Below, piece by piece: positions 1-64,000 of a stretch of 64,000 nucleotides of DNA. The stretch is taken from the NCBI RefSeq assembly GCF_003590645.1, contig NZ_CP031834.1, forward strand, positions 2,480,501-2,544,500, given 5' to 3'. This DNA comes from Mesorhizobium sp. DCY119. Lineage in GTDB: Bacteria; Pseudomonadota; Alphaproteobacteria; Rhizobiales; Rhizobiaceae. The notes under the pieces are model-generated. The model searched no databases. It was not told the origin of the DNA and was given only the letters and a program-made list of their open reading frames with translations. Positions within the stretch are counted from its first letter, which is position 1; each line of letters starts with the position of its first letter. The position numbers were made by a program, and so were the translations under genes.

Positions 1-313
1 CGTCGAGACCGGCCTGTTTCGCGGCAATGCCGATATCGGCCACGGCGCTCACCGTCTGCTTGGCCGTGGCAATGACGCCCGCGAATCCACCCGCAGCAAT
101 GCCGCCCAGCCCGATCTTGGCCAAGGCGCCGTTGACGCGGGCAGCCGCCTGCTTCATGTCGGATTCCAGCGATTGGGCTGACTTCTTGGCAGAGGTGTTG
201 ATCTTCTTGAATTGGCGGTCGGCGGTGTTGGCGCCCTTCGCCATATTCTTCTCAAAGTCGCGAACGCGCGCTTCCAGCTTGACGACAAGCTGTTCCGTCT
301 CGGTACGGGCCAT
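1..313 (-). CDS. Phage tail tape measure protein, N-terminal part
   Basis: Partial gene running off the left edge; 104 codons are visible. The start reads MARTETEQLVVKLEARVRDF and continues with an alpha-helical, Lys/Ala/Ser-rich stretch, then a Gly/Ala-rich segment (about residues 68-90). This is how tape measure proteins of HK97-like alphaproteobacterial phages begin; they set tail length and pass through the tail tube. The ATG lies 9 bases after the large terminase stop, so the two are probably co-transcribed. Having the tape measure directly after terminase instead of after the tail tube is unusual. The C-terminal membrane and coiled-coil regions cannot be seen. Confidence 0.75.
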   Translation of the reverse strand, partial: MARTETEQLVVKLEARVRDFEKNMAKGANTADRQFKKINTSAKKSAQSLESDMKQAAARVNGALAKIGLGGIAAGGFAGVIATAKQTVSAVADIGIAAKQAGLD

Positions 314-322
314 CAGGCCTCC

Positions 323-1930
323 TTAAAATTTGACTGTGGCGAAGCCCTTGGGGCGCTGGCCGCCGGCATAGATGTTGCGCTGGTCCTGGCCGAATGATGC
401 GCGGTCGAGGGCCATCCACGTGGCGAAGCAACCGTCGATGCGGTCTGTGCTTTTGCCCTTGTGCATGGTTCTGTTTCCGGCGGCGTCAGTGGCAATCTCG
501 ACATTCGAGAAATTCCACCGCAGGACCGGGTGACCGCCGTGCTGGAGTTTTCCGTCCAAGATGGCAGTCTCGAGCCGGTTCAAGGCAGGGGATTGCGTGA
601 CCCAACCCTGTTGCATGGTTATGACCGGGTGGTGGCTCTTGGTTAGCGATGCCATCAGGAGCGAGGCGTACGCCTTGTCGAACGCGATCTCCTTGACGGT
701 GAAGCGCTCACAGAACTCGCGGATGTAGCGTTCCACCGCATCCTGATCGATGGTCACGCCAGGCGTCGGAGTGATAAAGCCGCGCTCAGCCCAGTGCGGG
801 TAAGGCACGCCGTCCCGCTCAGCCTTGAGCCTAATGCCTTCCTCCGGGCAGAAGAAATGCGGATGAACCTTGAACCCGCCGTTACCATCACGCCAGCACG
901 CGACAACGGCTGTAAGGTCGGTTGTGGTACTCATGTCGACGCCCAGCCAACACGGCTTGTCACGCAGTGACTCTATGTCGAATGGCTCTTTGCCCTTGTC
1001 GTAAACAGCCATGTCGACGAATGGCGAGGTGGCACTGTCGAGCCAGACATTCAAATGAAGCTGAAGCAGGACGTCGCGGTCGCCGGGGCTGTGCTCGGCC
1101 TTGCGGGCCAAGGTGCGAAGTTTCTTAAGCGACGGATAGCCGTGCTTAAGGCCGGGATTTACGGCGTGCCAAACTTCCTCCGAACGCCAATCGGCATCCT
1201 TTCCCGCCTGGAAAATGACAGGCAAAAAGGAAGGGTCGTCGATTTCTCCGGTCTGGACCTTCAGCGCATAGGTGTACTTCTCCCATGCGATATTCTCTTG
1301 CCCTCGGCCTGCCGTCGTCGCGACGACCATGATAGAGTCGTCGGTCTTGTTCAGCGAAGAATCCAGCACATCCCAAAGGTCGCGCTTCTTCCAGGCGTGC
1401 AGTTCGTCGACGAAAACAACCGTTGGCGTGCCGCCGTGGAGGACGCCGGCATCGGCTGAAACCGCCTCATAGCGAGTCCGGTGCTTTCGGTAGCTGATCC
1501 GGTTCTTGTAGTCGGTAATACTGACCTTGCCGCGCAGCCGGGGGTCAAAATTGACGATGTTCGCCAATTCTTCGTAGCACTCGCGCGCCTGCTTACGCGC
1601 CGATCCTGCCGACTGAATCAAGTTGCCGGGGGTCTTCTCAGGTCCAAAAAGGAATAGTGCAACAATTGCCGCCGCCAGGCTGGTTTTGCGGTTGCCACGC
1701 GGCAAGAGCAGGAAGGTCGTCTGCACCTTCATCGAGCCGTCAGGATTGCGCGGCCCGAACATCTTGCGGATTATCCGCTCTTGCCACGGATCGAGAACGA
1801 AGGGGTTACCCTTGGCCTTATTCTTCGGGTGTTTTAGCTTGCGTATCCATTGAACGTTCCGCTCTGCGTACCCAAAAGTGTCCTCGATCTCGGAATCGTC
1901 ATCAATCCAAGAAGGACGAATCGTCGTCAT
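323..1930 (-). CDS. terL: Terminase large subunit (DNA packaging ATPase/nuclease)
   Basis: About 535 residues. TerL translocates phage DNA into the prohead and cuts it, working with TerS at the portal. The ATPase domain has a Walker A-like PRGNRKTS at about 77-84 and a Walker B FVDELHA at about 173-179. A GVDMSTTTDLTA segment near 330-341 matches the first acidic cluster of the RNase H-like nuclease domain. I chose the ATG at 1930 because AGGGA lies 8 bases upstream and the first residues (MTTIRPSW) then overlap TerS by only 29 bases; an ATG at 1981 would add 17 residues. It is followed directly by the tape measure gene instead of the portal. Confidence 0.93.
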   Translation of the reverse strand: MTTIRPSWIDDDSEIEDTFGYAERNVQWIRKLKHPKNKAKGNPFVLDPWQERIIRKMFGPRNPDGSMKVQTTFLLLPRGNRKTSLAAAIVALFLFGPEKTPGNLIQSAGSARKQARECYEELANIVNFDPRLRGKVSITDYKNRISYRKHRTRYEAVSADAGVLHGGTPTVVFVDELHAWKKRDLWDVLDSSLNKTDDSIMVVATTAGRGQENIAWEKYTYALKVQTGEIDDPSFLPVIFQAGKDADWRSEEVWHAVNPGLKHGYPSLKKLRTLARKAEHSPGDRDVLLQLHLNVWLDSATSPFVDMAVYDKGKEPFDIESLRDKPCWLGVDMSTTTDLTAVVACWRDGNGGFKVHPHFFCPEEGIRLKAERDGVPYPHWAERGFITPTPGVTIDQDAVERYIREFCERFTVKEIAFDKAYASLLMASLTKSHHPVITMQQGWVTQSPALNRLETAILDGKLQHGGHPVLRWNFSNVEIATDAAGNRTMHKGKSTDRIDGCFATWMALDRASFGQDQRNIYAGGQRPKGFATVKF

Positions 1931-2282
1931 CGGCGCCGTCCCTGATTGATGGCCTCGAACGTGACGTCGGGGCGAGTCCATATTGATCGCCGATCAAGCG
2001 AGCCGACTGGGCTGCCTTGTCCTGCGCGCGATAAAGGGCCGGGTCGAAGGCGTCTCCAAGCGCCTGAATGGCCCGCTCGAGCTTCTCAACCTTGCCGACC
2101 ATCATGCAGAAGGTCCGCAAGCCGGGGATATCGGCAGGCGTAAGAATGCGACGGGCTACAAGCTCGGGCATGATCTCCCGCCATACCTTGCGCGCGTCTT
2201 TGTCTAGGATGGATGGCGGGGAGGGAACGTCATCAATGGCGGCATCGGCCGGAATTATGCCGGCCTTCCGTCCCTTTGTCAT
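1902..2282 (-). CDS. terS: Terminase small subunit, P27-like
   Basis: 126 residues with the profile of P27-family small terminase subunits: an N-terminal basic GRKAG-type start, a central helical core (KVWREIMPELVARRILTPAD, then paired helices) and a disordered acidic tail DGADDDDSSFLD. TerS recognises phage DNA for packaging and stimulates TerL. It overlaps the upstream tail-completion gene by ATGA (2279-2282) and the downstream TerL start by 29 bases, so the three are translationally coupled. The family call rests on overall pattern and on adjacency to a clear TerL. Confidence 0.85.
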   Translation of the reverse strand: MTKGRKAGIIPADAAIDDVPSPPSILDKDARKVWREIMPELVARRILTPADIPGLRTFCMMVGKVEKLERAIQALGDAFDPALYRAQDKAAQSARLIGDQYGLAPTSRSRPSIRDGADDDDSSFLD

Positions 2283-2668
2283 AATGCCTCTAACTGCGCC
2301 TCAACCATGATGCGGGCGCGGGAAATCGTATCATCAGTTTCGCGGGTGAAGACCGCACCAGCCAGATACAGGTCGACAAGATTGAAACCGGAAACGGCCA
2401 GCGGCTTCTTGTGCAGAAGCCCGTGAATCTCGCCCGCTATAGCCTTCGCCTGCGGATATCCGTCCAAGTTGGAATACACGTCGATTTGGAAGAACACGTC
2501 AAACCCGTCAACACACGTCGCGTCATTCGGGATGGTCTGGCCGTTGCCGATTTGGATCCGCGGGAAGACGTTCGGCGTCACCTTGTCGAAGACGTTGGCG
2601 CCTGCTGCGGTGTGGTTCTTGATGGTGGAGAGGATCGCGCCTTGAAGCGCCAACGACGGTTCGGCCAT
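2279..2668 (-). CDS. Tail completion / DUF3168-family phage protein
   Basis: 129 residues beginning MAEPSLALQGAIL. It matches the layout of DUF3168 proteins: an N-terminal helix (LQGAILSTIK), a PRIQIGNGQ strand, a FQIDVYS motif followed by a helix with KAIAGEIHGLL, and a C-terminal strand pattern. These proteins sit at the head-tail interface or tail terminus of siphophages. The ATG at 2668 shares one base with the upstream TGA (TGATG), typical of coupled translation. An in-frame upstream start at 2896 was rejected because it would overlap the neighbour by over 200 bases. DUF3168 membership is pattern-based. Confidence 0.8.
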   Translation of the reverse strand: MAEPSLALQGAILSTIKNHTAAGANVFDKVTPNVFPRIQIGNGQTIPNDATCVDGFDVFFQIDVYSNLDGYPQAKAIAGEIHGLLHKKPLAVSGFNLVDLYLAGAVFTRETDDTISRARIMVEAQLEAL

Positions 2669-3003
2669 CAAGTAATCCTCTCGGCAAGCAATTCTAGGAA
2701 CTCCCGCTTCTCGTCCATGTTCGCCACGGACTTGATGTCGTAGATTACGCCGCTGTCGGCATGCCGCACGCGCCAGGCGGTCGTCATGTCGGAAAGGTCG
2801 GGCGTCCACCGTAGATGGATCACAACAGGCTGCTTGCCGCTCAGGCGGGCCGCTATGACGGTCTCTGAACCTTTCAGCGGCTGGATGCGCGCCCACGCTT
2901 CGACGCCTGTCCAGATTCCAGGCCCTGGATTTCCATACCCATCGTCTCCGCCGGCAACATACTGCTCCGGCACGACGAGCTCTTGCATCTGTCCAATGGT
3001 CAT
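2668..3003 (-). CDS. Phage head closure / head-tail adaptor protein
   Basis: 111 residues with the pattern of SPP1 gp16-type head-tail joining proteins: a WARIQPLKGSE strand, a VIHLRWTPDLSDMTTAWRVR segment and a VIYDIKSVANMDEKREFLEL motif near the end. In this family the protein plugs the portal-connector channel and forms the docking surface for the tail. Its start overlaps the upstream gp10-like gene by ATGA and its stop overlaps the next gene by one base. It belongs to a compact connector module of four genes between the HNH gene and the terminase. Confidence 0.85.
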   Translation of the reverse strand: MTIGQMQELVVPEQYVAGGDDGYGNPGPGIWTGVEAWARIQPLKGSETVIAARLSGKQPVVIHLRWTPDLSDMTTAWRVRHADSGVIYDIKSVANMDEKREFLELLAERIT

Positions 3004-3407
3004 TTCGCTTCCTTAATGGCTTTGCGAATACCGGCCTTGATCTTGTTCAAGGCCTTCTTCTTCCCAAGCCGGTAGCCTGGCCAAAAGAACGGCTGTGCCT
3101 CGGCCTTCTCGGTGCCGTGTTCGACAAGGTGCGGATAGCGGACAGCGGTGTTGCCTGCCGTTATCGCAACCTGATTTTCGGGCACGATGGATGCGCCGCC
3201 AGGCTGCGAGTAGGCAGGGGTCGACTGGCCGCCCGGCGTTACGGCGATGCTGGCCTTCAGGTCGCCTTCATCCTCTGGCGCGAGGCTGCGCATGATGTTC
3301 GCCATGTCTTCGGCAGCAGCGAGCGTGTCGATTGCGGCCCGCTCCTTTGCCGCTTTCGGGATCGCGGCAAGCCGTCGCTTCAGGCTGCCAATGCCGCCGT
3401 CGTTCAC
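3000..3407 (-). CDS. HK97 gp10-family head-tail protein
   Basis: 135 residues if it starts at the GTG at 3407 (VNDGGIGSLKRRLAAIPKAA). The HK97 gp10-like pattern is clear: an N-terminal helix with L..RLAAIPK, a central ANIMRSLAPEDEGDLKASI motif, YPHLVEHGTEKAEAQPFFWPG and a basic helical tail. Members join tail and head. The GTG overlaps the preceding TGA as GTGA, which decides the start; an upstream ATG at 3497 would add about 30 residues read out of frame from the neighbouring gene. I see no strong ribosome site, so translation probably depends on coupling. Confidence 0.82.
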   Translation of the reverse strand: MNDGGIGSLKRRLAAIPKAAKERAAIDTLAAAEDMANIMRSLAPEDEGDLKASIAVTPGGQSTPAYSQPGGASIVPENQVAITAGNTAVRYPHLVEHGTEKAEAQPFFWPGYRLGKKKALNKIKAGIRKAIKEAK

Positions 3408-3694
3408 GCGAACGGCCGTTTGCGATATATGTTGACGAGCGCGCGGAAACCTTCTGGAATCTGCGTCAGCGCCGTTTCGCTGGCCACGCCGCGCCACTCG
3501 TACAAATGCGCTGCGACTTTCAGCACGGCCTCATCGAGCGGCGCGGGAACGCCGTCTTCAAATTCGTCGAGCTTCTGCCCGATGCGGGATTCCACAAAGA
3601 TTTTTGCGGTATCAAGTTTGCGCTGAAGCAGCGTATCCTCGTGGCTGTGCAAAACGCGGCACTCAGCCTTCAGGTCCGCGAGATTTACGGCCAT
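3404..3694 (-). CDS. Phage head-tail connector protein (gp6-like)
   Basis: 96 residues. The sequence MAVNLADLKAECRVLH followed by DTLLQRKLDTAKIFVESRIG is the hallmark of gp6-like connectors: a first loop-helix with LK..LR, then a helix A..YIE..tG. These proteins form a ring under the portal. The gene heads the connector module; about 75 bases separate it from the upstream HNH gene and its stop overlaps the gp10-like GTG start. The second half (PLDEAVLKVAAHLYEWRGVA) matches the typical second helix pair. Function rests on family pattern and neighbours. Confidence 0.83.
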   Translation of the reverse strand: MAVNLADLKAECRVLHSHEDTLLQRKLDTAKIFVESRIGQKLDEFEDGVPAPLDEAVLKVAAHLYEWRGVASETALTQIPEGFRALVNIYRKRPFA

Positions 3695-3768
3695 TTTGAA
3701 AACTCCAATTGAAAAAAATCACGCGCGAACGGCCCCCCACGGTACCCTCGGCGGTCGCAAAAGTCGGC

Positions 3769-4122
3769 CTAGAGGCCCCGGTTCTTCGCGAATCCCTGCG
3801 TCCTGGCAGTGTGTCGGGAATGGCAGGGATGGCAGAATGAGCGCAGATTGCCCCAAGATAGACGCAAATGCGGTGCTTCCCGCACAGATTTGATGTGGTC
3901 GACGTCGGCAGCTGGCTTGCCGCAACCATCGGTGCTGCAGGCCGGAAAGGCCAGCAAGAACGACTTGCGCAGCCGTTGCCACACTCTGTCATAGCCCCGC
4001 TTGGACGGCGATGGCCTGGCCCGGTCAGCGGCAGCTTTGCGCTCGATAGCGCATGAGCATTTGACGCCGTATGGAACTACCTCGGTGCCGCACGGGCATA
4101 CGCGCGGTGGTGGAAGTGTCAT
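3769..4122 (-). CDS. HNH endonuclease
   Basis: 117 residues. The N-terminus carries a zinc-ribbon-like set of cysteines (CPCGTEV...KCSC); the C-terminal half has the HNH core: a cysteine pair in AFPACSTDGCGKPA, the VDHIKSV first histidine, GNLRSFC with the central Asn, and CHPCHSRHTA. Phage HNH proteins of this size often cooperate with terminase in genome processing. I chose the ATG at 4122 because a perfect GAGGA sits 5 bases upstream; an earlier ATG at 4170 lacks this. It sits between tail tube and connector genes, away from the terminase pair, which is not the usual arrangement. Confidence 0.88.
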   Translation of the reverse strand: MTLPPPRVCPCGTEVVPYGVKCSCAIERKAAADRARPSPSKRGYDRVWQRLRKSFLLAFPACSTDGCGKPAADVDHIKSVREAPHLRLSWGNLRSFCHPCHSRHTARTQGFAKNRGL

Positions 4123-4333
4123 GAATTCCTCGGAATGAAAGTGGGTGGCAGCATCACGCATGCCACCCACAAACGCGCCCTTGTTTCGGAGAAAGGAATA
4201 AGCCGACTGGTGCGCTGGACTGTTGCAACCTTGACCCTTGGAGATACCTGGCGGCAGGGAGGTTGCTACTCGCTATTGGACGCAGCCCGTTGTCACCATC
4301 GTTGATGGTGAGGCGCCCTCACTATTCACCGCC

Positions 4334-4765
4334 TTAACTTTCGGCGACGAAGGTCAGAACGCCAGCGGCTTCGAATGAAGCGCTGAATTCCATGTTGCCT
4401 TCCGTCTCGCCGGTAAACTCAAAGTCCGTGACAAACCACGCGCCAGTGTAGGTTCCAACGCCTGGCACAATGACCTTGGCGTTGAACACTTCGCTGTTGT
4501 TCACATGCTCGATAAAGGCCGTCGACACTGCGCTGGACACGAACGCGCCGCTACCGGAGAAAGCGCGGCTGGAAATGCCTGGTTCGCTGGTCCGCTGGAC
4601 AGGGCCACCTGGATCAACGCAATTCGGGATGGTCGTATCAACCGAAGTCGTCGACAAATTGTAGCTACGGGTCTTGATGCCGCAAAGGTTCGAGAAAACC
4701 TCTGGGCCAGGCGTGGCACCGTCGCCAATCTGAATTAGGAGCGTGCGCCCTTTTTGCTGAGCCAT
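4334..4765 (-). CDS. Phage major tail tube protein
   Basis: 143 residues beginning MAQQKGRTLLIQIGDGA. The pattern matches TP901-1/HK97-type tail tube proteins: an N-terminal strand with G..LLI.I, a TRSYNLSTTSVDTTIP motif, then strands ending in FTGETEGNMEFSASFEAAGVLTF, the classic Ig-like C-terminal part. It polymerises into the tube of a non-contractile tail. It begins 3 bases after the preceding gene. A 7-bp hairpin (CACCATC / GATGGTG, 4294-4310) lies downstream of its stop without a T-tract, so transcript end is uncertain. Its position before the connectors is permuted. Confidence 0.85.
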   Translation of the reverse strand: MAQQKGRTLLIQIGDGATPGPEVFSNLCGIKTRSYNLSTTSVDTTIPNCVDPGGPVQRTSEPGISSRAFSGSGAFVSSAVSTAFIEHVNNSEVFNAKVIVPGVGTYTGAWFVTDFEFTGETEGNMEFSASFEAAGVLTFVAES

Positions 4766-4767
4766 GG

Positions 4768-5151
4768 TTAGGCCACCGGACGCTTGGCCGCATGGTCGAG
4801 AATGGCGACCGCGCCGGCTGCAATGGACGTGCCGGACACGAGCGTCAGCACAAGGCGCACATATCGCTTGTAGCCAATGTAGCCCGCCTTGGCAGAGCTC
4901 GAGGCTTCAAGTGCCGCCGGGAGCGCTCCGGTAATCTGCTCCGGTGCAACGTCAGTCCAGGCAGACGAGCCGGTGTCAGATTCCTGAAGCTTGGCGGTAA
5001 AGAGGCCGGCTCCGGCGATGGCACCGGTATTGATGACGAAGGCGCACGAACCGAAGTCTTTGACGTCGATGGCAAGGCCGTTCGTGGTTGCCGTCAGAAC
5101 GGCAGGGGCAACGGCGAGCTTTGCGCCGATGTTATTAGAGAGATCGCGCAT
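4768..5151 (-). CDS. Small phage head-associated protein of unknown function
   Basis: 127 residues, beginning MRDLSNNIGAKLAVAPAVLTA. It shows alternating beta strands (FGSCAFVINTG, FTAKLQESDTGSSAW, GYIGYKRYVRLVLTLVSG) and resembles a common small phage protein found next to major capsid genes, which may be a decoration or head-fibre-like protein; that role is inference. It lies between a strong terminator behind the capsid gene and the tail tube gene, so it probably needs read-through or its own promoter. There are no cysteines clustered for metal binding and no membrane segment. Confidence 0.6.
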   Translation of the reverse strand: MRDLSNNIGAKLAVAPAVLTATTNGLAIDVKDFGSCAFVINTGAIAGAGLFTAKLQESDTGSSAWTDVAPEQITGALPAALEASSSAKAGYIGYKRYVRLVLTLVSGTSIAAGAVAILDHAAKRPVA

Positions 5152-5175
5152 GGCTGATCCTTATGTTTGGGGAAT

Positions 5176-5203
5176 TGAAAAGGGCTGCCCGATGGACAGC
5201 CCC
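5176..5203 (-). terminator. Rho-independent terminator after the capsid gene
   Basis: On the minus strand a GGGCTG...CAGCCC stem (5182-5187 with 5197-5202, extended by inner CC/GG pairs) is followed by TTTTCAATT. It lies about 30 bases past the capsid stop codon. This is a textbook intrinsic terminator and would separate capsid transcription from the tail genes. Confidence 0.75.
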
Positions 5204-5206
5204 AGA

Positions 5207-5230
5207 CCAAAGGCAAAATTTTGCCTTTGG
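5207..5230. other. 24-bp perfect palindrome abutting the capsid stop codon
   Basis: Positions 5207-5218 (CCAAAGGCAAAA) are exactly mirrored by 5219-5230, with no loop bases. The palindrome touches the capsid TAA (5231-5233). It could form an mRNA 3' hairpin or be a protein-binding site; it lacks a T-tract of its own, and the true terminator follows it. Confidence 0.7.
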
Positions 5231-6853
5231 TTAGCTCACGCCGATCTTCAACTTCTTGATGGCGAGCGGACGAACCACACCACCACCGAGACGCTTGCGC
5301 AGGTGGAAGCGCGTCTGCGAATTGGTCGCCAGAAGATACTGATTGGCCAACACCTCAATGTCGATGCGATCATAAATCCGATAGGCCTGCTTCAGATCAC
5401 CGAAGACAATCGGGAAAGCACCGGCCTCAACATCCGGCATGTCGATGGCTTCAACAACCGGGCGACCGAGAATGGTCTCGGGCTGGCCTTCGGCAAGACC
5501 CGGGCGCCAAATGTAAACGCCGTTGTCGTCCTTCAGGGTACGCAGCTTGCCGAGCGTATCGCCGTTCATAAGCCACGAGCCTTCCTTACGGTAGACGGCT
5601 GGCATGCTGTAGAGGAACGCAATCAAGGCATCGCTGTCGACCGTCGAAGCGGCACCGGAAGCGAACTCCGCAACACGTGGATCGACCATGAAGCCGGAAG
5701 GCTGCTTTACGCCAGTGCCGAACAAGAAGGCCTGCGTTTCCTTGCCGCCAATGTCCTCGGCAAAGGCTGTGCGGATTTCAGCCTCAACGTCGATCTCGGC
5801 ATCTTCCAGAAGCTGCCAAGAAACGTCCACGTAAGTGTTGACTTCATGGATTGCGATTTCCTGCTCTTCGAAGTCGAAAGTCGACTCTTCCTGCGTCTCG
5901 GTCTCGCCCTTCCATTTTGCGTTGGTTCGTCCAACGCGGCCAGGAATCACAACGGAAGCATTGCCAGTCGAGCCGACATGCGCATTTTCGCGGATCGGGC
6001 TGTATTCAACGATTTCTCGAATAAGCTCCTTCGCGAATTCTGGCGGGGCAAGATATCCGCCCTTCGCATCATTGCTGCGAATGAGGCTTTTGGTTTCCGG
6101 GGCATGTTCGCCCTTCCGGAGATAGGCGCCGAATGCCTTCTTCTGCATGTCTTCCGGCTTCTCTGCCGGTGCGCGGACAACGCCGGGGCGACCGGACTTG
6201 GCGACGATGGTCTTCAGGGATTTACTCATTTCTTCAACGGTGTCGGACGTGCCGTTAATCGTATCTTTGATTTCTGCGACGTCGGTCTCGAGCGCGGCAA
6301 CACGATCTTCAAGCGTGACTTCGTTATTGTCATTCGCAGCGTCGTCGATCTGATCGTCTTCGGCCTTGGTCTTCAGTGCGGCTTTTGCCATGCGTTTAGT
6401 GTCCTTCCCGCCAGCGGCGGATTTGATGGAGGTGATTGTCGCGCCGGGGTGGGCCGGGGCTGACACGATGGAGATTTCAACCAAGTCGCCGTCGCTAATA
6501 TGCTGGCCGCCGGTTGCGTTCTTGTCTGACTTAAGTGGCCAGAATCCTACGGAAAGAGATTTGACGCCGCCGCTCTTGATGAGCGCGAAAACCTGTTTCG
6601 CAAGCGGAACCTCTTCCAGTAGCAGCCGCCCGCGAACCTCAATGCCGCGGGCAGTTTCCTTGATGGACTCCCAAACGCCGATGGCGTTTTCGTCCTTGTG
6701 GCTCCACAGAATGGGCAGCGTGTCTGGGAAGGACAGCGCGCCTTTTTCGATGGTATCGCCGTATCGGTCGGGTTCATCGAACAGCCAAGCAAGGCCGGTA
6801 ATGACGCCTTCGTCCGTGACGGACAGAGCGCCCTTGGTGATGCGGTGTTTCAA
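5231..6853 (-). CDS. Prohead protease-major capsid protein fusion (HK97 type)
   Basis: About 540 residues. The first ~150 are an S78-type prohead protease: KHRITKGALSV..GVITGLAWLFDEPD, His near 52 (LWSHKDE), Ser in KSLSVGF near 99-101 and Glu near 126 (LVEISIVSAPAHPGA). An acidic coiled-coil delta-like segment follows (about 165-215), then the HK97 capsid fold (KKAFGAYLRKGE, SNDAKGGYLAPPEFAKELI, FLFGTGVKQPSGF, C-terminal RIYDRIDIEVLANQY). The protease would cut itself off during head maturation. I chose the TTG at 6853 because it overlaps the upstream TGA as TTGA; an ATG at 6919 adds 22 residues that look like frame overlap. Confidence 0.85.
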   Translation of the reverse strand: MKHRITKGALSVTDEGVITGLAWLFDEPDRYGDTIEKGALSFPDTLPILWSHKDENAIGVWESIKETARGIEVRGRLLLEEVPLAKQVFALIKSGGVKSLSVGFWPLKSDKNATGGQHISDGDLVEISIVSAPAHPGATITSIKSAAGGKDTKRMAKAALKTKAEDDQIDDAANDNNEVTLEDRVAALETDVAEIKDTINGTSDTVEEMSKSLKTIVAKSGRPGVVRAPAEKPEDMQKKAFGAYLRKGEHAPETKSLIRSNDAKGGYLAPPEFAKELIREIVEYSPIRENAHVGSTGNASVVIPGRVGRTNAKWKGETETQEESTFDFEEQEIAIHEVNTYVDVSWQLLEDAEIDVEAEIRTAFAEDIGGKETQAFLFGTGVKQPSGFMVDPRVAEFASGAASTVDSDALIAFLYSMPAVYRKEGSWLMNGDTLGKLRTLKDDNGVYIWRPGLAEGQPETILGRPVVEAIDMPDVEAGAFPIVFGDLKQAYRIYDRIDIEVLANQYLLATNSQTRFHLRKRLGGGVVRPLAIKKLKIGVS

Positions 6854-7047
6854 ATGAGGCGCCGTTTCTTCGCTTCGCGATAGTTGGCGCAGAAAGCGTC
6901 TAGCTCGGTCTGGCCGCATGCCACGCGGTCGAAATCGGCCAGCAACACGGCAGCCGATTTCACCAGCTTAGGCCTAAACCCATGCGGCTCACGAAGGATG
7001 CCGCGAGCCGCCTCTAGCGTCACGTCGACTTCTGCAGCGTCGCTCAT
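6850..7047 (-). CDS. Small phage protein, possible second tail-assembly chaperone
   Basis: 65 residues, MSDAAEVDVTLEAARGILRE, ending basic (YREAKKRRLI). It overlaps the upstream gene by ATGA and the capsid fusion by TTGA, so it is a real coupled gene. Downstream of gp10-like genes in gene transfer agents and related phages a 60-70-residue second chaperone is usual; size and position fit, but the sequence itself is not diagnostic. It has no membrane segment or metal motif. The chaperone role is inference from context. Confidence 0.55.
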   Translation of the reverse strand: MSDAAEVDVTLEAARGILREPHGFRPKLVKSAAVLLADFDRVACGQTELDAFCANYREAKKRRLI

Positions 7048-7385
7048 GCGGCATCCTTCCCGAAGACCCGATCGGCTTCCGCCTTGGCCGGATCTTCGAT
7101 TTCGAAGAAAGCCGCCTCAAGGATTTCAAGGGCAAGATTTGCCGACGGGGCAACAGGTCGGTTTCGAACATACGTTTCGACAAGCTCATGGGAGCGAATC
7201 TCGTCCGTGCCGCCACCGACCAGACCGAGCCGGACAATTTCGGCCACGTCGGAAACGCGCCAGTCGCCGGCAATCAATCCGTTCATCGTGGCGAAAAGGC
7301 TCTTTCGATTGTCGCGCTCAAAGCTATGAGCAAGGTTGAAAGTCAGTTCGAAGTTGTACTCGGCATCGCCGAAGAAGCGTTTCAT
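7044..7385 (-). CDS. GTA-gp10-like phage protein (tail assembly chaperone candidate)
   Basis: 113 residues. MKRFFGDAEYNFELTFNLAHSF is a beta-strand pair followed by helices with WRVSDVAEIVRLGLVGGGT, a pattern typical of the gene-transfer-agent gp10 family (small tail proteins or chaperones; the usual motif is ...DV..ii..GLiGGG.....A). The last 12 residues are acidic/basic mixed. It overlaps portal (ATGA, 7382-7385) and the next 65-aa gene (ATGA). Such proteins normally lie between tail tube and tape measure, so placement between portal and capsid is odd. Family call moderate. Confidence 0.62.
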   Translation of the reverse strand: MKRFFGDAEYNFELTFNLAHSFERDNRKSLFATMNGLIAGDWRVSDVAEIVRLGLVGGGTDEIRSHELVETYVRNRPVAPSANLALEILEAAFFEIEDPAKAEADRVFGKDAA

Positions 7386-8587
7386 GCAGCCTCCCGTTCC
7401 GGCTCGCTGGCCGGTGTTTGTGCTAGGGTGTTGGGGTTGGCGTACTCATCGCCGCCATCGTATGGCGGACGGTTTTCCATCGCTCGGCACTCGTTCGGAT
7501 TGAGAACACGTGCCGCAATGGCCTTGGTATACGCCTCGAACCTCTTGGCGGTTTCGGCTCGAAGCAGGTCGTCAATCAGGAACTCGGCAAGGATCTTGTC
7601 GCGCTCCTTCTCGCTGAAGAGCTTCAGGCGAATTTCACCTTCCCAACGCTTCAACCAGGGCATCAGGCAGAAGGTCAAAAGCTGTGAGCCTTGCGCCTCA
7701 TTGTTCGACCAAGTCGCCCGGCCATAATCATTCAGGAAGATCGGAGGCACGCGGAACACGCGGCCGATTTCCTCGATGGTGAATCGGCGAAGTTCGACAA
7801 ACTGCGCATCGGTCGACGTCATCGTAATGGCGGAATAGGTTGCGCCATTTTCAAGAATGGCTATGCCGCCGTTCCCGTCGCCACCGTACGTATCAGCCCA
7901 GCTCTTGGTGAACGTCTCGGCCGGAGTGTCGCCAAGGTCGCCCGCCATAGAGATGACGCCGCTGGGCCTGCCGCCATTCTTAAAGAGCGTGCCGGCGTGG
8001 CGTTCCATGACCAGGGCAAGGGCGATAGACTCGCGGGCCGCCTCAATGGGAGACAGGCCGGTCACGCCATCGAGCGACGGCGCCTTGATATGCAGGATGT
8101 CCCCGAAGGCATAAACCGTTTCCTGGCCGTCGATGGTGTAGACGTAGGATGGTTCCTGCGTGGCCTTGTCTATCTCTACCTTGACGCAGGTAGGATCCAG
8201 CCGATGGAGTTCAATCGGCTTGTCGTCACCGTCACGGAGAATGGCCGCGTAACCGTTGCCGGTGAGCAGCGCGTCACGCGTCACGAGCTCGCGGAAGTCG
8301 CCGGCCGAAGTCCAATCATTGACCTGATCGTGAAGCAGGCCATGCGCCGGGTGGTTGTCGTCACGCTCCTTGCCCTTCGCCGTCCGCTTGTACACATGGA
8401 CGGGAAGCTGCCCTGTCGCCTCGGCGATGGTCTGGACCGCACACCGCACTGGGGCGCATTCCATGGCGTTGCGCGGCGTGACCGTGATGCCTGCCGCAGC
8501 CTGGCGTATACCTAGAATTCGGCGTTCGATATCCGTGGGCGCAGATAGGCTTTTGGCCAACCGCCGCCACATAGTCTTTATGTTCAT
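7382..8587 (-). CDS. HK97-type portal protein
   Basis: 401 residues, close to the usual 380-430. Family marks include APVRCAVQTIAEATGQLPVHVY near 45-65, HGLLHDQVNDWTSAGDFRELV, GNGYAAILRDG, HIKAPSLDGVTGLSPIEAAR, a long-helix region with LFKNGGRPSGVIS, FRVPPIFLNDYGRATWSNNEAQ and a C-terminal LNPNECRAMENRPPYDGGDE motif. The portal forms the dodecameric channel for DNA entry and tail attachment. Its ATG overlaps the stop of the upstream MerR-like gene (8584-8587). Here portal leads the structural cluster instead of following terminase. Confidence 0.93.
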   Translation of the reverse strand: MNIKTMWRRLAKSLSAPTDIERRILGIRQAAAGITVTPRNAMECAPVRCAVQTIAEATGQLPVHVYKRTAKGKERDDNHPAHGLLHDQVNDWTSAGDFRELVTRDALLTGNGYAAILRDGDDKPIELHRLDPTCVKVEIDKATQEPSYVYTIDGQETVYAFGDILHIKAPSLDGVTGLSPIEAARESIALALVMERHAGTLFKNGGRPSGVISMAGDLGDTPAETFTKSWADTYGGDGNGGIAILENGATYSAITMTSTDAQFVELRRFTIEEIGRVFRVPPIFLNDYGRATWSNNEAQGSQLLTFCLMPWLKRWEGEIRLKLFSEKERDKILAEFLIDDLLRAETAKRFEAYTKAIAARVLNPNECRAMENRPPYDGGDEYANPNTLAQTPASEPEREAA

Positions 8588-9003
8588 TTATATGCTGCCT
8601 CGCATGCCGCGTAGGTCGCTTCCGCGATACGGCCGAGATGGATGATGTGGATGCTGTCCCAGTCCGGGAGCGCGTCTGCTGAGCATAGAACCGTGGAAGA
8701 CGTGGCTACGCTGCCCGGCTTCACGGCAAGGCAACTGTCCCGATTTATCCAAACGGCGCCTGCGCAGTGCTCCCATGCCACGGCCAGGGCGAGCAGCGTC
8801 ACGGCACCGCCCTTGACCATCTCGTTGGCAACACGAAGAACGAGGATGTCTTCGGCGCTGTAAAAGCGCCGGCCACGTTGGCGCTCTGAGACGAAAAGAG
8901 TGCCGCACGTGGCAACCCAGTCTCGCAGTGCTGAAGGATGAAGCCCGGAAAGGTCGGCGGCCTCATCTGTAGAGAAAGCGCGATTGCGCCGCCATTCACG
9001 CAT
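8584..9003 (-). CDS. MerR-like helix-turn-helix protein at the head of the structural operon
   Basis: 139 residues. FSTDEAADLSGLHPSALRDWVATCG is a MerR-type HTH, followed by a wing with RQRGRRFYSAEDILVLRVANEMV, as in MerR/Mlr family DNA-binding heads. The remaining half has no recognised effector domain. I chose the ATG at 9003 because a perfect AGGAGG lies 6 bases upstream; alternatives at 9030 and 9237 lack it. It overlaps portal by ATGA, so it is expressed with the structural genes. A 16-bp inverted repeat lies just upstream (9014-9029), suggesting autoregulation or late-gene control; this is inference. Confidence 0.78.
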   Translation of the reverse strand: MREWRRNRAFSTDEAADLSGLHPSALRDWVATCGTLFVSERQRGRRFYSAEDILVLRVANEMVKGGAVTLLALAVAWEHCAGAVWINRDSCLAVKPGSVATSSTVLCSADALPDWDSIHIIHLGRIAEATYAACEAAYK

Positions 9004-9013
9004 GGCAACCTCC

Positions 9014-9029
9014 TGCCGAACATTCGGCA
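9014..9029. promoter_or_regulatory. Inverted repeat upstream of the MerR-like gene (candidate operator)
   Basis: TGCCGAA-CA-TTCGGCA, two perfect 7-bp arms, ends 5 bases before the AGGAGG ribosome site. Position fits autoregulation by the MerR-like protein or a short 5' UTR hairpin controlling translation. Confidence 0.55.
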
Positions 9030-9057
9030 TTTTTTGATTTTTAAAAAAAAGCGCGAC

Positions 9058-9093
9058 GACCGCGGGCAGCGGAGGAGAAACGCGCCCGCGGTC
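9058..9093 (-). terminator. Strong GC hairpin followed by T-run, upstream of the late operon
   Basis: GACCGCGGGC (9058-9067) pairs perfectly with GCCCGCGGTC (9084-9093). On the minus strand the stem is followed by GTCGCGC and then eight T residues. It looks like an intrinsic terminator lying between upstream phage genes and the portal operon. The 7-base gap before the T-run makes termination strength uncertain. Confidence 0.55.
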
Positions 9094-9128
9094 GGGATCA
9101 GCCTGCCGGGGACGGCGAGGCGATAAGA

Positions 9129-9154
9129 AAAGGCCCCGCCAAAACGGAGCCTTT
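9129..9154 (-). terminator. Rho-independent terminator (minus strand)
   Basis: On the minus strand AAAGGCTCCG, a 6-base loop TTTTGG, then CGGGGCCTTT with one G-U pair, followed by TCTT. This would stop leftward transcription from the replication-type genes before the structural operon. Confidence 0.65.
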
Positions 9155-9168
9155 GAAGCTGTCGGGAA

Positions 9169-9314
9169 GGATGCGTCCCTATCTAAATAGGGTTGCGGGA
9201 ATGCGTAAACGGAACTTACGCGACCGTAACCCCTCACTTATACAAACCATGGGAAAGGCAGAAACTACCGCTCTCACCTATACAAACCATAGAAAGGGCA
9301 AAAGGGACGCATCC
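9169..9314. repeat. Phage intergenic block with inverted and direct repeats
   Basis: A 12-bp perfect inverted repeat, GGATGCGTCCCT (9169-9180) and AGGGACGCATCC (9303-9314), encloses two 18-bp direct repeats, CTCAC(T/C)TATACAAACCAT at 9233-9250 and 9273-9290, exactly 40 bp apart. A weaker third copy (CACTATACTGTGAG) lies near 9319-9332. The spacing of about four helical turns suggests bound protein. No convincing gene covers this stretch. Confidence 0.65.
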
Positions 9315-9623
9315 CCTTCACTATACTGTGAGCTTAAGTGCGGAATTTAAACATTCACGCTGCAGATTTTTTGAGGGCCTTCACCCTTATAGGGTGACGG
9401 ATTCTAGGAAAGGGACGGTCAGGCTGAAAGTTTCTCCCCCCTCAACCATTGGGGAGTTGAGGGTACCGCAATTGCGGTATGCTGATTTGCACCCTCTCAC
9501 CTGTAGCCGTGTTGAGTGCGCGTTAGTGGCACTCAGGCGGTTTTCTTGTTTTCAATCAAGTGGTTGTCGTTTGCAGAGGCGGGCTTCCTTCCCGCACCTT
9601 TTCTTGCACCGCCGCGGGGCTTC
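9315..9623. other. Non-coding phage stretch with three palindromes and a plus-strand terminator
   Basis: No credible coding sequence. Palindromes: CACCCT/AGGGTG (9382-9396), CCCTCAAC/GTTGAGGG (9439-9463) and the perfect 16-bp TACCGCAATTGCGGTA (9464-9479). At 9513-9535 TGAGTGC pairs with GCACTCA and is followed by GGCGG and TTTTCTTGTTTT, a plus-strand terminator. A weak plus-strand promoter (TTGAGG, TATGCT) flanks the 16-bp palindrome, so a short RNA ending near 9550 is possible but unproven. Confidence 0.45.
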
Positions 9624-10262
9624 TTAGACATAGCCAGAAGCGCCTCGGACGTCTCCTTGGCGATTGCGCAGCACTATCCGCCCAGCCTCGGCGCGGCGTT
9701 TAACGGCTATGTCCAGATGCTCCGGAACAAGGTCTTTCATGTCCGCCCCGCCGCGTGCCTTCTGCAGCACCGAGTTCAGGTAGACAGCGATCGCTGGCGG
9801 CTTCGTCGGTGCAACCTTCAAGCCCCTGTCGATAACCCCCGCATGGCGTGCCGTCAGCCTGCCTGCACGGTGCTCCTCCGCGTATGGAAGGCGTTTGGTC
9901 TCATTCGTGTTAGCAACATGATCCAGCCGGCCCGGCAACGTCCGCGGAAGCGAGTCGGTCGTGTCCATGACATACGGCGCGATCGGGACGGGACGCCAAG
10001 GCGTGACGTGCTGGCGGCGAAGCGGGCCGCCTTCAAGGCTGTTCTTGACGTCCGCGTGTCCCCTAATACGCCTGCCGAGAAGCGGAACCTCGACCGACGT
10101 GACGCCCCACAGGGCGGTGCGGCTGGTTGTCCGCTCCATCGGCCGGCGCGGCTTGCCGTTCATGCGCAGAGCGGCTAGGTCGAACCACGGCTCGCCAGGC
10201 GGCGGCGGTAGTGCCTCGTCCTCCAAAGGCGGCCCGCCATTGTGACCGATGGAGGCGGTCAT
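9624..10262 (-). CDS. IGHNGG-motif phage protein of unknown function
   Basis: 212 residues beginning MTASIGHNGGPPLEDEALPP. The SIGHNGGPPL head recurs at the N-terminus of many phage-borne proteins of Rhizobiales, but its role is unknown to me. The rest is basic, proline-rich and without a fold I recognise; a DLVPEHLDIAVKRRAEAGRIVL helix sits near the end. Its ATG overlaps the stop of the upstream replication-type gene (10259-10262, ATGA), which supports a real gene. It is the last gene before the structured non-coding block. Confidence 0.6.
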   Translation of the reverse strand: MTASIGHNGGPPLEDEALPPPPGEPWFDLAALRMNGKPRRPMERTTSRTALWGVTSVEVPLLGRRIRGHADVKNSLEGGPLRRQHVTPWRPVPIAPYVMDTTDSLPRTLPGRLDHVANTNETKRLPYAEEHRAGRLTARHAGVIDRGLKVAPTKPPAIAVYLNSVLQKARGGADMKDLVPEHLDIAVKRRAEAGRIVLRNRQGDVRGASGYV

Positions 10263-11098
10263 GCTGCTTTCTCGTGCGTATGGGCGTCCGTGGCAGGCGC
10301 CGCCATGACGCGCACGGCTTCGGTGCCATAGTCAAAGATAGAGACGCGCGCGCCTACGAGTTCGTCTGCGTCCTTTACGTCCTCCCGCACACCCGCCGCA
10401 GCGCAGAAGACGCGCAGGCGTCCGAGTCCGATCTCACGCACCGCGTCATTGGGGTTGTCAACGACGAAGTCCAGCATAAGTTCGCTGCCGTCCGTCGCTG
10501 CCATGCTAAGCCAAAGCGTGCCAGCCTCAACCACGGCCTCTGTCACAACCGCAACGTAGGGCATTGCCATAGCGCGCGGCGCTGCCCGCAAGGGCAAAGC
10601 GCCCGCGTCGCTAATGGCCCTTTCTTTCCCCTTTAGGGGAAGAAAGGGTTTGGGGGACATCATGTCCCCTCTACGATTGCTAGAGGGGACATTGTTGTCG
10701 TTTTGGTGGGACACGAATGTCCCCTCTACGGAATGCGTTCTGCAATCCAAAATAGGCTTTCCGAAATTGCTTGAACGAACGGTGTCGGCACCGCGAAACC
10801 ACCAATTCACACCATATCGTGTGGATGCCCTGCCAGCCGGTTCACGGACGATAGAGATACGCCCGTCGGCAAGAAGAGCCTTTCGGGCCCGCTGCACGGT
10901 TTTCACGCTGATCGGCACACGGTCAACAATGAACGTGCGCGCACACTCGGAATAGCCATTCTTACGATTGAACGCGGCCACTATTTTCTGCAACACGCGA
11001 TACGTGGCATCGGTGATACTGGAGTCTTCGTTGGCGTCCTCGAGGAATGCCATCTTCTCCCAAGCGTAGGGCCGGAGTGCACCCTTACGCTTCGCCAT
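10259..11098 (-). CDS. Replication-type winged-helix protein with DUF669-like C-terminus
   Basis: 279 residues. Residues about 10-105 form a winged helix of the HTH_36/replication-initiator kind (WEKMAFLEDANEDSSITDA, PISVKTVQRARKALLADGRI, STRYGVNWWF). A low-complexity linker follows (about 115-165), then a C-terminal part with LMLDFVVDNPNDA...IGLGRLRVFCAAAG...DADELVGARVSI, which resembles DUF669-type phage proteins near recombination genes. The linker-coding DNA carries iteron-like repeats (10653-10730), a lambda O-like layout. Role as origin-binding initiator is inference. It overlaps both neighbours by a few bases. Confidence 0.65.
   Translation of the reverse strand: MAKRKGALRPYAWEKMAFLEDANEDSSITDATYRVLQKIVAAFNRKNGYSECARTFIVDRVPISVKTVQRARKALLADGRISIVREPAGRASTRYGVNWWFRGADTVRSSNFGKPILDCRTHSVEGTFVSHQNDNNVPSSNRRGDMMSPKPFLPLKGKERAISDAGALPLRAAPRAMAMPYVAVVTEAVVEAGTLWLSMAATDGSELMLDFVVDNPNDAVREIGLGRLRVFCAAAGVREDVKDADELVGARVSIFDYGTEAVRVMAAPATDAHTHEKAA
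10626..10730. repeat. Iteron-like repeats inside the replication-type gene (candidate origin)
   Basis: ATGTCCCCTCTA occurs at 10662-10673 and 10717-10728 on the plus strand and inverted at 10681-10692. A further half-copy makes GGGGACAT-C-ATGTCCCC (10653-10669), and GGGACA-CGAA-TGTCCC lies at 10708-10723. A TTCCCC/GGGGAA hairpin sits at 10626-10641. Clustered repeats in the linker of an initiator-like gene resemble the lambda O/ori arrangement. Confidence 0.55.
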
Positions 11099-11519
11099 GC
11101 GCCAACCCCGATGCAGGAAGCGGGTATGAAGGCGCCGTGAAATGTTTCAACTGACGCGCCTTGCGCGCACCTTCCCACGCGGAATTGAATTCGTTTCCCC
11201 ATCGGCGATATTCCTCGCCGCGCTCCCACACCGACACATAAACCGCCGTGCCTTCGTCAGTCGTGCCAGTGCGGTCAATCAAGCCATGGCTACGCAATTG
11301 AAAGATCGCGCGTTGCAGTGTTCTCCTGCAAACGCCGGTACGGCGCTCTAACTCCTTATGTGTCAGCCGGCTTTCGCCCTTGAGAAGGCTCTCCTCGGCT
11401 ATATCCATGGCAACGCGCATGGCTGTGCGGGACGGAGCTAGTTTCGATACCGCTCCCATATAGTCCATAGAACGTTCGACGTCCCGCTCTGGAACGTCTT
11501 CAATGCTTTGATATGTCAT
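11085..11519 (-). CDS. Winged-helix DNA-binding phage protein
   Basis: 144 residues. An HTH spans about 45-80: SRLTHKELERRTGVCRRTLQRAIFQLRSHGLIDR, followed by a wing GTTDEGTAVYVSVWE. This resembles phage replication-accessory or regulatory winged helices. An N-terminal acidic stretch (EDVPERDVERSMDY) precedes it. Its stop overlaps the next gene's start by 14 bases, so it is co-transcribed with the replication-type gene. There is no C-terminal protease or oligomerisation domain, so it does not look like a CI/LexA-type repressor. A repressor role cannot be excluded. Confidence 0.62.
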   Translation of the reverse strand: MTYQSIEDVPERDVERSMDYMGAVSKLAPSRTAMRVAMDIAEESLLKGESRLTHKELERRTGVCRRTLQRAIFQLRSHGLIDRTGTTDEGTAVYVSVWERGEEYRRWGNEFNSAWEGARKARQLKHFTAPSYPLPASGLAHGEA

Positions 11520-11577
11520 CTGCTACCCTTCAGGGGAGATTTGGTTATGGTTCTTGCCAGTTGATGGCTGGTCTTTG

Positions 11578-11796
11578 TTAGGACGCCACCCGCGCAGCGC
11601 GGTTATTGTCATTGGCGTGGTCGTAGACGGCCGTACGCCGATTGGCGGCCAGCCACGCTTCGAGGTCGGGGAGGGCATAGCGAACCGATCCGCCGAGCTT
11701 CATATAAACCGGGCCGGTTCCGCTCATTCTGGTCTTGTTGAGCCATGATGCAGATTTGCCAATTTTGGCCGCGGCATCTTTTGTTGAAAAAAACAC
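11578..11796 (-). CDS. AlpA/excisionase-like helix-turn-helix protein
   Basis: 72 residues from the GTG at 11796. FSTKDAAAKIGKSASWLNKTRMSGTGP is an HTH of the AlpA/MerR-like excisionase class, with VYMKLGGSVRYALPDLEAWLAANRR as the wing, the standard form of small recombination directionality factors and phage activators. GGGAG lies about 10 bases before the GTG. An alternative GTG at 11826 would add 10 residues but has no ribosome site and overlaps a TATATA element. It lies downstream of the integrase in the same direction. Direction-control of excision is inferred from size and place. Confidence 0.68.
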   Translation of the reverse strand: MFFSTKDAAAKIGKSASWLNKTRMSGTGPVYMKLGGSVRYALPDLEAWLAANRRTAVYDHANDNNRAARVAS

Positions 11797-11921
11797 TTGA
11801 CAGGGTCTCCCGTATATATGGTACACGTTGACAGTCGGATTATCTTGGCGCTATTTGCGTGCGCGCATAACCGATATCACTGGAAGATTTGTTGCGCCAT
11901 GTCAAGGCCGTTCCGGCTTTT

Positions 11922-13031
11922 TCATTCTTTTTCTTTTGGCGCGACGATATCCAGCCATTTCCATCCTTCGAATTTGTCGCCGCGCTGCCGCAACTGCGTA
12001 TACCGTTGCAAGCTGGCCCATGACCGATGACCGCTTACGGCTGCAACATGCGGGATAGAATTACCGAGCTCGAATAGCCGCGACACGCCTTCATGCCGCA
12101 GATCGTGGAAGTGAAGCCGTTGCTCGTCAGGCATCTCATCTGTCGTTATCCCGAGAACCTTGCACGCCCGCGTGAAGGCCGCACCGATGGCGTCGACGGA
12201 ATAGGGGAAGATTTCCGGCTTGGTCCGCGACATGGTCTTGATGACGCGCATGGCCTCGGGCGGCAGGTCCACATAAACGTCGTTCCCAGATTTTTGGCCG
12301 GGGTGTTTCATATCTCTCACAAGGATGCGCGAATGCTCCTCGTCGAGGTCGGCCCATGTGATGCGGGTGATCTCCTCCATGCGCCTCGACGAGAACAGGG
12401 CGAATACCACGATCTTTGCCATTGGTGCGGAATGCGGTGCGCGGACTTGCCGCTCCATGAAATGTTCTAACAGCAGATCTAGTTCGGGCAGGGAAGGGCG
12501 CCGGTCTCGCTTGGTCGATTTACTGGTCTTATCATGACGCGACAGCACGCGCTGCGCTGCCTGCATTTCCGCATAATCCAGCGGGATTCCCCATGCGGGC
12601 TTTGCATCGCGGAAGATGGCGGCAAGGTGCGAGATATAGTTTCCGATGGTTTGCGGCTTTCGCTCGCCCTTGGCCAGCTCATCAGCAAAGGTGACGATGT
12701 CAGCTGACCGGATGGCGCTGCATTCCATTCCTGCAATTGTGTAGTCCTTGATACTGCGCAGAACCTGCTCCTTCGTTCGGCCGATGCTACGCTTCTCCAG
12801 GGTGTATCTGTCGATAGCGTCGGCCAGCGTCGAGGACGGTTTCTTCAGATCATCGAGCACGCCGGGCTTATCTAGTTCGGCCTCGCGGTAGGACGCCCAC
12901 GCCTTGGCCTCGCGCTTGCTTGTGAAGGTCTTTGCCTCCCTCCAAACGATCGCGCCCTTTTGCTTCTTAACGATCTGCGCCATATAGGAGGGCTTGCCGT
13001 CCTTGCGCTTGCGTTCCGTGATGGTGCCCAT
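11922..13031 (-). CDS. int: Tyrosine-type site-specific integrase (dusA-associated)
   Basis: 369 residues from the ATG at 13031. An N-terminal arm-binding part (about 1-60), a SAM-like core-binding domain (about 65-165) and the catalytic domain with Arg about 217 (SSRRMEEI), Lys about 242, HDLR at 309-312, His about 335 (SGHRS) and nucleophile Tyr about 344 (LQRYTQ) are all present, so the enzyme should be active. It starts 90 bases from dusA, and integrases of a described family target this gene's 5' end. Further upstream in-frame starts reach into dusA and were rejected. Confidence 0.93.
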   Translation of the reverse strand: MGTITERKRKDGKPSYMAQIVKKQKGAIVWREAKTFTSKREAKAWASYREAELDKPGVLDDLKKPSSTLADAIDRYTLEKRSIGRTKEQVLRSIKDYTIAGMECSAIRSADIVTFADELAKGERKPQTIGNYISHLAAIFRDAKPAWGIPLDYAEMQAAQRVLSRHDKTSKSTKRDRRPSLPELDLLLEHFMERQVRAPHSAPMAKIVVFALFSSRRMEEITRITWADLDEEHSRILVRDMKHPGQKSGNDVYVDLPPEAMRVIKTMSRTKPEIFPYSVDAIGAAFTRACKVLGITTDEMPDEQRLHFHDLRHEGVSRLFELGNSIPHVAAVSGHRSWASLQRYTQLRQRGDKFEGWKWLDIVAPKEKE

Positions 13032-13035
13032 ATCG

Positions 13036-13073
13036 GTACAACATGCCTCTCTGCTGGTACGACATTGTTGTAC
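13036..13073. promoter_or_regulatory. GTACAACA-type repeats upstream of the integrase
   Basis: GTACAACA (13036-13043) and GTACGACA (13057-13064) are direct repeats 21 bp apart, and TGTTGTAC (13066-13073) is the inverted partner, giving GTACGACA-T-TGTTGTAC. They lie directly before the integrase ATG and could bind the excisionase, integrase or a repressor. Confidence 0.55.
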
Positions 13074-13079
13074 TCCATA

Positions 13080-13119
13080 CTGAAAAACCGTGCAACACGC
13101 TGAAAAACACTGACAAAAC
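13080..13119. repeat. Phased CTGAAAAAC repeats between int and dusA (candidate attachment arm sites)
   Basis: CTGAAAAAC occurs at 13080-13088 and 13100-13108, exactly 20 bp apart, and a variant CTGACAAAAC starts at 13110, another 10 bp on. Repeats on whole helical turns beside an integrase gene are what arm-type integrase sites look like. Assignment is inference. Confidence 0.5.
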
Positions 13120-14160
13120 GTGACAGACAAAAACGAGCATAACGATTTGAATTTATACGAAAAAGCCCGGATTTCCGGGCTTCCCGTAGTAACGGTTGCA
13201 CCTATGATGGACTGGACGGACAGGCACTGCCGGTTCTTCCATCGCCAGCTCACCAGCCGTGCGCTGCTCTACACCGAAATGGTCGTGGCCGACGCCGTCA
13301 TTCATGGTGCGCGCGAGCGGCTGCTTGGTTTTTCGCTGCCGGAGCATCCAATTGCACTGCAGCTTGGCGGTTCCGACCCGGCGAAGCTGGCTGAGGCTGC
13401 GCGCATCGGCGAGGGGTTCGGCTATGATGAGATCAACCTCAATGTCGGCTGCCCGTCCGACCGCGTGCAGTCCGGCACCTTCGGCGCCTGCCTGATGAAG
13501 ACGCCGGCGCTGGTGGCCGAATGCACGGCGGCTATGAAGGCGGCGGTGAAGATACCCGTCACGGTCAAATGCCGCATCGGCGTTGATGAGCAGGACCCCG
13601 AACCGGCGCTGGATGCGCTGGCCGATGGCGTTTTTGCCGCCGGTGCAGACGCGCTGTGGGTGCATGCGCGCAAGGCGTGGCTGGAAGGGCTCAGCCCCAA
13701 GGAAAACCGCGATATCCCGCCGCTCGACTATGATCGCGTCTATCGGCTCAAGGCCAAAAATCCGAATCGATTCATCGGCATCAACGGCGGTATTCAGACG
13801 CTGGATGAAAGCCGAAGGCATCTCGAGCATGTCGATGGCGTTATGCTTGGCCGCGCCGCCTATCACACGCCCGGCGTCCTCATCGATGCCGATGCGGCTC
13901 TCTATGGCGATGCCGCGCGCGATTTCGATTTCTCTACGCTGATCGAGACGATGGCCGACTATGCCGGCCGTCACATCGCTGAGGGCGGTCGGCTCGGCCA
14001 TGTCACGCGCCATATGGTCGGGCTGTTCCACGGCATGCCCGGCGCGCGGCGCTTCCGCCAGATCCTTTCCACCGACGCCACGCGTCCGGGTGCCGGGCCG
14101 GATGTGCTACGCCAGGCCTTTGCCGAGATCGATTTCGAGCGCGCCAGCCAGGCAGCCTGA
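13120..14160 (+). CDS. dusA: tRNA-dihydrouridine(20/20a) synthase DusA, with phage-derived 5' end
   Basis: FMN enzyme reducing uridine in the tRNA D-loop. DusA marks: VAPMMDWTDRHCRFFHRQL near 26-44, LQLGGSDP, NLNVGCPSDRVQSGTFGACLM (about 108-126, with the catalytic-loop cysteine in GACLM), HARKAWLEGLSPKENR and INGGIQT. Conserved DusA sequence begins near codon 24; the first ~23 codons (MTDKNEHNDLNLYEKARISG) look phage-supplied. The GTG at 13120 has no clear ribosome site; a TTG at 13147 is the other candidate. The gene should still give a full enzyme. It is the integration target of the adjacent prophage. Confidence 0.9.
   Translation: MTDKNEHNDLNLYEKARISGLPVVTVAPMMDWTDRHCRFFHRQLTSRALLYTEMVVADAVIHGARERLLGFSLPEHPIALQLGGSDPAKLAEAARIGEGFGYDEINLNVGCPSDRVQSGTFGACLMKTPALVAECTAAMKAAVKIPVTVKCRIGVDEQDPEPALDALADGVFAAGADALWVHARKAWLEGLSPKENRDIPPLDYDRVYRLKAKNPNRFIGINGGIQTLDESRRHLEHVDGVMLGRAAYHTPGVLIDADAALYGDAARDFDFSTLIETMADYAGRHIAEGGRLGHVTRHMVGLFHGMPGARRFRQILSTDATRPGAGPDVLRQAFAEIDFERASQAA
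13163..13182 (-). terminator. Terminator-like hairpin at the phage right end, inside the dusA 5' region
   Basis: AAGCCCGG (13163-13170), loop ATTT, CCGGGCTT (13175-13182). On the minus strand the perfect 8-bp stem is followed by TTTTTCG, a good intrinsic terminator. In the excised circular phage it would lie downstream of the leftward late genes and before the integrase, if the left end carries no further rightward genes. Confidence 0.6.
13183..13225. other. attR: Inferred attachment-site core (attR) in the dusA 5' coding region
   Basis: Conserved dusA sequence for APMMDWTDRHC begins here (about 13198-13225), directly beyond the phage-like segment. Prophages of the dusA-integrating family recombine in this part of the gene. 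The matching copy at the left end is outside the window, so the exact core cannot be fixed. Confidence 0.45.
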
Positions 14161-14224
14161 TCCAGTCCCAACTCGTCCGTATTTTTATCGGCCAACACCG
14201 ACAGGAATTCTGCTTGCCAATACA

Positions 14225-14240
14225 ATAAGTATCTACTTAT
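14225..14240. promoter_or_regulatory. ArsR-family operator candidate
   Basis: ATAAGTA-TC-TACTTAT, perfect 7-bp arms, ends at the base before the ATG at 14241. A possible promoter (TTGCCA at 14214, TTATAT at 14237, 17-bp spacer) overlaps it. Strong candidate for autorepression by the ArsR-type protein it precedes. Confidence 0.72.
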
Positions 14241-14564
14241 ATGTTTGGCATGATCGAGTCGGAAATCTTTCGCGCCCTTGCCGATCCCACCCGCCGCGCC
14301 GTCTTTGAACGGCTGGCGGGCGGCGAGATGAGCGTTGGCGACCTCAAGGCGGGCTTTGAAATTTCGCAGCCGGCGGTTTCCCAGCATCTGGCGGCGCTGC
14401 GCAAGGCCGGGCTGGTGACCGAGCGGCGGGAAGGGCGCAACGTGTTCTATCGCGTCGAGCCGGAGGGTCTGTCGCCGCTTGCCGGCTGGGTCGAGCGCTA
14501 TCGCAATTTCTGGCCGGATCGCGTCGAACGGCTGAAGGACGTGCTGAAGGGAATGGACCAATGA
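14241..14564 (+). CDS. ArsR/SdpR-type transcriptional repressor
   Basis: 107 residues. FRALADPTRRAVFERLAGGEMSVGDL followed by FEISQPAVSQHLAALRKAGLVTERREGRNVFYRV is a complete ArsR winged helix with recognition helix QPAVSQHLAAL. It has no CxC metal site, placing it with the autorepressor/SdpR-like group. The C-terminal WVERYRNFWPDRVERLKDVL helix is typical of members paired with SRPBCC partners. The next gene overlaps by ATGA. A perfect operator lies just upstream. An ATG at 14250 could be the true, possibly leaderless, start. Confidence 0.9.
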   Translation: MFGMIESEIFRALADPTRRAVFERLAGGEMSVGDLKAGFEISQPAVSQHLAALRKAGLVTERREGRNVFYRVEPEGLSPLAGWVERYRNFWPDRVERLKDVLKGMDQ

Positions 14565-14992
14565 GCAAAGACCGTGCGCAGGACCATGAAGAAATTGTCG
14601 TGGAATGCACCTTGGCCGAAGCACCGGAAAAGGTCTGGCGCGCGTTGACCGTGCCGGAACTGCTTTCCGCATGGCTTCTGCCGAACGATATCCGCCCGGA
14701 GGAAGGCGCGCGCTTTTCCTTCGAAGGCGGTCCGGGCGAGGGCGGCAAGGTTTCGTGCGAAGTGCTCGACATCGAGCCGCACCGGCATATCCGCTATTCC
14801 TGGCGCGACGGCGAGGCAGAGCGCGAGGGGCTGGCGAGCACGGTCAGCTTCGATCTCACGCGAACCGAGGCTGGCGGCACGCATCTGCGCATTGCCCATG
14901 AAGCGCGCGTCGTGGCGCTCCCTGCAGTGCGACCACAGACCATCGCTGCAGCCAATTCGAACCGGCCCACCAGAATGCTGCTGGCGGCCTGA
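14561..14992 (+). CDS. SRPBCC (AHSA1-like) domain protein
   Basis: 143 residues. EEIVVECTLAEAPEKVWRALTVPELLSAWLLPND is the first strand and helix of an AHSA1/START-like SRPBCC fold; CEVLDIEPHRHIRYSWRDGE and STVSFDLTRTEAGGTHLRIAHE are the central sheet. The fold binds hydrophobic ligands; no catalytic set is evident. The usual long C-terminal helix is short and odd here (RPQTIAAANSNRPTRMLLAA), so the end may be altered. It overlaps the ArsR gene by ATGA and is under the same operator, a common two-gene unit. Confidence 0.83.
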   Translation: MSKDRAQDHEEIVVECTLAEAPEKVWRALTVPELLSAWLLPNDIRPEEGARFSFEGGPGEGGKVSCEVLDIEPHRHIRYSWRDGEAEREGLASTVSFDLTRTEAGGTHLRIAHEARVVALPAVRPQTIAAANSNRPTRMLLAA

Positions 14993-15013
14993 TACCCTCA
15001 CAGGAGAACGACC

Positions 15014-15622
15014 ATGAGCGGAATTTCCAATCTCGTGCCGATGGTCATCGAGCAGTCGAGCCGGGGCGAGCGCGCCTTCGACATTTTTTCGCGGCTGCTG
15101 CGCGAGCGCATCATCTTCATCAACGGGCCGATCGACGACAACGTCTCGGCGCTGGTTTGCGCGCAGCTTCTGTCGCTGGAATCGGACAACCCCAAGAAGG
15201 AGATCGCGCTTTACATCAATTCGCCGGGCGGCGTGGTTTCCAGCGGCTTCGCCATCTACGACACGATGCAATACATCAATAGCCCGGTTTCCACCGTCTG
15301 CATGGGCACGGCGGGATCGATGGGGTCTTTTCTCCTGATGGCCGGCGCGCCGGGAATGCGTATCGCGCTGCCCAATGCCAGCATCATCCTGCACCAGCCG
15401 TCCGGCGGGTTTCAGGGCCAGGCATCAGACATCCAGCGCCACGCCGAGGATATTATCAAGGTCAAGAAGCGCATGTACGCGCTCTACGCCAAGCATTGCG
15501 GGCGCACGATGGAGGAGGTCGAGCGCACGCTGGACCGCGACTATTTCATGACAGCCGAGGAAGCCCGCGACTGGGGCATTGTCGATCATATTTATGAGCG
15601 GCGGGAACTGACTGCGGCCTGA
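15014..15622 (+). CDS. clpP: ATP-dependent Clp protease proteolytic subunit paralogue
   Basis: 202 residues, the normal ClpP length. [34 protein letters not shown], catalytic Ser in [15 protein letters not shown], His in [13 protein letters not shown] and Asp in [12 protein letters not shown] are all present, so the triad is intact. The common GQAASMGA motif is changed to GTAGSMGS, which marks a paralogue of the ClpP partnered with ClpX; no clpX or clpA lies nearby. It begins about 20 bases after the SRPBCC gene with AGGAGA upstream. Which ATPase it works with is unknown. Confidence 0.9.
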
Positions 15623-15643
15623 TAGCCTCAAGACCGGCAGTTA

Positions 15644-15828
15644 CCCCTCTCCGTCGCGCTTCGCGCGCCACCATTCCGGGGCGAGCCACGGGTCTCGCCC
15701 GTCCTTCGGACCCTCATTTCATGGGGCGAGGAACTCAGGTTCTGGGAAGCCGAGACATTTCAGGACTTGGGTTCCTCGCCCCATGAAAATGGGGAGAGGT
15801 GGCTCGGCGAAGCCGAGACGGAGAGGGG
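15644..15828. repeat. Nested palindromic intergenic element (RIME/MITE-like)
   Basis: Terminal inverted repeats of 12 bp, CCCCTCTCCGTC (15644-15655) and GACGGAGAGGGG (15817-15828), enclose GCCACC/GGTGGC arms and a central 18-bp perfect inverted repeat (15717-15734 with 15771-15788, TTTCATGGGGCGAGGAAC). Such mosaics are common between rhizobial genes. Lying between convergent genes, it may also end transcripts. Confidence 0.75.
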
Positions 15829-15852
15829 AATTCGCGCGAGACGCGGCTTCAA

Positions 15853-16206
15853 TCAAGCCGCATGCGCCAATATATTCACCAGTTTCCCAAACGGATCGCG
15901 CACGTAAAAGCGCCTCACGCCCCAGGGCTCGTCGGCCGGGCCATATTCCACCGCAATGCCGGCTTTCCGCACCCGCTCAAGCGCCTCATCCAAATCGTCC
16001 ACCTCGATCGAAAGGTCCGGCACCGGCGTTCCCGAGCCACCCTCAGTGGCAAAGCTGATCTGGACGCGCATTTCTTCCTGTGAGCCGTAGGTTGCGATCC
16101 AGCCGATACCCATCAGCAGGTCGAGGCCGAGAATGTCGTGATAGAAGCGTTTGGCTGCGGCGACATCCGGCGTGCCGATATTGGCGACGATGCGTTTGAC
16201 CTTCAT
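15853..16206 (-). CDS. VOC (glyoxalase/bleomycin-resistance) family protein
   Basis: 117 residues from the ATG at 16206, which has GGGAGGA 5 bases upstream; an ATG at 16239 was rejected. VKRIVANIGTPDVAAAKRFYHDILGLDLLM is the first beta-alpha-beta-beta-beta module and DLDEALERVRKAGIAVEYGPADEPWGVRRFYVRDPFGKLVNIL the second. The DPFG motif and terminal NI are typical. Metal ligands are not obvious, so substrate and reaction (lyase, dioxygenase or binding) are open. It stands 30 bases from the aspartic-protease gene in the same direction. Confidence 0.88.
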   Translation of the reverse strand: MKVKRIVANIGTPDVAAAKRFYHDILGLDLLMGIGWIATYGSQEEMRVQISFATEGGSGTPVPDLSIEVDDLDEALERVRKAGIAVEYGPADEPWGVRRFYVRDPFGKLVNILAHAA

Positions 16207-16235
16207 TCCAATCCTCCCGATTGAAATTTTCGGCG

Positions 16236-16940
16236 TCAATCCCGCAGGATCATGCGGTCGCCGCGCATGTCGAAGCCCGACAGGGTGCCGATGAAATTCA
16301 TGCCGAGCAGGCTCTGGTCGAGCATGCCGGGGGCGGCGACCAGCAGCGTCACATTGCGCCGCGTGATTGCGCCAAGCGTCAATTCCTTGGCCGTCACCCT
16401 TGCCGCCGTGGCGTTGCCGTTGGCGGTGGCAACCGGGATCGTATAGGCGAGCGTCTCAGGATCGAAGCCGGCGCGGCGGGCGTCATTGGCCGTCAGCACG
16501 GTGCTTGTCGCGCCCGTATCGACCAGGACCTGCATGGCCGCGCCGTCGACCCCGATCCGGGCTTCAAAATGGCCGTTCGGCATCTTTTCCAGGGTCACGG
16601 TCGTGCGGCCGTCGGAATCAGTGATCGAAAGCGGGCTGCCCGGCACCAGGCCGGCGGTGACGCGGCTGGCGATATCCTGCAATTCGTAGCGATATTGGTA
16701 GCCGGCGATGAACACGAGAATCACCAGCAGCCATAGCGCCAGATTGCGGGCGACGTCACCCAGACGGTGCCGCGAACTGAGAATGCCGGCACCAACCACC
16801 GCGCCGAAAATGCCGAGATAGAGCACGCGGCCGAATGTGTCGCTAGACAGGCCGGAAACATCGCCGTTCATGTCGTTCAGCACGAGCAGGACCAGCCCGA
16901 CCGCCATAACCCCAAGAATGATCCAGATCGAACGGCTCAT
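16236..16940 (-). CDS. Membrane-anchored retropepsin-like aspartic protease (TIGR02281)
   Basis: 234 residues. Three hydrophobic segments at the N-terminus (about 5-21, 40-53, 68-82) precede a periplasmic/clan AA domain: FEARIGVDGAAMQVLVDTGATSTVLTANDARRAGF carries the catalytic DTGA motif, and SLLGMNFIGTLSGFDMRGDRMIL is the closing loop. This matches the TIGR02281 group of alphaproteobacterial single-domain pepsins, probably dimeric. It begins 4 bases after the DUF1289 stop, so the two form an operon. The substrate is unknown. Confidence 0.9.
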   Translation of the reverse strand: MSRSIWIILGVMAVGLVLLVLNDMNGDVSGLSSDTFGRVLYLGIFGAVVGAGILSSRHRLGDVARNLALWLLVILVFIAGYQYRYELQDIASRVTAGLVPGSPLSITDSDGRTTVTLEKMPNGHFEARIGVDGAAMQVLVDTGATSTVLTANDARRAGFDPETLAYTIPVATANGNATAARVTAKELTLGAITRRNVTLLVAAPGMLDQSLLGMNFIGTLSGFDMRGDRMILRD

Positions 16941-16944
16941 GCAG

Positions 16945-17178
16945 TCAAATCACCTGGCCGCGTTCGCGGGCCATGCGCGTGCGCCGCGTTTCGCGGCGGG
17001 GCCGCCGCTCGACCGTTTCCAGCCGTGCCGGCAGAAGCGTCATCACTTCGCGGCGCTGCATCGGCGTCATGTCGAGCCAGGCGGAGATTTCGTCGCGCGT
17101 GCGTCCACAACCGAAGCAATAGCCGGTCTTCATGTCCATCGAGCAGACAAGGATGCACGGTGATTCGATCGCCGCCAT
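16945..17178 (-). CDS. DUF1289 protein
   Basis: 77 residues from the ATG at 17178. IESPCILVCSMDMKTGYCFGCGRTRDEISAW has the family's cysteine set (C..C...C..C) and the W at its end, suggesting a small metal or Fe-S binding protein. The C-terminus is strongly basic (RRPRRETRRTRMARERG). An ATG at 17304 would add 42 residues without family resemblance. It is paired with the aspartic protease 4 bases downstream. No function is established for this family. Confidence 0.88.
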   Translation of the reverse strand: MAAIESPCILVCSMDMKTGYCFGCGRTRDEISAWLDMTPMQRREVMTLLPARLETVERRPRRETRRTRMARERGQVI

Positions 17179-17311
17179 TTCGGATTCCCGTTGTCCTTTC
17201 CAGATGGGCCAGAGAGGCCGCCAATGCAAGCCCCAGGCCCTTGGCCCATTGTGCCACGCGGCCATCGCGGCTATGCCGCAGCCGACGACGATTTTAGCGG
17301 ACATTTACGAC

Positions 17312-18301
17312 ATGACCAGCGCGCTTCCCTTTGACGATTTCCGTACATTGCTGACGAAACTGCCGGCCGGCAACGCGGCAGCCGGCGAACGCGTGCGCGA
17401 ACAGTTCGACCGCGCCGACAAGCCGAGGGGGTCGCTCGGGCGATTGGAAGAGCTTGCGGTGTGGCTGGCGACATGGACCGGACGCCCGCCCGCCGTGAAC
17501 CGTCCGCTGGTCGCGATCTTTGCCGGCAACCACGGCGTCGTCAGCCAGGACATCTCGCCGCGCACGATGGAAGCGACGGCGCGGGCGGTCGAACTCACCG
17601 CCGCCGGCGGGGCGGCGATCAACCAGATCTGCCTGGCATACGATATCGGCCTGAAGGTCTTCGACCTCGCGCTGCATCTGCCGACCGCCGATATGTCCCG
17701 GGAAGCAGCGCTGGACGAACGCGGCTGCGCGGCCACGATGGCCTTCGGCATGGAAGCGATCGCCGGCACGGACCTTCTCACCATCGGCGATCTCGGCGTC
17801 GGCAACTCGACCGTTGCCGCGGCGATTCTCGCAGCTCTCTACGGCGGACCGGGCGCGGATTGGGTCGGGCCGGGTTCGGGTGCCGATGCAGCCATGGTTG
17901 CCCGCAAGGCGGCGGTGGTTGACGCTGCACTTGCCGTGCATGCCGGCCACCTGAAAGACCCGTTCGAGGTGCTGCGCCGCGTCGGCGGGCGCGAATTCGC
18001 CGCCATTGCCGGCGCCATCATCGCCGCGCGCATGGAGCGCATTCCGGTGATCCTGGACGGGTTTGCCGCGACGGCCGCAGCCTCGGTGCTTTACGCAATT
18101 CAGCCGGGCGCCTTGGATCACTGCGTGATCGCGCAGCTTTCGCCCGAACCGGGCCACGCGAAGGTTGTCGAAAAGCTCGGAATGCGGCCCTTGCTCAATC
18201 TCGGCATCAGCCATGCCGAAGGGGCGGGCGGCGCGCTCGCCGCCGGAATGGTCAAGGCCGCAGCGCTGTGCAGCACCGGCATGGCCGCGGCTCTAAGGTA
18301 A
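17312..18301 (+). CDS. cobT: Nicotinate-nucleotide-dimethylbenzimidazole phosphoribosyltransferase
   Basis: 329 residues. Makes alpha-ribazole phosphate for the lower ligand of cobalamin. CobT marks: DKPRGSLGRLEELAVWLA near the N-terminus, IFAGNHGVV, DLLTIGDLGVGNSTVAAAI, VGPGSGAD, a conserved EFAAIAGAIIAARMERIPVILDGF segment and LLNLGISHAEGAGGALAAG with the catalytic Glu region (SHAEGAG). I start at the ATG at 17312 because it gives the family's normal N-terminus. Divergent from DUF1289 with 133 bases between; I see no cobalamin riboswitch there. No other cobalamin genes are nearby. Confidence 0.95.
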   Translation: MTSALPFDDFRTLLTKLPAGNAAAGERVREQFDRADKPRGSLGRLEELAVWLATWTGRPPAVNRPLVAIFAGNHGVVSQDISPRTMEATARAVELTAAGGAAINQICLAYDIGLKVFDLALHLPTADMSREAALDERGCAATMAFGMEAIAGTDLLTIGDLGVGNSTVAAAILAALYGGPGADWVGPGSGADAAMVARKAAVVDAALAVHAGHLKDPFEVLRRVGGREFAAIAGAIIAARMERIPVILDGFAATAAASVLYAIQPGALDHCVIAQLSPEPGHAKVVEKLGMRPLLNLGISHAEGAGGALAAGMVKAAALCSTGMAAALR

Positions 18302-18313
18302 TCTGAAGCGGGC

Positions 18314-19843
18314 CTATCGCCGACGGCCGCCCACTGCCACAGCCGCCTTGGTCGGCAGCGCCGGCAAGACCTCCATGACCCGCGACGCCGGGAAGATGGC
18401 GATGGCTTCCGTGCCGACGCGCAGCTTGGAGTGAAGCTGGAACTCGCCGCCATGCATCTCCAGCAAGCCCTGGACGATGGGCAGGCCGAGCCCGGTTCCC
18501 TGTTCGGCGCTCTTGATGGCGATCGAACCCTGGCCGAAGGCCGAAAGCACCACCGGGATTTCCTCCGCCGGAATGCCGGGGCCGTTGTCCTTCACCGAAA
18601 TGTATTGCCCGCCACCCGCCGTCCAGCCGACGCGCACGCGGATTTCGCCGCCGGACGAGGTGAACTTGATCGCATTGGACAGAAGGTTCAGCGTGATCTG
18701 ACGCACGGCGCGTTCGTCGGCAAACAGGCGCGGCAGCTCCGGCTCGAACTCCTGGATCACCTTCAGGTTTTTGTTATAGGCCTTCAGCTCCATCAGGTGG
18801 CAGCATTCCTCGACAATGTAGAGAAGCCGAACCGGCTCCTCGTTGAGCTGGTAGCGGCCGGCCTCGATGCGCGACAGGTCGAGGATTTCGTTGATGAGGT
18901 CGAGCAAATGCTGGCCGGAATCGTGCACGTCGCGGGCATAATCGCGGTAGGTCTGGTTCTGCATCGGCCCCAGAACCTCGTTCGACATCACTTCGGAAAA
19001 ACCGAGAATGGCGTTCAGCGGCGTGCGCAATTCGTGGCTCATCGAGGCGAGGAAGCGCGACTTGGCGAGATTGGCTTCCTCGGCACGGCGGCGCGCCTCG
19101 TCCGACATGGACTTGGCGGTTTCCAGCTCGGCGATCAGCCCGTCCTTTTCGGAGCGGAAGGAAAGCAGCATCACCGACGAGCGGTTGAGGCGGCTGGCGA
19201 CATAGACGAAGAAGGGCAGCGAAAGCGCCAGCAGCGCCAACATGACAAGATCGGCCGGGTCCGGCTCGGTAACGCCGAACGTGGCATAGACCGCAACCGG
19301 CACTGCAAAAGTGGTGAGCAGCGCGCCGCGCAGAGACGAGGCGATCAGCGCGGTGGCCGCCATCGCCAGCAGCAGCACGACGGCCTTGACGATGGGAAAC
19401 TGGTCGACCTGGCATTCGTTGCAGTTGATCGCCGCGAAATAGGCCCAGCCGAGGCCGGTGATGAAATGCCCGATCAGGAAGTTTCGTTTGGTCTGCGCGG
19501 TTTCGAGCTTGGTCGTGTCGGTCTTTTCGACGCGGTGCGCATAGAGCGCCAGCGCCGCGTAGCAGATCATGGTCAGCAGCGCCCAGACCATGATTTCGCC
19601 GCGCATGCCGATGAAAATTCCGGTGGCGGTGATAGCCAGAACCAGCAGCGGAATGGCGGTTGCGCTACCCACCATCGCATTGGCGTGAAGTTTCAGCAGT
19701 TCGCGGTCGAAGGCAAGCGCGCCGGGCCGGTGCGAAAGCCGATCACGCGTTTTGCGAACCGCGCGCGCGACATCGCTGTTGCGGTGCGGTTTCCTGCGGT
19801 CCACAATGAATTTGTCCGCTGTGTTAGAGCGCAGCAACGGCAT
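18314..19843 (-). CDS. Membrane sensor histidine kinase (PleC/DivJ-like core)
   Basis: 509 residues from the ATG at 19843. About six hydrophobic segments between residues 55 and 215, then a coiled-coil linker, a HisKA domain with SHELRTPLNAILGFSEVM (phospho-His in the HELRTP box) and a HATPase with NLLSNAIKFT, DNGPGIP and GTGLGLPI. The long GFSEVMSNEVLGP/DLINEILDLSRIEAGR features are those of alphaproteobacterial DivJ/PleC/PdhS-type kinases. No response regulator lies next to it. The sensed signal is unknown. It ends 12 bases from cobT, convergently. Confidence 0.92.
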   Translation of the reverse strand: MPLLRSNTADKFIVDRRKPHRNSDVARAVRKTRDRLSHRPGALAFDRELLKLHANAMVGSATAIPLLVLAITATGIFIGMRGEIMVWALLTMICYAALALYAHRVEKTDTTKLETAQTKRNFLIGHFITGLGWAYFAAINCNECQVDQFPIVKAVVLLLAMAATALIASSLRGALLTTFAVPVAVYATFGVTEPDPADLVMLALLALSLPFFVYVASRLNRSSVMLLSFRSEKDGLIAELETAKSMSDEARRRAEEANLAKSRFLASMSHELRTPLNAILGFSEVMSNEVLGPMQNQTYRDYARDVHDSGQHLLDLINEILDLSRIEAGRYQLNEEPVRLLYIVEECCHLMELKAYNKNLKVIQEFEPELPRLFADERAVRQITLNLLSNAIKFTSSGGEIRVRVGWTAGGGQYISVKDNGPGIPAEEIPVVLSAFGQGSIAIKSAEQGTGLGLPIVQGLLEMHGGEFQLHSKLRVGTEAIAIFPASRVMEVLPALPTKAAVAVGGRRR

Positions 19844-19920
19844 GAATGTCTTCAACTTACGCGAGCAAACGATTACAAGCCCGCAGACTAGGCTGGAATG
19901 ATTAAGAGTTTGTTTGCCAT

Positions 19921-20538
19921 ATGACTCGAATGTCGCGGAACTGGTCGCGCAGAAGGCGTTACACCCCGCCGCGCAGCCCATTCCGGAAGTTTCTCGACTA
20001 TTGCGTCGCCTTTGCGATTCTCGGGCTGATTGTCCTCATTGTCGCGCGTCTCGACCGGGTCGAGACCCGCCAGACGACCGGCGCGGCAATCGTCAACGAC
20101 GGCGATTCGATCACGCTCGGCGCCGAGCGCATCCGCCTGCGCGGCATCGACGCGCCAGAATACACTCAAACCTGCCAGAAGGACGGCGCCGACTATCCCT
20201 GCGGCCGGCGCGCCCGCGAAGCGCTCGCGCGGCTTGTGGCGGGCAAATCCGTTTCCTGTTCGGGCTGGGAGCGCGACCGCTACAACCGGCTGCTTGGCGT
20301 CTGCACGGCCGGCGGTGTCGATTTGAACCGCGCGCAGGTGGAGCAGGGCTGGGCGGTCGCCTATGGCGACTATGACGATCTTGAACAGGCAGCGCGCCAG
20401 AAGGGCCTGGGCATCTGGGCCGGCACATTCGAGCGTCCGCGTGAGTGGCGCGACACGCATCGCATGCCGGTCGAGCCGCATCACGGCAGCGCCGGTTCGA
20501 TGCTCAACTGGCTGCGGGAAATGCTTCGATTGTCGTGA
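19921..20538 (+). CDS. Membrane-anchored thermonuclease (SNase) family protein
   Basis: 205 residues. A basic N-terminus and one hydrophobic segment (about 28-43) anchor or export it. The SNase OB-fold follows: AAIVNDGDSITLGAERIRLRGIDAPEYTQTC (metal Asp and catalytic Arg region), GRRAREALARLVAG, and WERDRYNRLLGVCTAGGVDLNRAQVEQGWAVAY. Cysteines in CQKDGADYPCG may form a disulfide in the periplasm. Likely a phosphodiesterase acting on DNA or RNA outside the cytoplasm. It is transcribed divergently from the histidine kinase, with 77 bases between. Confidence 0.9.
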   Translation: MTRMSRNWSRRRRYTPPRSPFRKFLDYCVAFAILGLIVLIVARLDRVETRQTTGAAIVNDGDSITLGAERIRLRGIDAPEYTQTCQKDGADYPCGRRAREALARLVAGKSVSCSGWERDRYNRLLGVCTAGGVDLNRAQVEQGWAVAYGDYDDLEQAARQKGLGIWAGTFERPREWRDTHRMPVEPHHGSAGSMLNWLREMLRLS

Positions 20539-20581
20539 CGCGGCGCTATAGTCGAAAGCCGAAACGGAAAGGGAGGTTGGA

Positions 20582-21193
20582 TTGAAACTCTATGATGGCG
20601 GGCGCGCGCCCAATCCGCGGCGGGTCCGCGTGTTCCTGGCCGAAAAAGGCATCGAGGTGCCGCTGGTGCCGGTCGATATGGGCGCTTTGGGACACAAGGG
20701 CGACGAGGTCGCGCGGCGCAATCCGCTGCAGCGCCTGCCTGTTCTCGAACTTGACGATGGGACGATCCTCACTGAATCCGTCGCTATCTGCCGCTATTTC
20801 GAGGAGCTTCACCCCGAGCCGGCGCTGTTCGGGCGCGGCGCGCTCGGCAGAGCCCAGGTCGAGATGTGGCAGCGGCGCATGGAGCTCAATCTGCTCAGTT
20901 GCGTGGCGCAGGCGTTCCGCCACATCCACCCGGCGATGAAGGAGTGGGAAGTCCCGCAAATTCCGGAATGGGGTGAAGCAAACAAGCCGAAGGTCCTGGA
21001 ATTCCTCAGCATTCTCGACGGCGAACTGGCTGACCGCGAATTCGCCGCCGGCGAGGAATTCTCCATTGCCGATATCACCGGCTTGATCGCCGTCGACTTC
21101 ATGAAGCCGGCGCGCATCACCGTCCCTGAAGAGCTGACCAACGTCGTCCGCTGGTATCAGGCGATTTCTGCCCGGCCAAGCGCCAAAGCCTGA
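20582..21193 (+). CDS. Glutathione S-transferase family protein
   Basis: 203 residues. MKLYDGGRAPNPRRVRVFLAEKG is the thioredoxin-fold start, NPLQRLPVLELDDGTILTESVAICRYFEE holds the cis-Pro and the Glu-Ser glutathione-binding pair, and FSIADITGLIAVDF is the C-terminal helical domain N-cap motif. The start is a TTG at 20582 with GGGAGG 8 bases upstream. Substrate not predictable. The next gene starts 2 bases after its stop, so the two are co-transcribed. Confidence 0.92.
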   Translation: MKLYDGGRAPNPRRVRVFLAEKGIEVPLVPVDMGALGHKGDEVARRNPLQRLPVLELDDGTILTESVAICRYFEELHPEPALFGRGALGRAQVEMWQRRMELNLLSCVAQAFRHIHPAMKEWEVPQIPEWGEANKPKVLEFLSILDGELADREFAAGEEFSIADITGLIAVDFMKPARITVPEELTNVVRWYQAISARPSAKA

Positions 21194-21195
21194 TC

Positions 21196-21813
21196 ATGCC
21201 TGCCGAGCTCGACCGGCTCGTGGCCGAAATCCGCGCCTGCCGCATCTGCGTCGAGCAGCCGCTTGCCCGGCCCCTGCCGCATGAGCCGCGGCCGGTCGTG
21301 GTGGCGTCCACGTCCGCCCGCGTCCTGATTGCGGGGCAGGCGCCGGGCACCAAGGTCCATGCCAGCGGCATGCCGTTCGACGACCGCTCGGGCGACCGTC
21401 TGCGCGACTGGCTCGGGGTGACGCGCGAGCAGTTCTACAACGCGCGCAACTTCGCCATCGTGCCGATGGGTTTTTGCTTTCCGGGGCAGGATGCCAAGGG
21501 CGGCGACCTGCCGCCGCGCCGCGAATGCGCGCCCGCATGGCGGCAGCGGCTTATCGATCTCATGCCGCAGGTCGATCTTGTTCTTGCGATCGGGCTTTAT
21601 GCGCAGAGTTGGCATCTGGGCGCGGCGCGCAAGGCGTCGCTGAACGAAACGGTGCGTGACTGGCGCGCCATCCATGACGCTCCGACGATGCCGCGTGTCA
21701 TCCCGCTGCCGCACCCGTCCTGGCGCAATACGGGGTGGCTGAAACAGAATCCATGGTTTGAAATGGAATTGCTGCCTGTCCTCAAATCGGAAATCCGGCA
21801 TCGCATTTCCTGA
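21196..21813 (+). CDS. Uracil-DNA glycosylase family protein
   Basis: 205 residues. The UDG-superfamily motif A is GQAPGTKVHASGMPFDDRSGDRLRDWLG (Gly-Gln-Ala-Pro-Gly) and motif B is PLPHPSWRN near 178. Four cysteines placed as CRIC near 15-18, FCFPG near 96 and REC near 112 fit a family 4-type Fe-S cluster. It probably removes uracil or another deaminated base from DNA. It directly follows the GST gene. Exact subfamily (4, 5 or the UDG-like group) cannot be decided from motifs alone. Confidence 0.85.
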   Translation: MPAELDRLVAEIRACRICVEQPLARPLPHEPRPVVVASTSARVLIAGQAPGTKVHASGMPFDDRSGDRLRDWLGVTREQFYNARNFAIVPMGFCFPGQDAKGGDLPPRRECAPAWRQRLIDLMPQVDLVLAIGLYAQSWHLGAARKASLNETVRDWRAIHDAPTMPRVIPLPHPSWRNTGWLKQNPWFEMELLPVLKSEIRHRIS

Positions 21814-21921
21814 TTTTCCGGCAATGTCTTTGCGAAAATTCCCGGTCCCCGGAGAATTCCTTTCTTGTGAAACGCTTTCGTTAGGGAGATTATGGCGGAA
21901 TAATTTTCTAACGGAGCCGTC

Positions 21922-22413
21922 ATGGACCGCCTTGATCGAAAAATTCTTCGCCTTCTTCAGGAAGACGCGACGCTTGCCGTCGCCGATGTCGCCAAAAAGG
22001 TGGGCCTGTCGACGACGCCTTGCTGGCGGCGCATTCAGAAGCTCGAGGAAGAGGGCGTCATCAAGCGGCGCGTGGCCATCCTTGATCCTGAAAAGATCAA
22101 CACGCGCGTCACCGTCTTCGTGTCGATCCGCACCAATTCGCACAGCCATGAGTGGCTGCGGCGCTTCTCGGAAGTTATTCAGGAGTTTCCGGAAGTCATT
22201 GAATTCTATCGCATGAGCGGCGATGTCGACTATCTGCTGCGCGTGGTTGTGCCGGACATTTCGGCCTATGACGCCTTCTACAAGCGGCTCATCGCCAAGA
22301 TCGAGATTCGCGACGTGTCGTCTGCCTTTGCCATGGAGCAGATCAAATACACGACCGAACTGCCGCTCGACTACATGGTGCTGGACAAGGAATCCGGTTC
22401 GAACGCGGCTTGA
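21922..22413 (+). CDS. Lrp/AsnC family transcriptional regulator
   Basis: 163 residues. MDRLDRKILRLLQEDATLAVADVAKKVGLSTTPCWRRIQKLEEEGVIKRRVAILDP is a complete Lrp HTH; the C-terminal RAM/ACT-like sensor is VTVFVSIRTNSH...VIEFYRMSGDVDYLLRVVVPDISAYDAFYKRLI. Members bind amino acids and control transport or catabolism genes. A CGTTAG/CTAACG pair (21879-21884, 21908-21913) upstream may be an operator. There is no obvious divergent target gene; the convergent neighbour is DUF3299. Confidence 0.93.
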   Translation: MDRLDRKILRLLQEDATLAVADVAKKVGLSTTPCWRRIQKLEEEGVIKRRVAILDPEKINTRVTVFVSIRTNSHSHEWLRRFSEVIQEFPEVIEFYRMSGDVDYLLRVVVPDISAYDAFYKRLIAKIEIRDVSSAFAMEQIKYTTELPLDYMVLDKESGSNAA

Positions 22414-22423
22414 TGACAGCCTG

Positions 22424-22445
22424 CCGGGAGGTTCGCGCCTCCCGG
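22424..22445. terminator. Bidirectional hairpin between convergent genes
   Basis: CCGGGAGG (22424-22431) pairs perfectly with CCTCCCGG (22438-22445) between the ends of the Lrp and DUF3299 genes. No T-tract, so terminator strength is uncertain. Confidence 0.5.
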
Positions 22446-22452
22446 GCGTGGT

Positions 22453-23013
22453 TCACTTCTTCATGAAGCTCCACGGGTTGGCCTGATGCACCACCACCGC
22501 GTCCGGCACGGACTCGGCCGATGCCACTTCCACCTTGCTGAAACTGTAGCCGGACTGGACGACCGAGACGCCGTCGAGAATGAACAACTGGCTCTTCTCC
22601 ATGCCGGGCTTCAGCGTGCCGGTCACCGACACGGCCTCATAGGCTTTCGCCAGCTTGTAGGGCTTGGGCATGGTGACGAGAACGATCTGGTTCGGCGGCG
22701 GCGTCGGCATATGGCTGCATGCGCCGGTCCAGGGGACGAGCAGGAACTGGTAGACAAGGTCGCCGTCGCGGTCGACCGGAAGCGCGTAGCCGGTCAGCGT
22801 CACCGTCTTTCCGTCCAGATTTGTCGACAGCGTTTCGCCATGGTCCGGCATTTTTGCAGCGACCATCGGCAGTCCGGGGCCTTCGGCGGCCTGTTGCCCG
22901 GCTGGGCGAAGATCTTTCCAGAAAATGGTCGTGGCAACCGGCGAGGCGGCGTTCGCGCCGCATGCCAGAAGCGTGGCGGCAGCCGCGACGGCTGATCTGA
23001 GGACAAAATTCAA
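22453..23013 (-). CDS. Secreted DUF3299 protein
   Basis: 186 residues. A signal peptide (NFVLRSAVAAAATLLACGANA, about 1-23) leads to a periplasmic domain: TIFWKDLRP, DGKTVTLTGYALPVDRDGDLVYQFLLVPWTGACSHMPTPPPNQIVLV and a late strand with KSQLFILDGVSVV. The GACSHMPTPPPNQ motif typifies DUF3299, an OB-like fold of unknown role often near efflux or metal systems. The start is a TTG at 23013 with GGAG 8 bases upstream. No operon partner is evident. Confidence 0.85.
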   Translation of the reverse strand: MNFVLRSAVAAAATLLACGANAASPVATTIFWKDLRPAGQQAAEGPGLPMVAAKMPDHGETLSTNLDGKTVTLTGYALPVDRDGDLVYQFLLVPWTGACSHMPTPPPNQIVLVTMPKPYKLAKAYEAVSVTGTLKPGMEKSQLFILDGVSVVQSGYSFSKVEVASAESVPDAVVVHQANPWSFMKK

Positions 23014-23126
23014 CAGTCACACTCCACGGGCACGAGCCTGAGTAAAATCGCTCGGGAAGGTCGGGTCAATACGCAAAGGCGCGATTGGCCTGTTCGGGCA
23101 TCTACCAGAGCGCTGCGCCCGACCGC

Positions 23127-23837
23127 TCATTGCGCGTCCGCCTTCCGTTGCAGGCGCTCCAGCGTTTTGGGGCCGGTCAGTTCCTTTACTGCGTCCTTGC
23201 CGATCCAGCGCGCCGTCTTGTCGGTCGAGGCCGCGAGCCTTTCGGCCATAGCAAGCACCGGTCCATGCAGGGCGAACGAGCGCTTGCCCATCGAGCGAAG
23301 TGCCCAGTTGACGGCTTTTTTCACGAAGTTGCGGCTGTCGGTGGCGTGAGCCTCGATCAGCTGCAGGAAATCGAGGAAGGTCGCGTCCGGTTCCTTCTTC
23401 CGATGGACGACTGACCAGGCCATCATGGCAAAGGCGGTTCGCCGGACGAATTCGCGATCGTCTGCCGCGAATTCCTCGATCAGTTCGCGCCAGCAGTCCG
23501 TGTCGACGAAGAGGTCGGAGACGCCATCGACGATATCCCAGGAGTCGAAGCTTGCAGCCCAACGCCTTGCATTCTCAGCGGTAAATCGCTTCGGGTCGGC
23601 AGTCACGGAAGCGATGAACTGCGCCTCCATGATGCCGCTTTCCCAAAGCTCGAAGGCGCGTTCATGGTTGCGCTTGATCTGCCTGGCGATCTGTCGCTGC
23701 ACGCCGTGCGAGATGCCGAGCGCGCGATCGATCTTTATGCCGTAGCGCAGCATTCCGCGACGGTTTTCTTCCGAGCCGATCGAGCGCAGGTGCGTGATGA
23801 TTTCCGCAGCGCTGGAGTTCGGCGAAAGCTCGGCCAT
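23127..23837 (-). CDS. DNA alkylation repair enzyme (AlkD-like HEAT-repeat protein)
   Basis: 236 residues from the ATG at 23837. Repeating helical pairs characterise AlkD-type glycosylases: IITHLRSIGSEENRRGMLRYGI, RQIKRNHERAFELWESGIMEAQFIAS, ARRWAASFDSWDIVDGVSDLF with the catalytic WD-type pair, and VKKAVNWALRSMGK. It removes alkylated bases without base flipping. It begins 11 bases after the dehydrogenase gene in the same direction, so they may share a transcript. An upstream in-frame start at 23888 overlaps that gene and was rejected. Confidence 0.88.
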   Translation of the reverse strand: MAELSPNSSAAEIITHLRSIGSEENRRGMLRYGIKIDRALGISHGVQRQIARQIKRNHERAFELWESGIMEAQFIASVTADPKRFTAENARRWAASFDSWDIVDGVSDLFVDTDCWRELIEEFAADDREFVRRTAFAMMAWSVVHRKKEPDATFLDFLQLIEAHATDSRNFVKKAVNWALRSMGKRSFALHGPVLAMAERLAASTDKTARWIGKDAVKELTGPKTLERLQRKADAQ

Positions 23838-23848
23838 GGCGTCTGCGC

Positions 23849-24718
23849 CTATTTCTCCAGTCGTGCCAGCAGCGAGGACGTGTCCCAACGCTTGCCGCCC
23901 ATGCCCTGCACATCCTTGTAGAACTGGTCGACAAGAGCCGTGATCGGGAGCGATGCGCCGTTGCGGTCGGCCTCGGTGAGGCAGATGCCGAGGTCCTTGC
24001 GCATCCAGTCGACGGCGAAGCCGAAATCATATTTGCCGGCATTCATCGTCTTGTGGCGGTTTTCCATCTGCCATGAGCCGGCAGCGCCCTTGGATATGAC
24101 CTCGACCACCTTTTCGATGTCGAGCCCGGCCTTCTTGCCGAAATGGATGCCCTCGGCCAGGCCCTGAACCAGCCCGGCGATGCAGATCTGGTTGATCATC
24201 TTGGTGAGCTGGCCGGCGCCCGTCGGCCCCATCAGCCCGACCATCTTGGCATAGGCGTCGATCACCGGCTTGGCCTTGTCGAAGACATCCTGCTCGCCGC
24301 CGACCATGACGGTCAGCGCGCCGTTTTCAGCACCGGCCTGACCGCCAGACACCGGTGCGTCGAGAAAGGAGATGCCATACTCCTTGGCTTTCTCGCCGAG
24401 CTCGCGCGCGACTTCCGCCGAGGCGGTGGTGTTGTCGATATAGATCGCGCCTTTCTTCATCGACTGGAAGGCTCCGTCCGGGCCAATGGTGACGCTGCGC
24501 AAATCGTCATCATTGCCGACGCAGGAGAAAACAAAATCCTTGTCCCTGGCTGCCTCGCGCGGCGTCGGCGCGTGGCTGCCGCCATGCTCGCCGACCCATT
24601 TCTGCGCCTTGGCTGCGCTACGGTTGTAGACGGTGACGTCATGTCCGCCCTTGTTCTTGAGATGCGCTGCCATCGGGTAGCCCATCACGCCAAGTCCCAG
24701 GAATGCCACTGACGCCAT
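23849..24718 (-). CDS. NAD(P)-dependent beta-hydroxyacid dehydrogenase
   Basis: 289 residues. VAFLGLGVMGYPMAAHLKNKGGHDVTVYNRS is the Rossmann dinucleotide site; FLDAPVSGGQAGAENGALTVMVGG is the substrate-binding family motif; GQLTKMINQICIAGLVQGLAEG carries the catalytic Lys (TKMINQ), and DLGICLTEA ends it. This fits 3-hydroxyisobutyrate dehydrogenase or tartronate semialdehyde reductase; the two cannot be separated from sequence alone. The ATG at 24718 is favoured over 24733. Neighbouring genes give no pathway clue. Confidence 0.9.
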   Translation of the reverse strand: MASVAFLGLGVMGYPMAAHLKNKGGHDVTVYNRSAAKAQKWVGEHGGSHAPTPREAARDKDFVFSCVGNDDDLRSVTIGPDGAFQSMKKGAIYIDNTTASAEVARELGEKAKEYGISFLDAPVSGGQAGAENGALTVMVGGEQDVFDKAKPVIDAYAKMVGLMGPTGAGQLTKMINQICIAGLVQGLAEGIHFGKKAGLDIEKVVEVISKGAAGSWQMENRHKTMNAGKYDFGFAVDWMRKDLGICLTEADRNGASLPITALVDQFYKDVQGMGGKRWDTSSLLARLEK

Positions 24719-24799
24719 TTTCCGCCTCTTCAACTATGTTCCAACTGTTGGCGTCAGGTCTATGCCATCAAGCGGATTCGTCAAGGATGAAGGATTGGC

Positions 24800-25954
24800 T
24801 CAGGCGGCCGTGGCGACGCGATTGCGGCCTTCGGATTTGGCCAGATAGAGGGCTTCGTCGGCCTCTGCGATCAATGACGGCAGATCACGCTGGGAGAAGG
24901 GGGCGGACGCAACGCCGATGCTGATGGTCGGCCGCAGCGTGCCGCGTTCGGTGACAATCGCGATCTCGGCGCAGCGCGCGCGGATACTCTCGGCAATATC
25001 GATCGCCCGCCTCTGGCCGACGCCGGGCAGGAAGATGACGAACTCCTCGCCGCCGTGGCGGCAAAGAAGATCGCTGCCGCGAATTGTGCTCTTGGCCATG
25101 GCCGCGAACATCACCAGCACCTGGTCGCCGACGGGGTGGCCGTAGGTGTCGTTGATCTTCTTGAAGAAATCGAGATCCATGACCAGAACGGTCACGGGTG
25201 CGCGGGTGAGTGCCAGGCGTTGCAGCAATTGTTCGGCCCGGCTGATGAATTCGCGCCGGTTGAGCACGTCGGTCAGCACATCGTGGGTTGCGGCGCGGCG
25301 CAGTGCCATTTCGGTCTGTTCGCGGCCGAGTGCCACGAGGGTGAAGCTGGAAATCAGGATCAGCAGCATCACCTCGATGGTGGCCACCTTGGAGCCGAAA
25401 TAGGCGATGAAGAACGGATGATCCGGGCTCGTCAGCCAGAGCACCGTGCCGCGCCCGGCATAGTACAGGCCGTTGAAACTGCTGGTCACGGCCAGGATCA
25501 TGGCGTTCTGGTAGCGATTGGCCCCGCCGCGCCAGAATTCGAAGCCGGCCATCAGACTGAAGAGCGAGAACACGAAGAAAAACGGTACTGCGCCGCTCCA
25601 GGCCACGAGCGGCCGGGACATCAGCAGCGGCACGATGATGACCAGGAAAGGTCCGACGAGTGCCGGAACAATGGCAGCCGAACGCCCATTGAAGGAGCGC
25701 GCGCCAACCCAGATGAAGGACATGGTTGCCACGACGAAACCATTGCCAACGGGGCCGAGCCAATCGAGCTGAGGGGCCGATGAGGCGATGTAGAAGAGCA
25801 GCGAAACGGTCGAACAGGCAAAGCCGATGCCCCACCACAGGCTGGAGGCGATTTCGCGCCGCCGCCACGCCTCGAGCAGGAACAGCACCCCGCAGGTTGC
25901 CGTCACCAGCATCGAGCAAAGCATCAACGTGTTGAGATCGATTTGAAAAGCCAT
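24800..25954 (-). CDS. Membrane diguanylate cyclase (GGDEF)
   Basis: 384 residues. Six or seven hydrophobic segments fill residues 1-200, followed by a GGDEF domain: DVLTDVLNRREFISRAEQ, VMDLDFFKKINDTYGHPVGDQVL and CRHGGEEFVIFLPG with the active GGEEF. RGSD precedes it by five residues, the inhibitory I-site (RxxD). ISIGVAS and DEALYLAKSEGRNRV complete the domain. It should make cyclic di-GMP from two GTP with product inhibition. The membrane region may sense an unknown signal. It is one of two cyclases in this window. Confidence 0.93.
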   Translation of the reverse strand: MAFQIDLNTLMLCSMLVTATCGVLFLLEAWRRREIASSLWWGIGFACSTVSLLFYIASSAPQLDWLGPVGNGFVVATMSFIWVGARSFNGRSAAIVPALVGPFLVIIVPLLMSRPLVAWSGAVPFFFVFSLFSLMAGFEFWRGGANRYQNAMILAVTSSFNGLYYAGRGTVLWLTSPDHPFFIAYFGSKVATIEVMLLILISSFTLVALGREQTEMALRRAATHDVLTDVLNRREFISRAEQLLQRLALTRAPVTVLVMDLDFFKKINDTYGHPVGDQVLVMFAAMAKSTIRGSDLLCRHGGEEFVIFLPGVGQRRAIDIAESIRARCAEIAIVTERGTLRPTISIGVASAPFSQRDLPSLIAEADEALYLAKSEGRNRVATAA

Positions 25955-26060
25955 TCGGCCGCCGCACCCCGTATGACGTCCAGCATAGGCGTCAGTGGTG
26001 AAGCCGTCGTAAAGGGAATTGCCGCTGCGTCAATAAAATTGCGGGCGCGGTGGCTGATTT

Positions 26061-26891
26061 TCAGCGCTTCAAATGTTTGGTGATGCGCCGCTCGATCCAT
26101 TCGATGCCGTGGCGCAGCGTCTCGACCATCGACAGGTAGATCAGTGCCGCCCAGAGGTAGGTCTGAAAATCGAAGGTGCGCGAATAGGCGCGGCGCGTCT
26201 CGCCCATCAGGTCGTAGACGGTGATGATGGCCACGATCGCCGAGCCCTTGATCATCAGGATGATCTCGTTGCCATAGGGGCGCAGAGCCACGATCAGCGC
26301 CTGGGGCAGCACGATCTTGCGCAGGATCTGGTACTTGTGCAGCCCGAGCGATTCAGCGCCCTCCCACTGGCCCTTCGGCACGCTTTCGATGGCGCCGCGC
26401 AGGATTTCCGCCTGATAGGCCGCGGTGTTCAGCGAGAAGGCAAAGACCGCGCAATACCAGGCGTCGCGGAAAAACGTCCAAAGTCCGACGGCCTCAAGCT
26501 GCGGCCGGAACGAGCCCAGGCCGTAATAGATCAGGAACGTCTGCGCCAGCAGCGGCGTGCCGCGAAAGAAATAGACATAGGCGTAGGCGAGCGCATTGAG
26601 CACCTTGTTCTTGGACATGCGCGCATAGGCGATCGGTATCGACAGCAGCGCGCCCAGCACGATCGAGATCGCCACCAGTTTGATGGTTACCAGCAGGCCC
26701 GACAGATAATAGGGCGCGTATTTCTCGAAAAGGTCCGGGTTCCAGGCGTTGACGAGATAGCCCACCATGGCGACGCCGAGCATCAGCCACAGCACAATGA
26801 AGACGTGCCCGGTTATGCGCGCGGCAGTCCATGGCCTGGGGATCGTCGGCGGGCGGTCGACGTCGGTGCTGGTTTCCGTTACGGCGCTCAT
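26061..26891 (-). CDS. Polar amino-acid ABC transporter permease (HisM-like)
   Basis: 276 residues with about five transmembrane segments. YYLSGLLVTIKLVAISIVLGALLSIPIAYARM is the family start; the coupling EAA loop is AYQAEILRGAIESVPKGQWEGAESLGLHKYQILRKIVLPQAL, which contacts the ATPase. YFFRGTPLLAQTFLIYYG is the classic HisMQ motif. Its ATG overlaps the upstream permease stop (26888-26891). It partners HisQ-like and the binding protein. No ATP-binding gene follows; the next gene downstream is a GGDEF protein. Confidence 0.93.
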   Translation of the reverse strand: MSAVTETSTDVDRPPTIPRPWTAARITGHVFIVLWLMLGVAMVGYLVNAWNPDLFEKYAPYYLSGLLVTIKLVAISIVLGALLSIPIAYARMSKNKVLNALAYAYVYFFRGTPLLAQTFLIYYGLGSFRPQLEAVGLWTFFRDAWYCAVFAFSLNTAAYQAEILRGAIESVPKGQWEGAESLGLHKYQILRKIVLPQALIVALRPYGNEIILMIKGSAIVAIITVYDLMGETRRAYSRTFDFQTYLWAALIYLSMVETLRHGIEWIERRITKHLKR

Positions 26892-27601
26892 CGCTGCGCC
26901 TCCCTGCGGCCAGCCCAGCGTTCGATGGCGTTGATGCCGAAGGACGAGATGATCGCCAGCACCAGATAGATCAGGCAGGCAAAGCCGAAGAACAGGAAGG
27001 CCTGCTTGGTGACGCGTGCGGCAATGCCGCTCTGGCGCAATATGTCGGCAAGGCCGATGGCCGAGACGAGCGAGGTGTCCTTGAGCAGGATCAGCCAGAG
27101 ATTGGCGAGGCCGGGCAGGGCGATCTTGATCAGCTGCGGCAGCACCACCAGCCGCATCGTCTGGCCCTTGGAAAGGCCGATCGAATAGCCGCCTTCATAT
27201 TGCCCTTGCGGGATGGCGCGGAAGGCCGAGAGAAAAACCTCGCTGGCATAGGACGAGAAGACCACGCCCAGCGCCACCATGCCGGCGACGAAGCTGTTGA
27301 TCTCGATATTGGTGCCGGGGCTGAAGAAATGAAGCAGTTGCTGCAGGCCGATCTGCGCGCCGTAGAAGACGAGGAACAGCGTCAGCAGTTCTGGCAGGCC
27401 GCGAAAGATGGTGGTGTAGACGTTGCCGGCGATCCGCAGCGACGGTTCGGGCGATTGTTTGGCGAGCGCCACCAGGAAGCCGATGAGAAGACCGACCGGA
27501 AGCGTGGCGAGCCCGAGCGAGACCGTGACGAGAACGCCCCAGGCGATGTCGTCGCTCCACCCCTGTGGGCCCCAGCTGAGCAGCGTCCAGACGTTCTCCA
27601 T
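26888..27601 (-). CDS. Polar amino-acid ABC transporter permease (HisQ-like)
   Basis: 237 residues. DDIAWGVLVTVSLGLATLPVGLLIGFLVALAKQS opens the first helices; FRGLPELLTLFLVFYG is the HisMQ motif; FLSAFRAIPQGQYEGGYSIGLSKGQTMRLVVLPQL is the EAA coupling loop. It forms the heterodimeric inner-membrane channel with the HisM-like partner just downstream (ATGA overlap). The binding-protein gene ends 83 bases upstream. The substrate is likely a basic or polar amino acid, judged from the binding protein. Confidence 0.93.
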   Translation of the reverse strand: MENVWTLLSWGPQGWSDDIAWGVLVTVSLGLATLPVGLLIGFLVALAKQSPEPSLRIAGNVYTTIFRGLPELLTLFLVFYGAQIGLQQLLHFFSPGTNIEINSFVAGMVALGVVFSSYASEVFLSAFRAIPQGQYEGGYSIGLSKGQTMRLVVLPQLIKIALPGLANLWLILLKDTSLVSAIGLADILRQSGIAARVTKQAFLFFGFACLIYLVLAIISSFGINAIERWAGRREAQR

Positions 27602-27684
27602 CGGCGCGCCAGTCTCCCGTTTGTCCTCGCAGGTTCAAAAGGCGAGGGCGGCGATCGGGCCGCCACCCTCACGCTTCAAGAGGA

Positions 27685-28467
27685 TCAGGATTCGGCGCCG
27701 TAGACGTCGAACTTGAAGTACTTGTCGTTGATTTCCTTGTATTTGCCGTTGGCGCGGATCGCCTTGATCGCAGCGCTGAATTCGGCTGCGAGCGCGTCGC
27801 CCTTGCGGACCGCTATGCCGGCGCCGGGTCCGAAGATTTCGACCGGCTGCGGCGAGGGCTGGCCCAGCAGCTTGCAGCAGGCGCCGTCGGCGGAATCAAG
27901 CCACTGCGACAGCACGACGATATCGTCTTCCACGGCGTCGAGACGGCCATTGGCGATATCGAGCTGGTATTCCTGGGCGGTCGGATAGGCCTTGACCTCG
28001 CCATCGGTGAAGGTCTTTTCCGCGTAGTTGAAGTGGGTGGTGGAGCCCTGCACGCCGATCGTCTTGCCGGCGAGGTCTTCCTTGGTCACGCCCTTGAGCT
28101 CGCTGTCTTTCGGCACGGCGATGGCCGAAGGCGTGTTGTAGTACTTCTCGGAGAAGTCGACCTTTTCCAGGCGCTCCGGGGTGATCGACATGGAAGCGAT
28201 GATGGCGTCGAACTTGCCGGCCTGAAGGGCGGGGATGATGCCGTCCCAGTCCTGGGTCACGAATTCGCACTTTGCCTTCATCTCTTCGCACAGCGCGTTG
28301 GCGATATCGATGTCGAAGCCTTCCAGCTTGCCGTCGGCGGTCAGGTTGTTGAAGGGCGGATAGGCGCCTTCGGTGCCGATCTTGATGGTCTTTTCCTGGG
28401 CCTGGGCTGCGCCGATCGCCAGCGCCATGACAGATACCCCAAGCGCGACACGCATAAGAATACGCAT
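27685..28467 (-). CDS. Periplasmic amino-acid-binding protein (lysine/arginine/ornithine type)
   Basis: 260 residues with a signal peptide (about 1-23, ending GAAQAQ). The mature start KTIKIGTEGAYPPFNNLTADGKLEGFDIDIANALC is the SBP family 3 signature; TQDWDGIIPALQAGKFDAIIASMSITPERLEKVDFSEKYY, IGVQGSTTHFNY and LDAVEDD are the other ligand-binding segments of the LAO/HisJ group. CCK near 206 and C65/C72 are paired cysteines as in HisJ. It leads the transporter operon and delivers substrate to the two permeases. Confidence 0.93.
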   Translation of the reverse strand: MRILMRVALGVSVMALAIGAAQAQEKTIKIGTEGAYPPFNNLTADGKLEGFDIDIANALCEEMKAKCEFVTQDWDGIIPALQAGKFDAIIASMSITPERLEKVDFSEKYYNTPSAIAVPKDSELKGVTKEDLAGKTIGVQGSTTHFNYAEKTFTDGEVKAYPTAQEYQLDIANGRLDAVEDDIVVLSQWLDSADGACCKLLGQPSPQPVEIFGPGAGIAVRKGDALAAEFSAAIKAIRANGKYKEINDKYFKFDVYGAES

Positions 28468-28670
28468 GATGTTCCTCTCTGTTGTTGCCCGCCGCTGATG
28501 ATTGCGGCGTCGTCCAGGGCCGCCTCCCGGTGACCCGCAGAACGCGATACTGCGTCTGTTTTCAGGAAGAAAGCAACTGCAAATACGCCCCCGGCAAACG
28601 ACTTTACGTCAACTTGCCGGTGTGTACGCAAGTTCATTCCGGCGGCATAAATCGCTGCCGGGACATGACG

Positions 28671-29186
28671 TTACGTCAGCTTTTTCAAGCCGGTCGTGGT
28701 TTCGATGAAATCGGCTATCGCGGCAATGTCGTCGATCCCGAATGTTAGCAGGCGTTCTCCCGACACCGGATGATCGGCGGCGATGGCGACGATGTTGGGA
28801 TCGTTGGCCGATAGCGGTGCTGTGTCTTTCGCTTCCAGCCGGCGCGCCTCGATCTTCTTGTGCGCCTCGCGCTTGTAGCCCTCGACCAGCACGATGTCGC
28901 AGGGCGAAAGGCGCGCCAGTATGGCGTCGAGCGAAGGCTCGTCCTCACTGGTTAGTTCGTGCATCAGCGCCCAGCGTTTGCCGGAGACGATGGCGACCTC
29001 GCCGGCGCCGGCCGCACGGTGGCGAAAGCTGTCGGTGCCCTGCTTGTCGATGTCGAATTCATGATGTGCGTGCTTGACCGTGGAAACGCGCCAGCCGCGC
29101 GCGGTCAATTCAGCCACGAGCCTTTCGGTCAGCGTGGTCTTGCCCGAATTCTTCCAGCCGGTGATGCCGAATACGCGCTGTGTCAA
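28671..29186 (-). CDS. mobB: Molybdopterin-guanine dinucleotide biosynthesis protein B
   Basis: 171 residues. VFGITGWKNSGKTTLTERLVAEL holds the P-loop (GWKNSGKTT); VSTVKHAHHEFDIDKQGTDSFRH, EDEPSLDAILARLSPCDIVLVEGYKREAHKKIEARR are MobB marks. MobB binds GTP and assists MobA in forming MGD. The start is a TTG at 29186 overlapping the mobA stop as TTGA; no ATG gives the family N-terminus. Longer upstream ORF sequence belongs to mobA in another frame. It is the last gene of an EamA-MFS-mobA-mobB operon. Confidence 0.9.
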   Translation of the reverse strand: MTQRVFGITGWKNSGKTTLTERLVAELTARGWRVSTVKHAHHEFDIDKQGTDSFRHRAAGAGEVAIVSGKRWALMHELTSEDEPSLDAILARLSPCDIVLVEGYKREAHKKIEARRLEAKDTAPLSANDPNIVAIAADHPVSGERLLTFGIDDIAAIADFIETTTGLKKLT

Positions 29187-29806
29187 ATCATGGCCCGCAC
29201 GATCGCCTCGGCTTCCTGAAGGTCGCCGGGGGTGTTGATGTTGAAGAAGGGATCGACGATTTTTGCGGTGACGTCCAGCATCGGGAAATCGACCTCGACG
29301 AAATCGTGGCTTTCGATGAAGGCGCGCACGCGAAACTTGTGCTGTCCGCCGAGGAAGACCAGCAGCTCGTCGTGAAGCGTGACCGGCCACAGCGCAAATG
29401 TCGGGTGTTGTTCTCCGTCAGAGCATGCCACCGCAATGCGGCCTGCTTCGCCATTTCTGGCTGCATCGAGCTTTTCGCAAAGATTGGCGGGAAAGAAGGG
29501 CGTGTCGCCGGCAACCGTCAGGATATGGCTGGCGACAGGGCGCGCCCAGTCCATTCCCGCCAGAATCCCGGCCAAGGGTCCGGCGCCTGCGGTGTCGGCG
29601 ATCACTGGGTGCCCGAACCCGGCAAGACGCGCCGGGTCGCCATTGGCGCTGATCGCCATGCTTGCGGCCTGCGGGGCAAGACGGGATATCACATGCGACA
29701 GGATCGTCCCGTCGCCAAGCGGACGCAATGTCTTGTCGCCGCCGCCCATTCGCGTCGCGCGGCCGCCTGAAAGGATCAATCCCGCAATGGTTTCTTGCAC
29801 GCTCAC
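29183..29806 (-). CDS. mobA: Molybdenum cofactor guanylyltransferase
   Basis: 207 residues. IAGLILSGGRATRMGGGDKTLRPLGDGTILSHVISRL is the nucleotide-binding start (LsGGrarRMGG.DK), and VAGDTPFFPANLCEKL the metal-binding GDTPF loop; HPTFALWPVTL is also typical. It attaches GMP to molybdopterin, making MGD for DMSO-reductase-type enzymes. The GTG at 29806 overlaps the MFS stop as GTGA; an ATG at 29890 would read into the MFS gene. It is followed by mobB with a TTGA overlap. moaA lies 8 kb away. Confidence 0.9.
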   Translation of the reverse strand: MSVQETIAGLILSGGRATRMGGGDKTLRPLGDGTILSHVISRLAPQAASMAISANGDPARLAGFGHPVIADTAGAGPLAGILAGMDWARPVASHILTVAGDTPFFPANLCEKLDAARNGEAGRIAVACSDGEQHPTFALWPVTLHDELLVFLGGQHKFRVRAFIESHDFVEVDFPMLDVTAKIVDPFFNINTPGDLQEAEAIVRAMI

Positions 29807-31011
29807 GCTTCCCTGGCCGGATGCCGCGACACCCACATCACATAAAGGGTTGAAAGCGCGCCTGCCAGCGCCGAAAGCAACATCACCCACAGCAGCGGGT
29901 AGGGTCCAGTGTCGGGCGTCAGCAGTGCACCCGCGACCATCGAAAGAGCCGCGCCTCCGCCGATCTGCAATGCGCCGCCAAGGCCGGAGGCCGAGCCTGC
30001 GAGGTGGCTGCTGACGCTGACGATACCGGCATTGGCGTTGGGCAGCGTGACGCCATTGCCGACGCCGACGAAGAAGATAGGGCCGAACAGCGACAGCGGA
30101 TGATTGTAGCCGGACCAGAACAGTGCGATCGACAGCATCATGCCCAGCGCCGTCACAATGTTGCCGTAGAGCATCATGCGGTTGATGCCCACCGTTCGCG
30201 AAAACCTGCCCGACATGAAGTTGCCGAGCATGTAGCCGATCGAGACGATGGCGAAGTACATGCCGTATTGCGACGGTGTCAGGTGCAGGATTTCGGATGA
30301 AATATACGGTCCGCCGCCGAGAAAGGCGAAGAAAGCGCCGGAGGTGAAGGCCGCCGTCAGCGTGTAGCCCCAGAAGCGGCGCGAGCCGATAACCTCGGGG
30401 TAGCTGCGAAACTGGGCGGCAAAGCTCGATGATTTCTGCCGGTTCGTTTCGCCGAGATCGAGCCAGACGATGACGAAGGCGAAGAGCCCGGCCGCAAGCA
30501 TGAGCAGGAAGGTCGCTTGCCAGCCATAGAGTTCATCGAGGAACCCGCCGATGATCGGCCCGATCATCGGCACCAGGCTGGTGCCCATCGTGATGTAGCC
30601 GATCTTGCTTGCCGCCTCGGTTGCTTCGACCGTGTCGCGCACGATGGCGCGCGACAGCACCATGCCGGCCGCCGAACTGGCTTGCAGCAACCGGCAAGCA
30701 AGCAGCAGTTCGATCGTCGGCGCGTAGATCGCCGCAACCGTCCCAAGAATGAAAAGGGCGAAGCAGAACAGCATCACCGGCCGCCGGCCGAAGCGATCGG
30801 AGGCCGGCCCGATGAACAGCTGCAGGACGGCGGTGGCGGCGAGATAGAGCGAAACGGCCAGCTGCACCACCGCATATTCGGCGTCGAAATGCTTCGCCAT
30901 GCCGGGCAGGGACGGCAGGAAGATATTCATCGACAGCGTGCTGGCTGCCGCTGCCGTCACCAGCGTGAAGACATGCGGCGGAGTCGCCTTGTTCAGAAAC
31001 CCTGCGGCCAT
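29803..31011 (-). CDS. MFS efflux transporter (Bcr/CflA-like)
   Basis: 402 residues, about 12 transmembrane segments. STLSMNIFLPSLPGMAKHFDAEYAVVQLAVSLYLAATAVLQLFIGPASDRFGRRPVML is the Bcr/CflA opening with the loop 2-3 motif GPASDRFGRRPV; AGMVLSRAIVRDTVE is the next family motif, and PLFLFG-type elements follow. It probably exports drugs or small metabolites using the proton gradient. The ATG at 31011 lies 10 bases after the EamA stop; a start at 31095 would read into that gene. Operon with mobAB is probably positional, not functional. Confidence 0.9.
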   Translation of the reverse strand: MAAGFLNKATPPHVFTLVTAAAASTLSMNIFLPSLPGMAKHFDAEYAVVQLAVSLYLAATAVLQLFIGPASDRFGRRPVMLFCFALFILGTVAAIYAPTIELLLACRLLQASSAAGMVLSRAIVRDTVEATEAASKIGYITMGTSLVPMIGPIIGGFLDELYGWQATFLLMLAAGLFAFVIVWLDLGETNRQKSSSFAAQFRSYPEVIGSRRFWGYTLTAAFTSGAFFAFLGGGPYISSEILHLTPSQYGMYFAIVSIGYMLGNFMSGRFSRTVGINRMMLYGNIVTALGMMLSIALFWSGYNHPLSLFGPIFFVGVGNGVTLPNANAGIVSVSSHLAGSASGLGGALQIGGGAALSMVAGALLTPDTGPYPLLWVMLLSALAGALSTLYVMWVSRHPAREA

Positions 31012-31021
31012 GTGCCCGCGC

Positions 31022-31942
31022 CTAGATGCCGTCCGGCGCCATTGCCGGGCTGGTGCTTTGCGCGGCCGGCGCTGTCTTCCCGGCGACCTGTTCACGATAG
31101 AGCGTGTAGAGGCCGGAGCTGACGATGATGATCGCGCCGACGATCATGGCAATGTCGGGAATGTCGCCAAAGATGAGATAGCCAAGCACGATCGCCCAGA
31201 GCAGGGCCGTATAGCGGAACGGTGCGATGAAGGAGATGTCGCCGGTGCGCATCGACATGATGACGAACTGGTAGCCGACCAGGACGAGCACGGCTGCAAG
31301 GCCGAGCAGAGCGATGTATTCATATTCCATCGGCGTCCAGCCGCCGAGCGGGGTTATGAGCACTGCGCCGCACAGCATGATCACCGTGGCGGTGACTGCG
31401 GAAACCAGAAGCGACGGGACGTGCGGCGGCAGGCGTCTGGTCGCCAGGTCGCGCAGTGCGCAGAAGGCGACCGATATCAGTGCCGACAATGCGAAGATGT
31501 TGAAACCCTCGAAGCCGGGCCGAACGATGACCATGACGCCGGTGAAGCCGGCGACGATCGCCAGCCAGCGGCGCCAGCCGACGCCTTCGCCCAGAAACAG
31601 CGCCGCGCCCATCGTCACTGCGAGCGGCAGGGCCTGAAGCACGGCAGAGACATTGGCGATGGGCAGGTGCTGGAGTGCGATCAGGAAGAAGATCGTGCCG
31701 CCGAGTTCGCCCAGCACGCGAAGGCCGATCATCGGGTGGAATATCAGCCGCGGCATCTTCAGCGCGCCCTGATGCCAGGCAAGCAGGGTGATCAACGTCG
31801 TCGCGAACAATCCGCGCACGAGGATCACCTGGCCGAAATTCATGTGCATCGACGCCAGCTTGATCAACGCGTCGTTGCAGGTGAACCCGGCCATCGACAC
31901 CACCATGAACATGGCGCCGCGAAGGTTGGGAGAAAGTGCCAA
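31022..31942 (-). CDS. EamA-family (DMT) transporter
   Basis: 306 residues with about ten transmembrane segments in two EamA repeats: residues ~8-135 (GAMFMVVSMAGFTCNDALIKL...LPIANVSAVLQALPLAVTMGAALFLGE) and ~150-285 (FIAPFRYTALLWAIVLGYLIFGDIPD). The paired Pro/Gly-rich motif near each repeat's end is diagnostic. It exports or imports small metabolites; substrate unknown. First gene of a four-gene run (EamA, MFS, mobA, mobB). A 242-base gap with no gene separates it from the DUF1801 gene. Confidence 0.9.
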   Translation of the reverse strand: MALSPNLRGAMFMVVSMAGFTCNDALIKLASMHMNFGQVILVRGLFATTLITLLAWHQGALKMPRLIFHPMIGLRVLGELGGTIFFLIALQHLPIANVSAVLQALPLAVTMGAALFLGEGVGWRRWLAIVAGFTGVMVIVRPGFEGFNIFALSALISVAFCALRDLATRRLPPHVPSLLVSAVTATVIMLCGAVLITPLGGWTPMEYEYIALLGLAAVLVLVGYQFVIMSMRTGDISFIAPFRYTALLWAIVLGYLIFGDIPDIAMIVGAIIIVSSGLYTLYREQVAGKTAPAAQSTSPAMAPDGI

Positions 31943-32184
31943 GGCGTTTCCGATTCTTTATTGTTAGGCAAAGGATGTAACATCCGGTGCCGAAACAGCA
32001 ATGCCAAAGCACTGGGCCACCGGAGAGGGTGCCTGTCCTGCTACTGCGAAAAATCGGCAGGCATAATTTTGCCGGCTAACGATGCTGCGCGGCCGCGCAT
32101 GATCGAGAACGATGATGTATAACCGGCCGGATATGATAAATTCGCAGCGCCGGAAGGGGCCAGGAATTCGAGGTACAAGATCCC

Positions 32185-32607
32185 ATGAATCCATCGGAAC
32201 AGATCGACCAGCTCATCGCAAAACTAACGGACTGGCGCGGCAAGACGCTCGCCGGCCTGCGCAGGAGCATCCTTGAGGCCGATAAAGAGATCGTCGAGGA
32301 ATGGAAGTGGATGGGAAGCCCGGTATGGTCCCGCGACGGCATCATCGCTGTCGTCAACGCCCACAAGGACAAGGTGAAGCTCACCTTTTCCCACGGCGCG
32401 AGCCTCGCCGATCCTGACAAGCTCTTCAATGCGGGCTTCGGCGGCAAGGTGTGGCGGGCGATCGATGTTTTCGAAGGGGATACGATCGACGAGCGCGCCC
32501 TGAAAAACCTGATCCGCGCCGCGATCGAGTTCAATCAGGCCAGGAAGAAGACGAAGAAAGCGCCGGCGGCTGCCCGATCGAAAGGCCCGTCCAGCAAGGA
32601 GACATGA
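32185..32607 (+). CDS. DUF1801 protein
   Basis: 140 residues. IDQLIAKLTDWRGKTLAGLRRSILEADKEIVEEWKWMGSPVWSRDG and VKLTFSHGASLADPDKLFNAGFGGKVWRAIDVFEGD are DUF1801/YdhG-like (the fold resembles frataxin-like or iron-binding proteins; role not settled). A basic, Ala-rich tail (KKTKKAPAAARSKG) ends it. It stands alone, convergent with the alpha/beta hydrolase cluster 13 bases away. Its reaction is unknown. Confidence 0.85.
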   Translation: MNPSEQIDQLIAKLTDWRGKTLAGLRRSILEADKEIVEEWKWMGSPVWSRDGIIAVVNAHKDKVKLTFSHGASLADPDKLFNAGFGGKVWRAIDVFEGDTIDERALKNLIRAAIEFNQARKKTKKAPAAARSKGPSSKET

Positions 32608-32620
32608 AGCTCCTGCGGGT

Positions 32621-33319
32621 CTAGGCGGCTTCGATCAGAAGGTCGGCCAGTTCCTGCGGCTTGTCGATGCCGACATCGTGGCCGCAGGCGATCTGCCTGA
32701 CGGCCCAGCTCGGATCCTTCCCTAGCGCATCGGCAGTCTGGCCGAACGGGCTGTCCCAGCCGGTCGCCTGGATGTAGGTCTTCTTCGGCACGCGCTGATA
32801 GGCGCCGGTCACGCGGAGCTTTTCCTTCAGCGACGCCGTCGGGTGCGGCGTTGCCTTGGCGTCGACCCAGGCGCGGTCGTTCTCGTCGAGGTAATCGCCC
32901 TTCGAGGTCGGCGGAGCGGGGATGGTTTCGCCGACCAGTTCCCAGCCTTCGGCGAAATCGGCGAAGGACTGGCCGTCTGCGGGTATGAACGCGTCGAGAT
33001 AGACGATCGAGGCGATGCGCTCACCGATCCTTTCGGCCACCCCGGTTATGACGATGCCGGAATAGGAATGCCCGACCAGCACGATGCGATCGAGGTCCTT
33101 CCACAGCACCTCGTTGACGACGTCGTTGACATGAGTGGTGAGGTTTATGTCCGCTCCCGCCAGATGCGACCGCTCGCCAAGCCCGCTCAGCGTCGGCGCA
33201 AAGACACGGTGGCCCTTGGCCGTCAGCGCATCGGCAACCCGCATCATCGACCAGCTGCCCGCCCATGCGCCATGCACGAGCACAAAGGTAGCGCGCCCGT
33301 TCTTCTTTGAGTCGGTCAT
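32621..33319 (-). CDS. Alpha/beta hydrolase
   Basis: 232 residues from the ATG at 33319, which has GGGAGG 5 bases upstream. ATFVLVHGAWAGSWSMMRVADALTAKGHRVFAPTLSGLGERSHL holds the oxyanion HG and the typical SGLGER; the nucleophile Ser is in VLVGHSYSGIV; a late CGHDVGIDKP segment supplies His. This is the HNL/MES-like group (esterase or hydroxynitrile lyase-like). Third gene of the GST-DUF899-hydrolase run under a probable HxlR regulator, suggesting handling of reactive small molecules; that is inference. Confidence 0.9.
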   Translation of the reverse strand: MTDSKKNGRATFVLVHGAWAGSWSMMRVADALTAKGHRVFAPTLSGLGERSHLAGADINLTTHVNDVVNEVLWKDLDRIVLVGHSYSGIVITGVAERIGERIASIVYLDAFIPADGQSFADFAEGWELVGETIPAPPTSKGDYLDENDRAWVDAKATPHPTASLKEKLRVTGAYQRVPKKTYIQATGWDSPFGQTADALGKDPSWAVRQIACGHDVGIDKPQELADLLIEAA

Positions 33320-33350
33320 TTCATCCTCCCAAGTATTTGAATTCGCTGGC

Positions 33351-34022
33351 TTACGAGCCCTGCCGGCCCAGCGGTGCAAGGTCGAGATAGTGCAGGACCG
33401 GCACCAATGGCTCCAGGCCGCGCGCATAGGTCGAATAGCTGTGCAGGATCCGGCCTTCGTCGCGGAGGAAGACGCTGAGGCCCGGCAGTTCGGTGCCCCA
33501 CTGGTCCCAGGCGCCTTTCGCGGCTTCGAACTCGGCCTTGCCGCGGTAGTTGATCTCGATGGGCGCGATCTTTTCGTCCAGCGTGACGTGGAAATCGTAG
33601 TTGAAGTCGCTGCCGAAGGACGAATACCACGGCACCGTCCAGCCCATCTTCTGCCTGTAGCCGGCCAGCTTGCCGAAAGGTGCGCGCGAGACCATTGCCA
33701 GCGTGGTTTCGCGTTTATGCAGTTCGGACAGATCCGGCAGGCTGTTGGCGAAGCTGGTGCAGCCGTGGCAGCCATTCTCCCATTTCGGGTCGAACATGAA
33801 GTGGTAGATAAGGAGCTGGCGACGCCCCTCGAACAGGTCGGCAAGGCTCGCTCTGCCGTTCGGCCCGTCGAAGACATAGTCCTTCTCGACCAGTTCCATC
33901 GGCAGGGCCCGGCGTTCGGCGTTCAGAGCGTCGCGCGCCCTCGACATTTCCTTCTCGCGGGCGAGCAGCCGCTTGCGCGCTGCCACCCATTCGCCGTGCG
34001 GGACGATTTTCTGCGCTTCCAT
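33351..34022 (-). CDS. DUF899 thioredoxin-like protein
   Basis: 223 residues. EWVAARKRLLAREKEMSRARDALNAERRALPMELVEKDYVFDGPNG is the unmistakable DUF899 head; LLIYHFMFDPKWENGCHGCTSFANSLPDL carries a CxxC in a thioredoxin-like fold, and GWTVPWYSSFGSDFNYDFHVT the second conserved block. Probably a redox or peroxidase-like protein; the activity is not established. It lies between GST (18 bases upstream) and alpha/beta hydrolase genes, co-directional, so part of one operon. Confidence 0.92.
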   Translation of the reverse strand: MEAQKIVPHGEWVAARKRLLAREKEMSRARDALNAERRALPMELVEKDYVFDGPNGRASLADLFEGRRQLLIYHFMFDPKWENGCHGCTSFANSLPDLSELHKRETTLAMVSRAPFGKLAGYRQKMGWTVPWYSSFGSDFNYDFHVTLDEKIAPIEINYRGKAEFEAAKGAWDQWGTELPGLSVFLRDEGRILHSYSTYARGLEPLVPVLHYLDLAPLGRQGS

Positions 34023-34040
34023 GTCTGTCTCCTTTCGAAT

Positions 34041-34700
34041 TCAGTTCAGGTTCCGCGTCGGAAAGAATTTGAAATAGGGCTCGGCTTCCTTCAGCACGCG
34101 GGCGAAGGACGGGCGGTTCAGCAGCCGGTCGAAATAGGCGGCCATGTGCTTGTGCGTGGCGGCAAATGGCTCGACCTTCTCGGCATAGAACAGCGCTGGT
34201 GCTGCCGCGCAGTCGGCCATGGTGAAGGCGTCGCCCATCGCCCATGTCCGCGTGGCCATGTCACGCTCGATCATGCCGTAGGCGGTTCGAAGCGTCTCGC
34301 GTGCCTGTTCGACGCCGAAGCCATCGTGCTGGCCTGCCGGGCGAATGCGGTCGACGACGATCTTCTGCATCGGTTCCTGCACGTAGAGATCATAAAAGCG
34401 ATCGGAAAGGCGGGTGCGCCAGGCTTCTTCGGGGTCGGCCGGTATGAAGCGGATTTTTCCAGGGTAATACTTGTCCAGATATTCGATGATGATGGTCGAT
34501 TCCGGCACGATGCGGTCGCGGGCGGCGTCGCGCAGCACCGGCATCTTGCCGACCGGCCACAATTCCTTGAAATCAGCGCTGGAGCTTTCGTCGCCAAGAT
34601 CGACCAGCACCGTTTCGAACGGCGTGTCGTTTTCATAAAGCGCGATCAGCGGCTTGTGGCAGAAGGAGGCGAGGGGATGGAAATGATAGGTGAGAGACAT
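34041..34700 (-). CDS. Glutathione S-transferase
   Basis: 219 residues. LTYHFHPLASFCHKPLIALYENDTPFETVLVDLGDESS is a beta/xi-like GST start with a Cys at ~14 where a catalytic Ser/Cys is expected; WPVGKMPVLRDAARDRIVPESTIIIEYLDKYYPG supplies the cis-Pro and the ES pair; MGDAFTMADCAAAPALFYAE is the C-terminal N-cap. It heads the three-gene detoxification-like operon and is transcribed divergently from the HxlR gene with a shared operator region. Confidence 0.92.
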   Translation of the reverse strand: MSLTYHFHPLASFCHKPLIALYENDTPFETVLVDLGDESSSADFKELWPVGKMPVLRDAARDRIVPESTIIIEYLDKYYPGKIRFIPADPEEAWRTRLSDRFYDLYVQEPMQKIVVDRIRPAGQHDGFGVEQARETLRTAYGMIERDMATRTWAMGDAFTMADCAAAPALFYAEKVEPFAATHKHMAAYFDRLLNRPSFARVLKEAEPYFKFFPTRNLN

Positions 34701-34747
34701 GGACTGATCGCTTTCTCGCGCCGTTCGCCAGCCCGCACGCCAAGCTG

Positions 34748-34816
34748 ACTAATTAGTGATTGTATTTTGAAACCAGTTGCACGATAATAGTACTGATATG
34801 GAATTGCAACCGGTTT
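34748..34816. promoter_or_regulatory. Divergent regulatory region with HxlR operator candidate
   Basis: AAACCAGTTGCA (34770-34781) and TGCAACCGGTTT (34805-34816) form inverted arms with one mismatch, centred between the GST and HxlR genes. A separate perfect palindrome ACTAATTAGT lies at 34748-34757. Both are placed to control the divergent promoters. Confidence 0.7.
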
Positions 34817-34832
34817 TTCGGAGAATTTTTTG

Positions 34833-35348
34833 ATGGACGCTGCTCATCGCTCGGGCTGCCCGATAAACCTCTCGCTCGAAGTGTTCGGCGACAAATGGAG
34901 CCTGCTGATCCTTCGCGACATGATCTTCGGCGGCAAACGCCACTTTCGCGAGCTTTTGCGGTCGGAAGAGGGCATTTCGTCCAACATCCTCGCCGACCGC
35001 ATGAAGATGCTGCTGGAAGAGGGCATGCTCACCAAGACGGACGACCCGAGCCACAAGCAGAAGGCGATCTACAGCCTGACCGAGATGGCGATCGAACTGG
35101 TGCCGATCATGGCCCATCTCGGCGCCTGGGGCCGCAAATGGCTTCCGGTCAGCGAGGAGCTCAGCATCCGCGCCCGGCTGCTGGAGGAGGGCGGGCTGCC
35201 GATGTGGGAGAAATTCATGGCCGAGCTGCGCGTCGAGCAGCTTGGCGCGCCGAGCACCACTTCCGGCCCGACGGTGCGCGAGACGCTGCAGGCGGCCTAT
35301 CTTGAGGTGGTCGCGCGGCAGCAGGCGGAGCGGGCCACAGCGAACTGA
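34833..35348 (+). CDS. HxlR-family transcriptional regulator
   Basis: 171 residues from the ATG at 34833 (a TTG directly before it is an alternative). CPINLSLEVFGDKWSLLILRDMIFGGKRHFRELLRSEEGISSNILADRMKMLLEEGMLTK is a full HxlR winged helix with the N-terminal Cys (~10) that some members use as a redox or carbonyl sensor. A C-terminal extension of about 60 residues goes beyond the usual 110-130 length. Divergent to the GST-DUF899-hydrolase genes, which it likely controls. Confidence 0.92.
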   Translation: MDAAHRSGCPINLSLEVFGDKWSLLILRDMIFGGKRHFRELLRSEEGISSNILADRMKMLLEEGMLTKTDDPSHKQKAIYSLTEMAIELVPIMAHLGAWGRKWLPVSEELSIRARLLEEGGLPMWEKFMAELRVEQLGAPSTTSGPTVRETLQAAYLEVVARQQAERATAN

Positions 35349-35479
35349 GGCAACTGCCGTCCGGCGGCGCGAGGCACGGCGATTAATCTGGCTTGTTCAT
35401 GGCTTGAGACTCGATCAGAACCGATCCAGTCTGAGATTCCGCACCGGGTTTATGATTGCGGACTTTGCTGTGGGGGCTG

Positions 35480-35884
35480 ATGAAAGCGCGAGCGAAAAAA
35501 CCAAAGCTGCACACCGGAGGCTGCCTTTGCGGCGCCGTTCGCTTCGAGGCGACCGGCCCGGCTGAAAAGCCGCACACCTGCTCGTGCCGCATGTGCCAGC
35601 GCCACACCGGCGCATTGACGGCGCCCTGGGTCGAGTTCCCAAGCGACCGGGTGGCGTGGACCGGACCCGCCGGCAAGCCGTCCGTCTATCGCTCGTCGGA
35701 CTATTCCAGCCGCGCTTTCTGCCCCACCTGCGGCAGCTCGCTCGGCGCGATCGACGACAACCCCGTCGTTGCCCTGCTGCTCGGAGCCTTCGACAAGCCG
35801 GCGGCAAAGGAACTGATGCCCACCTATCATACCAACCGAGGCGGACGGCCGAAATGGTGGCATGTGGAGGCGGGGGCGGAGTAG
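35480..35884 (+). CDS. GFA-family (glutathione-dependent formaldehyde-activating, CENP-V) protein
   Basis: 134 residues. HTGGCLCGAVRFEATGPAEKPHTCSCRMCQRHTGALTAPWVEFPSDRVAW has the structural zinc CxC and catalytic-site CSCRMC cysteines, and FCPTCGSSLGAID the third pair of the GFA fold. Members bind zinc and glutathione-like thiols; the original formaldehyde role does not hold for all. I start at the ATG at 35480, not at 35456, because family similarity begins there. A second GFA gene occurs at 50311. It stands alone between HxlR and GIY-YIG. Confidence 0.92.
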   Translation: MKARAKKPKLHTGGCLCGAVRFEATGPAEKPHTCSCRMCQRHTGALTAPWVEFPSDRVAWTGPAGKPSVYRSSDYSSRAFCPTCGSSLGAIDDNPVVALLLGAFDKPAAKELMPTYHTNRGGRPKWWHVEAGAE

Positions 35885-35961
35885 GGGAAGGTGGACGATG
35901 GGGCTGCGGTAAGAGAGCAGACGCCCTTGCTCCGCAAAGCTTTGGCTTTACACTCGGCGAT

Positions 35962-36336
35962 ATGGGCAGACGGGGGTATGTCTACATTCTCGCTTCACAG
36001 AAGAACGGGACGCTCTACGTCGGCGTCACGTCAGACCTTGCCGGCCGTTTGCTGCAGCACCAGACCGGAACCGGTTCGAAATTCGTCGCCCGATATGGCG
36101 TCATGCGCCTTGTCTGGTTCGACGAATACGATCTGGTCGTCGATGCCGTCGCCCGCGAGAAGGTGATCAAGAAGTGGCCACGTCAGTGGAAGATCAACCT
36201 CATCGAGGAGCGCAATCCACATTGGCACGACATTCGTGGCATTTGCTTTGACGGGAGGCATTTCGTTGCGCTTGTTCTGCACCGCCGGCTCGCGTTGCCG
36301 TTCAGGCATGGATTCCCGACACTCTCCACTCGCTAA
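35962..36336 (+). CDS. GIY-YIG nuclease family protein
   Basis: 124 residues from the ATG at 35962. GYVYILASQKNGTLYVGVTSDLAGRLLQHQTGTGSKFVARYGVMRLVWFDEYD gives the GIY-YIG core (GxYxY...YVGVT) with catalytic Arg and a later EKVIKKWPRQWKINLIEERNPHW block typical of UPF0213/YhbQ-like nucleases. The last 11 residues (FRHGFPTLSTR) are encoded by the inverted repeat beginning at 36305, so the natural C-terminus was probably replaced. No ribosome site is visible. Confidence 0.88.
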   Translation: MGRRGYVYILASQKNGTLYVGVTSDLAGRLLQHQTGTGSKFVARYGVMRLVWFDEYDLVVDAVAREKVIKKWPRQWKINLIEERNPHWHDIRGICFDGRHFVALVLHRRLALPFRHGFPTLSTR

Positions 36337-36536
36337 CGCTCGCTCACGAGGTCGAGAATGACGAATTGCATTTTAGATTCGTCGCCAATCTCGGACGCTG
36401 GCGACTTGCACGAGAGTTCTGCAAAGCAACCCTTCTCTCCAACGCAAGTGATTTGAGCCGAGCATTCCTTGACATCCGTCATTCTCGACCTCGTGAGCGA
36501 GCGAAGCTAAGGGCGAAGAGCCCGGGAATCCATGCC
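36305..36536. repeat. Long inverted-repeat element after the GIY-YIG gene
   Basis: GGCATGGATTCCCG (36305-36318) mirrors CGGGAATCCATGCC (36523-36536), and a 26-bp arm at 36338-36363 mirrors 36477-36502 without mismatch (GCTCGCTCACGAGG...GAATGACG). This is a rhizobial palindromic intergenic element that has been inserted over the 3' end of the GIY-YIG gene. Confidence 0.8.
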
Positions 36537-36983
36537 GGAACGTCGATGAAGCCGCTGCGGTGCAGAACTGCCGGAACCGGAAAAGTGGGGAAAGATTTTA
36601 GGAGCATTTCCACTCAACCCATTGTTTTCATTCACACCGCACATTTTCTCACATCCGATTTATCCCCCTCTTTCCAGCCTCGCTCATACTCGTCCCCGCA
36701 AATCCGCTTCCAACGGGATCCCTGGTGCGCACCGGGTATCAGGGGGAAGCGTCGGCGTCCGGGCTGGTGGTGCTGCGGTAGCACTGCTGGGTGATGAACC
36801 CCTAAGCCCGGGTCCTTGGCGGCGGCTGGCCACGCGAATGTGGAGGCGACTGAGCGGGACAAGAGCGCTGGCGGGGCGCATAGGCTGCGCCACGAATTAC
36901 ACTTAGGAAGGCAAGGCCTTTGCGCCCCGCATTCCCAGTTCTTTGACAATGGCCAGATGCGAAAGCAGGCGTGGCGATGAATA
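36537..36983. other. Stretch with no supported gene
   Basis: Between two palindromic elements. Reading frames on both strands are rich in Arg/Pro/Cys and look like repeat-derived sequence. I see no ribosome site, promoter or RNA gene I can support. Confidence 0.6.
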
Positions 36984-37145
36984 GGTGCGTCCTTCGAGGC
37001 TCGCTACGCTCGCACCTCAGGATGAGGGAGGATGTGCCCGCAGAAGTCCTTTTCATGAAGGGTAGGTGCGTTTCAGGATCAGGGAGAATTGCGCTAACCT
37101 CCCTCATCCTGAGGTGCGAGCGAAGCGAGCCTCGAAGGACGCACC
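36984..37145. repeat. 48-bp inverted repeat element (BIME/RIME-like)
   Basis: Arms at 36984-37031 and 37098-37145 are mirror images over 48 bp with a single mismatch (they begin GGTGCGTCCTTCGAGGCTCG). The 66-base centre is unrelated to the arms. Such high arm identity implies recent mobility or gene conversion. Confidence 0.85.
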
Positions 37146-37186
37146 GGAATGCACCGGGGACAGGGCGTGGCGATGATGAAGCGCGC

Positions 37187-37380
37187 CTCTCCTTCTCCCC
37201 TTGTGGGAGAAGGTGGCCGATCCGAAGGGGAGGTCGGATGAGGGGTGTTGGAAGAAATGCGACGAGGGGACGGGTAGCTATGCCTGCCACACCTTCGGAA
37301 CAGAAATCACTCCGTCCAGCACCCTCATCCGTCTTGGCGCTACGCGCTAATCCACCTTCTCCCACAAGGGGAAGGAAGAG
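37187..37380. repeat. Second palindromic element next to moaA
   Basis: CTTCTCCCCTTGTGGGAGAAGGTGG type sequence at about 37190-37216 mirrors CCACCTTCTCCCACAAGGGGAAGG at 37352-37375 with a short indel, and GGATGAGGGGTG/CACCCTCATCC form an inner pair. It ends ten bases before the moaA stop and may act as terminator. Confidence 0.75.
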
Positions 37381-37390
37381 GAGCCGACCT

Positions 37391-38386
37391 TCACCCGCCG
37401 GTAACGCTCATATGGCGCGAGACGGCGGGGCGGCTGGTGCGGCGGTCGATGATGAAGTCGTGGCCCTTGGGCTTGCGGCCGATGGCTTCGTCGATGGCGC
37501 TGGAGAGAAGTTCGTTGCCTTCGGAGGCGCGCAGCGGTGCGCGCAGGTCGGCGGCGTCTTCCTGGCCGAGACACATATAGAGCGTGCCGGTGCAGGTCAG
37601 CCGCACGCGGTTGCAGCTTTCGCAGAAATTATGCGTCATCGGCGTGATGAAGCCGAGCCGGCCGCCGGTCTCGGCAACCTCGACATAGCGCGCCGGGCCG
37701 CCGGTCTTGTAGGGAATGTCGGTCAGCGTGAACTGGCGCTCGAGATCGGCGCGCAGCAGCGACAGCGGCAGATACTGGTCGGTGCGGTCAAGATCGATCT
37801 CGCCCATCGGCATGGTCTCGATGACGGTCAGGTCCATGCCGCGGCCATGCGCCCAGCGCAGCATCTCGGGCAGCTCGATATCGTTGAAGCCCTTCAGCGC
37901 CACCGCGTTGAGCTTGATCTTGAGCCCGGCAGCCTGCGCGGCGTCGATGCCGGCCATCACCTTGTCGAGATGGCCCCAGCGGGTGACGGCATGGAATTTC
38001 TGCGCGTCGAGCGTGTCGAGCGAAACATTGATGCGCTTGACGCCGCAATCGGCGAGCTCCCCGGCGAAGCGGGCAAGCTGCGAGCCGTTGGTGGTCAGCG
38101 TCAGCTCTTCCAGAGCACCGCTCTTGAGGTGGCGCGACAGCTCGCGCACCAGATGCATGATGTTCTTGCGCACCAGCGGTTCGCCGCCGGTCAGCCGCAA
38201 TCTGCGCACGCCTTTCTCGATGAAGACGGTGCACAGCCGGTCGAGCTCTTCCAGCGAGAGCAGATCCTTCTTGGGCAAAAAGGTCATGTCTTCCGCCATG
38301 CAATAGGTGCAGCGGAAGTCGCAGCGGTCGGTGACCGACACGCGCAGATAGCTGATCGTGCGACCGAATGGATCGATCATGTTCAT
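37391..38386 (-). CDS. moaA: GTP 3',8-cyclase (molybdenum cofactor biosynthesis protein A)
   Basis: 331 residues from the ATG at 38386 (AGGAAG 9 bases upstream); ATGs at 38380 and 38404 are alternatives. [26 protein letters not shown] is the radical-SAM CxxxCxxC cluster; [12 protein letters not shown] the SAM-binding [27 protein letters not shown] the C-terminal Fe-S CxxC...C binding GTP; and the C-terminal Gly-Gly (SVTGG) needed for activity is present. First step of Moco synthesis with MoaC. The later steps mobAB are 8 kb away. No Moco riboswitch is apparent. Confidence 0.96.
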
Positions 38387-38591
38387 GCGAAGGCGCTTCC
38401 TCATGCCGTCAGCGTGACGGCTCTTGCCCCTGAATGTCGTGTATTCGTACCCGTCATTCAAGATAGGTGATATCGGTCTTTGGTAACATCTCCGTAGCCG
38501 ACGCTGCAATGTCGGCTTTGTGGCACAGCTTTTTCACCTTTTCGGTGAACCCGAAGGCGCGTAGGGAAGGGGCCGAAACAAGGGCAGGACG

Positions 38592-38942
38592 ATGACGGCG
38601 CCAACTGAACTGAGAGTATCGAAGGATCGCCGCACGCTGACGGTGACGTTTCCCAACCACCATCCGTTCGAGCTGTCGGCCGAACTGCTGCGCGTCGCTT
38701 CGCCCTCGGCGGAAGTGCAGGGGCATTCGCCGGAACAGCGCGTCACGGTGCCGGGCAAACGCAACGTGGCAATCTCCAGGATCGAGCCGGTCGGCAATTA
38801 TGCGGTGCGCATCATCTTCGACGACACGCACGACACCGGCATCTTCACCTGGAACTATCTGCATACGTTGGGCCACGAGAAGGACGAGCGCTGGAACGCC
38901 TATCTCGCCGAGCTTCAGCAAAAGGGCATGAGCCGGGGATAG
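38592..38942 (+). CDS. DUF971 protein
   Basis: 116 residues. TELRVSKDRRTLTVTFPNHHPFELSAELLRVASPSAEVQGH and YAVRIIFDDTHDTGIFTWNYLHTLG are the DUF971 (gamma-butyrobetaine hydroxylase N-terminal-like) motifs, a small beta fold also seen near Fe-S assembly genes. It stands divergent from moaA with about 200 bases between the starts. There are no cysteines, so it does not bind metal by itself through that residue. The role is unknown; a link to Moco or Fe-S enzymes is a guess. Confidence 0.9.
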   Translation: MTAPTELRVSKDRRTLTVTFPNHHPFELSAELLRVASPSAEVQGHSPEQRVTVPGKRNVAISRIEPVGNYAVRIIFDDTHDTGIFTWNYLHTLGHEKDERWNAYLAELQQKGMSRG

Positions 38943-39000
38943 CGTCTTAAAAGCGTCATCGAGTTAGCATACGGCGCGAGCAGGAAACGGAGGTTTGGGA

Positions 39001-39612
39001 ATGTCGAAAATCACCACCGTCGAACAGCTCGAAGCGCTCTACGGCCTGCCCGGCGAGACCTCGCTGGTCAAGGAACTCGACCACATCATTCCCGAATATG
39101 CGGCCTTCATCGAAGCGTCGCCCTTCGCAGCCCTTGCTACTACCGGCCCGGAAGGTCTCGACTGCTCGCCGCGCGGCGATCTCGCCGGCTTCGTGCGCAT
39201 CCACGACGAACGGACGCTGATGATGCCCGACCGGCGCGGAAACAACCGCGCCGATTCGCTGAAGAACATCATCCGCGACGACAAGGTGGCGCTGCTGTTT
39301 CTCGTCCCGGGCTCCGGCACGACCTTGCGGGTCAACGGCCGCGCCTACATCACCACGGATGCCGAGCTATGCGCGTCCTTCACGGTCGAAGGCAAGCCGG
39401 CGCGCTCGGTTACTGTGATCAAGGTCGAGGCCGTCTATTTCCAGTGCGCGCGGGCCATCGTCCGGTCCGAATTGTGGAACCCGGAAAAGCACGTCGATCC
39501 GAAGTCGCTGCCGACGCCGGGCCAGATACTTGCGGTGACAAGCCGGAAAAACATCGACGGCGAGAAGTACGATCGCGAATGGCCGGAGCGCGCAAAAGCC
39601 AGCATGTGGTAG
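39001..39612 (+). CDS. Pyridoxamine 5'-phosphate oxidase-fold protein (MSMEG_1061-like)
   Basis: 203 residues from the ATG at 39001, preceded by GGAGG 7 bases upstream. DHIIPEYAAFIEASPFAALATTGPEGLDCSPRGDLAGFVRI and LMMPDRRGNNRADSLKNIIRDDKVALLFLVPGSGTTLRVNGRAYI are the split-barrel flavin-binding motifs; SRKNIDGEKYDREW is the late block. This subgroup has the longer N-terminal helix and likely binds FMN or F420-like cofactor; substrate unknown. Same direction as DUF971 with about 55 bases between; convergent with marR. Confidence 0.9.
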   Translation: MSKITTVEQLEALYGLPGETSLVKELDHIIPEYAAFIEASPFAALATTGPEGLDCSPRGDLAGFVRIHDERTLMMPDRRGNNRADSLKNIIRDDKVALLFLVPGSGTTLRVNGRAYITTDAELCASFTVEGKPARSVTVIKVEAVYFQCARAIVRSELWNPEKHVDPKSLPTPGQILAVTSRKNIDGEKYDREWPERAKASMW

Positions 39613-39627
39613 GAGGCGCGACCGCCT

Positions 39628-40080
39628 TCAGGTGTTTTTCATCACCTCGGAAATGCGTGTCATCATAGCGCCCATGCGGTCGCATTCGGACGGGGAGGTC
39701 TGGGCCATCACCGTCTCGATCAGGCCGTTATAGATGTGCAGGGCTTCCATCAGGAGTTCCTCGCCATTGCCCGTGAGGGTCAGCCGCATGATTCGCTTGT
39801 CCTTGGCGTCGTTTTCGCGGGTAAGCAGGCCGCGCTTTTCCAGCTGGGGCAGAAGCATGGTAATATTCGACCGTCCGACCAGCAATTTGCGGGCGAGATC
39901 ATGCTGGGACATGCCTGGATGCCGGTAGAGGTTCATCAGCATGTCGAGCTGCGCGAGTTTCAGGTCGAGCGGCTGCAGCGCCTTGCTCAAGGCTGCCACG
40001 ACGGCCTTTTCGGCGCGCACCAAAGCGATCCAGTTGCGGAACCGCGGATTGTCCCAGGGGAGGTCTTGCTTATTGTTCAT
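39628..40080 (-). CDS. MarR-family transcriptional regulator
   Basis: 150 residues. LDLKLAQLDMLMNLYRHPGMSQHDLARKLLVGRSNITMLLPQLEKRGLLTRENDAKDKRIMRLTLTGNG is the MarR winged helix with the recognition helix GRSNITMLLPQLE and the DKRI wing. Flanking helices form the dimer. It is divergent to an alpha/beta hydrolase; 47 bases with TGAAC/GTTCA repeats lie between and probably form a shared operator. A ligand is not predictable. Confidence 0.93.
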   Translation of the reverse strand: MNNKQDLPWDNPRFRNWIALVRAEKAVVAALSKALQPLDLKLAQLDMLMNLYRHPGMSQHDLARKLLVGRSNITMLLPQLEKRGLLTRENDAKDKRIMRLTLTGNGEELLMEALHIYNGLIETVMAQTSPSECDRMGAMMTRISEVMKNT

Positions 40081-40083
40081 GTT

Positions 40084-40108
40084 TGAACTATTATGTTCAC
40101 AGTTGAAC
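40084..40108. promoter_or_regulatory. MarR operator candidate
   Basis: TGAAC-TATTAT-GTTCA (40084-40099) is an inverted repeat, and GTTGAAC follows at 40102-40108. TATTAT/ATAATA in the middle could be the -10 of the divergent promoters. Placed between marR and the hydrolase gene. Confidence 0.68.
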
Positions 40109-40127
40109 CGTTGGTCGGATCGTCAAT

Positions 40128-41036
40128 ATGGCATCAATTGGTTTGAAGGTCATCCGGGGTGTCTTCGGTGCTGCCGAACATATAGCACCGCGATTGGGCG
40201 GACGCGCTGCGTTTGAGCTCTTCTGCCGAACACCTGACCCGAAAAAGCTGAGTGCAGGCGAGCGGCGCGCGGTCGAAGCGGCCAGGGGCTTCATGGCTGA
40301 GGCGCGGCATCACCGGCTGAAAGTCGGCTCAGGATGCGTGAGCGTTCACGAGTTTCGCCCCGAGGGCCATCCCGCAACCGCAACCGTGCTCGTCATCCAT
40401 GGCTGGCGCTCGCGCACCGAATATATGCGCGCCCTCATCGACGGTTATCGCAAAGCGGGCTTTCGCGTGATGTCGCTCGATCTGCCGGGGCACGGCGGGT
40501 CGACGGGCCGCAGGCTCAACATGGCCATGGCCGTCGAAGCGACCGCAGCGGCGGCGCAATGGTTCGGCCCGTTTGCAGCGGTTGTCGGCCACTCTTTCGG
40601 CGGCGCGGTCGCAGCTTGTGCGGCCTCCGGCATGATCAAGGGCACAGCGCCTCTGCCGACGGAACGTCTCGTGATGATCGCAGCGCCAAACGCGCTGACG
40701 GACGTGCTCAATGGATTTCGCAGACATACGAATGTCGGGGAAAAATCGGCCCGCGCGCTCGACAAGCAGATCAAGCGAATCTCCGGTCATCCGATGGCCG
40801 AGTTCGTAGCGTCCCGATATATCGCGCAGATGCAGATCCCGACGCTTGTCATCCACGCGCCCAACGATGCGGAGGTGCCGGCTTCAGACGCAAAGACGCT
40901 TGCGGCTGCCGGCGACCATGTCAGGCTTTTGTGGGCCGAAAACCTCGGGCATCGCCGCATATTATCCGACCAGAATGTCGTGTCGGAAGCGGTGGGTTTC
41001 GTGGAACAGCCACGCGAGCAAGCCGTCGTCCATTAG
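40128..41036 (+). CDS. Alpha/beta hydrolase
   Basis: 302 residues. VLVIHGWRSRTEYMRALIDGYRKAGFRVMSLDLPGHGGSTGR carries the HGW oxyanion region; the nucleophile Ser is in AAVVGHSFGGAVAA; Asp in TLVIHAPNDAEVPA and His in AENLGHRRIL complete the triad. An N-terminal 70-residue extension precedes the fold. Likely an esterase or lipase-like enzyme of unknown substrate, under control of the divergent MarR regulator 47 bases away. Confidence 0.9.
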   Translation: MASIGLKVIRGVFGAAEHIAPRLGGRAAFELFCRTPDPKKLSAGERRAVEAARGFMAEARHHRLKVGSGCVSVHEFRPEGHPATATVLVIHGWRSRTEYMRALIDGYRKAGFRVMSLDLPGHGGSTGRRLNMAMAVEATAAAAQWFGPFAAVVGHSFGGAVAACAASGMIKGTAPLPTERLVMIAAPNALTDVLNGFRRHTNVGEKSARALDKQIKRISGHPMAEFVASRYIAQMQIPTLVIHAPNDAEVPASDAKTLAAAGDHVRLLWAENLGHRRILSDQNVVSEAVGFVEQPREQAVVH

Positions 41037-41254
41037 CAGTCACCGCTACAGCATCGCGACCGATCCGTTTTCCGGCGTCGCTCACGCCCTTGTGAAGCGG
41101 CGAGGCAACAACGTTGGCGAAATTTATCTTCCCTTAACGAAATCGGTATGAATCGATATAGTCGCGTCCTACATCGGTAGTGAACGAGCCGATCGTTCTC
41201 GGCGCGGCGAGAAACGGGAAACCGTCCGAGATACCGGGCGGAGACGGATGATCG

Positions 41255-43171
41255 ATGAATTTCTCTCTGAAAAGAACCGTAGCGCTGCCGATAACGGTTC
41301 TTGCCGCCTCGCTGGCTTTCGGCGCACCTGCAGACGCTCAAGGGTTATTCGATGCCTTGTTCGGAGGCGGGCGCGTCCAGCGGATGCAGAGGGAAGAATT
41401 TCCACCGCCGCCGCACGCCGAGAGGCGGGTGCCCAAACCCAAGCGTACGGCAACAGGAACTCCTGCTGCGGTGGCCAAGATCACCGGGCCGACCTATTAC
41501 ACCTACAAAGCCGATCCGCTCGTTCGCGTGGACCTCGGCGCGCTGTCGAAGATTACGCAGCCGGTGTCATTCGAGCCATCGCTGGGTGGAACCTCCTTTC
41601 GGGAGGGACTTGCCGGTCTGGACGGGTTTGACCTCTCGGCTGAAAAGGATGTCGCCAAAGCCCTTACCGACTATTACGCGGCTAATTCCGATTACATCTG
41701 GGTAAGCGGCGCGACCGCGAACGCGCGGGCGCAGGATGCGGTTCGCGTTCTCGGCGAGGCGCCTACCCATGGACTGGACGCGGCCGACTACGCCGTCACG
41801 GTGCCCGCCACCGGCTATTCGCTCGACGACATGGCTGCGCGCCAGCGCGAATTGATGCGCTTTGAGATGACGCTCTCGGCACGCGTGCTGCGCTATGTTC
41901 GCGATGCGCAGAATGGCCGCGTCGATCCGAACAGGATTTCCGGATACCACGATTTTCCAGCCAAGCCGCTGGACATGGTCAACGTTCTGAAGACCCTGGC
42001 TCATACCAGCGAAGTGCGCCCCTATATGGAATCCTGGCATCCGCAGAACGCGGAATACCAGGCTTTGCGCGTCGAACTTGAGTCGTTGGAAGCCAGTTCG
42101 GAAAACGACATCGTCGTCGATCCGAAGCTGTTCTTGCGGCCGGGCCAAAGCAGCCCGGAACTGCCGAAGCTGCTGCAGCTTATCGCACGCGATTATCCCG
42201 ACGACATCGGCCAATATTCCGAGGTGCTGGGTCGGCTCGGCGCGAGCGAGGCCTATGTCGACGAGTTGGTGCCCGTCATCAAGATGGCTCAGGAAAAAGT
42301 CGGTCTGAAGCCGGACGGCGTGATCGGGCCGCGCACCGTGGGCGAGCTCGCCGGAACGTCTAAGGCGGACCGCATCGACAAGGTGCTTTTCGCGCTGGAA
42401 CAGATGCGCTGGCTGCCCTCCGATCTCGGCAGTCCCCGCGTTTTCATCAACCAGCCGGCATTCACGGCAAGCTATATCGACGGCGATACGGAAAAGCTGA
42501 AGATGCGCGTCGTCATCGGTCGGCCGACCAATCAGACAAGCTTCTTCTACGATGAAATCGAGCAGGTGGATTACAATCCCTATTGGGGCGTTCCCCAGTC
42601 GATCATAGTCAACGAGATGCTGCCAAGACTGCGCCGCGATCCCGGTTATCTCGACCGTTCCGGCTATGAGGTGACCGATTCGAAGGGACGAAAAATTCCA
42701 TCGTCTTCGATCAACTGGGGGCAGTATGGCGCAAAGATTCCCTACAGCGTGCGGCAGACACCCAGCGAAGCCAACGCTCTCGGCGAACTGAAAATCCTGT
42801 TTCCCAACAAGCATGCGATCTACATGCACGACACGCCGCAGAAGAGCCTGTTCGACCGCGATTCGCGCGCATTCAGCCATGGCTGCGTCAGGTTGAAGGA
42901 TCCGCGCGGCATGGCAGCGGCGGTGCTGGACACGACGGTCGACCACATCGCGCAGAAGCTGAAGCAAGGCCATTCGTCGGAGCGCGTCACGCGAAAAATT
43001 CCGGTCTATGTCGCTTACTTCACCGCCTGGCCGGAGATGAACGGCAAGGTCGAGTATTTCGGCGACGTCTATGACCGCGATGCGCATCTGAAGATGGCTC
43101 TGGAAAAGGCCGAGGCCGTGCGTACGCCGCCAAGCATCCGGCAAGTCTCCCAGGCCGACAGCGAGTTCTAA
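41255..43171 (+). CDS. YcbB-type L,D-transpeptidase
   Basis: 638 residues with a signal peptide (about 1-28, ending APADAQ). A PG-binding-type helical domain (about 305-350: IKMAQEKVGLKPDGVIGPRTVGEL) and a YkuD catalytic domain with the lid region of YcbB follow; the active site is HMHDTPQK...FSHGCVRLKDP, Cys about 544 with His about 542. It makes 3-3 crosslinks in peptidoglycan. Alphaproteobacteria with polar growth rely on several such enzymes. The C-terminal ~90 residues are an uncommon extension. Upstream 217 bases hold no gene. Confidence 0.93.
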   Translation: MNFSLKRTVALPITVLAASLAFGAPADAQGLFDALFGGGRVQRMQREEFPPPPHAERRVPKPKRTATGTPAAVAKITGPTYYTYKADPLVRVDLGALSKITQPVSFEPSLGGTSFREGLAGLDGFDLSAEKDVAKALTDYYAANSDYIWVSGATANARAQDAVRVLGEAPTHGLDAADYAVTVPATGYSLDDMAARQRELMRFEMTLSARVLRYVRDAQNGRVDPNRISGYHDFPAKPLDMVNVLKTLAHTSEVRPYMESWHPQNAEYQALRVELESLEASSENDIVVDPKLFLRPGQSSPELPKLLQLIARDYPDDIGQYSEVLGRLGASEAYVDELVPVIKMAQEKVGLKPDGVIGPRTVGELAGTSKADRIDKVLFALEQMRWLPSDLGSPRVFINQPAFTASYIDGDTEKLKMRVVIGRPTNQTSFFYDEIEQVDYNPYWGVPQSIIVNEMLPRLRRDPGYLDRSGYEVTDSKGRKIPSSSINWGQYGAKIPYSVRQTPSEANALGELKILFPNKHAIYMHDTPQKSLFDRDSRAFSHGCVRLKDPRGMAAAVLDTTVDHIAQKLKQGHSSERVTRKIPVYVAYFTAWPEMNGKVEYFGDVYDRDAHLKMALEKAEAVRTPPSIRQVSQADSEF

Positions 43172-43258
43172 GACTTCAGGCACCCCAAACGGGTGGTGAA
43201 ACAGTACGCAAAATAAGCATACTGCCTTGCGTCTGGGGCGGGTTTTATTGCGTTGGGT

Positions 43259-43447
43259 ATGTTCGAAATTGTCGTGCTGCTAGCCGTCATTGTTCCGACG
43301 GCCGGCTATTTTTTATATGCGCATCTGGTCGTGCATCTGGTTTGCCGCGACAACGATGGTGCTGCCCGCTGGATCATGCGGCTCTTTGCAAGCAACTACC
43401 TGTTGCTTGCCGCGGTTCTTTGGATGCTTTGGCCGACGATGCGCTGA
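43259..43447 (+). CDS. Small two-helix membrane protein
   Basis: 62 residues from ATG at 43259 (a TTG at 43253 is possible). MFEIVVLLAVIVPTAGYFLYAHLVVHLV and a second hydrophobic stretch FASNYLLLAAVLWMLWP make two transmembrane helices with a short loop RDNDGAARWIMR. No family I recognise. It lies between the transpeptidase and the tRNA-Val gene. Sequence character supports a real gene; no ribosome site stronger than TTGGGT is seen. Confidence 0.6.
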   Translation: MFEIVVLLAVIVPTAGYFLYAHLVVHLVCRDNDGAARWIMRLFASNYLLLAAVLWMLWPTMR

Positions 43448-43482
43448 AGCCAACTACAAATAGGAAAATTCGGATAGGGATA

Positions 43483-43557
43483 TGGTGGGCGATGCAGGGA
43501 TTGAACCTGCGACCCCACCCGTGTGAAGGGTGTGCTCTCCCGCTGAGCTAATCGCCC
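43483..43557 (-). tRNA. tRNA-Val (anticodon CAC)
   Basis: 75 nt with encoded CCA (43483-43485 on the complementary strand). Acceptor GGGCGAT pairs with ATCGCCC; the D-arm is TAGCTCAGCGGGAGAGC; the anticodon stem CACCC/GGGTG encloses TTCACAC with anticodon CAC; the T-arm is GCAGGTTCAATCCCTGC. All cloverleaf parts are normal. It reads the valine codon GTG. Confidence 0.96.
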
Positions 43558-43624
43558 GCTCGTTGCCCGAAGGCCAAGCGAGCCGCGATATAAGGGACGG
43601 GAATGACCGAAGTCAAGGCACCGA

Positions 43625-44305
43625 TCAGTTTGCCGCCGCGATAAGTTTGTCGGCCAGCGCCACCGTCAGTTCGTCGAAGTGCGAGATGATTTTCGATGGC
43701 TCGAATTCGCGCGCATGCCGGTCGGTATAGCCGAAATCGACCGCGACGACCGGAATGCCGGCTGCCTTGGCCGTGTCGATGTCGGTTTGCGAATCGCCGA
43801 CCATCACCGCGCGATCACGATCGCCTCCGGCCATTGCGATGGTTTCGGTCAGATGCCGGGGGTCCGGCTTGCGGAATGCGAATGTGTCCTGGCCGCAGAT
43901 GGCGGCGAAGTACCGGGTCATGTCGAGTGCTTCGAGCAGCTTGCGCGAAAAACCTTCGGTCTTGTTGGTACAGACCGCCATCAGGAAGCCGGCATCGGCG
44001 AAACGATCGAGCGCATCCAGCACGCCCGGGTAGGGCAGGGACTTGCCGGGGATGTTTTCACCGTAGTGGTCGATGAAGAGCGCAAACAGCCGGTCATGTT
44101 CTGCAACCGGCAGAGGCGTCCTGCTGGCAGCGAAGGCGCGTTCGATCATCACACGGCCGCCATGGCCGACGAAGCTGCGGAAGCCTGTCGCGTCGGTATG
44201 CGGCACGCCGCCGGCGCCGAGGCTGTGATTAAGGCTCTCGAGCAGATCCGGCGCCGTGTCGACCAATGTTCCGTCGAGGTCGAATACGATGATTGGGCTG
44301 CTCAT
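43625..44305 (-). CDS. gph: Phosphoglycolate phosphatase (HAD family)
   Basis: 226 residues. The HAD nucleophile motif is [12 protein letters not shown] (Asp 9 and 11); a helical cap with [16 protein letters not shown] follows; motif II is VCTNKT, motif [12 protein letters not shown] (Lys) and motif [19 protein letters not shown]. It hydrolyses 2-phosphoglycolate, a by-product of DNA repair or photorespiration-like reactions. In Rhizobiales gph often neighbours rpiA and gor, as here. Divergent from rpiA with 156 bases between. Confidence 0.93.
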
Positions 44306-44461
44306 GAGATGTCCTGCTGCTTAATGAATAAGTCGGTCGCGCATAGCCTGAGCGACCTTGCGGCGCAAGCAAAGTCGATTGGGCCTGAAGGCCAGAAAAC
44401 CTTTGCCGAAACAGCCAAAGATGCTAGGAGCGCGACCGAACGAGGACGTGGCGACATTCCC

Positions 44462-45160
44462 ATGGATGCAAGAGCATTGAAGATCGAGGCGGCGCGGGCC
44501 GCGCTTGAACATGTCACGGACGGGATGCGGCTCGGCATCGGCACCGGCTCGACCGCCGAGGAATTCGTCCGGCTGCTTGCCGAAAAGGTTGCGGCAGGCA
44601 TGAAGATCATCGGTGTTCCGACCTCTGAACGCACCGCCGCGCTGTGCCGCGAACTGGGTGTTCAATTGTCGACGCTTGACGAGACACCGGAGCTTGACCT
44701 GACGATTGACGGCGCCGACGAGGTCGATGCGCAGCTTACGCTGGTCAAGGGCGGCGGCGGCGCGCTCTTACGCGAGAAAATCGTGGCTGCAGCCTCGAAG
44801 AAAATGATCGTGATTGCCGATCAATCGAAGCTGGTCGACACGCTGGGCAAGTTTCCGCTGCCGATAGAGGTGAACAAATTCGGACTGAAGGCAACCGAGC
44901 TGGCAATCGCTGCCGTTGCCGAAAATCTTGGCCTTTCGGGCCCGCTGACATTGAGGATGACGAACGGCGCGCCTTTTGTTACAGACGGCGGACATTTTAT
45001 CGTCGACGCATCTTTTGGCCGCATTCCCGATCCAAGAGCGCTATCAAATGGTCTTCACGCCGTTCCGGGGGTTGTCGAGCACGGTCTGTTCCTGGGCTTG
45101 GCGCAGGCGGCAGTCATCGCGGGTGCGGACGGCATCAGAACGGTCCGCGCGACCCAATAA
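44462..45160 (+). CDS. rpiA: Ribose-5-phosphate isomerase A
   Basis: 232 residues from the ATG at 44462. [20 protein letters not shown] and [49 protein letters not shown] hold the substrate-binding GTGST and catalytic Asp/Glu/Lys (DGADE..., [11 protein letters not shown]); [11 protein letters not shown] is the late motif. It interconverts ribose 5-phosphate and ribulose 5-phosphate in the pentose phosphate pathway. The next gene follows after about 20 bases, so they are probably co-transcribed. Confidence 0.96.
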
Positions 45161-45179
45161 AGAGGGAGTTTTATCCATT

Positions 45180-45767
45180 ATGACGTTGGTCAATCGTGTT
45201 CGCCGCTTCTCCGCGGTTCTGGCGGCTTCGGCAATGGTCGCAATTGCGTCGCCGGCCTTTTCGCAGGAAATCTCGGACGCGCACCTGAAGGCAGCCCGCG
45301 AGGCGGTGGCGGCGATTCATGCCACCGACCTGTACGACAACATCCTGCCCCAGGCAGCGGGAGCGCTGAAGGCGCAGCTTATCCAGAAGAATCCGGACCT
45401 TCAGGAAGTCATCACCAAGACGGTTGACGAAACGACACTGAAGCTTGCTGGCCGCCGCTCCGACCTGGAGAAGGAAGCAGCGCTTGCCTATGCGCGGGTG
45501 TTCTCGGTCGAGGATCTCAACGGCATTGCCACTTTCTACAATTCGGCACCGGGCAAAAAGCTTCTTTCCGATGGCCCGATCGTGGCGCGCGAAGTCAGCA
45601 AGGCCGCCGATATCTGGCAGCGTGGCGTCGCTCGCGATCTCGCCGAGGAAACCGGCAAGGCGCTCGACAAGGCGCTCGAGGGCAAGTCCGCTCCGGCAAT
45701 CACCGATCCGGCAACGCCGACGCCTGACGCGACAGCACCGGCGCCTGCGCCTGCTCCCGCCAACTGA
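45180..45767 (+). CDS. Secreted DUF2059 protein
   Basis: 195 residues from the ATG at 45180, with GAGGGAG upstream. The signal peptide ends near ASPAFSQ (about 31). The mature part is helical: DLYDNILPQAAGALKAQLIQ, YARVFSVEDLNGIATFYNSAPGKKLL (the DUF2059 signature) and a Pro/Ala-rich tail ending TAPAPAPAPAN. Periplasmic, of unknown role. It follows rpiA and precedes gor, an order I believe is common in Rhizobiales. A strong terminator follows. Confidence 0.9.
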   Translation: MTLVNRVRRFSAVLAASAMVAIASPAFSQEISDAHLKAAREAVAAIHATDLYDNILPQAAGALKAQLIQKNPDLQEVITKTVDETTLKLAGRRSDLEKEAALAYARVFSVEDLNGIATFYNSAPGKKLLSDGPIVAREVSKAADIWQRGVARDLAEETGKALDKALEGKSAPAITDPATPTPDATAPAPAPAPAN

Positions 45768-45794
45768 TCGAGCCTTTACAAAATTGCATAGTAG

Positions 45795-45825
45795 AAAAGC
45801 CCGGCCCTTGCCGGGCTTTTCTTTT
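45795..45825 (+). terminator. Rho-independent terminator after the rpiA-DUF2059 operon
   Basis: AAAAGCCCGGC (45795-45805), loop CCTT, GCCGGGCTTTT (45810-45820), then CTTTT. Perfect stem with U-tract. Confidence 0.9.
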
Positions 45826-45872
45826 GCGGCTTTGGCTCCTAACTGTCACTTGCCGCGCACGGAGACAGAATC

Positions 45873-47264
45873 ATGACTGCATACGACTACGATCTTTTCG
45901 TCATTGGCGGAGGCTCCGGTGGGGTTCGTGCCGCGCGCGTCTCGGCTGCACTCGGCAAACGAGTGGCGATCGCCGAGGAATTCCGGTTCGGCGGCACCTG
46001 CGTCATCCGCGGCTGCGTTCCGAAGAAGCTCTACGTCTATGCCTCCCAGTTTCCCGAGCATTTCGAGGATGCCGCCGGTTATGGCTGGACCGTGCCTGAG
46101 GCGAGCTTCGACTGGCGCAAGCTTGTTGCCAACAAGGACAAAGAAATCTCGCGGCTGGAACAGATCTACCAGCGCAATGTCGAAGGGGCAGGCGGCGAGG
46201 TGTTCCACACGCGGGCGACCATCGTCGACCGGCATACGATAAGGCTGGAGAACGAAAACCGCACCGTCACCGCCGACCAGATTCTGGTTGCCACCGGCGG
46301 CAGGCCAAATCCGCACGTGGCACTGCCTGGTCATGAGCACTGCATCTTCTCCAACGAGGCTTTCGATCTTCCGGAACTGCCCAAGGCGATCGTGATTGCC
46401 GGTGGCGGTTATATCGCCGTCGAGTTCGCCAACATCTTTCATGGTCTCGGCGTCGAGACGACGCTGATCTATCGCGGCAAGGAGATACTGAACCGCTTCG
46501 ACATGGATCTGCGGCATACGCTGCATGAGACAATGGAAAAGAAGGGCATTCGGATTCTATGCCACGAGATGTTCAGGGCCATCGACAAGCGTCCGGATGG
46601 CCGGCTGGATGCGCATCTGCAGGGCGGCGAGGTGCTGACGGTTGACCAGGTGATGCTTGCTATCGGCCGCATTCCCAACACCGAGAACCTTGGGTTGGAA
46701 AATGCCGGTGTCGAACTCGGCAAGATAGGCGAAATCATTGTCGACGGCTATTCGCGGACCAATGTCGACAACATCTGGGCGATCGGCGACGTCACCAATC
46801 GTGTCCAGTTGACGCCGGTGGCTATTCACGAGGCGATGTGTCTTGTCGAGACGGCGTTCAAGAACAATCCGACGCAACCCGATCATGACTGCATAGCGAC
46901 GGCCGTTTTCTCGCAGCCGGAAATCGGCACGGTCGGTCTTTCCGAGGACGACGCGGCCAAGAAGTTTGCAAATCTGGAAATCTATCGCGCGACCTTCCGT
47001 CCGATGCGGCACACGCTTTCCGGGCGTCAGGAAAAGATGCTGATGAAGCTGGTGGTGGACGCCGACACGCGAAAGGTGATCGGCGCTCACATACTGGGCC
47101 CGGATGCCGGCGAGATGGCGCAGCTTCTCGGCATTACGCTGAAAGCAGGTGTCACGAAGGATGATTTCGACCGCACGATGGCGGTGCATCCGACGGCGGC
47201 CGAGGAACTGGTTACCATGTACAAGCCGACCTATCTGGTCAGGAATGGCGAGCGGGTCGAATAG
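45873..47264 (+). CDS. gor: Glutathione-disulfide reductase
   Basis: 463 residues. DLFVIGGGSGGVRAARVSAALGKRVAIAEE binds FAD; the redox disulfide is GGTCVIRGCVPKK (Cys 43 and 48); IVIAGGGYIAVEFANIFHGLG binds NADPH; WAIGDVTNRVQLTPVAIHEA is the second FAD contact; and the C-terminal active-site His-Glu is in AVHPTAAEEL. It keeps glutathione reduced for the GSTs and GFA-type proteins nearby. It lies after its own short leader, downstream of a terminator. Confidence 0.95.
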   Translation: MTAYDYDLFVIGGGSGGVRAARVSAALGKRVAIAEEFRFGGTCVIRGCVPKKLYVYASQFPEHFEDAAGYGWTVPEASFDWRKLVANKDKEISRLEQIYQRNVEGAGGEVFHTRATIVDRHTIRLENENRTVTADQILVATGGRPNPHVALPGHEHCIFSNEAFDLPELPKAIVIAGGGYIAVEFANIFHGLGVETTLIYRGKEILNRFDMDLRHTLHETMEKKGIRILCHEMFRAIDKRPDGRLDAHLQGGEVLTVDQVMLAIGRIPNTENLGLENAGVELGKIGEIIVDGYSRTNVDNIWAIGDVTNRVQLTPVAIHEAMCLVETAFKNNPTQPDHDCIATAVFSQPEIGTVGLSEDDAAKKFANLEIYRATFRPMRHTLSGRQEKMLMKLVVDADTRKVIGAHILGPDAGEMAQLLGITLKAGVTKDDFDRTMAVHPTAAEELVTMYKPTYLVRNGERVE

Positions 47265-47398
47265 GGCAGGCGGAACCGTTCGATTTCCGCGGAATTCCAG
47301 GGTAGAATAGCCAGCCGGCTTCCTGTATAGAGCGCCGTTCCCGAAAGCGGGAGATTTGCTGGGCAATTCCTGCCCTGAAGATTGTATTGGGTGCGACA

Positions 47399-48772
47399 AT
47401 GACGAAATGGTCCCCGAGTTCCTGGAGAGACAAGCCGATTCAACAGGTTCCGGCCTTTCCGGATCAGGCTGCTCTTGCGGAAACCGAAGCTCGTCTTGCA
47501 TCGTTTCCGCCGCTCGTTTTTGCAGGTGAGGCGCGCAAGCTGAAGAAGCAGCTTGCGCAGGTCGCCGCCGGAGACGCTTTCCTGTTGCAGGGCGGCGATT
47601 GCGCCGAGAGTTTCGCCGAACATGGCGCGGACAATATCCGCGACTTCTTCCGCGTCTTCCTGCAGATGTCTGTCGTGCTCACCTTCGCCGGCGCGCAGCC
47701 GGTGGTGAAGGTAGGCCGCGTTGCCGGCCAGTTCGCCAAGCCGCGCTCGTCCGACAACGAAACCAAGGACGGCGTGACGCTGCCGAGCTATCGCGGCGAC
47801 ATCATCAACGGCATCGAGTTCGACGAAAAGTCGCGCATTCCCGATCCGGCAAGGCAGGAGATGGCCTATCGCCAGTCGGCGGCGACGCTCAACCTGCTGC
47901 GCGCCTTCGCGCAGGGCGGCTATGCCAGCCTGGAGAATGTTCACCGCTGGATGCTGGGCTTCGTTTCCGACAGCCCGCAGGGTGAGAAATACGAATCTCT
48001 CGCCAATCGCATCACCGAGACGATGGACTTCATGAAGGCCGTCGGCATCACCTCCGAGACCAACTACGCGCTGCGCGAGACGGATTTCTATACCAGCCAC
48101 GAGGCGCTGCTGCTCGGATACGAGGAGGCGCTGACCCGCGTCGATTCCACCTCGGGCGACTGGTACGCGACCTCAGGCCACATGATCTGGATCGGCGACC
48201 GTACTCGCCAGCCCGACCATGCCCATCTCGAATATTGCCGCGGCATCAAGAACCCGCTCGGCCTGAAGTGCGGTCCTTCGCTGACTGCTGATGGCCTGCT
48301 CGAGTTGATCGACACGCTGAACCCCGAAAACGAGCCGGGCCGCCTGACGCTGATCGCGCGCTTCGGCGCCGACAAGGTCGGCGAGCATCTGCCGAAGCTG
48401 GTGCGCGCGGTGAAGAAGGAAGGCCGCAACGTGGTCTGGTCATGCGATCCGATGCATGGCAACACGATCACGGCTGCCGGCTACAAGACGCGGCCCTTCG
48501 ACCGTATCCTGCGCGAGGTGCAGAGCTTCTTCCAGGTTCATCGCGCCGAGGGCACCCATCCGGGCGGCATCCATATCGAGATGACCGGCAAGAACGTTAC
48601 CGAATGCACCGGCGGCGCACGCGCCATTCGCGACGAGGAGTTGCAGGACCGCTACCACACTCATTGCGACCCGCGCCTCAACGCCGATCAGGCGATCGAA
48701 CTGGCCTTCCTCGTGTCGGATTTGCTCAAGAAGGACGCCGGCACGACTGAGAAGAAAGTCGTGAACGGCTGA
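47399..48772 (+). CDS. aroG: Class II 3-deoxy-7-phosphoheptulonate synthase
   Basis: 457 residues from the ATG at 47399. [19 protein letters not shown] is the plant-type (class II) DAHP synthase start; [30 protein letters not shown] and [12 protein letters not shown] are substrate and metal segments; [27 protein letters not shown] and [20 protein letters not shown] complete the family pattern. First step of the shikimate pathway from PEP and erythrose 4-phosphate. The gene symbol used for class II enzymes varies. No strong ribosome site; a terminator follows. Confidence 0.95.
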
Positions 48773-48791
48773 TCTCAAGGTTTCGAAAATG

Positions 48792-48821
48792 AAAAAGGCG
48801 CTGGTTTCCAGCGCCTTTTTT
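48792..48821 (+). terminator. Rho-independent terminator after DAHP synthase
   Basis: AAAAAGGCGCTGG (48792-48804), loop TTT, CCAGCGCCTTTTTT (48808-48821). Perfect stem and T-run on both strands, so it serves the convergent GGDEF gene as well. Confidence 0.92.
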
Positions 48822-48858
48822 GTTTCAGCTTGAAGATTCTGTTGCGCAACTCTCGACC

Positions 48859-49932
48859 TCAATCCTTTCGATAGAGCAGCCAGCTCTTGCTCGAACGCTC
48901 AGGAATCTCGGAGAACTTTGTAACGCGGTTGCGGCCGTTGAGTTTGGAGCGGTAAAGGGCGCGGTCGGTCTTGGCGTAGAGGTCTTCAGCGCTTTCGGCT
49001 TCAGAGGCCATGCAGACGCCCATCGACACGGTGATCGGCCCGTAATTGACGTTCGTCTGGCCGCCGCTGGAGAAGGAGGTGTGCTCGATCAGCAGCCTGA
49101 TGCGCTCGGCGATGTCGAATGTCGACTGTTCGCTGGCGCCTTCGACGATCAGCGCAAACTCCTCACCGCCGGTTCTGGCGACGAACATGTCTTCGCGGAT
49201 GCTGGTGCGGAAGATGCTGGCGATGATCTGGAGAATCTTGTCGCCAACGGGATGGCCGTAACGATCGTTGATTTCCTTGAAGCGGTCTATGTCGGCAAGG
49301 ATCAGGGCGTTGAACAGGATGCCTCGGCTACTGTTGTAGACCTTGGCGATTTCCTTGTCGAAAGCGCGGCGGTTCCAGATCAGCGTCAGCGGGTCGGTAT
49401 CTGCAAGCTTCTTGTATTCTTCGAGCTTGGATTTGACGCTTTCGAGCTCAGCCGATTTTTCGCTGAGCGTATTCGCTACCTGCTTTCCGTGGTCGATCGT
49501 CGAATTCGTGGCCGTCGACATGACGCCGGCGATCTTCTGCAGCAATTCCCTGGAAATCGCGGTGCGGCTGTTCAGTCCGTCTGCAGTCTGATCGAGAATC
49601 TGGCCGTATCGCTCGATGTGGTTGCGCTCGCTGCGAATGATGCCGGCGATATCTTCCAATTCCTTGGCGATCACTTCACGGGCATTTTCGACAATGCTCT
49701 GGGTGTGGTTCTGCGCAAAATATTTGCGGCCGATCTGGTCGAGTTGATCCTGGGGTGGCCGATTGCCCAAGGCGATGACCTCGAGGCTGAGCTTCGGGTT
49801 CGAACCCGACAGGGCCTCGTAGAAAATCTCGTAGTTGCGCGGCAAGGCCACGACGCCCATCTGGCGCATGGTCATGACCGTGTTGATGGCGAGGTCGTTG
49901 ATTTCCTCACCTGTGGCGACCGCAGGCTGCAT
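48859..49932 (-). CDS. Soluble diguanylate cyclase (GGDEF)
   Basis: 357 residues without membrane segments. An N-terminal helical region (about 1-175) with MRQMGVVALPRNYEIFYEALSGSNP and a coiled coil (SEKSAELESVKSKLEEYKKLAD) precedes the GGDEF domain: DPLTLIWNRRAFDKEIA, LILADIDRFKEINDRYGHPVGDKIL and ARTGGEEFALIVEG. The active GGEEF is intact, but the residues where RxxD would lie are REDM, so the inhibitory I-site Asp is missing. It should make cyclic di-GMP without normal feedback. Similar soluble cyclases occur across Rhizobiales. Confidence 0.92.
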   Translation of the reverse strand: MQPAVATGEEINDLAINTVMTMRQMGVVALPRNYEIFYEALSGSNPKLSLEVIALGNRPPQDQLDQIGRKYFAQNHTQSIVENAREVIAKELEDIAGIIRSERNHIERYGQILDQTADGLNSRTAISRELLQKIAGVMSTATNSTIDHGKQVANTLSEKSAELESVKSKLEEYKKLADTDPLTLIWNRRAFDKEIAKVYNSSRGILFNALILADIDRFKEINDRYGHPVGDKILQIIASIFRTSIREDMFVARTGGEEFALIVEGASEQSTFDIAERIRLLIEHTSFSSGGQTNVNYGPITVSMGVCMASEAESAEDLYAKTDRALYRSKLNGRNRVTKFSEIPERSSKSWLLYRKD

Positions 49933-50310
49933 TGTTGCTCCACTTCACCATTGGAACCGAAGCCGGCCCCGTTTCCAATGTCAGACAGCCTGACGACCAA
50001 ACGAACGATCGGGGATGAGAGTTTGCGCCGGCGTATACAACCGTACCGGCCCATGAGGACGCCCCCCTGCGACCTCTGCTTGCATTCATGCTATATGCTA
50101 TCGAGCTAAAGTTTCCTTAATTGACCGATAGAACAGGCGCAAGTTGACGGGCATCGATTTGGGGAAAGATTGTTTCACAATCGCACACCCACGAGGTTGA
50201 CCGTGGATTTTCTGGATCGATGTCGCAATTGCCAAAGTAAGTTGAATATACTTATGGCGATATGAGCGGCATCAACGAAATCTGCTACCTTTTAGCATTG
50301 CGGGTACGAG
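49933..50310. other. Intergenic stretch with no supported gene
   Basis: 378 bases between the divergent GGDEF and GFA genes. AT content is somewhat higher near 50090-50270 (for example AAGTTGAATATACTTATGG), which fits promoters, but I see no convincing -35/-10 pair, RNA structure or small gene. Confidence 0.55.
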
Positions 50311-50730
50311 ATGAACGATAAACGAACTGGTTCTTGTAGCTGCGGCGCTGTCCATTTCACGACATCGGGACCATTGCGCGGCGTGATCTATTGCCACTGC
50401 AAGCAGTGCCGAAAGCAAAGCGGTCATTTCTTCGCAGCAACCAACGTGCCCGATGACAGAATCATGATCGAAGGGGCAAGCAACGTCACATGGTATCGCG
50501 GCTCGGATAGTGCCAGGCGTGGCTTTTGCAGCATTTGCGGTTCGGTCCTCTTTTGGAAGCATGACGATCTCGATACGATTTCGGTCATGGCCGGCGCCTT
50601 CGATACGCCCAGCGGGCTGGAAGCCGACAGCCATATCTTCGTCGCCGACAAGGGCGACTATTACGACATCGATGACGGCCTGCCGCAATTTGCGAAATCG
50701 ACGCCTGCTATCAAAGTGGCGGGAAACTGA
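50311..50730 (+). CDS. GFA-family (CENP-V fold) protein, second copy
   Basis: 139 residues. RTGSCSCGAVHFTTSGPLRGVIYCHCKQCRKQSGHFFAATNV has the CxC and CHCKQC zinc motifs; FCSICGSVLFWKHDDLD the third Cys pair. It shares the fold with the gene at 35480 but little sequence, so they are old paralogues. Probably a zinc and thiol-dependent enzyme acting on small adducts. Only a weak ribosome site (ACGAG) is seen. It precedes a dioxygenase gene by about 105 bases. Confidence 0.92.
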   Translation: MNDKRTGSCSCGAVHFTTSGPLRGVIYCHCKQCRKQSGHFFAATNVPDDRIMIEGASNVTWYRGSDSARRGFCSICGSVLFWKHDDLDTISVMAGAFDTPSGLEADSHIFVADKGDYYDIDDGLPQFAKSTPAIKVAGN

Positions 50731-50834
50731 ACGGGAAAATTCAAAACGTTCTCGATTGTTGAACGGTTCGTCGACGGCTCGCGGTCTGCCCAGCCCGTTT
50801 CAACGGGCGTATATGATGGTCAAGGAGAAAGCCC

Positions 50835-51632
50835 ATGACCACCATGCCCACACTGTTCATTTCCCACGGCGGCCCCAATATCGTCATCAGCGACACGCCG
50901 GCGCGGCATTACCTGGAGACGATTTCTGACCGTATCCCCGCGCCCAAGGCGATCGTGATCGTTTCCGCGCATTTCGAAACGCATGGCGTAACCGTGGTGA
51001 CCGATCCGAGGCCCGAAATGATCTATGATTTCGGTGGCTTTGCTCCAGAGCTTTACAAGATGATTTACGCGGCTCCCGGTGCGCCGGAGCTTGCCGAAAG
51101 GGTGCTGACGCTTCTCGAACAGGCAGGGCTCGATCCTGCAAGGCTCGGAAAGCGCGGCTATGATCACGGAACCTGGACGCCTCTGAAACTGGCCTTCCCG
51201 CAGGCCAATATACCGATCGTGCAGGTTTCGATCGATCCGAACCGGGATGCTGCCTGGCATTACGCGGTCGGGCAGGCCCTTTCGCCCTTGCGCGAAGACG
51301 GCGTATTGCTGATCGGCTCCGGCCATATCACGCACAACCTTCGCGCGTTCTTCTCGGTCATGCGTCAGGGTGCAGCGCCCGATCCGTCACTCGCGGCCAA
51401 GGTGAATGCCTTTACGGAGTGGTTCGAGGAGAGGCTGGCTGCAAACGATAAAGCGTCGATCCTCGACTGGAAGAACAAGGCGCCGTTTCCCGCCGAGAAC
51501 CATCCGACCGACGAGCACCTGATGCCCATCTTCTTCGCCTATGGTGCCGCGGGCGACAAGGTGAGGGCGGAGCGGGTTCACGATTCGGTCGACCACGGCT
51601 TTTTCGCCAACGATTCCTATCTGTTCCACTAG
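50835..51632 (+). CDS. DODA-type class III extradiol ring-cleavage dioxygenase
   Basis: 265 residues. MPTLFISHGGPNIVIS supplies the first metal His; PKAIVIVSAHFETHGVTV and YDFGGFAPELYKMIYAAPGAPELAERV are typical; DHGTWTPLKLAFPQANIPIVQVS and LLIGSGHITHNLRAF provide further His ligands, and VDHGFFANDSYLF ends it. It belongs to the LigB/YgiD (DODA) family that cleaves catechol-like rings with non-haem iron or zinc. AAGGAGA lies 6 bases upstream. The natural substrate is unknown. Confidence 0.92.
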   Translation: MTTMPTLFISHGGPNIVISDTPARHYLETISDRIPAPKAIVIVSAHFETHGVTVVTDPRPEMIYDFGGFAPELYKMIYAAPGAPELAERVLTLLEQAGLDPARLGKRGYDHGTWTPLKLAFPQANIPIVQVSIDPNRDAAWHYAVGQALSPLREDGVLLIGSGHITHNLRAFFSVMRQGAAPDPSLAAKVNAFTEWFEERLAANDKASILDWKNKAPFPAENHPTDEHLMPIFFAYGAAGDKVRAERVHDSVDHGFFANDSYLFH

Positions 51633-51685
51633 GTTCTGGTGCGCTACATGATCCCCTTCCGGCGATTCGGCGGGGGATTTGTGCA

Positions 51686-52045
51686 ATGGAACGGCTGATA
51701 AACGCTTTCCACAATTCGGTCAGAGCCTTTAGCCGGCTCATCCGCTCCGAGAAGGCATTTCAGCAGGAGGTTATCCTACTGGCGATCGCCATCCCTGTCG
51801 GTTGGCTCGTGGCTTCGAGCTGGCGCGGCTATGCCTTGCTGATAGGGGCGCTGCTGCTCCTGATAATGGTCGAGGTGCTGAATACCGGCATCGAGGCTGC
51901 CTGCGATGCCGTTTCGCGTGAATTCAACATCGACATCCAGCTTGCCAAGGACTGCGGCTCGCTGGCCGTGCTGATCTCGGTGATCATCGCGGCAGGCGTC
52001 TGGGGCATTGCCATCATCGAGAGGTTCACCGGCCTACCGCTTTAG
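51686..52045 (+). CDS. dgkA: Diacylglycerol kinase (prokaryotic DgkA type)
   Basis: 119 residues with three transmembrane helices. LINAFHNSVRAFSRLIRSEKAFQQE is the amphipathic N-terminus; EVLNTGIEAACDAVSREFN and LAKDCGSLAVLIS hold the conserved catalytic Glu/Asn and Asp-Lys pair of the small trimeric kinase. It phosphorylates diacylglycerol, recycling lipid from glucan or other envelope synthesis. The gene starts 54 bases after the dioxygenase gene; GGGGGA lies 9 bases upstream. Confidence 0.94.
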   Translation: MERLINAFHNSVRAFSRLIRSEKAFQQEVILLAIAIPVGWLVASSWRGYALLIGALLLLIMVEVLNTGIEAACDAVSREFNIDIQLAKDCGSLAVLISVIIAAGVWGIAIIERFTGLPL

Positions 52046-52087
52046 CCGCGACTTCCTATATGCGCGGGGCACAAGGATACCCGCATC

Positions 52088-52672
52088 ATGAGCGAAATTC
52101 TCACCGAGCTTGAACGCCGCCCCGGCCTGCCGGAGGACTTGCGTTGGCTCGCCGCGAAGTACCCGCGCGAGGCCTGGCAGGCGCACGTCAATATTGGCGG
52201 CATGGCCAATATGTGGCTGCAGCGCCATGACATGTTTCGCGAACTGGGCGGTGTCCTTACCAACGTGATTGCGGACTATCGTGAGGGAAAACTGACCGCG
52301 CCTCAATTCGCGCAATTTTTCGCGCCGCGCCTTAACTTCTTCTTGGGTCAGCTCGACGGACATCACAGGATCGAGGATGACCACTATTTCCCCGTCTTCG
52401 CCAATGCTGAAAAGCGCTTGAAACGCGGCTTCGACATTCTCGATGCCGATCATCATACGATCCATGAAGGTCTTGAGCGAAACGCGGAAACCGCCAATGC
52501 CTTTTTGCGGGCGTTGCAGGATACCGACGACAAGCAACGCTTCGCGGCAGACGCCTATGCCGATGAAAACACGCAGCTCGTGGCGATGCTCACCCGGCAT
52601 CTGGCCGATGAGGAAGATTTGATCATTCCGTTGATACTGGATCGCGGTGACCGAGGGCTGGGTATCGGCTGA
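52088..52672 (+). CDS. Hemerythrin-like HHE domain protein
   Basis: 194 residues. The metal-ligand pattern of a helical HHE bundle is visible: WLQRHDMFRELGG (His), LDGHHRIEDDHYFPVFA (HxxxE...H), LDADHHTIHEGLE and LTRHLADEEDLIIPLIL (H...E). A diiron site would bind oxygen or NO. An N-terminal 40-residue stretch (ELERRPGLPEDLRWLAAKYP) has no recognised fold. It follows dgkA by 43 bases and may be co-transcribed. Role could be oxygen or nitrosative-stress sensing or storage. Confidence 0.88.
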   Translation: MSEILTELERRPGLPEDLRWLAAKYPREAWQAHVNIGGMANMWLQRHDMFRELGGVLTNVIADYREGKLTAPQFAQFFAPRLNFFLGQLDGHHRIEDDHYFPVFANAEKRLKRGFDILDADHHTIHEGLERNAETANAFLRALQDTDDKQRFAADAYADENTQLVAMLTRHLADEEDLIIPLILDRGDRGLGIG

Positions 52673-52683
52673 ACGCTGGTTGC

Positions 52684-53259
52684 TCAACCCGCTTTGTCAC
52701 TAGCGGCGAGCCGCGCTTCCAGCCGCTGCATCATTTCCGTCAATTCGCTTAGCTTGTCCCGCATAGCCATCATCTCCTGATGCCGCAGTTCATCGAGTTT
52801 CTCGTGCAAGGCCATGATCTCGATTTCAGCCTTCAGATTGACTTCGTAGTCGTGCGTGGCGTCGATGCGATCGCGTTCGGTTTGCCGGTTCTGCGACATC
52901 ATGATGACCGGCGCCTGTATGGCAGCCAGCATGGAGAGGACCAGATTGAGGAAAATGAAAGGATAGGGATCGAAGGCGTCGGTCCGGAGAAGGTAGACGT
53001 TTGCCACTGTCCAGACCACGAGGAAGAGCAGGAAGGATAATATGAAGGTCCAAGAGCCGCCGACGCGCGCGATGGAATCGGCGAGACGTTCGCCGAAAGA
53101 TTGGCGGTCCTTGTAAGCCTTGGCCGTGTTCTTCGCTATCGCTTTTCGGTCGATAGCGCTTTGAAGCACGCGATGTTCGAGGTCGGTCAAAGCGTCCGGC
53201 TTACGGGTCAGCCAGCGGCCCGCCAGGTCGGCCACGGTCTTGTGCATCATCTTCTCCAT
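52684..53259 (-). CDS. DUF1003 membrane protein
   Basis: 191 residues. DRQSFGERLADSIARVGGSWTFILSFLLFLVVWTVANVYLL then FDPYPFIFLNLVLSMLAAIQAPVIMMSQNRQTERDRIDATHDYEVNLKAEIEI is the complete DUF1003 pattern: two transmembrane helices, then the conserved MSQNRQ..RDR..A..D motif. A C-terminal coiled coil follows. Function unknown. It lies convergent with the hemerythrin-like gene and divergent from the glycosylase gene. Confidence 0.92.
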   Translation of the reverse strand: MEKMMHKTVADLAGRWLTRKPDALTDLEHRVLQSAIDRKAIAKNTAKAYKDRQSFGERLADSIARVGGSWTFILSFLLFLVVWTVANVYLLRTDAFDPYPFIFLNLVLSMLAAIQAPVIMMSQNRQTERDRIDATHDYEVNLKAEIEIMALHEKLDELRHQEMMAMRDKLSELTEMMQRLEARLAASDKAG

Positions 53260-53361
53260 GTGCTTGTCGTCAGGACTGTCAGTGGTCGCATCGAGCGGGA
53301 TGGACGGATGCTTCGATGCAATTGAAAATGCTACGATGTGCCAAGTTGCAGGGAGGCCGCA

Positions 53362-54075
53362 ATGCTCGACTTCGATAAAATCCGTGCTCGCGCGGCAAAG
53401 CGCAAGGGTGGCGAGGCGGTTCTTGCCGCCCTGCTGGGCTCAGCGCCCGACAATGCGGCTTTGGCGAAAATTCCCGACCGCCGCATTCTATCGACCATGG
53501 CCGAGCGTGTCTTTGCCGCCGGCTTCGTATGGCGGGTGATCGAGCAGAAATGGCCGGGCTTCGAGGAGGCTTTTCTAGGCTTCGAGCCCAAGCGGCTGCT
53601 CTTCCAGCCCGACGATTTCTGGCATGACCTCACCGCTGACAAGCGCATCGTGCGCAATCCGCAGAAGATCAAATCGGTGCGCGACAATGCTGCTTTCGTC
53701 GAGCGCATGTCGAAGGAACATGGCAGTTTCGGCAAATTCCTCAGCCAATGGCCAGCGGATGACCAGATCGGCCTGACCGCCTATCTCGCCAAGCATGGCA
53801 GCAGGCTAGGCGGCAATACCGGGCAGTATTTCCTGCGCTGGCTGGATTGGGATAGCTTTATCATCTCCCAGGACATGGGCGCGGCCTTGCGCGACGCAGG
53901 TCTCGATATCAGCGAAAACCCGACATCGAAACGCGATCTGTCCCGGATACAGATTCAGATCAACAACTGGGTGCAGGAGACCGGGCTGCCGCGCAAGCAC
54001 ATCTCGCGTATCCTGGCGATGTCGATCGGCGAGAACCATGCGCCCGAGACGATCCGCGAATATACTGGCGAATAG
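53362..54075 (+). CDS. DNA-3-methyladenine glycosylase I-like protein
   Basis: 237 residues from the ATG at 53362, with AGGGAGG 6 bases upstream. FAAGFVWRVIEQKWPGFEEAFLGFEP and DFWHDLTADKRIVRNPQKIKSVRDNAAFVERM match the core helices of the Tag family (F.W..i..K...f..aF..F), which removes 3-methyladenine. Tag-type zinc Cys/His at the N-terminus and the C-terminal His pair are not obvious, so this is the alphaproteobacterial Tag-like subgroup. It lies upstream of nadE in the same direction, 117 bases apart. Confidence 0.82.
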   Translation: MLDFDKIRARAAKRKGGEAVLAALLGSAPDNAALAKIPDRRILSTMAERVFAAGFVWRVIEQKWPGFEEAFLGFEPKRLLFQPDDFWHDLTADKRIVRNPQKIKSVRDNAAFVERMSKEHGSFGKFLSQWPADDQIGLTAYLAKHGSRLGGNTGQYFLRWLDWDSFIISQDMGAALRDAGLDISENPTSKRDLSRIQIQINNWVQETGLPRKHISRILAMSIGENHAPETIREYTGE

Positions 54076-54110
54076 TGGCCTGAAGGCATGCAGGCATCCT
54101 GCAGGGCGTT

Positions 54111-54127
54111 ATGCTCACATTGAGCAT
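54111..54127. promoter_or_regulatory. Operator candidate upstream of nadE
   Basis: ATGCTCA-CAT-TGAGCAT, perfect 7-bp arms, 66 bases before the nadE start. The site resembles operators assigned to NAD-biosynthesis regulators (NadQ-type) in Rhizobiales as I recall them, but the identity of the regulator is inference. Confidence 0.6.
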
Positions 54128-54192
54128 TGTGGCCCAAATCATTGCCGACGCTGTCCGTTGCAAGCATAAAGCCGCCGCGCTACACCGCTGAT

Positions 54193-55878
54193 ATGACAAA
54201 GAAGCCTTCCGCTCCCGATATCCTGTGCATCGCAGTCGCCCAGTTGAACCCGACTGTCGGCGACATCGCCGGCAATCTCGCCAAGGCGCGTGAGGCCAGG
54301 GCAGATGCTGCCCGCCAGGGCGCCGACATCGTCCTGTTCACCGAGCTTTTCATCGTCGGGTATCCGCCCGAGGATCTCGTTTTGAAGCCGGCGCTGCTGG
54401 CTGCGTGCGAAAGGGCGGTAGAGGATCTTGCGAAGGATACCGCCGATGGTGGCCCCGGTGTCATCATCGGCACGCCGCTGAAGCGCAAGACCGGCACGCA
54501 CAATTCGGTGATGGTGCTGGACGGCGGCAAGATCATCGCCGAGCGCTACAAGGTTGATTTGCCCAACTATGGCGAGTTCGACGAGAAGCGCGTGTTCCAG
54601 CCTGGTCCGGACATGCCCGGACCGGTGAATTTCCGCGGCGTGCGGCTCGGCCTTCCGATCTGCGAGGATATCTGGAACGATATGGCCGTGTGCGAGACGC
54701 TGGCCGAAAGCGGCGCGGAGCTGCTGCTGGTGATGAACGGCTCGCCCTATTATCGCGGCAAGGTGGATATCCGCCATCAGGTGGCGATCCGGCAGGTGAT
54801 CGAGAGCGGTTTGCCGCTGCTATTCGCCAACCAGCTTGGCGGGCAGGACGAGCTGATCTTCGATGGTGCGTCTTTTGCCATCAACGCCGACAAGACGCTC
54901 GCCATGCAGATGTCGCAGTTCGAGGAGCAACTGGCGGTCACCACCTGGAAGCGTGGCGAAGCTGGATGGGCCTGCACCGGCGGGCCGATGTCGAAAATCC
55001 CCGAAAAGGAAGAGGCCGACTATCGCGCCTGCATGCTGGGCCTGCGTGACTATGTGAACAAGAACGGCTTCAAGAATGTCGTGCTCGGCATGTCGGGCGG
55101 CATCGATTCGGCCATTTGCGCCGCACTGGCCGTCGATGCGCTGGGCGAGGAACGGCTGCGCGCCGTCATGATGCCCTATCGCTATACGTCGAAGGATTCG
55201 CTGAAGGACGCCGAGGACTGCGCTCGCGCGCTCGGCTGCCGCTACGACATCGTGCCGATATTCGAGCCGGTCGAAGGCTTCCTTCACGCGCTCGAACAGA
55301 TGTTCGAAGGCACCAAGGAAGGCATCACCGAGGAGAACCTGCAGAGCCGTGCGCGCGGCACGATCTTGATGGCGATCTCCAACAAGTTCGGGTCGATGGT
55401 GGTCACCACCGGCAACAAGTCGGAAATGTCGGTCGGCTACGCCACGCTATATGGCGACATGAATGGCGGCTTCAACCCGATCAAGGACCTCTACAAGATG
55501 CAGGTCTATGCGCTGGCCCGCTGGCGCAACGGCCATGTGCCGCCGACTGCACTCGGACCCTCGGGCGAAGTGATACCGGCAAACATCATCGACAAGGCGC
55601 CCTCGGCGGAACTGCGCGAAAACCAGACCGACCAGGATTCGCTGCCGCCTTATCCCGTGCTGGACGATATCCTCGAATGCCTTGTCGAGAATGAGATGGG
55701 CGTGGACGACATCGTCGCGCGCGGCCACGACCGTGACACCGTGCACCGCATCGAGCATCTGCTCTACATCGCCGAATACAAGCGGCGGCAGTCGGCACCG
55801 GGCGTGAAGATCACCAAGAAGAATTTCGGCCGCGACCGCCGCTATCCCATTACCAACCGGTACCGCGATCGGGGCTGA
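54193..55878 (+). CDS. nadE: Glutamine-dependent NAD+ synthetase
   Basis: 561 residues from the ATG at 54193. The N-terminal nitrilase-type glutaminase has Glu 51 (FTELF), Lys 120 (ERYKVDLPNYGE) and Cys 157 (LPICEDIW); the C-terminal synthetase has the PP-loop SGGIDS at 301-306, FGSMVVTTGNKSE and the late FGRDRRYPITNRYR. It makes NAD from deamido-NAD with glutamine ammonia channelled between domains. A 17-bp palindrome lies upstream. The GNAT gene follows 5 bases after its stop. Confidence 0.96.
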   Translation: MTKKPSAPDILCIAVAQLNPTVGDIAGNLAKAREARADAARQGADIVLFTELFIVGYPPEDLVLKPALLAACERAVEDLAKDTADGGPGVIIGTPLKRKTGTHNSVMVLDGGKIIAERYKVDLPNYGEFDEKRVFQPGPDMPGPVNFRGVRLGLPICEDIWNDMAVCETLAESGAELLLVMNGSPYYRGKVDIRHQVAIRQVIESGLPLLFANQLGGQDELIFDGASFAINADKTLAMQMSQFEEQLAVTTWKRGEAGWACTGGPMSKIPEKEEADYRACMLGLRDYVNKNGFKNVVLGMSGGIDSAICAALAVDALGEERLRAVMMPYRYTSKDSLKDAEDCARALGCRYDIVPIFEPVEGFLHALEQMFEGTKEGITEENLQSRARGTILMAISNKFGSMVVTTGNKSEMSVGYATLYGDMNGGFNPIKDLYKMQVYALARWRNGHVPPTALGPSGEVIPANIIDKAPSAELRENQTDQDSLPPYPVLDDILECLVENEMGVDDIVARGHDRDTVHRIEHLLYIAEYKRRQSAPGVKITKKNFGRDRRYPITNRYRDRG

Positions 55879-55883
55879 TCAAA

Positions 55884-56294
55884 ATGGCAGATGTCGAGAT
55901 CAGCTTCGATCGCTCCCGGATCGATTTCCAGAAGACCTCGGAGATCATCAAGGAGAGCTACTGGGGCGAGGGCAGGACTGACGAAACACACCACCGTGCC
56001 TTCAACAATTCATTCTGTGCTGCTGCTTTCATAAATGGAGAGCAGGTCGGCTTCGCGCGCGTCGTCACCGACTATGCCTGCTTCGCCTATCTCTGCGACG
56101 TCATCATCTGGCCGGAGCGGCGCGGCGCAGGAATCGGCAAGAAGCTCATGGCGGCACTTCTCGCTCATCCTGATCTCGCAGCGGTTGGCAGCTGGAGCCT
56201 CCGAACCGGCGACGCGCACAAGCTTTACGAACAGTTCGGTTTCGTTACCTCGACGGATGGCATGTATATGCGGCTGGCACGAAAGCCTGCCTGA
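55884..56294 (+). CDS. GNAT-family N-acetyltransferase
   Basis: 136 residues. FNNSFCAAAFINGEQVGFARVVTDYACFAYLCDVIIWPERRGAGIGKKLMAALLAHPDL holds the acetyl-CoA binding motif (RRGAGIGKKL, the R/Q-x-x-G-x-G/A form); WSLRTGDAHKLYEQFGFVTSTDGMYMRL completes the fold. Substrate unknown. Its ATG lies 5 bases after nadE stop, so it is expressed from the same transcript. Confidence 0.92.
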   Translation: MADVEISFDRSRIDFQKTSEIIKESYWGEGRTDETHHRAFNNSFCAAAFINGEQVGFARVVTDYACFAYLCDVIIWPERRGAGIGKKLMAALLAHPDLAAVGSWSLRTGDAHKLYEQFGFVTSTDGMYMRLARKPA

Positions 56295-56675
56295 CACACG
56301 CGGCTGTTGCAAAAGCGCCTCACCGTTTATGCCAGTTGCATTTTGCGACACGGCCTATCTTGGCGAAGACGCGGGCCTCACATATAAGCAAATTTCTGCG
56401 ATTCCCTTTTGGGAGGGTGCGAATGCCAGGATTTGACAATTACATGCGAGGTCTTGAGGCCTAGGTCTGCGATGCTCCGTCGCCAAAGCTGATTGCTTGG
56501 CGGTTTGAAGCAAGTTCAGAGCCTGGCACTCTTCGATCTCGGTCGCCGCCCGCGTAACGCGGGCTTGCAGCCAAATTCGCTTCGTACCCGCATTCCGGAC
56601 GTTTTGTCGTCCTTCGCGGTGTTTTCAAAACTGACTTTACTGGGATCGGGTGACGCTTTTCGCCCGAATGACATC
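56295..56675. other. Intergenic stretch with a possible 13-codon leader ORF
   Basis: 381 bases between GNAT and the ABC exporter. The only coding-like signal is a 13-codon ORF at 56423-56464 preceded by GGGAGGGTG. Small direct complements (CCCGCGTAACGCGGG near 56551) form a short hairpin. No RNA gene recognised. Confidence 0.55.
56423..56464 (+). CDS. Possible leader peptide (13 aa)
   Basis: ATG at 56423 with GGGAGGG 5 bases upstream; reads MPGFDNYMRGLEA then TAG. It lies 212 bases before the ABC exporter gene. The strong ribosome site is the only evidence; the peptide has no recognised family. Confidence 0.3.
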   Translation: MPGFDNYMRGLEA

Positions 56676-58481
56676 ATGGCTCGTTTTCGTATCGACTGGC
56701 GCGGCGGCGCTTTCCGCAGCGTCCTGGGCTTCACCGCCCGCCATTGGCAGCGTCAGCCTGTCCGCGTGACCGTCATCGCGGCTGCGGTTCTGGTTTCGAC
56801 CATGGCCGACGTTCTGACGCCGCTCTTTTCCGGCCGTCTGGTCGACGCTGTCGCCAATGGCGCGGCGACGGATGTGGTTGCATGGAATGCCGCACTCGCG
56901 GCGTTCTTCACGCTGCTGGCGCTGGCGCTTGGCGCCATCGTCATGCGCCACATCGCCTTCATGGGTATCATCGACCTGACGTTGAACATGATGTCGGATA
57001 TCGCGGCCGACGCGTTTAATCGCGTCCAGCGTTTCTCGACGGATTGGCATGCCAACAGCTTTGCCGGCTCGACCGTGCGCAAGGTGACGCGCGGCATGTG
57101 GGCGCTCGACCTGCTGAACGACACGATATTGGTGGCCTTGTTCCCGTCGCTCGTGATGCTCATCGGCTCGACGCTGCTGCTCGGCTGGTACTGGCCCATG
57201 ATGGGCGTGATCATCGGTATCGGCTCGTTGATCTACATCGCAGTGACGGTATCGCTGTCGCTCGGCTATGTCGCGCCGGCTGCAAGCCTCGCCAATCGCT
57301 GGGACACGCGCCTTGGCGGGTCGCTGGCCGATGCGGTGAGCTGCAATTCCGTCGTCAAAGCTTTCGGCGCGGAAAGGCGCGAGGACGGCCGGCTCGCCAA
57401 GGTGACAGCCAAATGGCAGCATCGGACGCGGCGGACCTGGGTTCGCGGTACCATCAACGGCACGACGCAAGGTGCGACGCTGCTCGTGCTGCGGGCGGCG
57501 GTGATCGGCTTTGCCTTGCTGCTGTGGTCACGCGGGCAGGCGAGTGCAGGCGATATTACGTTCGTCCTGACCTCGTTCTTCGTGCTTCAGGGCTACCTGC
57601 GTGATGTCGGCATGCATGTTCGCAACCTCCAGCGCTCGGTCAACGATATGGAGGAACTGGTCGATATCCACGGTCAGCCCCTCGGCATCGAGGACAAGCC
57701 CTATGCCAAGCCCATTGAGATCACCGTCGGACGGATCGATTTCGAGAACGTCACCTTCCACTATGGAAATCACAGGCTGCCGCTCTACGAGAATTTCTCG
57801 GTGACGATCGCAGCCGGTGAGCGTGTCGGTCTCGTCGGCCATTCGGGATCGGGCAAGACGACCTTCGTCAAGCTGATCCAGCGGCTTTACGACGTCAGCG
57901 ATGGCCGCATCGTGATCGATGGGCAGGATATTTCGCAGGTGACGCAGGCATCGCTGCGCCAGCAGATCGCCATCGTGCAGCAGGAGCCGATCCTGTTTCA
58001 CAGGTCGCTTGCGGAAAACATCGCCTATGCACGTCCCGGTGCCTCGCAGGCCGAGATCGAGAATGCGGCAAGGCTTGCCAGCGCGCATGATTTCATCACT
58101 CGGCTGCCCAAGGGCTATGGCACGCTGGTGGGTGAACGCGGCGTGAAGCTGTCGGGCGGCGAACGCCAGCGCGTGGCGATTGCGCGGGCGTTCCTTGCCG
58201 ATGCGCCGATCCTCATTCTGGACGAGGCAACCTCGAGCCTCGATTCGGAATCGGAGGTGCTGATCCAGCAGGCGATGGAGCGGCTGATGATCGGGCGCAC
58301 GACGCTGGTCATCGCGCACCGGCTTTCGACGGTGCGCGCGCTCGACCGGCTGCTGGTGTTCGACAATGGCAAGATCGTGGAAGAGGGCGATCACCAGGCG
58401 CTTATCCGTCTGAAAGGCGGCATCTATCGCCGCCTGTTCGAACGGCAGGCGTTGGAACTGACCAAGGGCCTCGCGGTCTAA
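56676..58481 (+). CDS. ABC transporter, fused permease and ATPase (exporter type)
   Basis: 601 residues from the ATG at 56676. A six-helix transmembrane domain (about 20-310) is fused to an ATPase: Walker A GHSGSGKTTF, Q-loop IVQQEPILFH, signature LSGGERQRVAIARAF, Walker B ILILDEATSSLD, H-loop IAHRLST. It acts as a dimer exporting lipid, glycan or peptide material; substrate unknown. No adaptor gene is near. An upstream in-frame ATG at 56493 lacks support. Confidence 0.93.
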   Translation: MARFRIDWRGGAFRSVLGFTARHWQRQPVRVTVIAAAVLVSTMADVLTPLFSGRLVDAVANGAATDVVAWNAALAAFFTLLALALGAIVMRHIAFMGIIDLTLNMMSDIAADAFNRVQRFSTDWHANSFAGSTVRKVTRGMWALDLLNDTILVALFPSLVMLIGSTLLLGWYWPMMGVIIGIGSLIYIAVTVSLSLGYVAPAASLANRWDTRLGGSLADAVSCNSVVKAFGAERREDGRLAKVTAKWQHRTRRTWVRGTINGTTQGATLLVLRAAVIGFALLLWSRGQASAGDITFVLTSFFVLQGYLRDVGMHVRNLQRSVNDMEELVDIHGQPLGIEDKPYAKPIEITVGRIDFENVTFHYGNHRLPLYENFSVTIAAGERVGLVGHSGSGKTTFVKLIQRLYDVSDGRIVIDGQDISQVTQASLRQQIAIVQQEPILFHRSLAENIAYARPGASQAEIENAARLASAHDFITRLPKGYGTLVGERGVKLSGGERQRVAIARAFLADAPILILDEATSSLDSESEVLIQQAMERLMIGRTTLVIAHRLSTVRALDRLLVFDNGKIVEEGDHQALIRLKGGIYRRLFERQALELTKGLAV

Positions 58482-58491
58482 AGGGCCAAAT

Positions 58492-58521
58492 CCGCCGGCT
58501 GCGCTTCTGCGTGGCCGGCGG
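58492..58521. terminator. Hairpin between ABC exporter and gltX
   Basis: CCGCCGGC (58492-58499) pairs perfectly with GCCGGCGG (58514-58521). No T-tract follows, so partial termination or an mRNA-stability role is possible. Confidence 0.45.
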
Positions 58522-58564
58522 GTGCAGTCTTGCCAAGGCCATATCCATCCGTTAACCGGGGAAA

Positions 58565-59938
58565 ATGACAGTAACCGTTCGTTTTGCTCCGTCGCCGACA
58601 GGCCTTATCCATATCGGCAATGCCCGCACTGCGCTGTTCAACTGGCTGTTTGCCATGAAGAACGGCGGCCGCTTCATCCAGCGCTTCGACGATACCGACG
58701 TGCTGCGCTCGAAGCAGGAATATGCCGACGCCATCCTCTACGACCTGCATTGGCTTGGTATCTTTCCCGATGCCACCGACTATCAGTCGCGGCGCTTCGA
58801 TGCCTATGACGCAGCCGTCGAGAAGTTGAAGGCTGCAGGCCTGCTCTATGCCTGCTACGAGACGTCGGAAGAGCTGGAGCTGAAACGCAAGATCCGCCTC
58901 TCCCGCAAGCTGCCGCCGGTCTATGGCCGCGAGGCGCTGAAGCTGACCGGCGAGGAACGCGAGGCGCTGGAGGCCGAAGGCCGCAAGCCGCATTGGCGTT
59001 TTCTGCTGCCGAATTTCAGGGACAATCCGTTCGAGACGGAACGCACCGAAATCCAGTGGGATGACGTGGTGCGCGGCGAAGAAACCGTCGATCTCGCTTC
59101 TCTTTCGGACCCGGTTCTGGTGCGTGAGGACGGCACATATCTCTATACGCTACCGTCCGTCGTCGACGATATCGACATGGGCGTGACCCATGTCATCCGC
59201 GGCGACGACCATGTCACCAATACAGGTGTGCAGATTGCGCTGTTCAAGGGGCTTGGCGCCGAGCCGCCGGCATTCGGGCACCATAATCTTTTGACGACGA
59301 GCACAGGCGAGGGGCTTTCGAAGCGCACCGGCGCGCTTTCGATCAGCAGCCTGCGCGAATCCGGTCTGGAGCCAATGGCGGTTGCCTCGCTTGCGGTTCT
59401 GATCGGCACGTCGGAGAACGTGACCGCCGTGCCCCATATGTCCGAGCTTGCAGAGCGGTTTGATCCGGCAGCCACGTCGAAGTCCGCGTCGAAATTCGAC
59501 CCCGCTGAGCTCATCGTGCTCAATCGCGCGCTGCTTCATCAGCTGCCGTTCAACGAAGCGCAGGATCGACTTTCGGCGCTCGGCGTTTCCGGAGAAAAGG
59601 CCGAGCCTTTCTGGCTTGCCGTGCGCGGAAATCTTGAGAAGCTGGCGGATGCCGTCACCTGGTGGCGCATCGTCAATCAGGGCCCGGAAGAGCCCGTCGA
59701 ACTCTCGGACAAGGACCGTGAATTCGTGAACCAGGCTTTCGACATGCTCCCCGAAGAGCCTTGGGACGGGTCGACCTGGAAGGCTTGGACCGGTGCCGTA
59801 AAAGAAGAAACCAAGCGCAAGGGCAAGACGTTGTTCATGCCTTTGCGGCTGGCGCTTACGGGACTTGCCTCTGGGCCGGAGCTCGCAGATTTATTGCCCC
59901 TTCTGGATCAGGCAAAAATACAGGCCCGACGACCCTGA
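58565..59938 (+). CDS. gltX: Glutamyl-tRNA synthetase (GluRS2-like)
   Basis: 457 residues. [33 protein letters not shown] carries the HIGN form of the HIGH motif; [18 protein letters not shown] and the GLSKRTG form of KMSKS are typical of the second GluRS type in alphaproteobacteria, where a housekeeping RIEDTD-type enzyme is usually encoded elsewhere. An anticodon-binding domain fills the last ~150 residues. It may charge tRNA-Glu or be non-discriminating towards tRNA-Gln; sequence does not decide. Its 3' end overlaps the convergent DUF2865 gene by 83 bases. Confidence 0.95.
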
Positions 59939-61070
59939 CCCTGCGGTTGGGGTCCAGCGGTGCTGCCTCGGACGGCTTTGTTTCTTCAGGTGTCGAAGTT
60001 TCCGATCCCAGCTTTTGAATGGAGCTTGCGTGGGTTTCCTGCACGGCAGGTGGCTCGACGGGCATGATCGATGGAGACGCGCTAGGTTCGGTCGAGGAGG
60101 TCGCCTCGCTTGACGGTGGCGGGTTTCCGGCAATCACCTCGAAATTCTTAGGCGCGTTGCAGCTGCAGCCTTCCGGCTTCGGTAGGCTTTCGCGCTTGTA
60201 GAGATAAGCAGCCGGCATCTCGGAATACGGCTTGCCGTTGACTGCGGAAACCATATCGGCCGACTCGTCGGTGATCTCGGGTGCCTCTTCGCCTTCCTTG
60301 ACCTCCTGCACTGCCACAGGGCTGCTTTGATGGAAGAAGACCTGCATTTCGGCGCCCGGACACATCGCCTGGCAATTCTGCTGGTCGCGGGCGAATTCGC
60401 GCTTCGATGACGCAAACGACATCGGGAAATAATATCCGTCGCATGTGCGCACACAGACGGTTCGATACTGGCCGCTCGGCGTTTGCATGCCAGATGCTTG
60501 ACTGGGCTTGGCGACCTGCCTGGCGGTACGCACTGGAGCGTTGTCGATTGTCTCGCGCCGCTCGACGGTCTCAACCTTTGGCTGCACGACCAGATAGTTG
60601 CCTCTATCCGAATTGTCCGTGCCAGGAGCAAATGGTTGACGCGCAACTACTTGATTGCGGCAGCCATTGGCATTGAGAGAAGCGAGGATGGTCACCCGCG
60701 ACCTTCCGCCGCCACGTCCGGCAGACTGATCGCGCCTGCGCTGAAGTGTGTCGAGGTTGCGCTCCATCTTCTGGACGTTTGCGTTGATCCTGGCGCATTG
60801 CTGCACATTGCTGCCAAACAGGGAAAAACCGCAGCCGGCGGCGCGCGCATTGCTCTTCGCGGCAGCAAGCTGCTGACGTTGTTTGCTCAGGGCTGCATCG
60901 TATCTGCGAAATTGTGCAGAGCCGCCACCGCCTGAACCAGCGGACGCAAGCTCGGCCTCGAGCTGACGGCAAACGCGGGAACTGGCGGCCATCGCCGAAG
61001 TTGTGAAAAGGATCGAAGCCAAAGCGAACAGCGTCGCCAATGCACGTGCCAAACCGTTCAACCCGGCCAT
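59856..61070 (-). CDS. Secreted DUF2865 protein
   Basis: 404 residues with a signal peptide (about 1-28, ending TSAMA). A Cys-bearing coiled-coil region (about 33-110, [18 protein letters not shown]) precedes the DUF2865 core: [45 protein letters not shown] with the paired cysteines. A proline/serine-rich C-terminal third follows. Probably periplasmic, found in Rhizobiales, role unknown. The last 27 codons lie antisense to the gltX 3' end. An unusually complete overlap suggests both ends are real. Confidence 0.88.
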
Positions 61071-61210
61071 CAGGTGCCCCCCGAACGTTCGCTATGCCTG
61101 ATCAAAGATTCCGCCGCTGATCAGGCGTCACTCCGTTACCACATATGAGGTTAACTGTTTATTTGCGTTTGGACAGTTGACCTTTTCGTGATCGCTTTAG
61201 TTGATGGCTT

Positions 61211-63541
61211 TCAACCTGCCTTGGCTATCGTTGCCTGAGCCTTTTGCGCTGCTTCCACCACTGCAAGCGCGGTCATGTTCACCACGCCGCGCGAGGTCAC
61301 CGACGGCGTCAGGATATGCGCGGGTTGCTCGGTGCCGAGCAGGATCGGCCCGACATGCAGGGCGTCCGTCATCTGCTTCACCGTGGTCAGCGCGATGTTT
61401 GCGGAGTCGAGATTGGGGAAGACAAGGAGATTGGCTTCGCCCTTGAGCGTGGAATGCGGATAGACGCGTTGCCGCAAATGTTCCGACAAAGCGGAGTCGG
61501 CGTGCATTTCACCGTCGCTCTGCAGGTCGGGCGCGATCCTCTTCAGGATCGCTGCTGCCTCGCGCATCTTCAGTGCGCTCGGAGAATCGCGCGAGCCAAA
61601 ATTCGAGTGCGACAGCAGTGCCGCCTTGGGCTCGATGCCGAAGCGGCGGATTTCCTCGGCCGCCAGTATGGTCATCTCGGCGATTTCCTCAGCGGTGGGA
61701 TCAACCGTCACATAGGTATCGGTGAAGAAGGTAACGCCACGGCTCGAAATCAGCATCGACAGTGTGGAGAGATCACGGTCGCTGACGCCGGCGCGCGGTC
61801 CGATGATCAGTGTCACATTGCGCAAATGACGGGCAAATCGCCCTTCGAGGCCGCAGATCATGGCGTCGGCATCGCCGCGCCGCATGGCAAGTGCCGCGAT
61901 GACCGTCGTATCCGTTCGGACCATGGTGCGCGCAGCTTCCTGGGTCACGCCGCGCCGGCCGGTGAGCTCGATCAGCTGATCGACATAGTCGCGGTAGCGC
62001 GGATCGTCCTCGGGGTTGATCAGTTCGAAATCCGTGCCGGGGCGAATGCGCAAGCCGTAGCGCCGCAACCGGACATCGATGACATTCGGGCGGCCAATAA
62101 GGATCGGCTCGGCAATGCCTTCCTCAAGCACCACCTGTGCGGCGCGCAGCACGCGCTCGTCTTCGCCGTCGGCATAGATGACGCGTTTGGCCGTCGACAT
62201 CTTCGCAGTGGAAAACACCGGTTTCATGACAAGGCCGGAGCGGAAGACGAAGCGGTTGAGCCGGTCGATATAGGCCGGAAAATCGGTAATGGGTCGCGTT
62301 GCAACCCCGGTGTCGCAGGCAGCCTTTGCAACCGCCGGTGCGATTCTCAGGATCAGGCGCGGATCGAACGGCGAGGGGATCAGAAAATCGGGTCCGAAGA
62401 CCGGCGTCTCGCCGGAATATGCACGCGCTGCGACGTCTGACGGTTCCTCGCGGGCAAGGGCTGCGATGGCGCGGACGGCGGCCATCTTCATGTTTTCATT
62501 GATAGCGCTGGCGCCGCAGTCGAGTGCACCGCGGAAGATGTAAGGAAAGCACAGTACGTTGTTGACCTGATTGGGGAAATCCGACCGACCGGTGCAGATC
62601 ATGGCGTCCGGCCGCGCCGCGCGAGCGACTTCCGGCATGATCTCCGGCGTGGGGTTGGCAAGTGCCAGGACAAGCGGCTTGTCCGCCATGTGCTTCAGCA
62701 GTTCAGGCTTCAGAACGCCTGCAGCAGAGAGGCCGAGGAATACGTCCGCGCCGCCGATGACATCCTCAAGCGTGCGCGCATTGGTGTCCTTCACATAGGG
62801 GTCTTTCCAGCGGTCCATCTCGTCCAGCCGCCCCTTGTAGGCAACGCCGAAACGGTCGGTGACCCAGATGTTTTCCACCTTGGCGCCAAGCGAAACCAGG
62901 AGGTTGAGGCAGGCAAGCGCTGCCGCACCAGCACCCGACGTGACGATCTTGATGTCCTCGATCTTTTTGCCGGCGAATTCGAGACCGTTCAGCACCGCTG
63001 CCGCAACGATGATCGCGGTGCCGTGCTGGTCGTCGTGGAAGACCGGGATTTTCATCCTAGCCTTCAAACGCTCCTCCACCTCGAAGCACTCGGGAGCCTT
63101 GATGTCTTCGAGGTTGATGCCGCCGAAAGTCGGCTCAAGTGCCGAAATGGTCTCGACCATGCGGTCGATCTCAGGCGCGTCGATCTCGATGTCGAACACA
63201 TCGATGCCGGCGAATTTCTTGAACAGGACGGCCTTGCCTTCCATCACCGGCTTGGAGGCGAGGGGACCGATATTGCCCAGGCCGAGCACGGCAGTGCCGT
63301 TCGAGACCACGCCGACCAGATTGGCGCGCGCGGTATAGTCCGCAGCCGTTGCGGGATCGTCCCTGATCGCGAGGCACGGTGCGGCGACGCCTGGCGAATA
63401 GGCCAGCGCCAGGTCGCGCTGATTGCCTAGGGGCTTGGTTGCCTGGATCTCCAGCTTTCCCGGCACCGGGTATTTATGGAAATACAGCGCCGCCTCTTCG
63501 AAATCGGAACGCGCCGCATCGTTGTTTTTTTCGTTGTCCAT
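61211..63541 (-). CDS. maeB: NADP-dependent malic enzyme with phosphotransacetylase-like C-terminal domain
   Basis: 776 residues, the MaeB length. The N-terminal ~420 residues are the malic enzyme: [68 protein letters not shown] and [31 protein letters not shown] (nucleotide site). The C-terminal part ([31 protein letters not shown]) resembles phosphotransacetylase and acts in regulation, not catalysis. It turns malate into pyruvate, CO2 and NADPH. In rhizobia this is the TME-type partner of DME. ATG at 63541. Confidence 0.95.
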
Positions 63542-63627
63542 GGTTGCGGTTTAACCCCGTATTCGATCGTTTCGACTGTGTTTTATCATGCGATTCCGGT
63601 TTTTCGAGGCGGTCCGTGAACGAAAAT

Positions 63628-63660
63628 AACTGGAATCGGGAAGATCCCATGATTCCAGTT
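63628..63660 (-). terminator. Rho-independent terminator of the SDR gene
   Basis: AACTGGAATC (63628-63637) and GATTCCAGTT (63651-63660) form a 10-bp stem with an inner GGGA/TCCC pair. On the minus strand it is followed by ATTTTCG. Lies between the SDR stop and the maeB start. Confidence 0.7.
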
Positions 63661-63706
63661 ACTTGCCGTCAGAATCTCGCGAAATGAATCGGCTGGTGAA
63701 TTCCCC

Positions 63707-64000
63707 CTAGAAGGCGCTCACATAGAGCCCGCCATCGACGGGTATGTTCTGCCCGGTGAGATAACCCGCGTGAACCGAGCAGAGAAAGGCGCAGATCTGG
63801 CCGAACTCTTCCGGCGTGCCGAGGCGTTTGGCCGGAACGTCGGCGCTGATACGCGTCTTGCGCTCACGTGATGCTTCGGGCGACTCGACGCTGCCTGGCT
63901 CGTGCGGGCCACGAAGCCGGTCTGTGTCGAGCTTGCCCGGAAGCATGTTGTTGATGGTCACGTTGCGGTCGGCAACCGTGCGGGCAACGCCAGCCAGGAA
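63707..64000 (-). CDS. SDR-family oxidoreductase, C-terminal part
   Basis: Partial; the 5' part is off the right edge. 97 residues are visible: FLAGVARTVADRNVTINNMLPGKLDTDRL is the post-catalytic segment (after the YxxxK helix) and VPAKRLGTPEEFGQICAFLCSVHAGYLTGQNIPVDGGLYVSAF the classic SDR C-terminus with GQNIPVDGG. The nucleotide site and catalytic Tyr/Lys are beyond the window. It probably ends at a terminator at 63628-63660. Similar to 3-oxoacyl-ACP reductase-like short-chain dehydrogenases; substrate unknown. Confidence 0.9.
   Translation of the reverse strand, partial: FLAGVARTVADRNVTINNMLPGKLDTDRLRGPHEPGSVESPEASRERKTRISADVPAKRLGTPEEFGQICAFLCSVHAGYLTGQNIPVDGGLYVSAF

Follow-up and report, generated by a model that had tools for sequence, protein, structure and literature searches.

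A candidate replication origin inside a winged-helix initiator-type gene of a small Mesorhizobium prophage

The window, by which we mean the whole 64,000-nucleotide stretch of Mesorhizobium sp. DCY119 analysed here, carries part of a prophage of about 17.7 kb that is bounded by a 26-bp direct repeat at genome positions 2475981 and 2493696 (window 13196) and extends over window positions 1–13221 together with genome positions 2475981–2480500 (L016). Its genes encode an integrase, an excisionase-like protein, capsid/protease, portal, terminase, connector, major tail and a 628-aa tape-measure protein. The ORF bearing the att repeat (13120–14160) encodes a dihydrouridine synthase (PF01207, 262 bits); its assignment as dusA rests on the 5′ position of the att repeat and on PMC4482086, which describes prophages and islands specific to dusA. 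The prophage is very small and may be either a mini-phage or a helper-dependent element. An IMG/VR contig identical to it over 13031 bases is not an independent witness. The features discussed below are the following.

10259–11098, minus strand: initiator-type gene (279 aa) with a winged-helix N-terminal domain, an array-carrying linker and a C-terminal part matching no Pfam family
10763–11098, minus strand: N-terminal domain (aa 1–112), a predicted helix-helix-helix-strand-strand winged helix
10618–10648, no strand: hairpin adjoining the array; the relatives L015, L004 and L020 have one of different sequence in the corresponding position
10647–10654, minus strand: CCCAAACC motif at the 3′ end of site A (gene sense); same place in L015, L004 and L020
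10653–10673, no strand: repeat site A, the perfect inverted repeat GGGGACAT-C-ATGTCCCC plus TCTA
10681–10699, no strand: repeat site B, the second ATGTCCCCTCTA copy (minus orientation), its second half weak
10708–10728, no strand: repeat site C, GGGACA-CGAA-TGTCCC running into the third ATGTCCCCTCTA
11085–11519, minus strand: companion wHTH gene (144 aa), the upstream neighbour, kept in both Bradyrhizobium lineages
11578–11826, minus strand: excisionase-like HTH protein (Pfam HTH_17 just under the cut-off; excisionase PHROG)
11922–13253, minus strand: tyrosine integrase of the prophage
13196–13221, plus strand: 26-bp att repeat inside the dus gene 13120–14160; the other copy, at genome position 2475981, lies outside the window

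The initiator-type gene contains three exact copies of the 12-mer ATGTCCCCTCTA/TAGAGGGGACAT with starts at 10662, 10681 and 10717 and in alternating orientation (10662–10673, plus; 10681–10692, minus; 10717–10728, plus), spanning 67 bp (10662–10728). A perfect inverted repeat, GGGGACAT-C-ATGTCCCC, occupies 10653–10669 and a second, GGGACA-CGAA-TGTCCC, occupies 10708–10723. The initial annotation had described these three alternating full copies and both inverted half-copy pairs, all of which we confirm. It did not include the hairpin at 10618–10648 that adjoins the array (31 nt, 13-nt arms, one bulge). Considered as iterons, sites A and C are inverted repeats, whereas site B has one good half only. 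The array takes up 44–53% of the gene and, as in L015 and L020, sits near its middle, some 370 nt into the coding sequence; the array ends of the window, L015, L020 and lambda were set by hand for the position and AT figures. The AT content in the window is 53% over the 40 nt after the array and 57% over the 40 nt before it, at an ORF mean of 41%, compared with 78%, 57% and 52%, respectively, in lambda. Since the window values are modest and the richer side is the one before the array, there is little to point to a classical opening tract, and on which side it would lie is unclear. GC skew is likewise weak: its cumulative minimum falls in the 1-kb bin holding the array, and because the curve hardly rises past this minimum it is uninformative either way.

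The repeats exceed what chance or coding would give. Allowing up to two mismatches, ATGTCCCCTCTA has no match in the 64-kb window beyond the three array copies; a loose count of three is ordinary (1.96 expected, reached in 34 of 100 shuffles), so the weight rests on the exactness and clustering of the copies and not on their number. In gene order, the copies correspond to codons 124–131, 134–140 (antisense) and 142–149, are read in different frames and encode the peptides VEGTFVSH, DNNVPSS and RRGDMMSP. As these peptides differ, the array is not a peptide repeat. When the 279-aa protein was recoded synonymously, three exact 12-mers within 130 bp never arose (0/2000) and three 11-mers with one mismatch arose in 9 of the 2000 recodings. 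Together, the differing frames and the recodings rule out a chance or coding repeat as the array's origin. Within window 1–13300 there is no second array of equal grade, and TGTCCCC occurs six times on the two strands, four of these within the array region.

The N-terminal domain of the array-bearing protein was modelled by AlphaFold2 as winged-helix-like (mean pLDDT 65.9, with blocks of 74–82 over residues 31–80), while a full-length model from two sequences was of no use (pLDDT 32.3), and the structure search was run with the N-terminal domain model only. Foldseek returned weak matches with this model, none at E ≤ 0.001; many of the PDB entries listed are winged-helix regulators, and the viral list places a chromosome replication initiation protein at rank 9 and a putative replication protein O at rank 41. 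These lists are consistent with an initiator but no proof of one. The array-bearing protein has no Pfam match at E ≤ 1, HTH_36 included, and its PHROG matches comprise 391 and 678, both ‘O-like’ (E 0.034 and 0.079), 270 (E 0.013) and, weakly, the unnamed PHROG 2300 (E 0.0034). The initial annotation had considered the C-terminal half DUF669-like. Since this half matches no Pfam family, we find that view unsupported: the C-terminal piece alone gave no match, DUF669 (PF05037) included, at E ≤ 10, a search in which HMMER filters drop most matches above about 0.1. A genome search with PF05037 gave no match in any of 96 genomes, nor in the controls, and is therefore uninformative.

Directly upstream of the array-bearing gene lies the companion, so that two winged-helix genes stand in tandem and possibly encode two tandem initiator-like proteins. 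The HTH families that the companion protein matches include, weakly, O-like initiator PHROGs; PHROGs labelled unknown, Ren-like and MarR-type rank above the initiator ones. Against HTH_36 (PF13730) it scores 17.2 bits (E 0.0046) at a cut-off of 25, and its homologues score 21.5 and 21.2 bits. It is kept upstream in both Bradyrhizobium lineages with 26% and 31% identity (multiple alignment), and the best PHROG of these homologues in L015 and L020 is 678, ‘replication initiation O-like’ (E 3e-5 and 0.0018). Four Haloferax matches to the companion appeared in the genome search. A profile comparison between the array-bearing domain and the companion wHTH protein gave a probability of 1.6%, which does not support a shared origin of the two.

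The family of the array-bearing protein is rare, and the two other lineages found both belong to Bradyrhizobium. The true relatives are L004 (on a plasmid of Bradyrhizobium sp. 195), L015 (Bradyrhizobium sp. 164) and L020 (genome G1224); the comparative evidence thus comprises three lineages only, two of them in one genus. Protein searches matched 2 of 394 genomes at family level (the own genome and a spurious one) and 5 of 397 at order level (the own genome and four weak matches, three of them judged spurious on inspection and the fourth being G647/L008, E 0.0045), and a two-row profile matched 1 of 385 genomes at class level, the own one only; the three genome sets overlap. L004 is the single match among 72,556 plasmid records. 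In the genus Bradyrhizobium, 3 of 265 genomes match, namely G1224/L020, one that is 100% identical to L015, and one at the L004 place. Searches of a phage database with the three array-bearing proteins and the companion, of viral contigs for homologues, and of genome contigs with the window protein gave nothing beyond the same prophage, and a DNA search within the genus matched one of two genomes, the own one. A three-row profile search of the Bradyrhizobium family (0/248) is uninformative, as no known-positive genome was in the set. Several candidates were dropped as homologues: G022/L003 has two stops, the weak genome matches G420/L006, G761/L007 and G666/L009 have other genes at those places, and the Sinorhizobium match H2/L011 resembles, by eye, a GntR-type regulator. 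The N-terminal domains of the window protein and L015 share 39% identity. The tape-measure gene near L020 belongs to PHROG 10574, as does that of the window prophage, which places L020 in prophage-like DNA as well. The C-terminal parts of the window protein and L020 gave no BLASTP alignment; consequently, they have either diverged beyond recognition or may have been exchanged as modules across the array.

The relatives carry arrays of similar layout but other letters. L015 contains CCCAAGGTATCA, CCCAAGGTATCA and CCCAAGGTGTCA at exactly 22-bp steps, and in L020 a 20-mer around GGCACTTTGGGA occurs three times, with steps of 25 and 23 bp; neither resembles the window in its repeat letters, and the copies are direct repeats in these Bradyrhizobium relatives, whereas they alternate in orientation in the window. 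L004 retains a pair of 13-mers at a distance of 22 bp, along with a third copy that is degenerate. With so few copies it fails the three-copy scan at the corresponding place, and the scan also gives a chance-like triple elsewhere in this locus. In gene sense, the arrays of the window, L015 and L020 all end with an inverted repeat, followed by CCCAAACC and then by a hairpin with unrelated arms (CCCTTTCTTCCCCTAAAGGGGAAAGAAAGGG in the window, with 13-nt arms and one bulge, ATCCTCTTACAGAGGAT in L015 and CTATTTCTAAAGAAATAG in L020). The terminal inverted repeat of L015 is imperfect (GGTGTCA-TGG-TGACCCC, by eye). A hairpin with an arm of at least 6, a loop of 3–4 and a position within 22 nt after CCCAAACC is present in 3/3 cases, and hairpins of the same grade occur at 7 of 739, 3 of 1048 and 7 of 1018 other positions in the three genes; with a stricter arm of 7, two of the three pass and the bulged hairpin of the window fails. 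The CCCAAACC stretch is read as SPKP in the window and as APKP in L020, whereas L015 reads it in a different frame.

The linker peptide, and even its reading frame, changes among the homologues while the array DNA is kept. L015 and L004 differ by 102 mismatches over 1510 aligned columns (two genes), and their longest substitution-free stretch of 154 columns (L015 6445–6620), a length reached in 19 of 20000 permutations, covers the array and the hairpin together with some 75 bases more. Such a run might also arise from uneven rates or from recombination, and we therefore take it as support and not as proof. Compared with L015, exactly one 22-bp unit has been lost cleanly in L004, a loss that alone shifts the frame; this copy (5901–7011) is frameshifted and has other indels too. 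It thus appears, from this alignment and the shared layout, that DNA and not peptide is conserved in the array. The expectation of the initial annotation that the repeats would be kept as DNA while the linker drifts is borne out on few sequences, i.e. L015, L020 and, with one unit fewer, L004. As the repeat letters are wholly replaced between relatives while the layout is kept, co-evolution of initiator and site is directly testable.

A survey of HTH_36 proteins in the same order shows that the array-beside-HTH layout is recurring and that the window holds a divergent example of it. PF13730 matches were found in 26 of 81 genomes; there were 35 matches, 30 with a locus, and all 30 were scanned in gene orientation, over the 500 bp 3′ of the HTH, for an 11-mer present three or more times with up to one mismatch. 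Arrays are present in nine of these loci (seven inside the open frame, two just past a short one) and absent from 21. Of 115 control segments taken from these loci, two have one, as do none of 600 shuffles, and the same scan recovers the lambda iterons in gene O. Because arrays recur near HTH_36 proteins of this order, the suggestion in the initial annotation of a ‘new initiator architecture’ was too strong. The nine loci include L028 and L053, which share a unit and may be non-independent, and exclude L038, with an array in the forward scan and none in the gene-oriented one; since the first copy serves as reference, the scan depends on direction. In the HTH_36 loci that have the array inside the frame, it starts at 31–54% of the frame, compared with 39% in lambda and 44% in the window. 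Among 13 arrays, lambda included, the 40 nt that follow have a higher AT content than the frame mean in 12 (all but L044), and the 40 nt that precede have one in seven. We also observed GGACA-N4-TGTCC inverted repeats, near to the GGGACA-N4-TGTCCC of the window, in L028 (1758–1827), L053 (1783–1839) and L040 (1777–1856). In L048 (1898–1985, gene orientation), a five-copy GGGTGTCA array, partly at 22-bp steps, is followed by CCCAAACGTTAGGAACGTT and closely resembles the end of the array in Bradyrhizobium sp. 164. Few phage origins appear to have been mapped in Hyphomicrobiales, and a literature search covering a minority of subscription journals turned up no publication on origins located within genes of alphaproteobacterial HTH prophages. 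A simple repeat scan 3′ of HTH domains finds likely prophage origins in this order, with arrays at 9 of 30 loci compared with 2 of 115 control segments.

By analogy with characterised phage systems, we consider it probable that the array is the replication origin of the 17.7-kb prophage, located inside the gene of the protein that recognises it. We infer its origin activity, together with binding, opening and helicase loading, in the following hypothetical sequence of events, in which (i) after excision, the winged-helix domain of the 10259–11098 protein would bind sites A, B and C, probably as dimers, the site centres (near 10661, 10693 and 10715, by eye) being roughly 2–3 helix turns apart; (ii) binding would strain and open the DNA beside site A, at the CCCAAACC stretch and the hairpin; (iii) host helicase and primase would be loaded beside site A; and (iv) the contacts for loading would be provided by the C-terminal part and perhaps also by the companion wHTH protein. 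No helicase, primase or loader was recognised among the 23 prophage proteins scanned, which leaves the loading step without a named partner. Should this scenario be true, a family so far lacking a function would gain the role of replication initiator, together with an origin of known position. We further entertain a more speculative and rather doubtful extension, in which the two tandem winged-helix proteins share the in-gene origin, the hairpin is the loading site for host helicase or primase, replacing an AT-rich tract and a phage loader, and the array forms a joint for exchanged C-terminal modules. The last element would fit the observation that the window and G1224 share N-terminal domains and layout, with C-termini that do not align.

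Other readings of the array have to be weighed against an origin. It is unlikely, in our view, to be an operator cluster at which the array-bearing protein or its companion acts as a transcription regulator controlling early genes and not replication. The two inverted repeats do make the sites resemble dimer operators, regulators are common among wHTH proteins, and the companion also matches regulator families below their cut-offs; however, a position near the middle of the gene, some 370 nt into the coding sequence as in the window, L015 and L020, is unusual for operators, and repeats at 22–25-bp steps beside a hairpin form an origin-like layout comparable to lambda and to 9 of the 30 HTH_36 loci. 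We regard it as very unlikely that the array acts instead at the RNA level, its inverted copies pairing within the transcript to form an attenuator, a stability element or a small RNA. No Rfam family exceeds its threshold in window 9500–14200 (best sX8, 22.7 bits vs 50), and the long inverted pairs are lost in the Bradyrhizobium homologues, whose repeats are direct, with the spacing kept, even though the 12-nt perfect arms with their 7-nt loop and the 10618–10648 hairpin would be stable as RNA and the relatives likewise have a short hairpin after their arrays.

Partition and packaging sites are likewise marked by iteron-like arrays, and a MerR-like gene of the prophage (8584–8991) weakly matches a RepA partition model (22.2 bits, cut-off 348). 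A packaging, partition or other phage cis site that is merely located in the gene is nevertheless highly improbable, given that the terminase genes (323–2282) lie about 8 kb away and that every lineage keeps the array with the initiator-type gene, adjoining its DNA-binding domain. Finally, the array could be a relic without present function in a decaying prophage. The frameshifted copy of Bradyrhizobium sp. 195 indicates that the family decays in places; in the window, by contrast, the array-bearing gene and the structural phage genes are open frames and the att repeats are intact, which makes a relic quite unlikely here.

The reading of the array as an origin can be compared with known systems. 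In lambda, the iterons are bound by the N-terminal part of O. PMC7466680 describes the lambdoid origin as lying in the middle of gene O and consisting of iterons, each an inverted repeat, and an AT-rich tract, and reports that iteron changes which leave the O protein unchanged abolish transformation by origin plasmids. The window resembles lambda in that iteron-like repeats, inverted at sites A and C, lie mid-gene (44–53% of the gene vs 39–48% of O), as the initial annotation had proposed, and inside an initiator-type gene, 3′ of the predicted DNA-binding domain. It differs from lambda in several respects: the protein has no significant homology to O families, the copies alternate in orientation, CCCAAACC and the hairpin stand where lambda has a tract of 78% AT, no P-like loader was recognised in the window prophage, and a second wHTH gene lies directly upstream. 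The comparison therefore supports a lambda-O-like layout and leaves homology to the O family unsupported. HTH_36 proteins of Hyphomicrobiales likewise have arrays 3′ of the HTH at 9 of 30 loci, although the array-bearing protein of the window has no HTH_36 match and its neighbour only a sub-threshold one. HTH_36 replication initiators with iteron-like repeats are also reported from Paracoccus plasmids, for which, unlike the window, the accessible part of the source does not describe the repeats as mid-gene (PMC3832669). In phage SPP1, the origin-binding protein gp38 (G38P) is encoded by a gene that contains the direct-repeat origin oriL, and the phage has its own loader gp39 and helicase gp40, according to PMC6316719. 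The likeness to gp38/oriL is one of layout, in that the origin, a putative one in the window, lies inside the gene of its own binding protein. By analogy with lambda and SPP1, the most likely function of the array in the Mesorhizobium prophage is that of an origin bound by the protein encoded around it.
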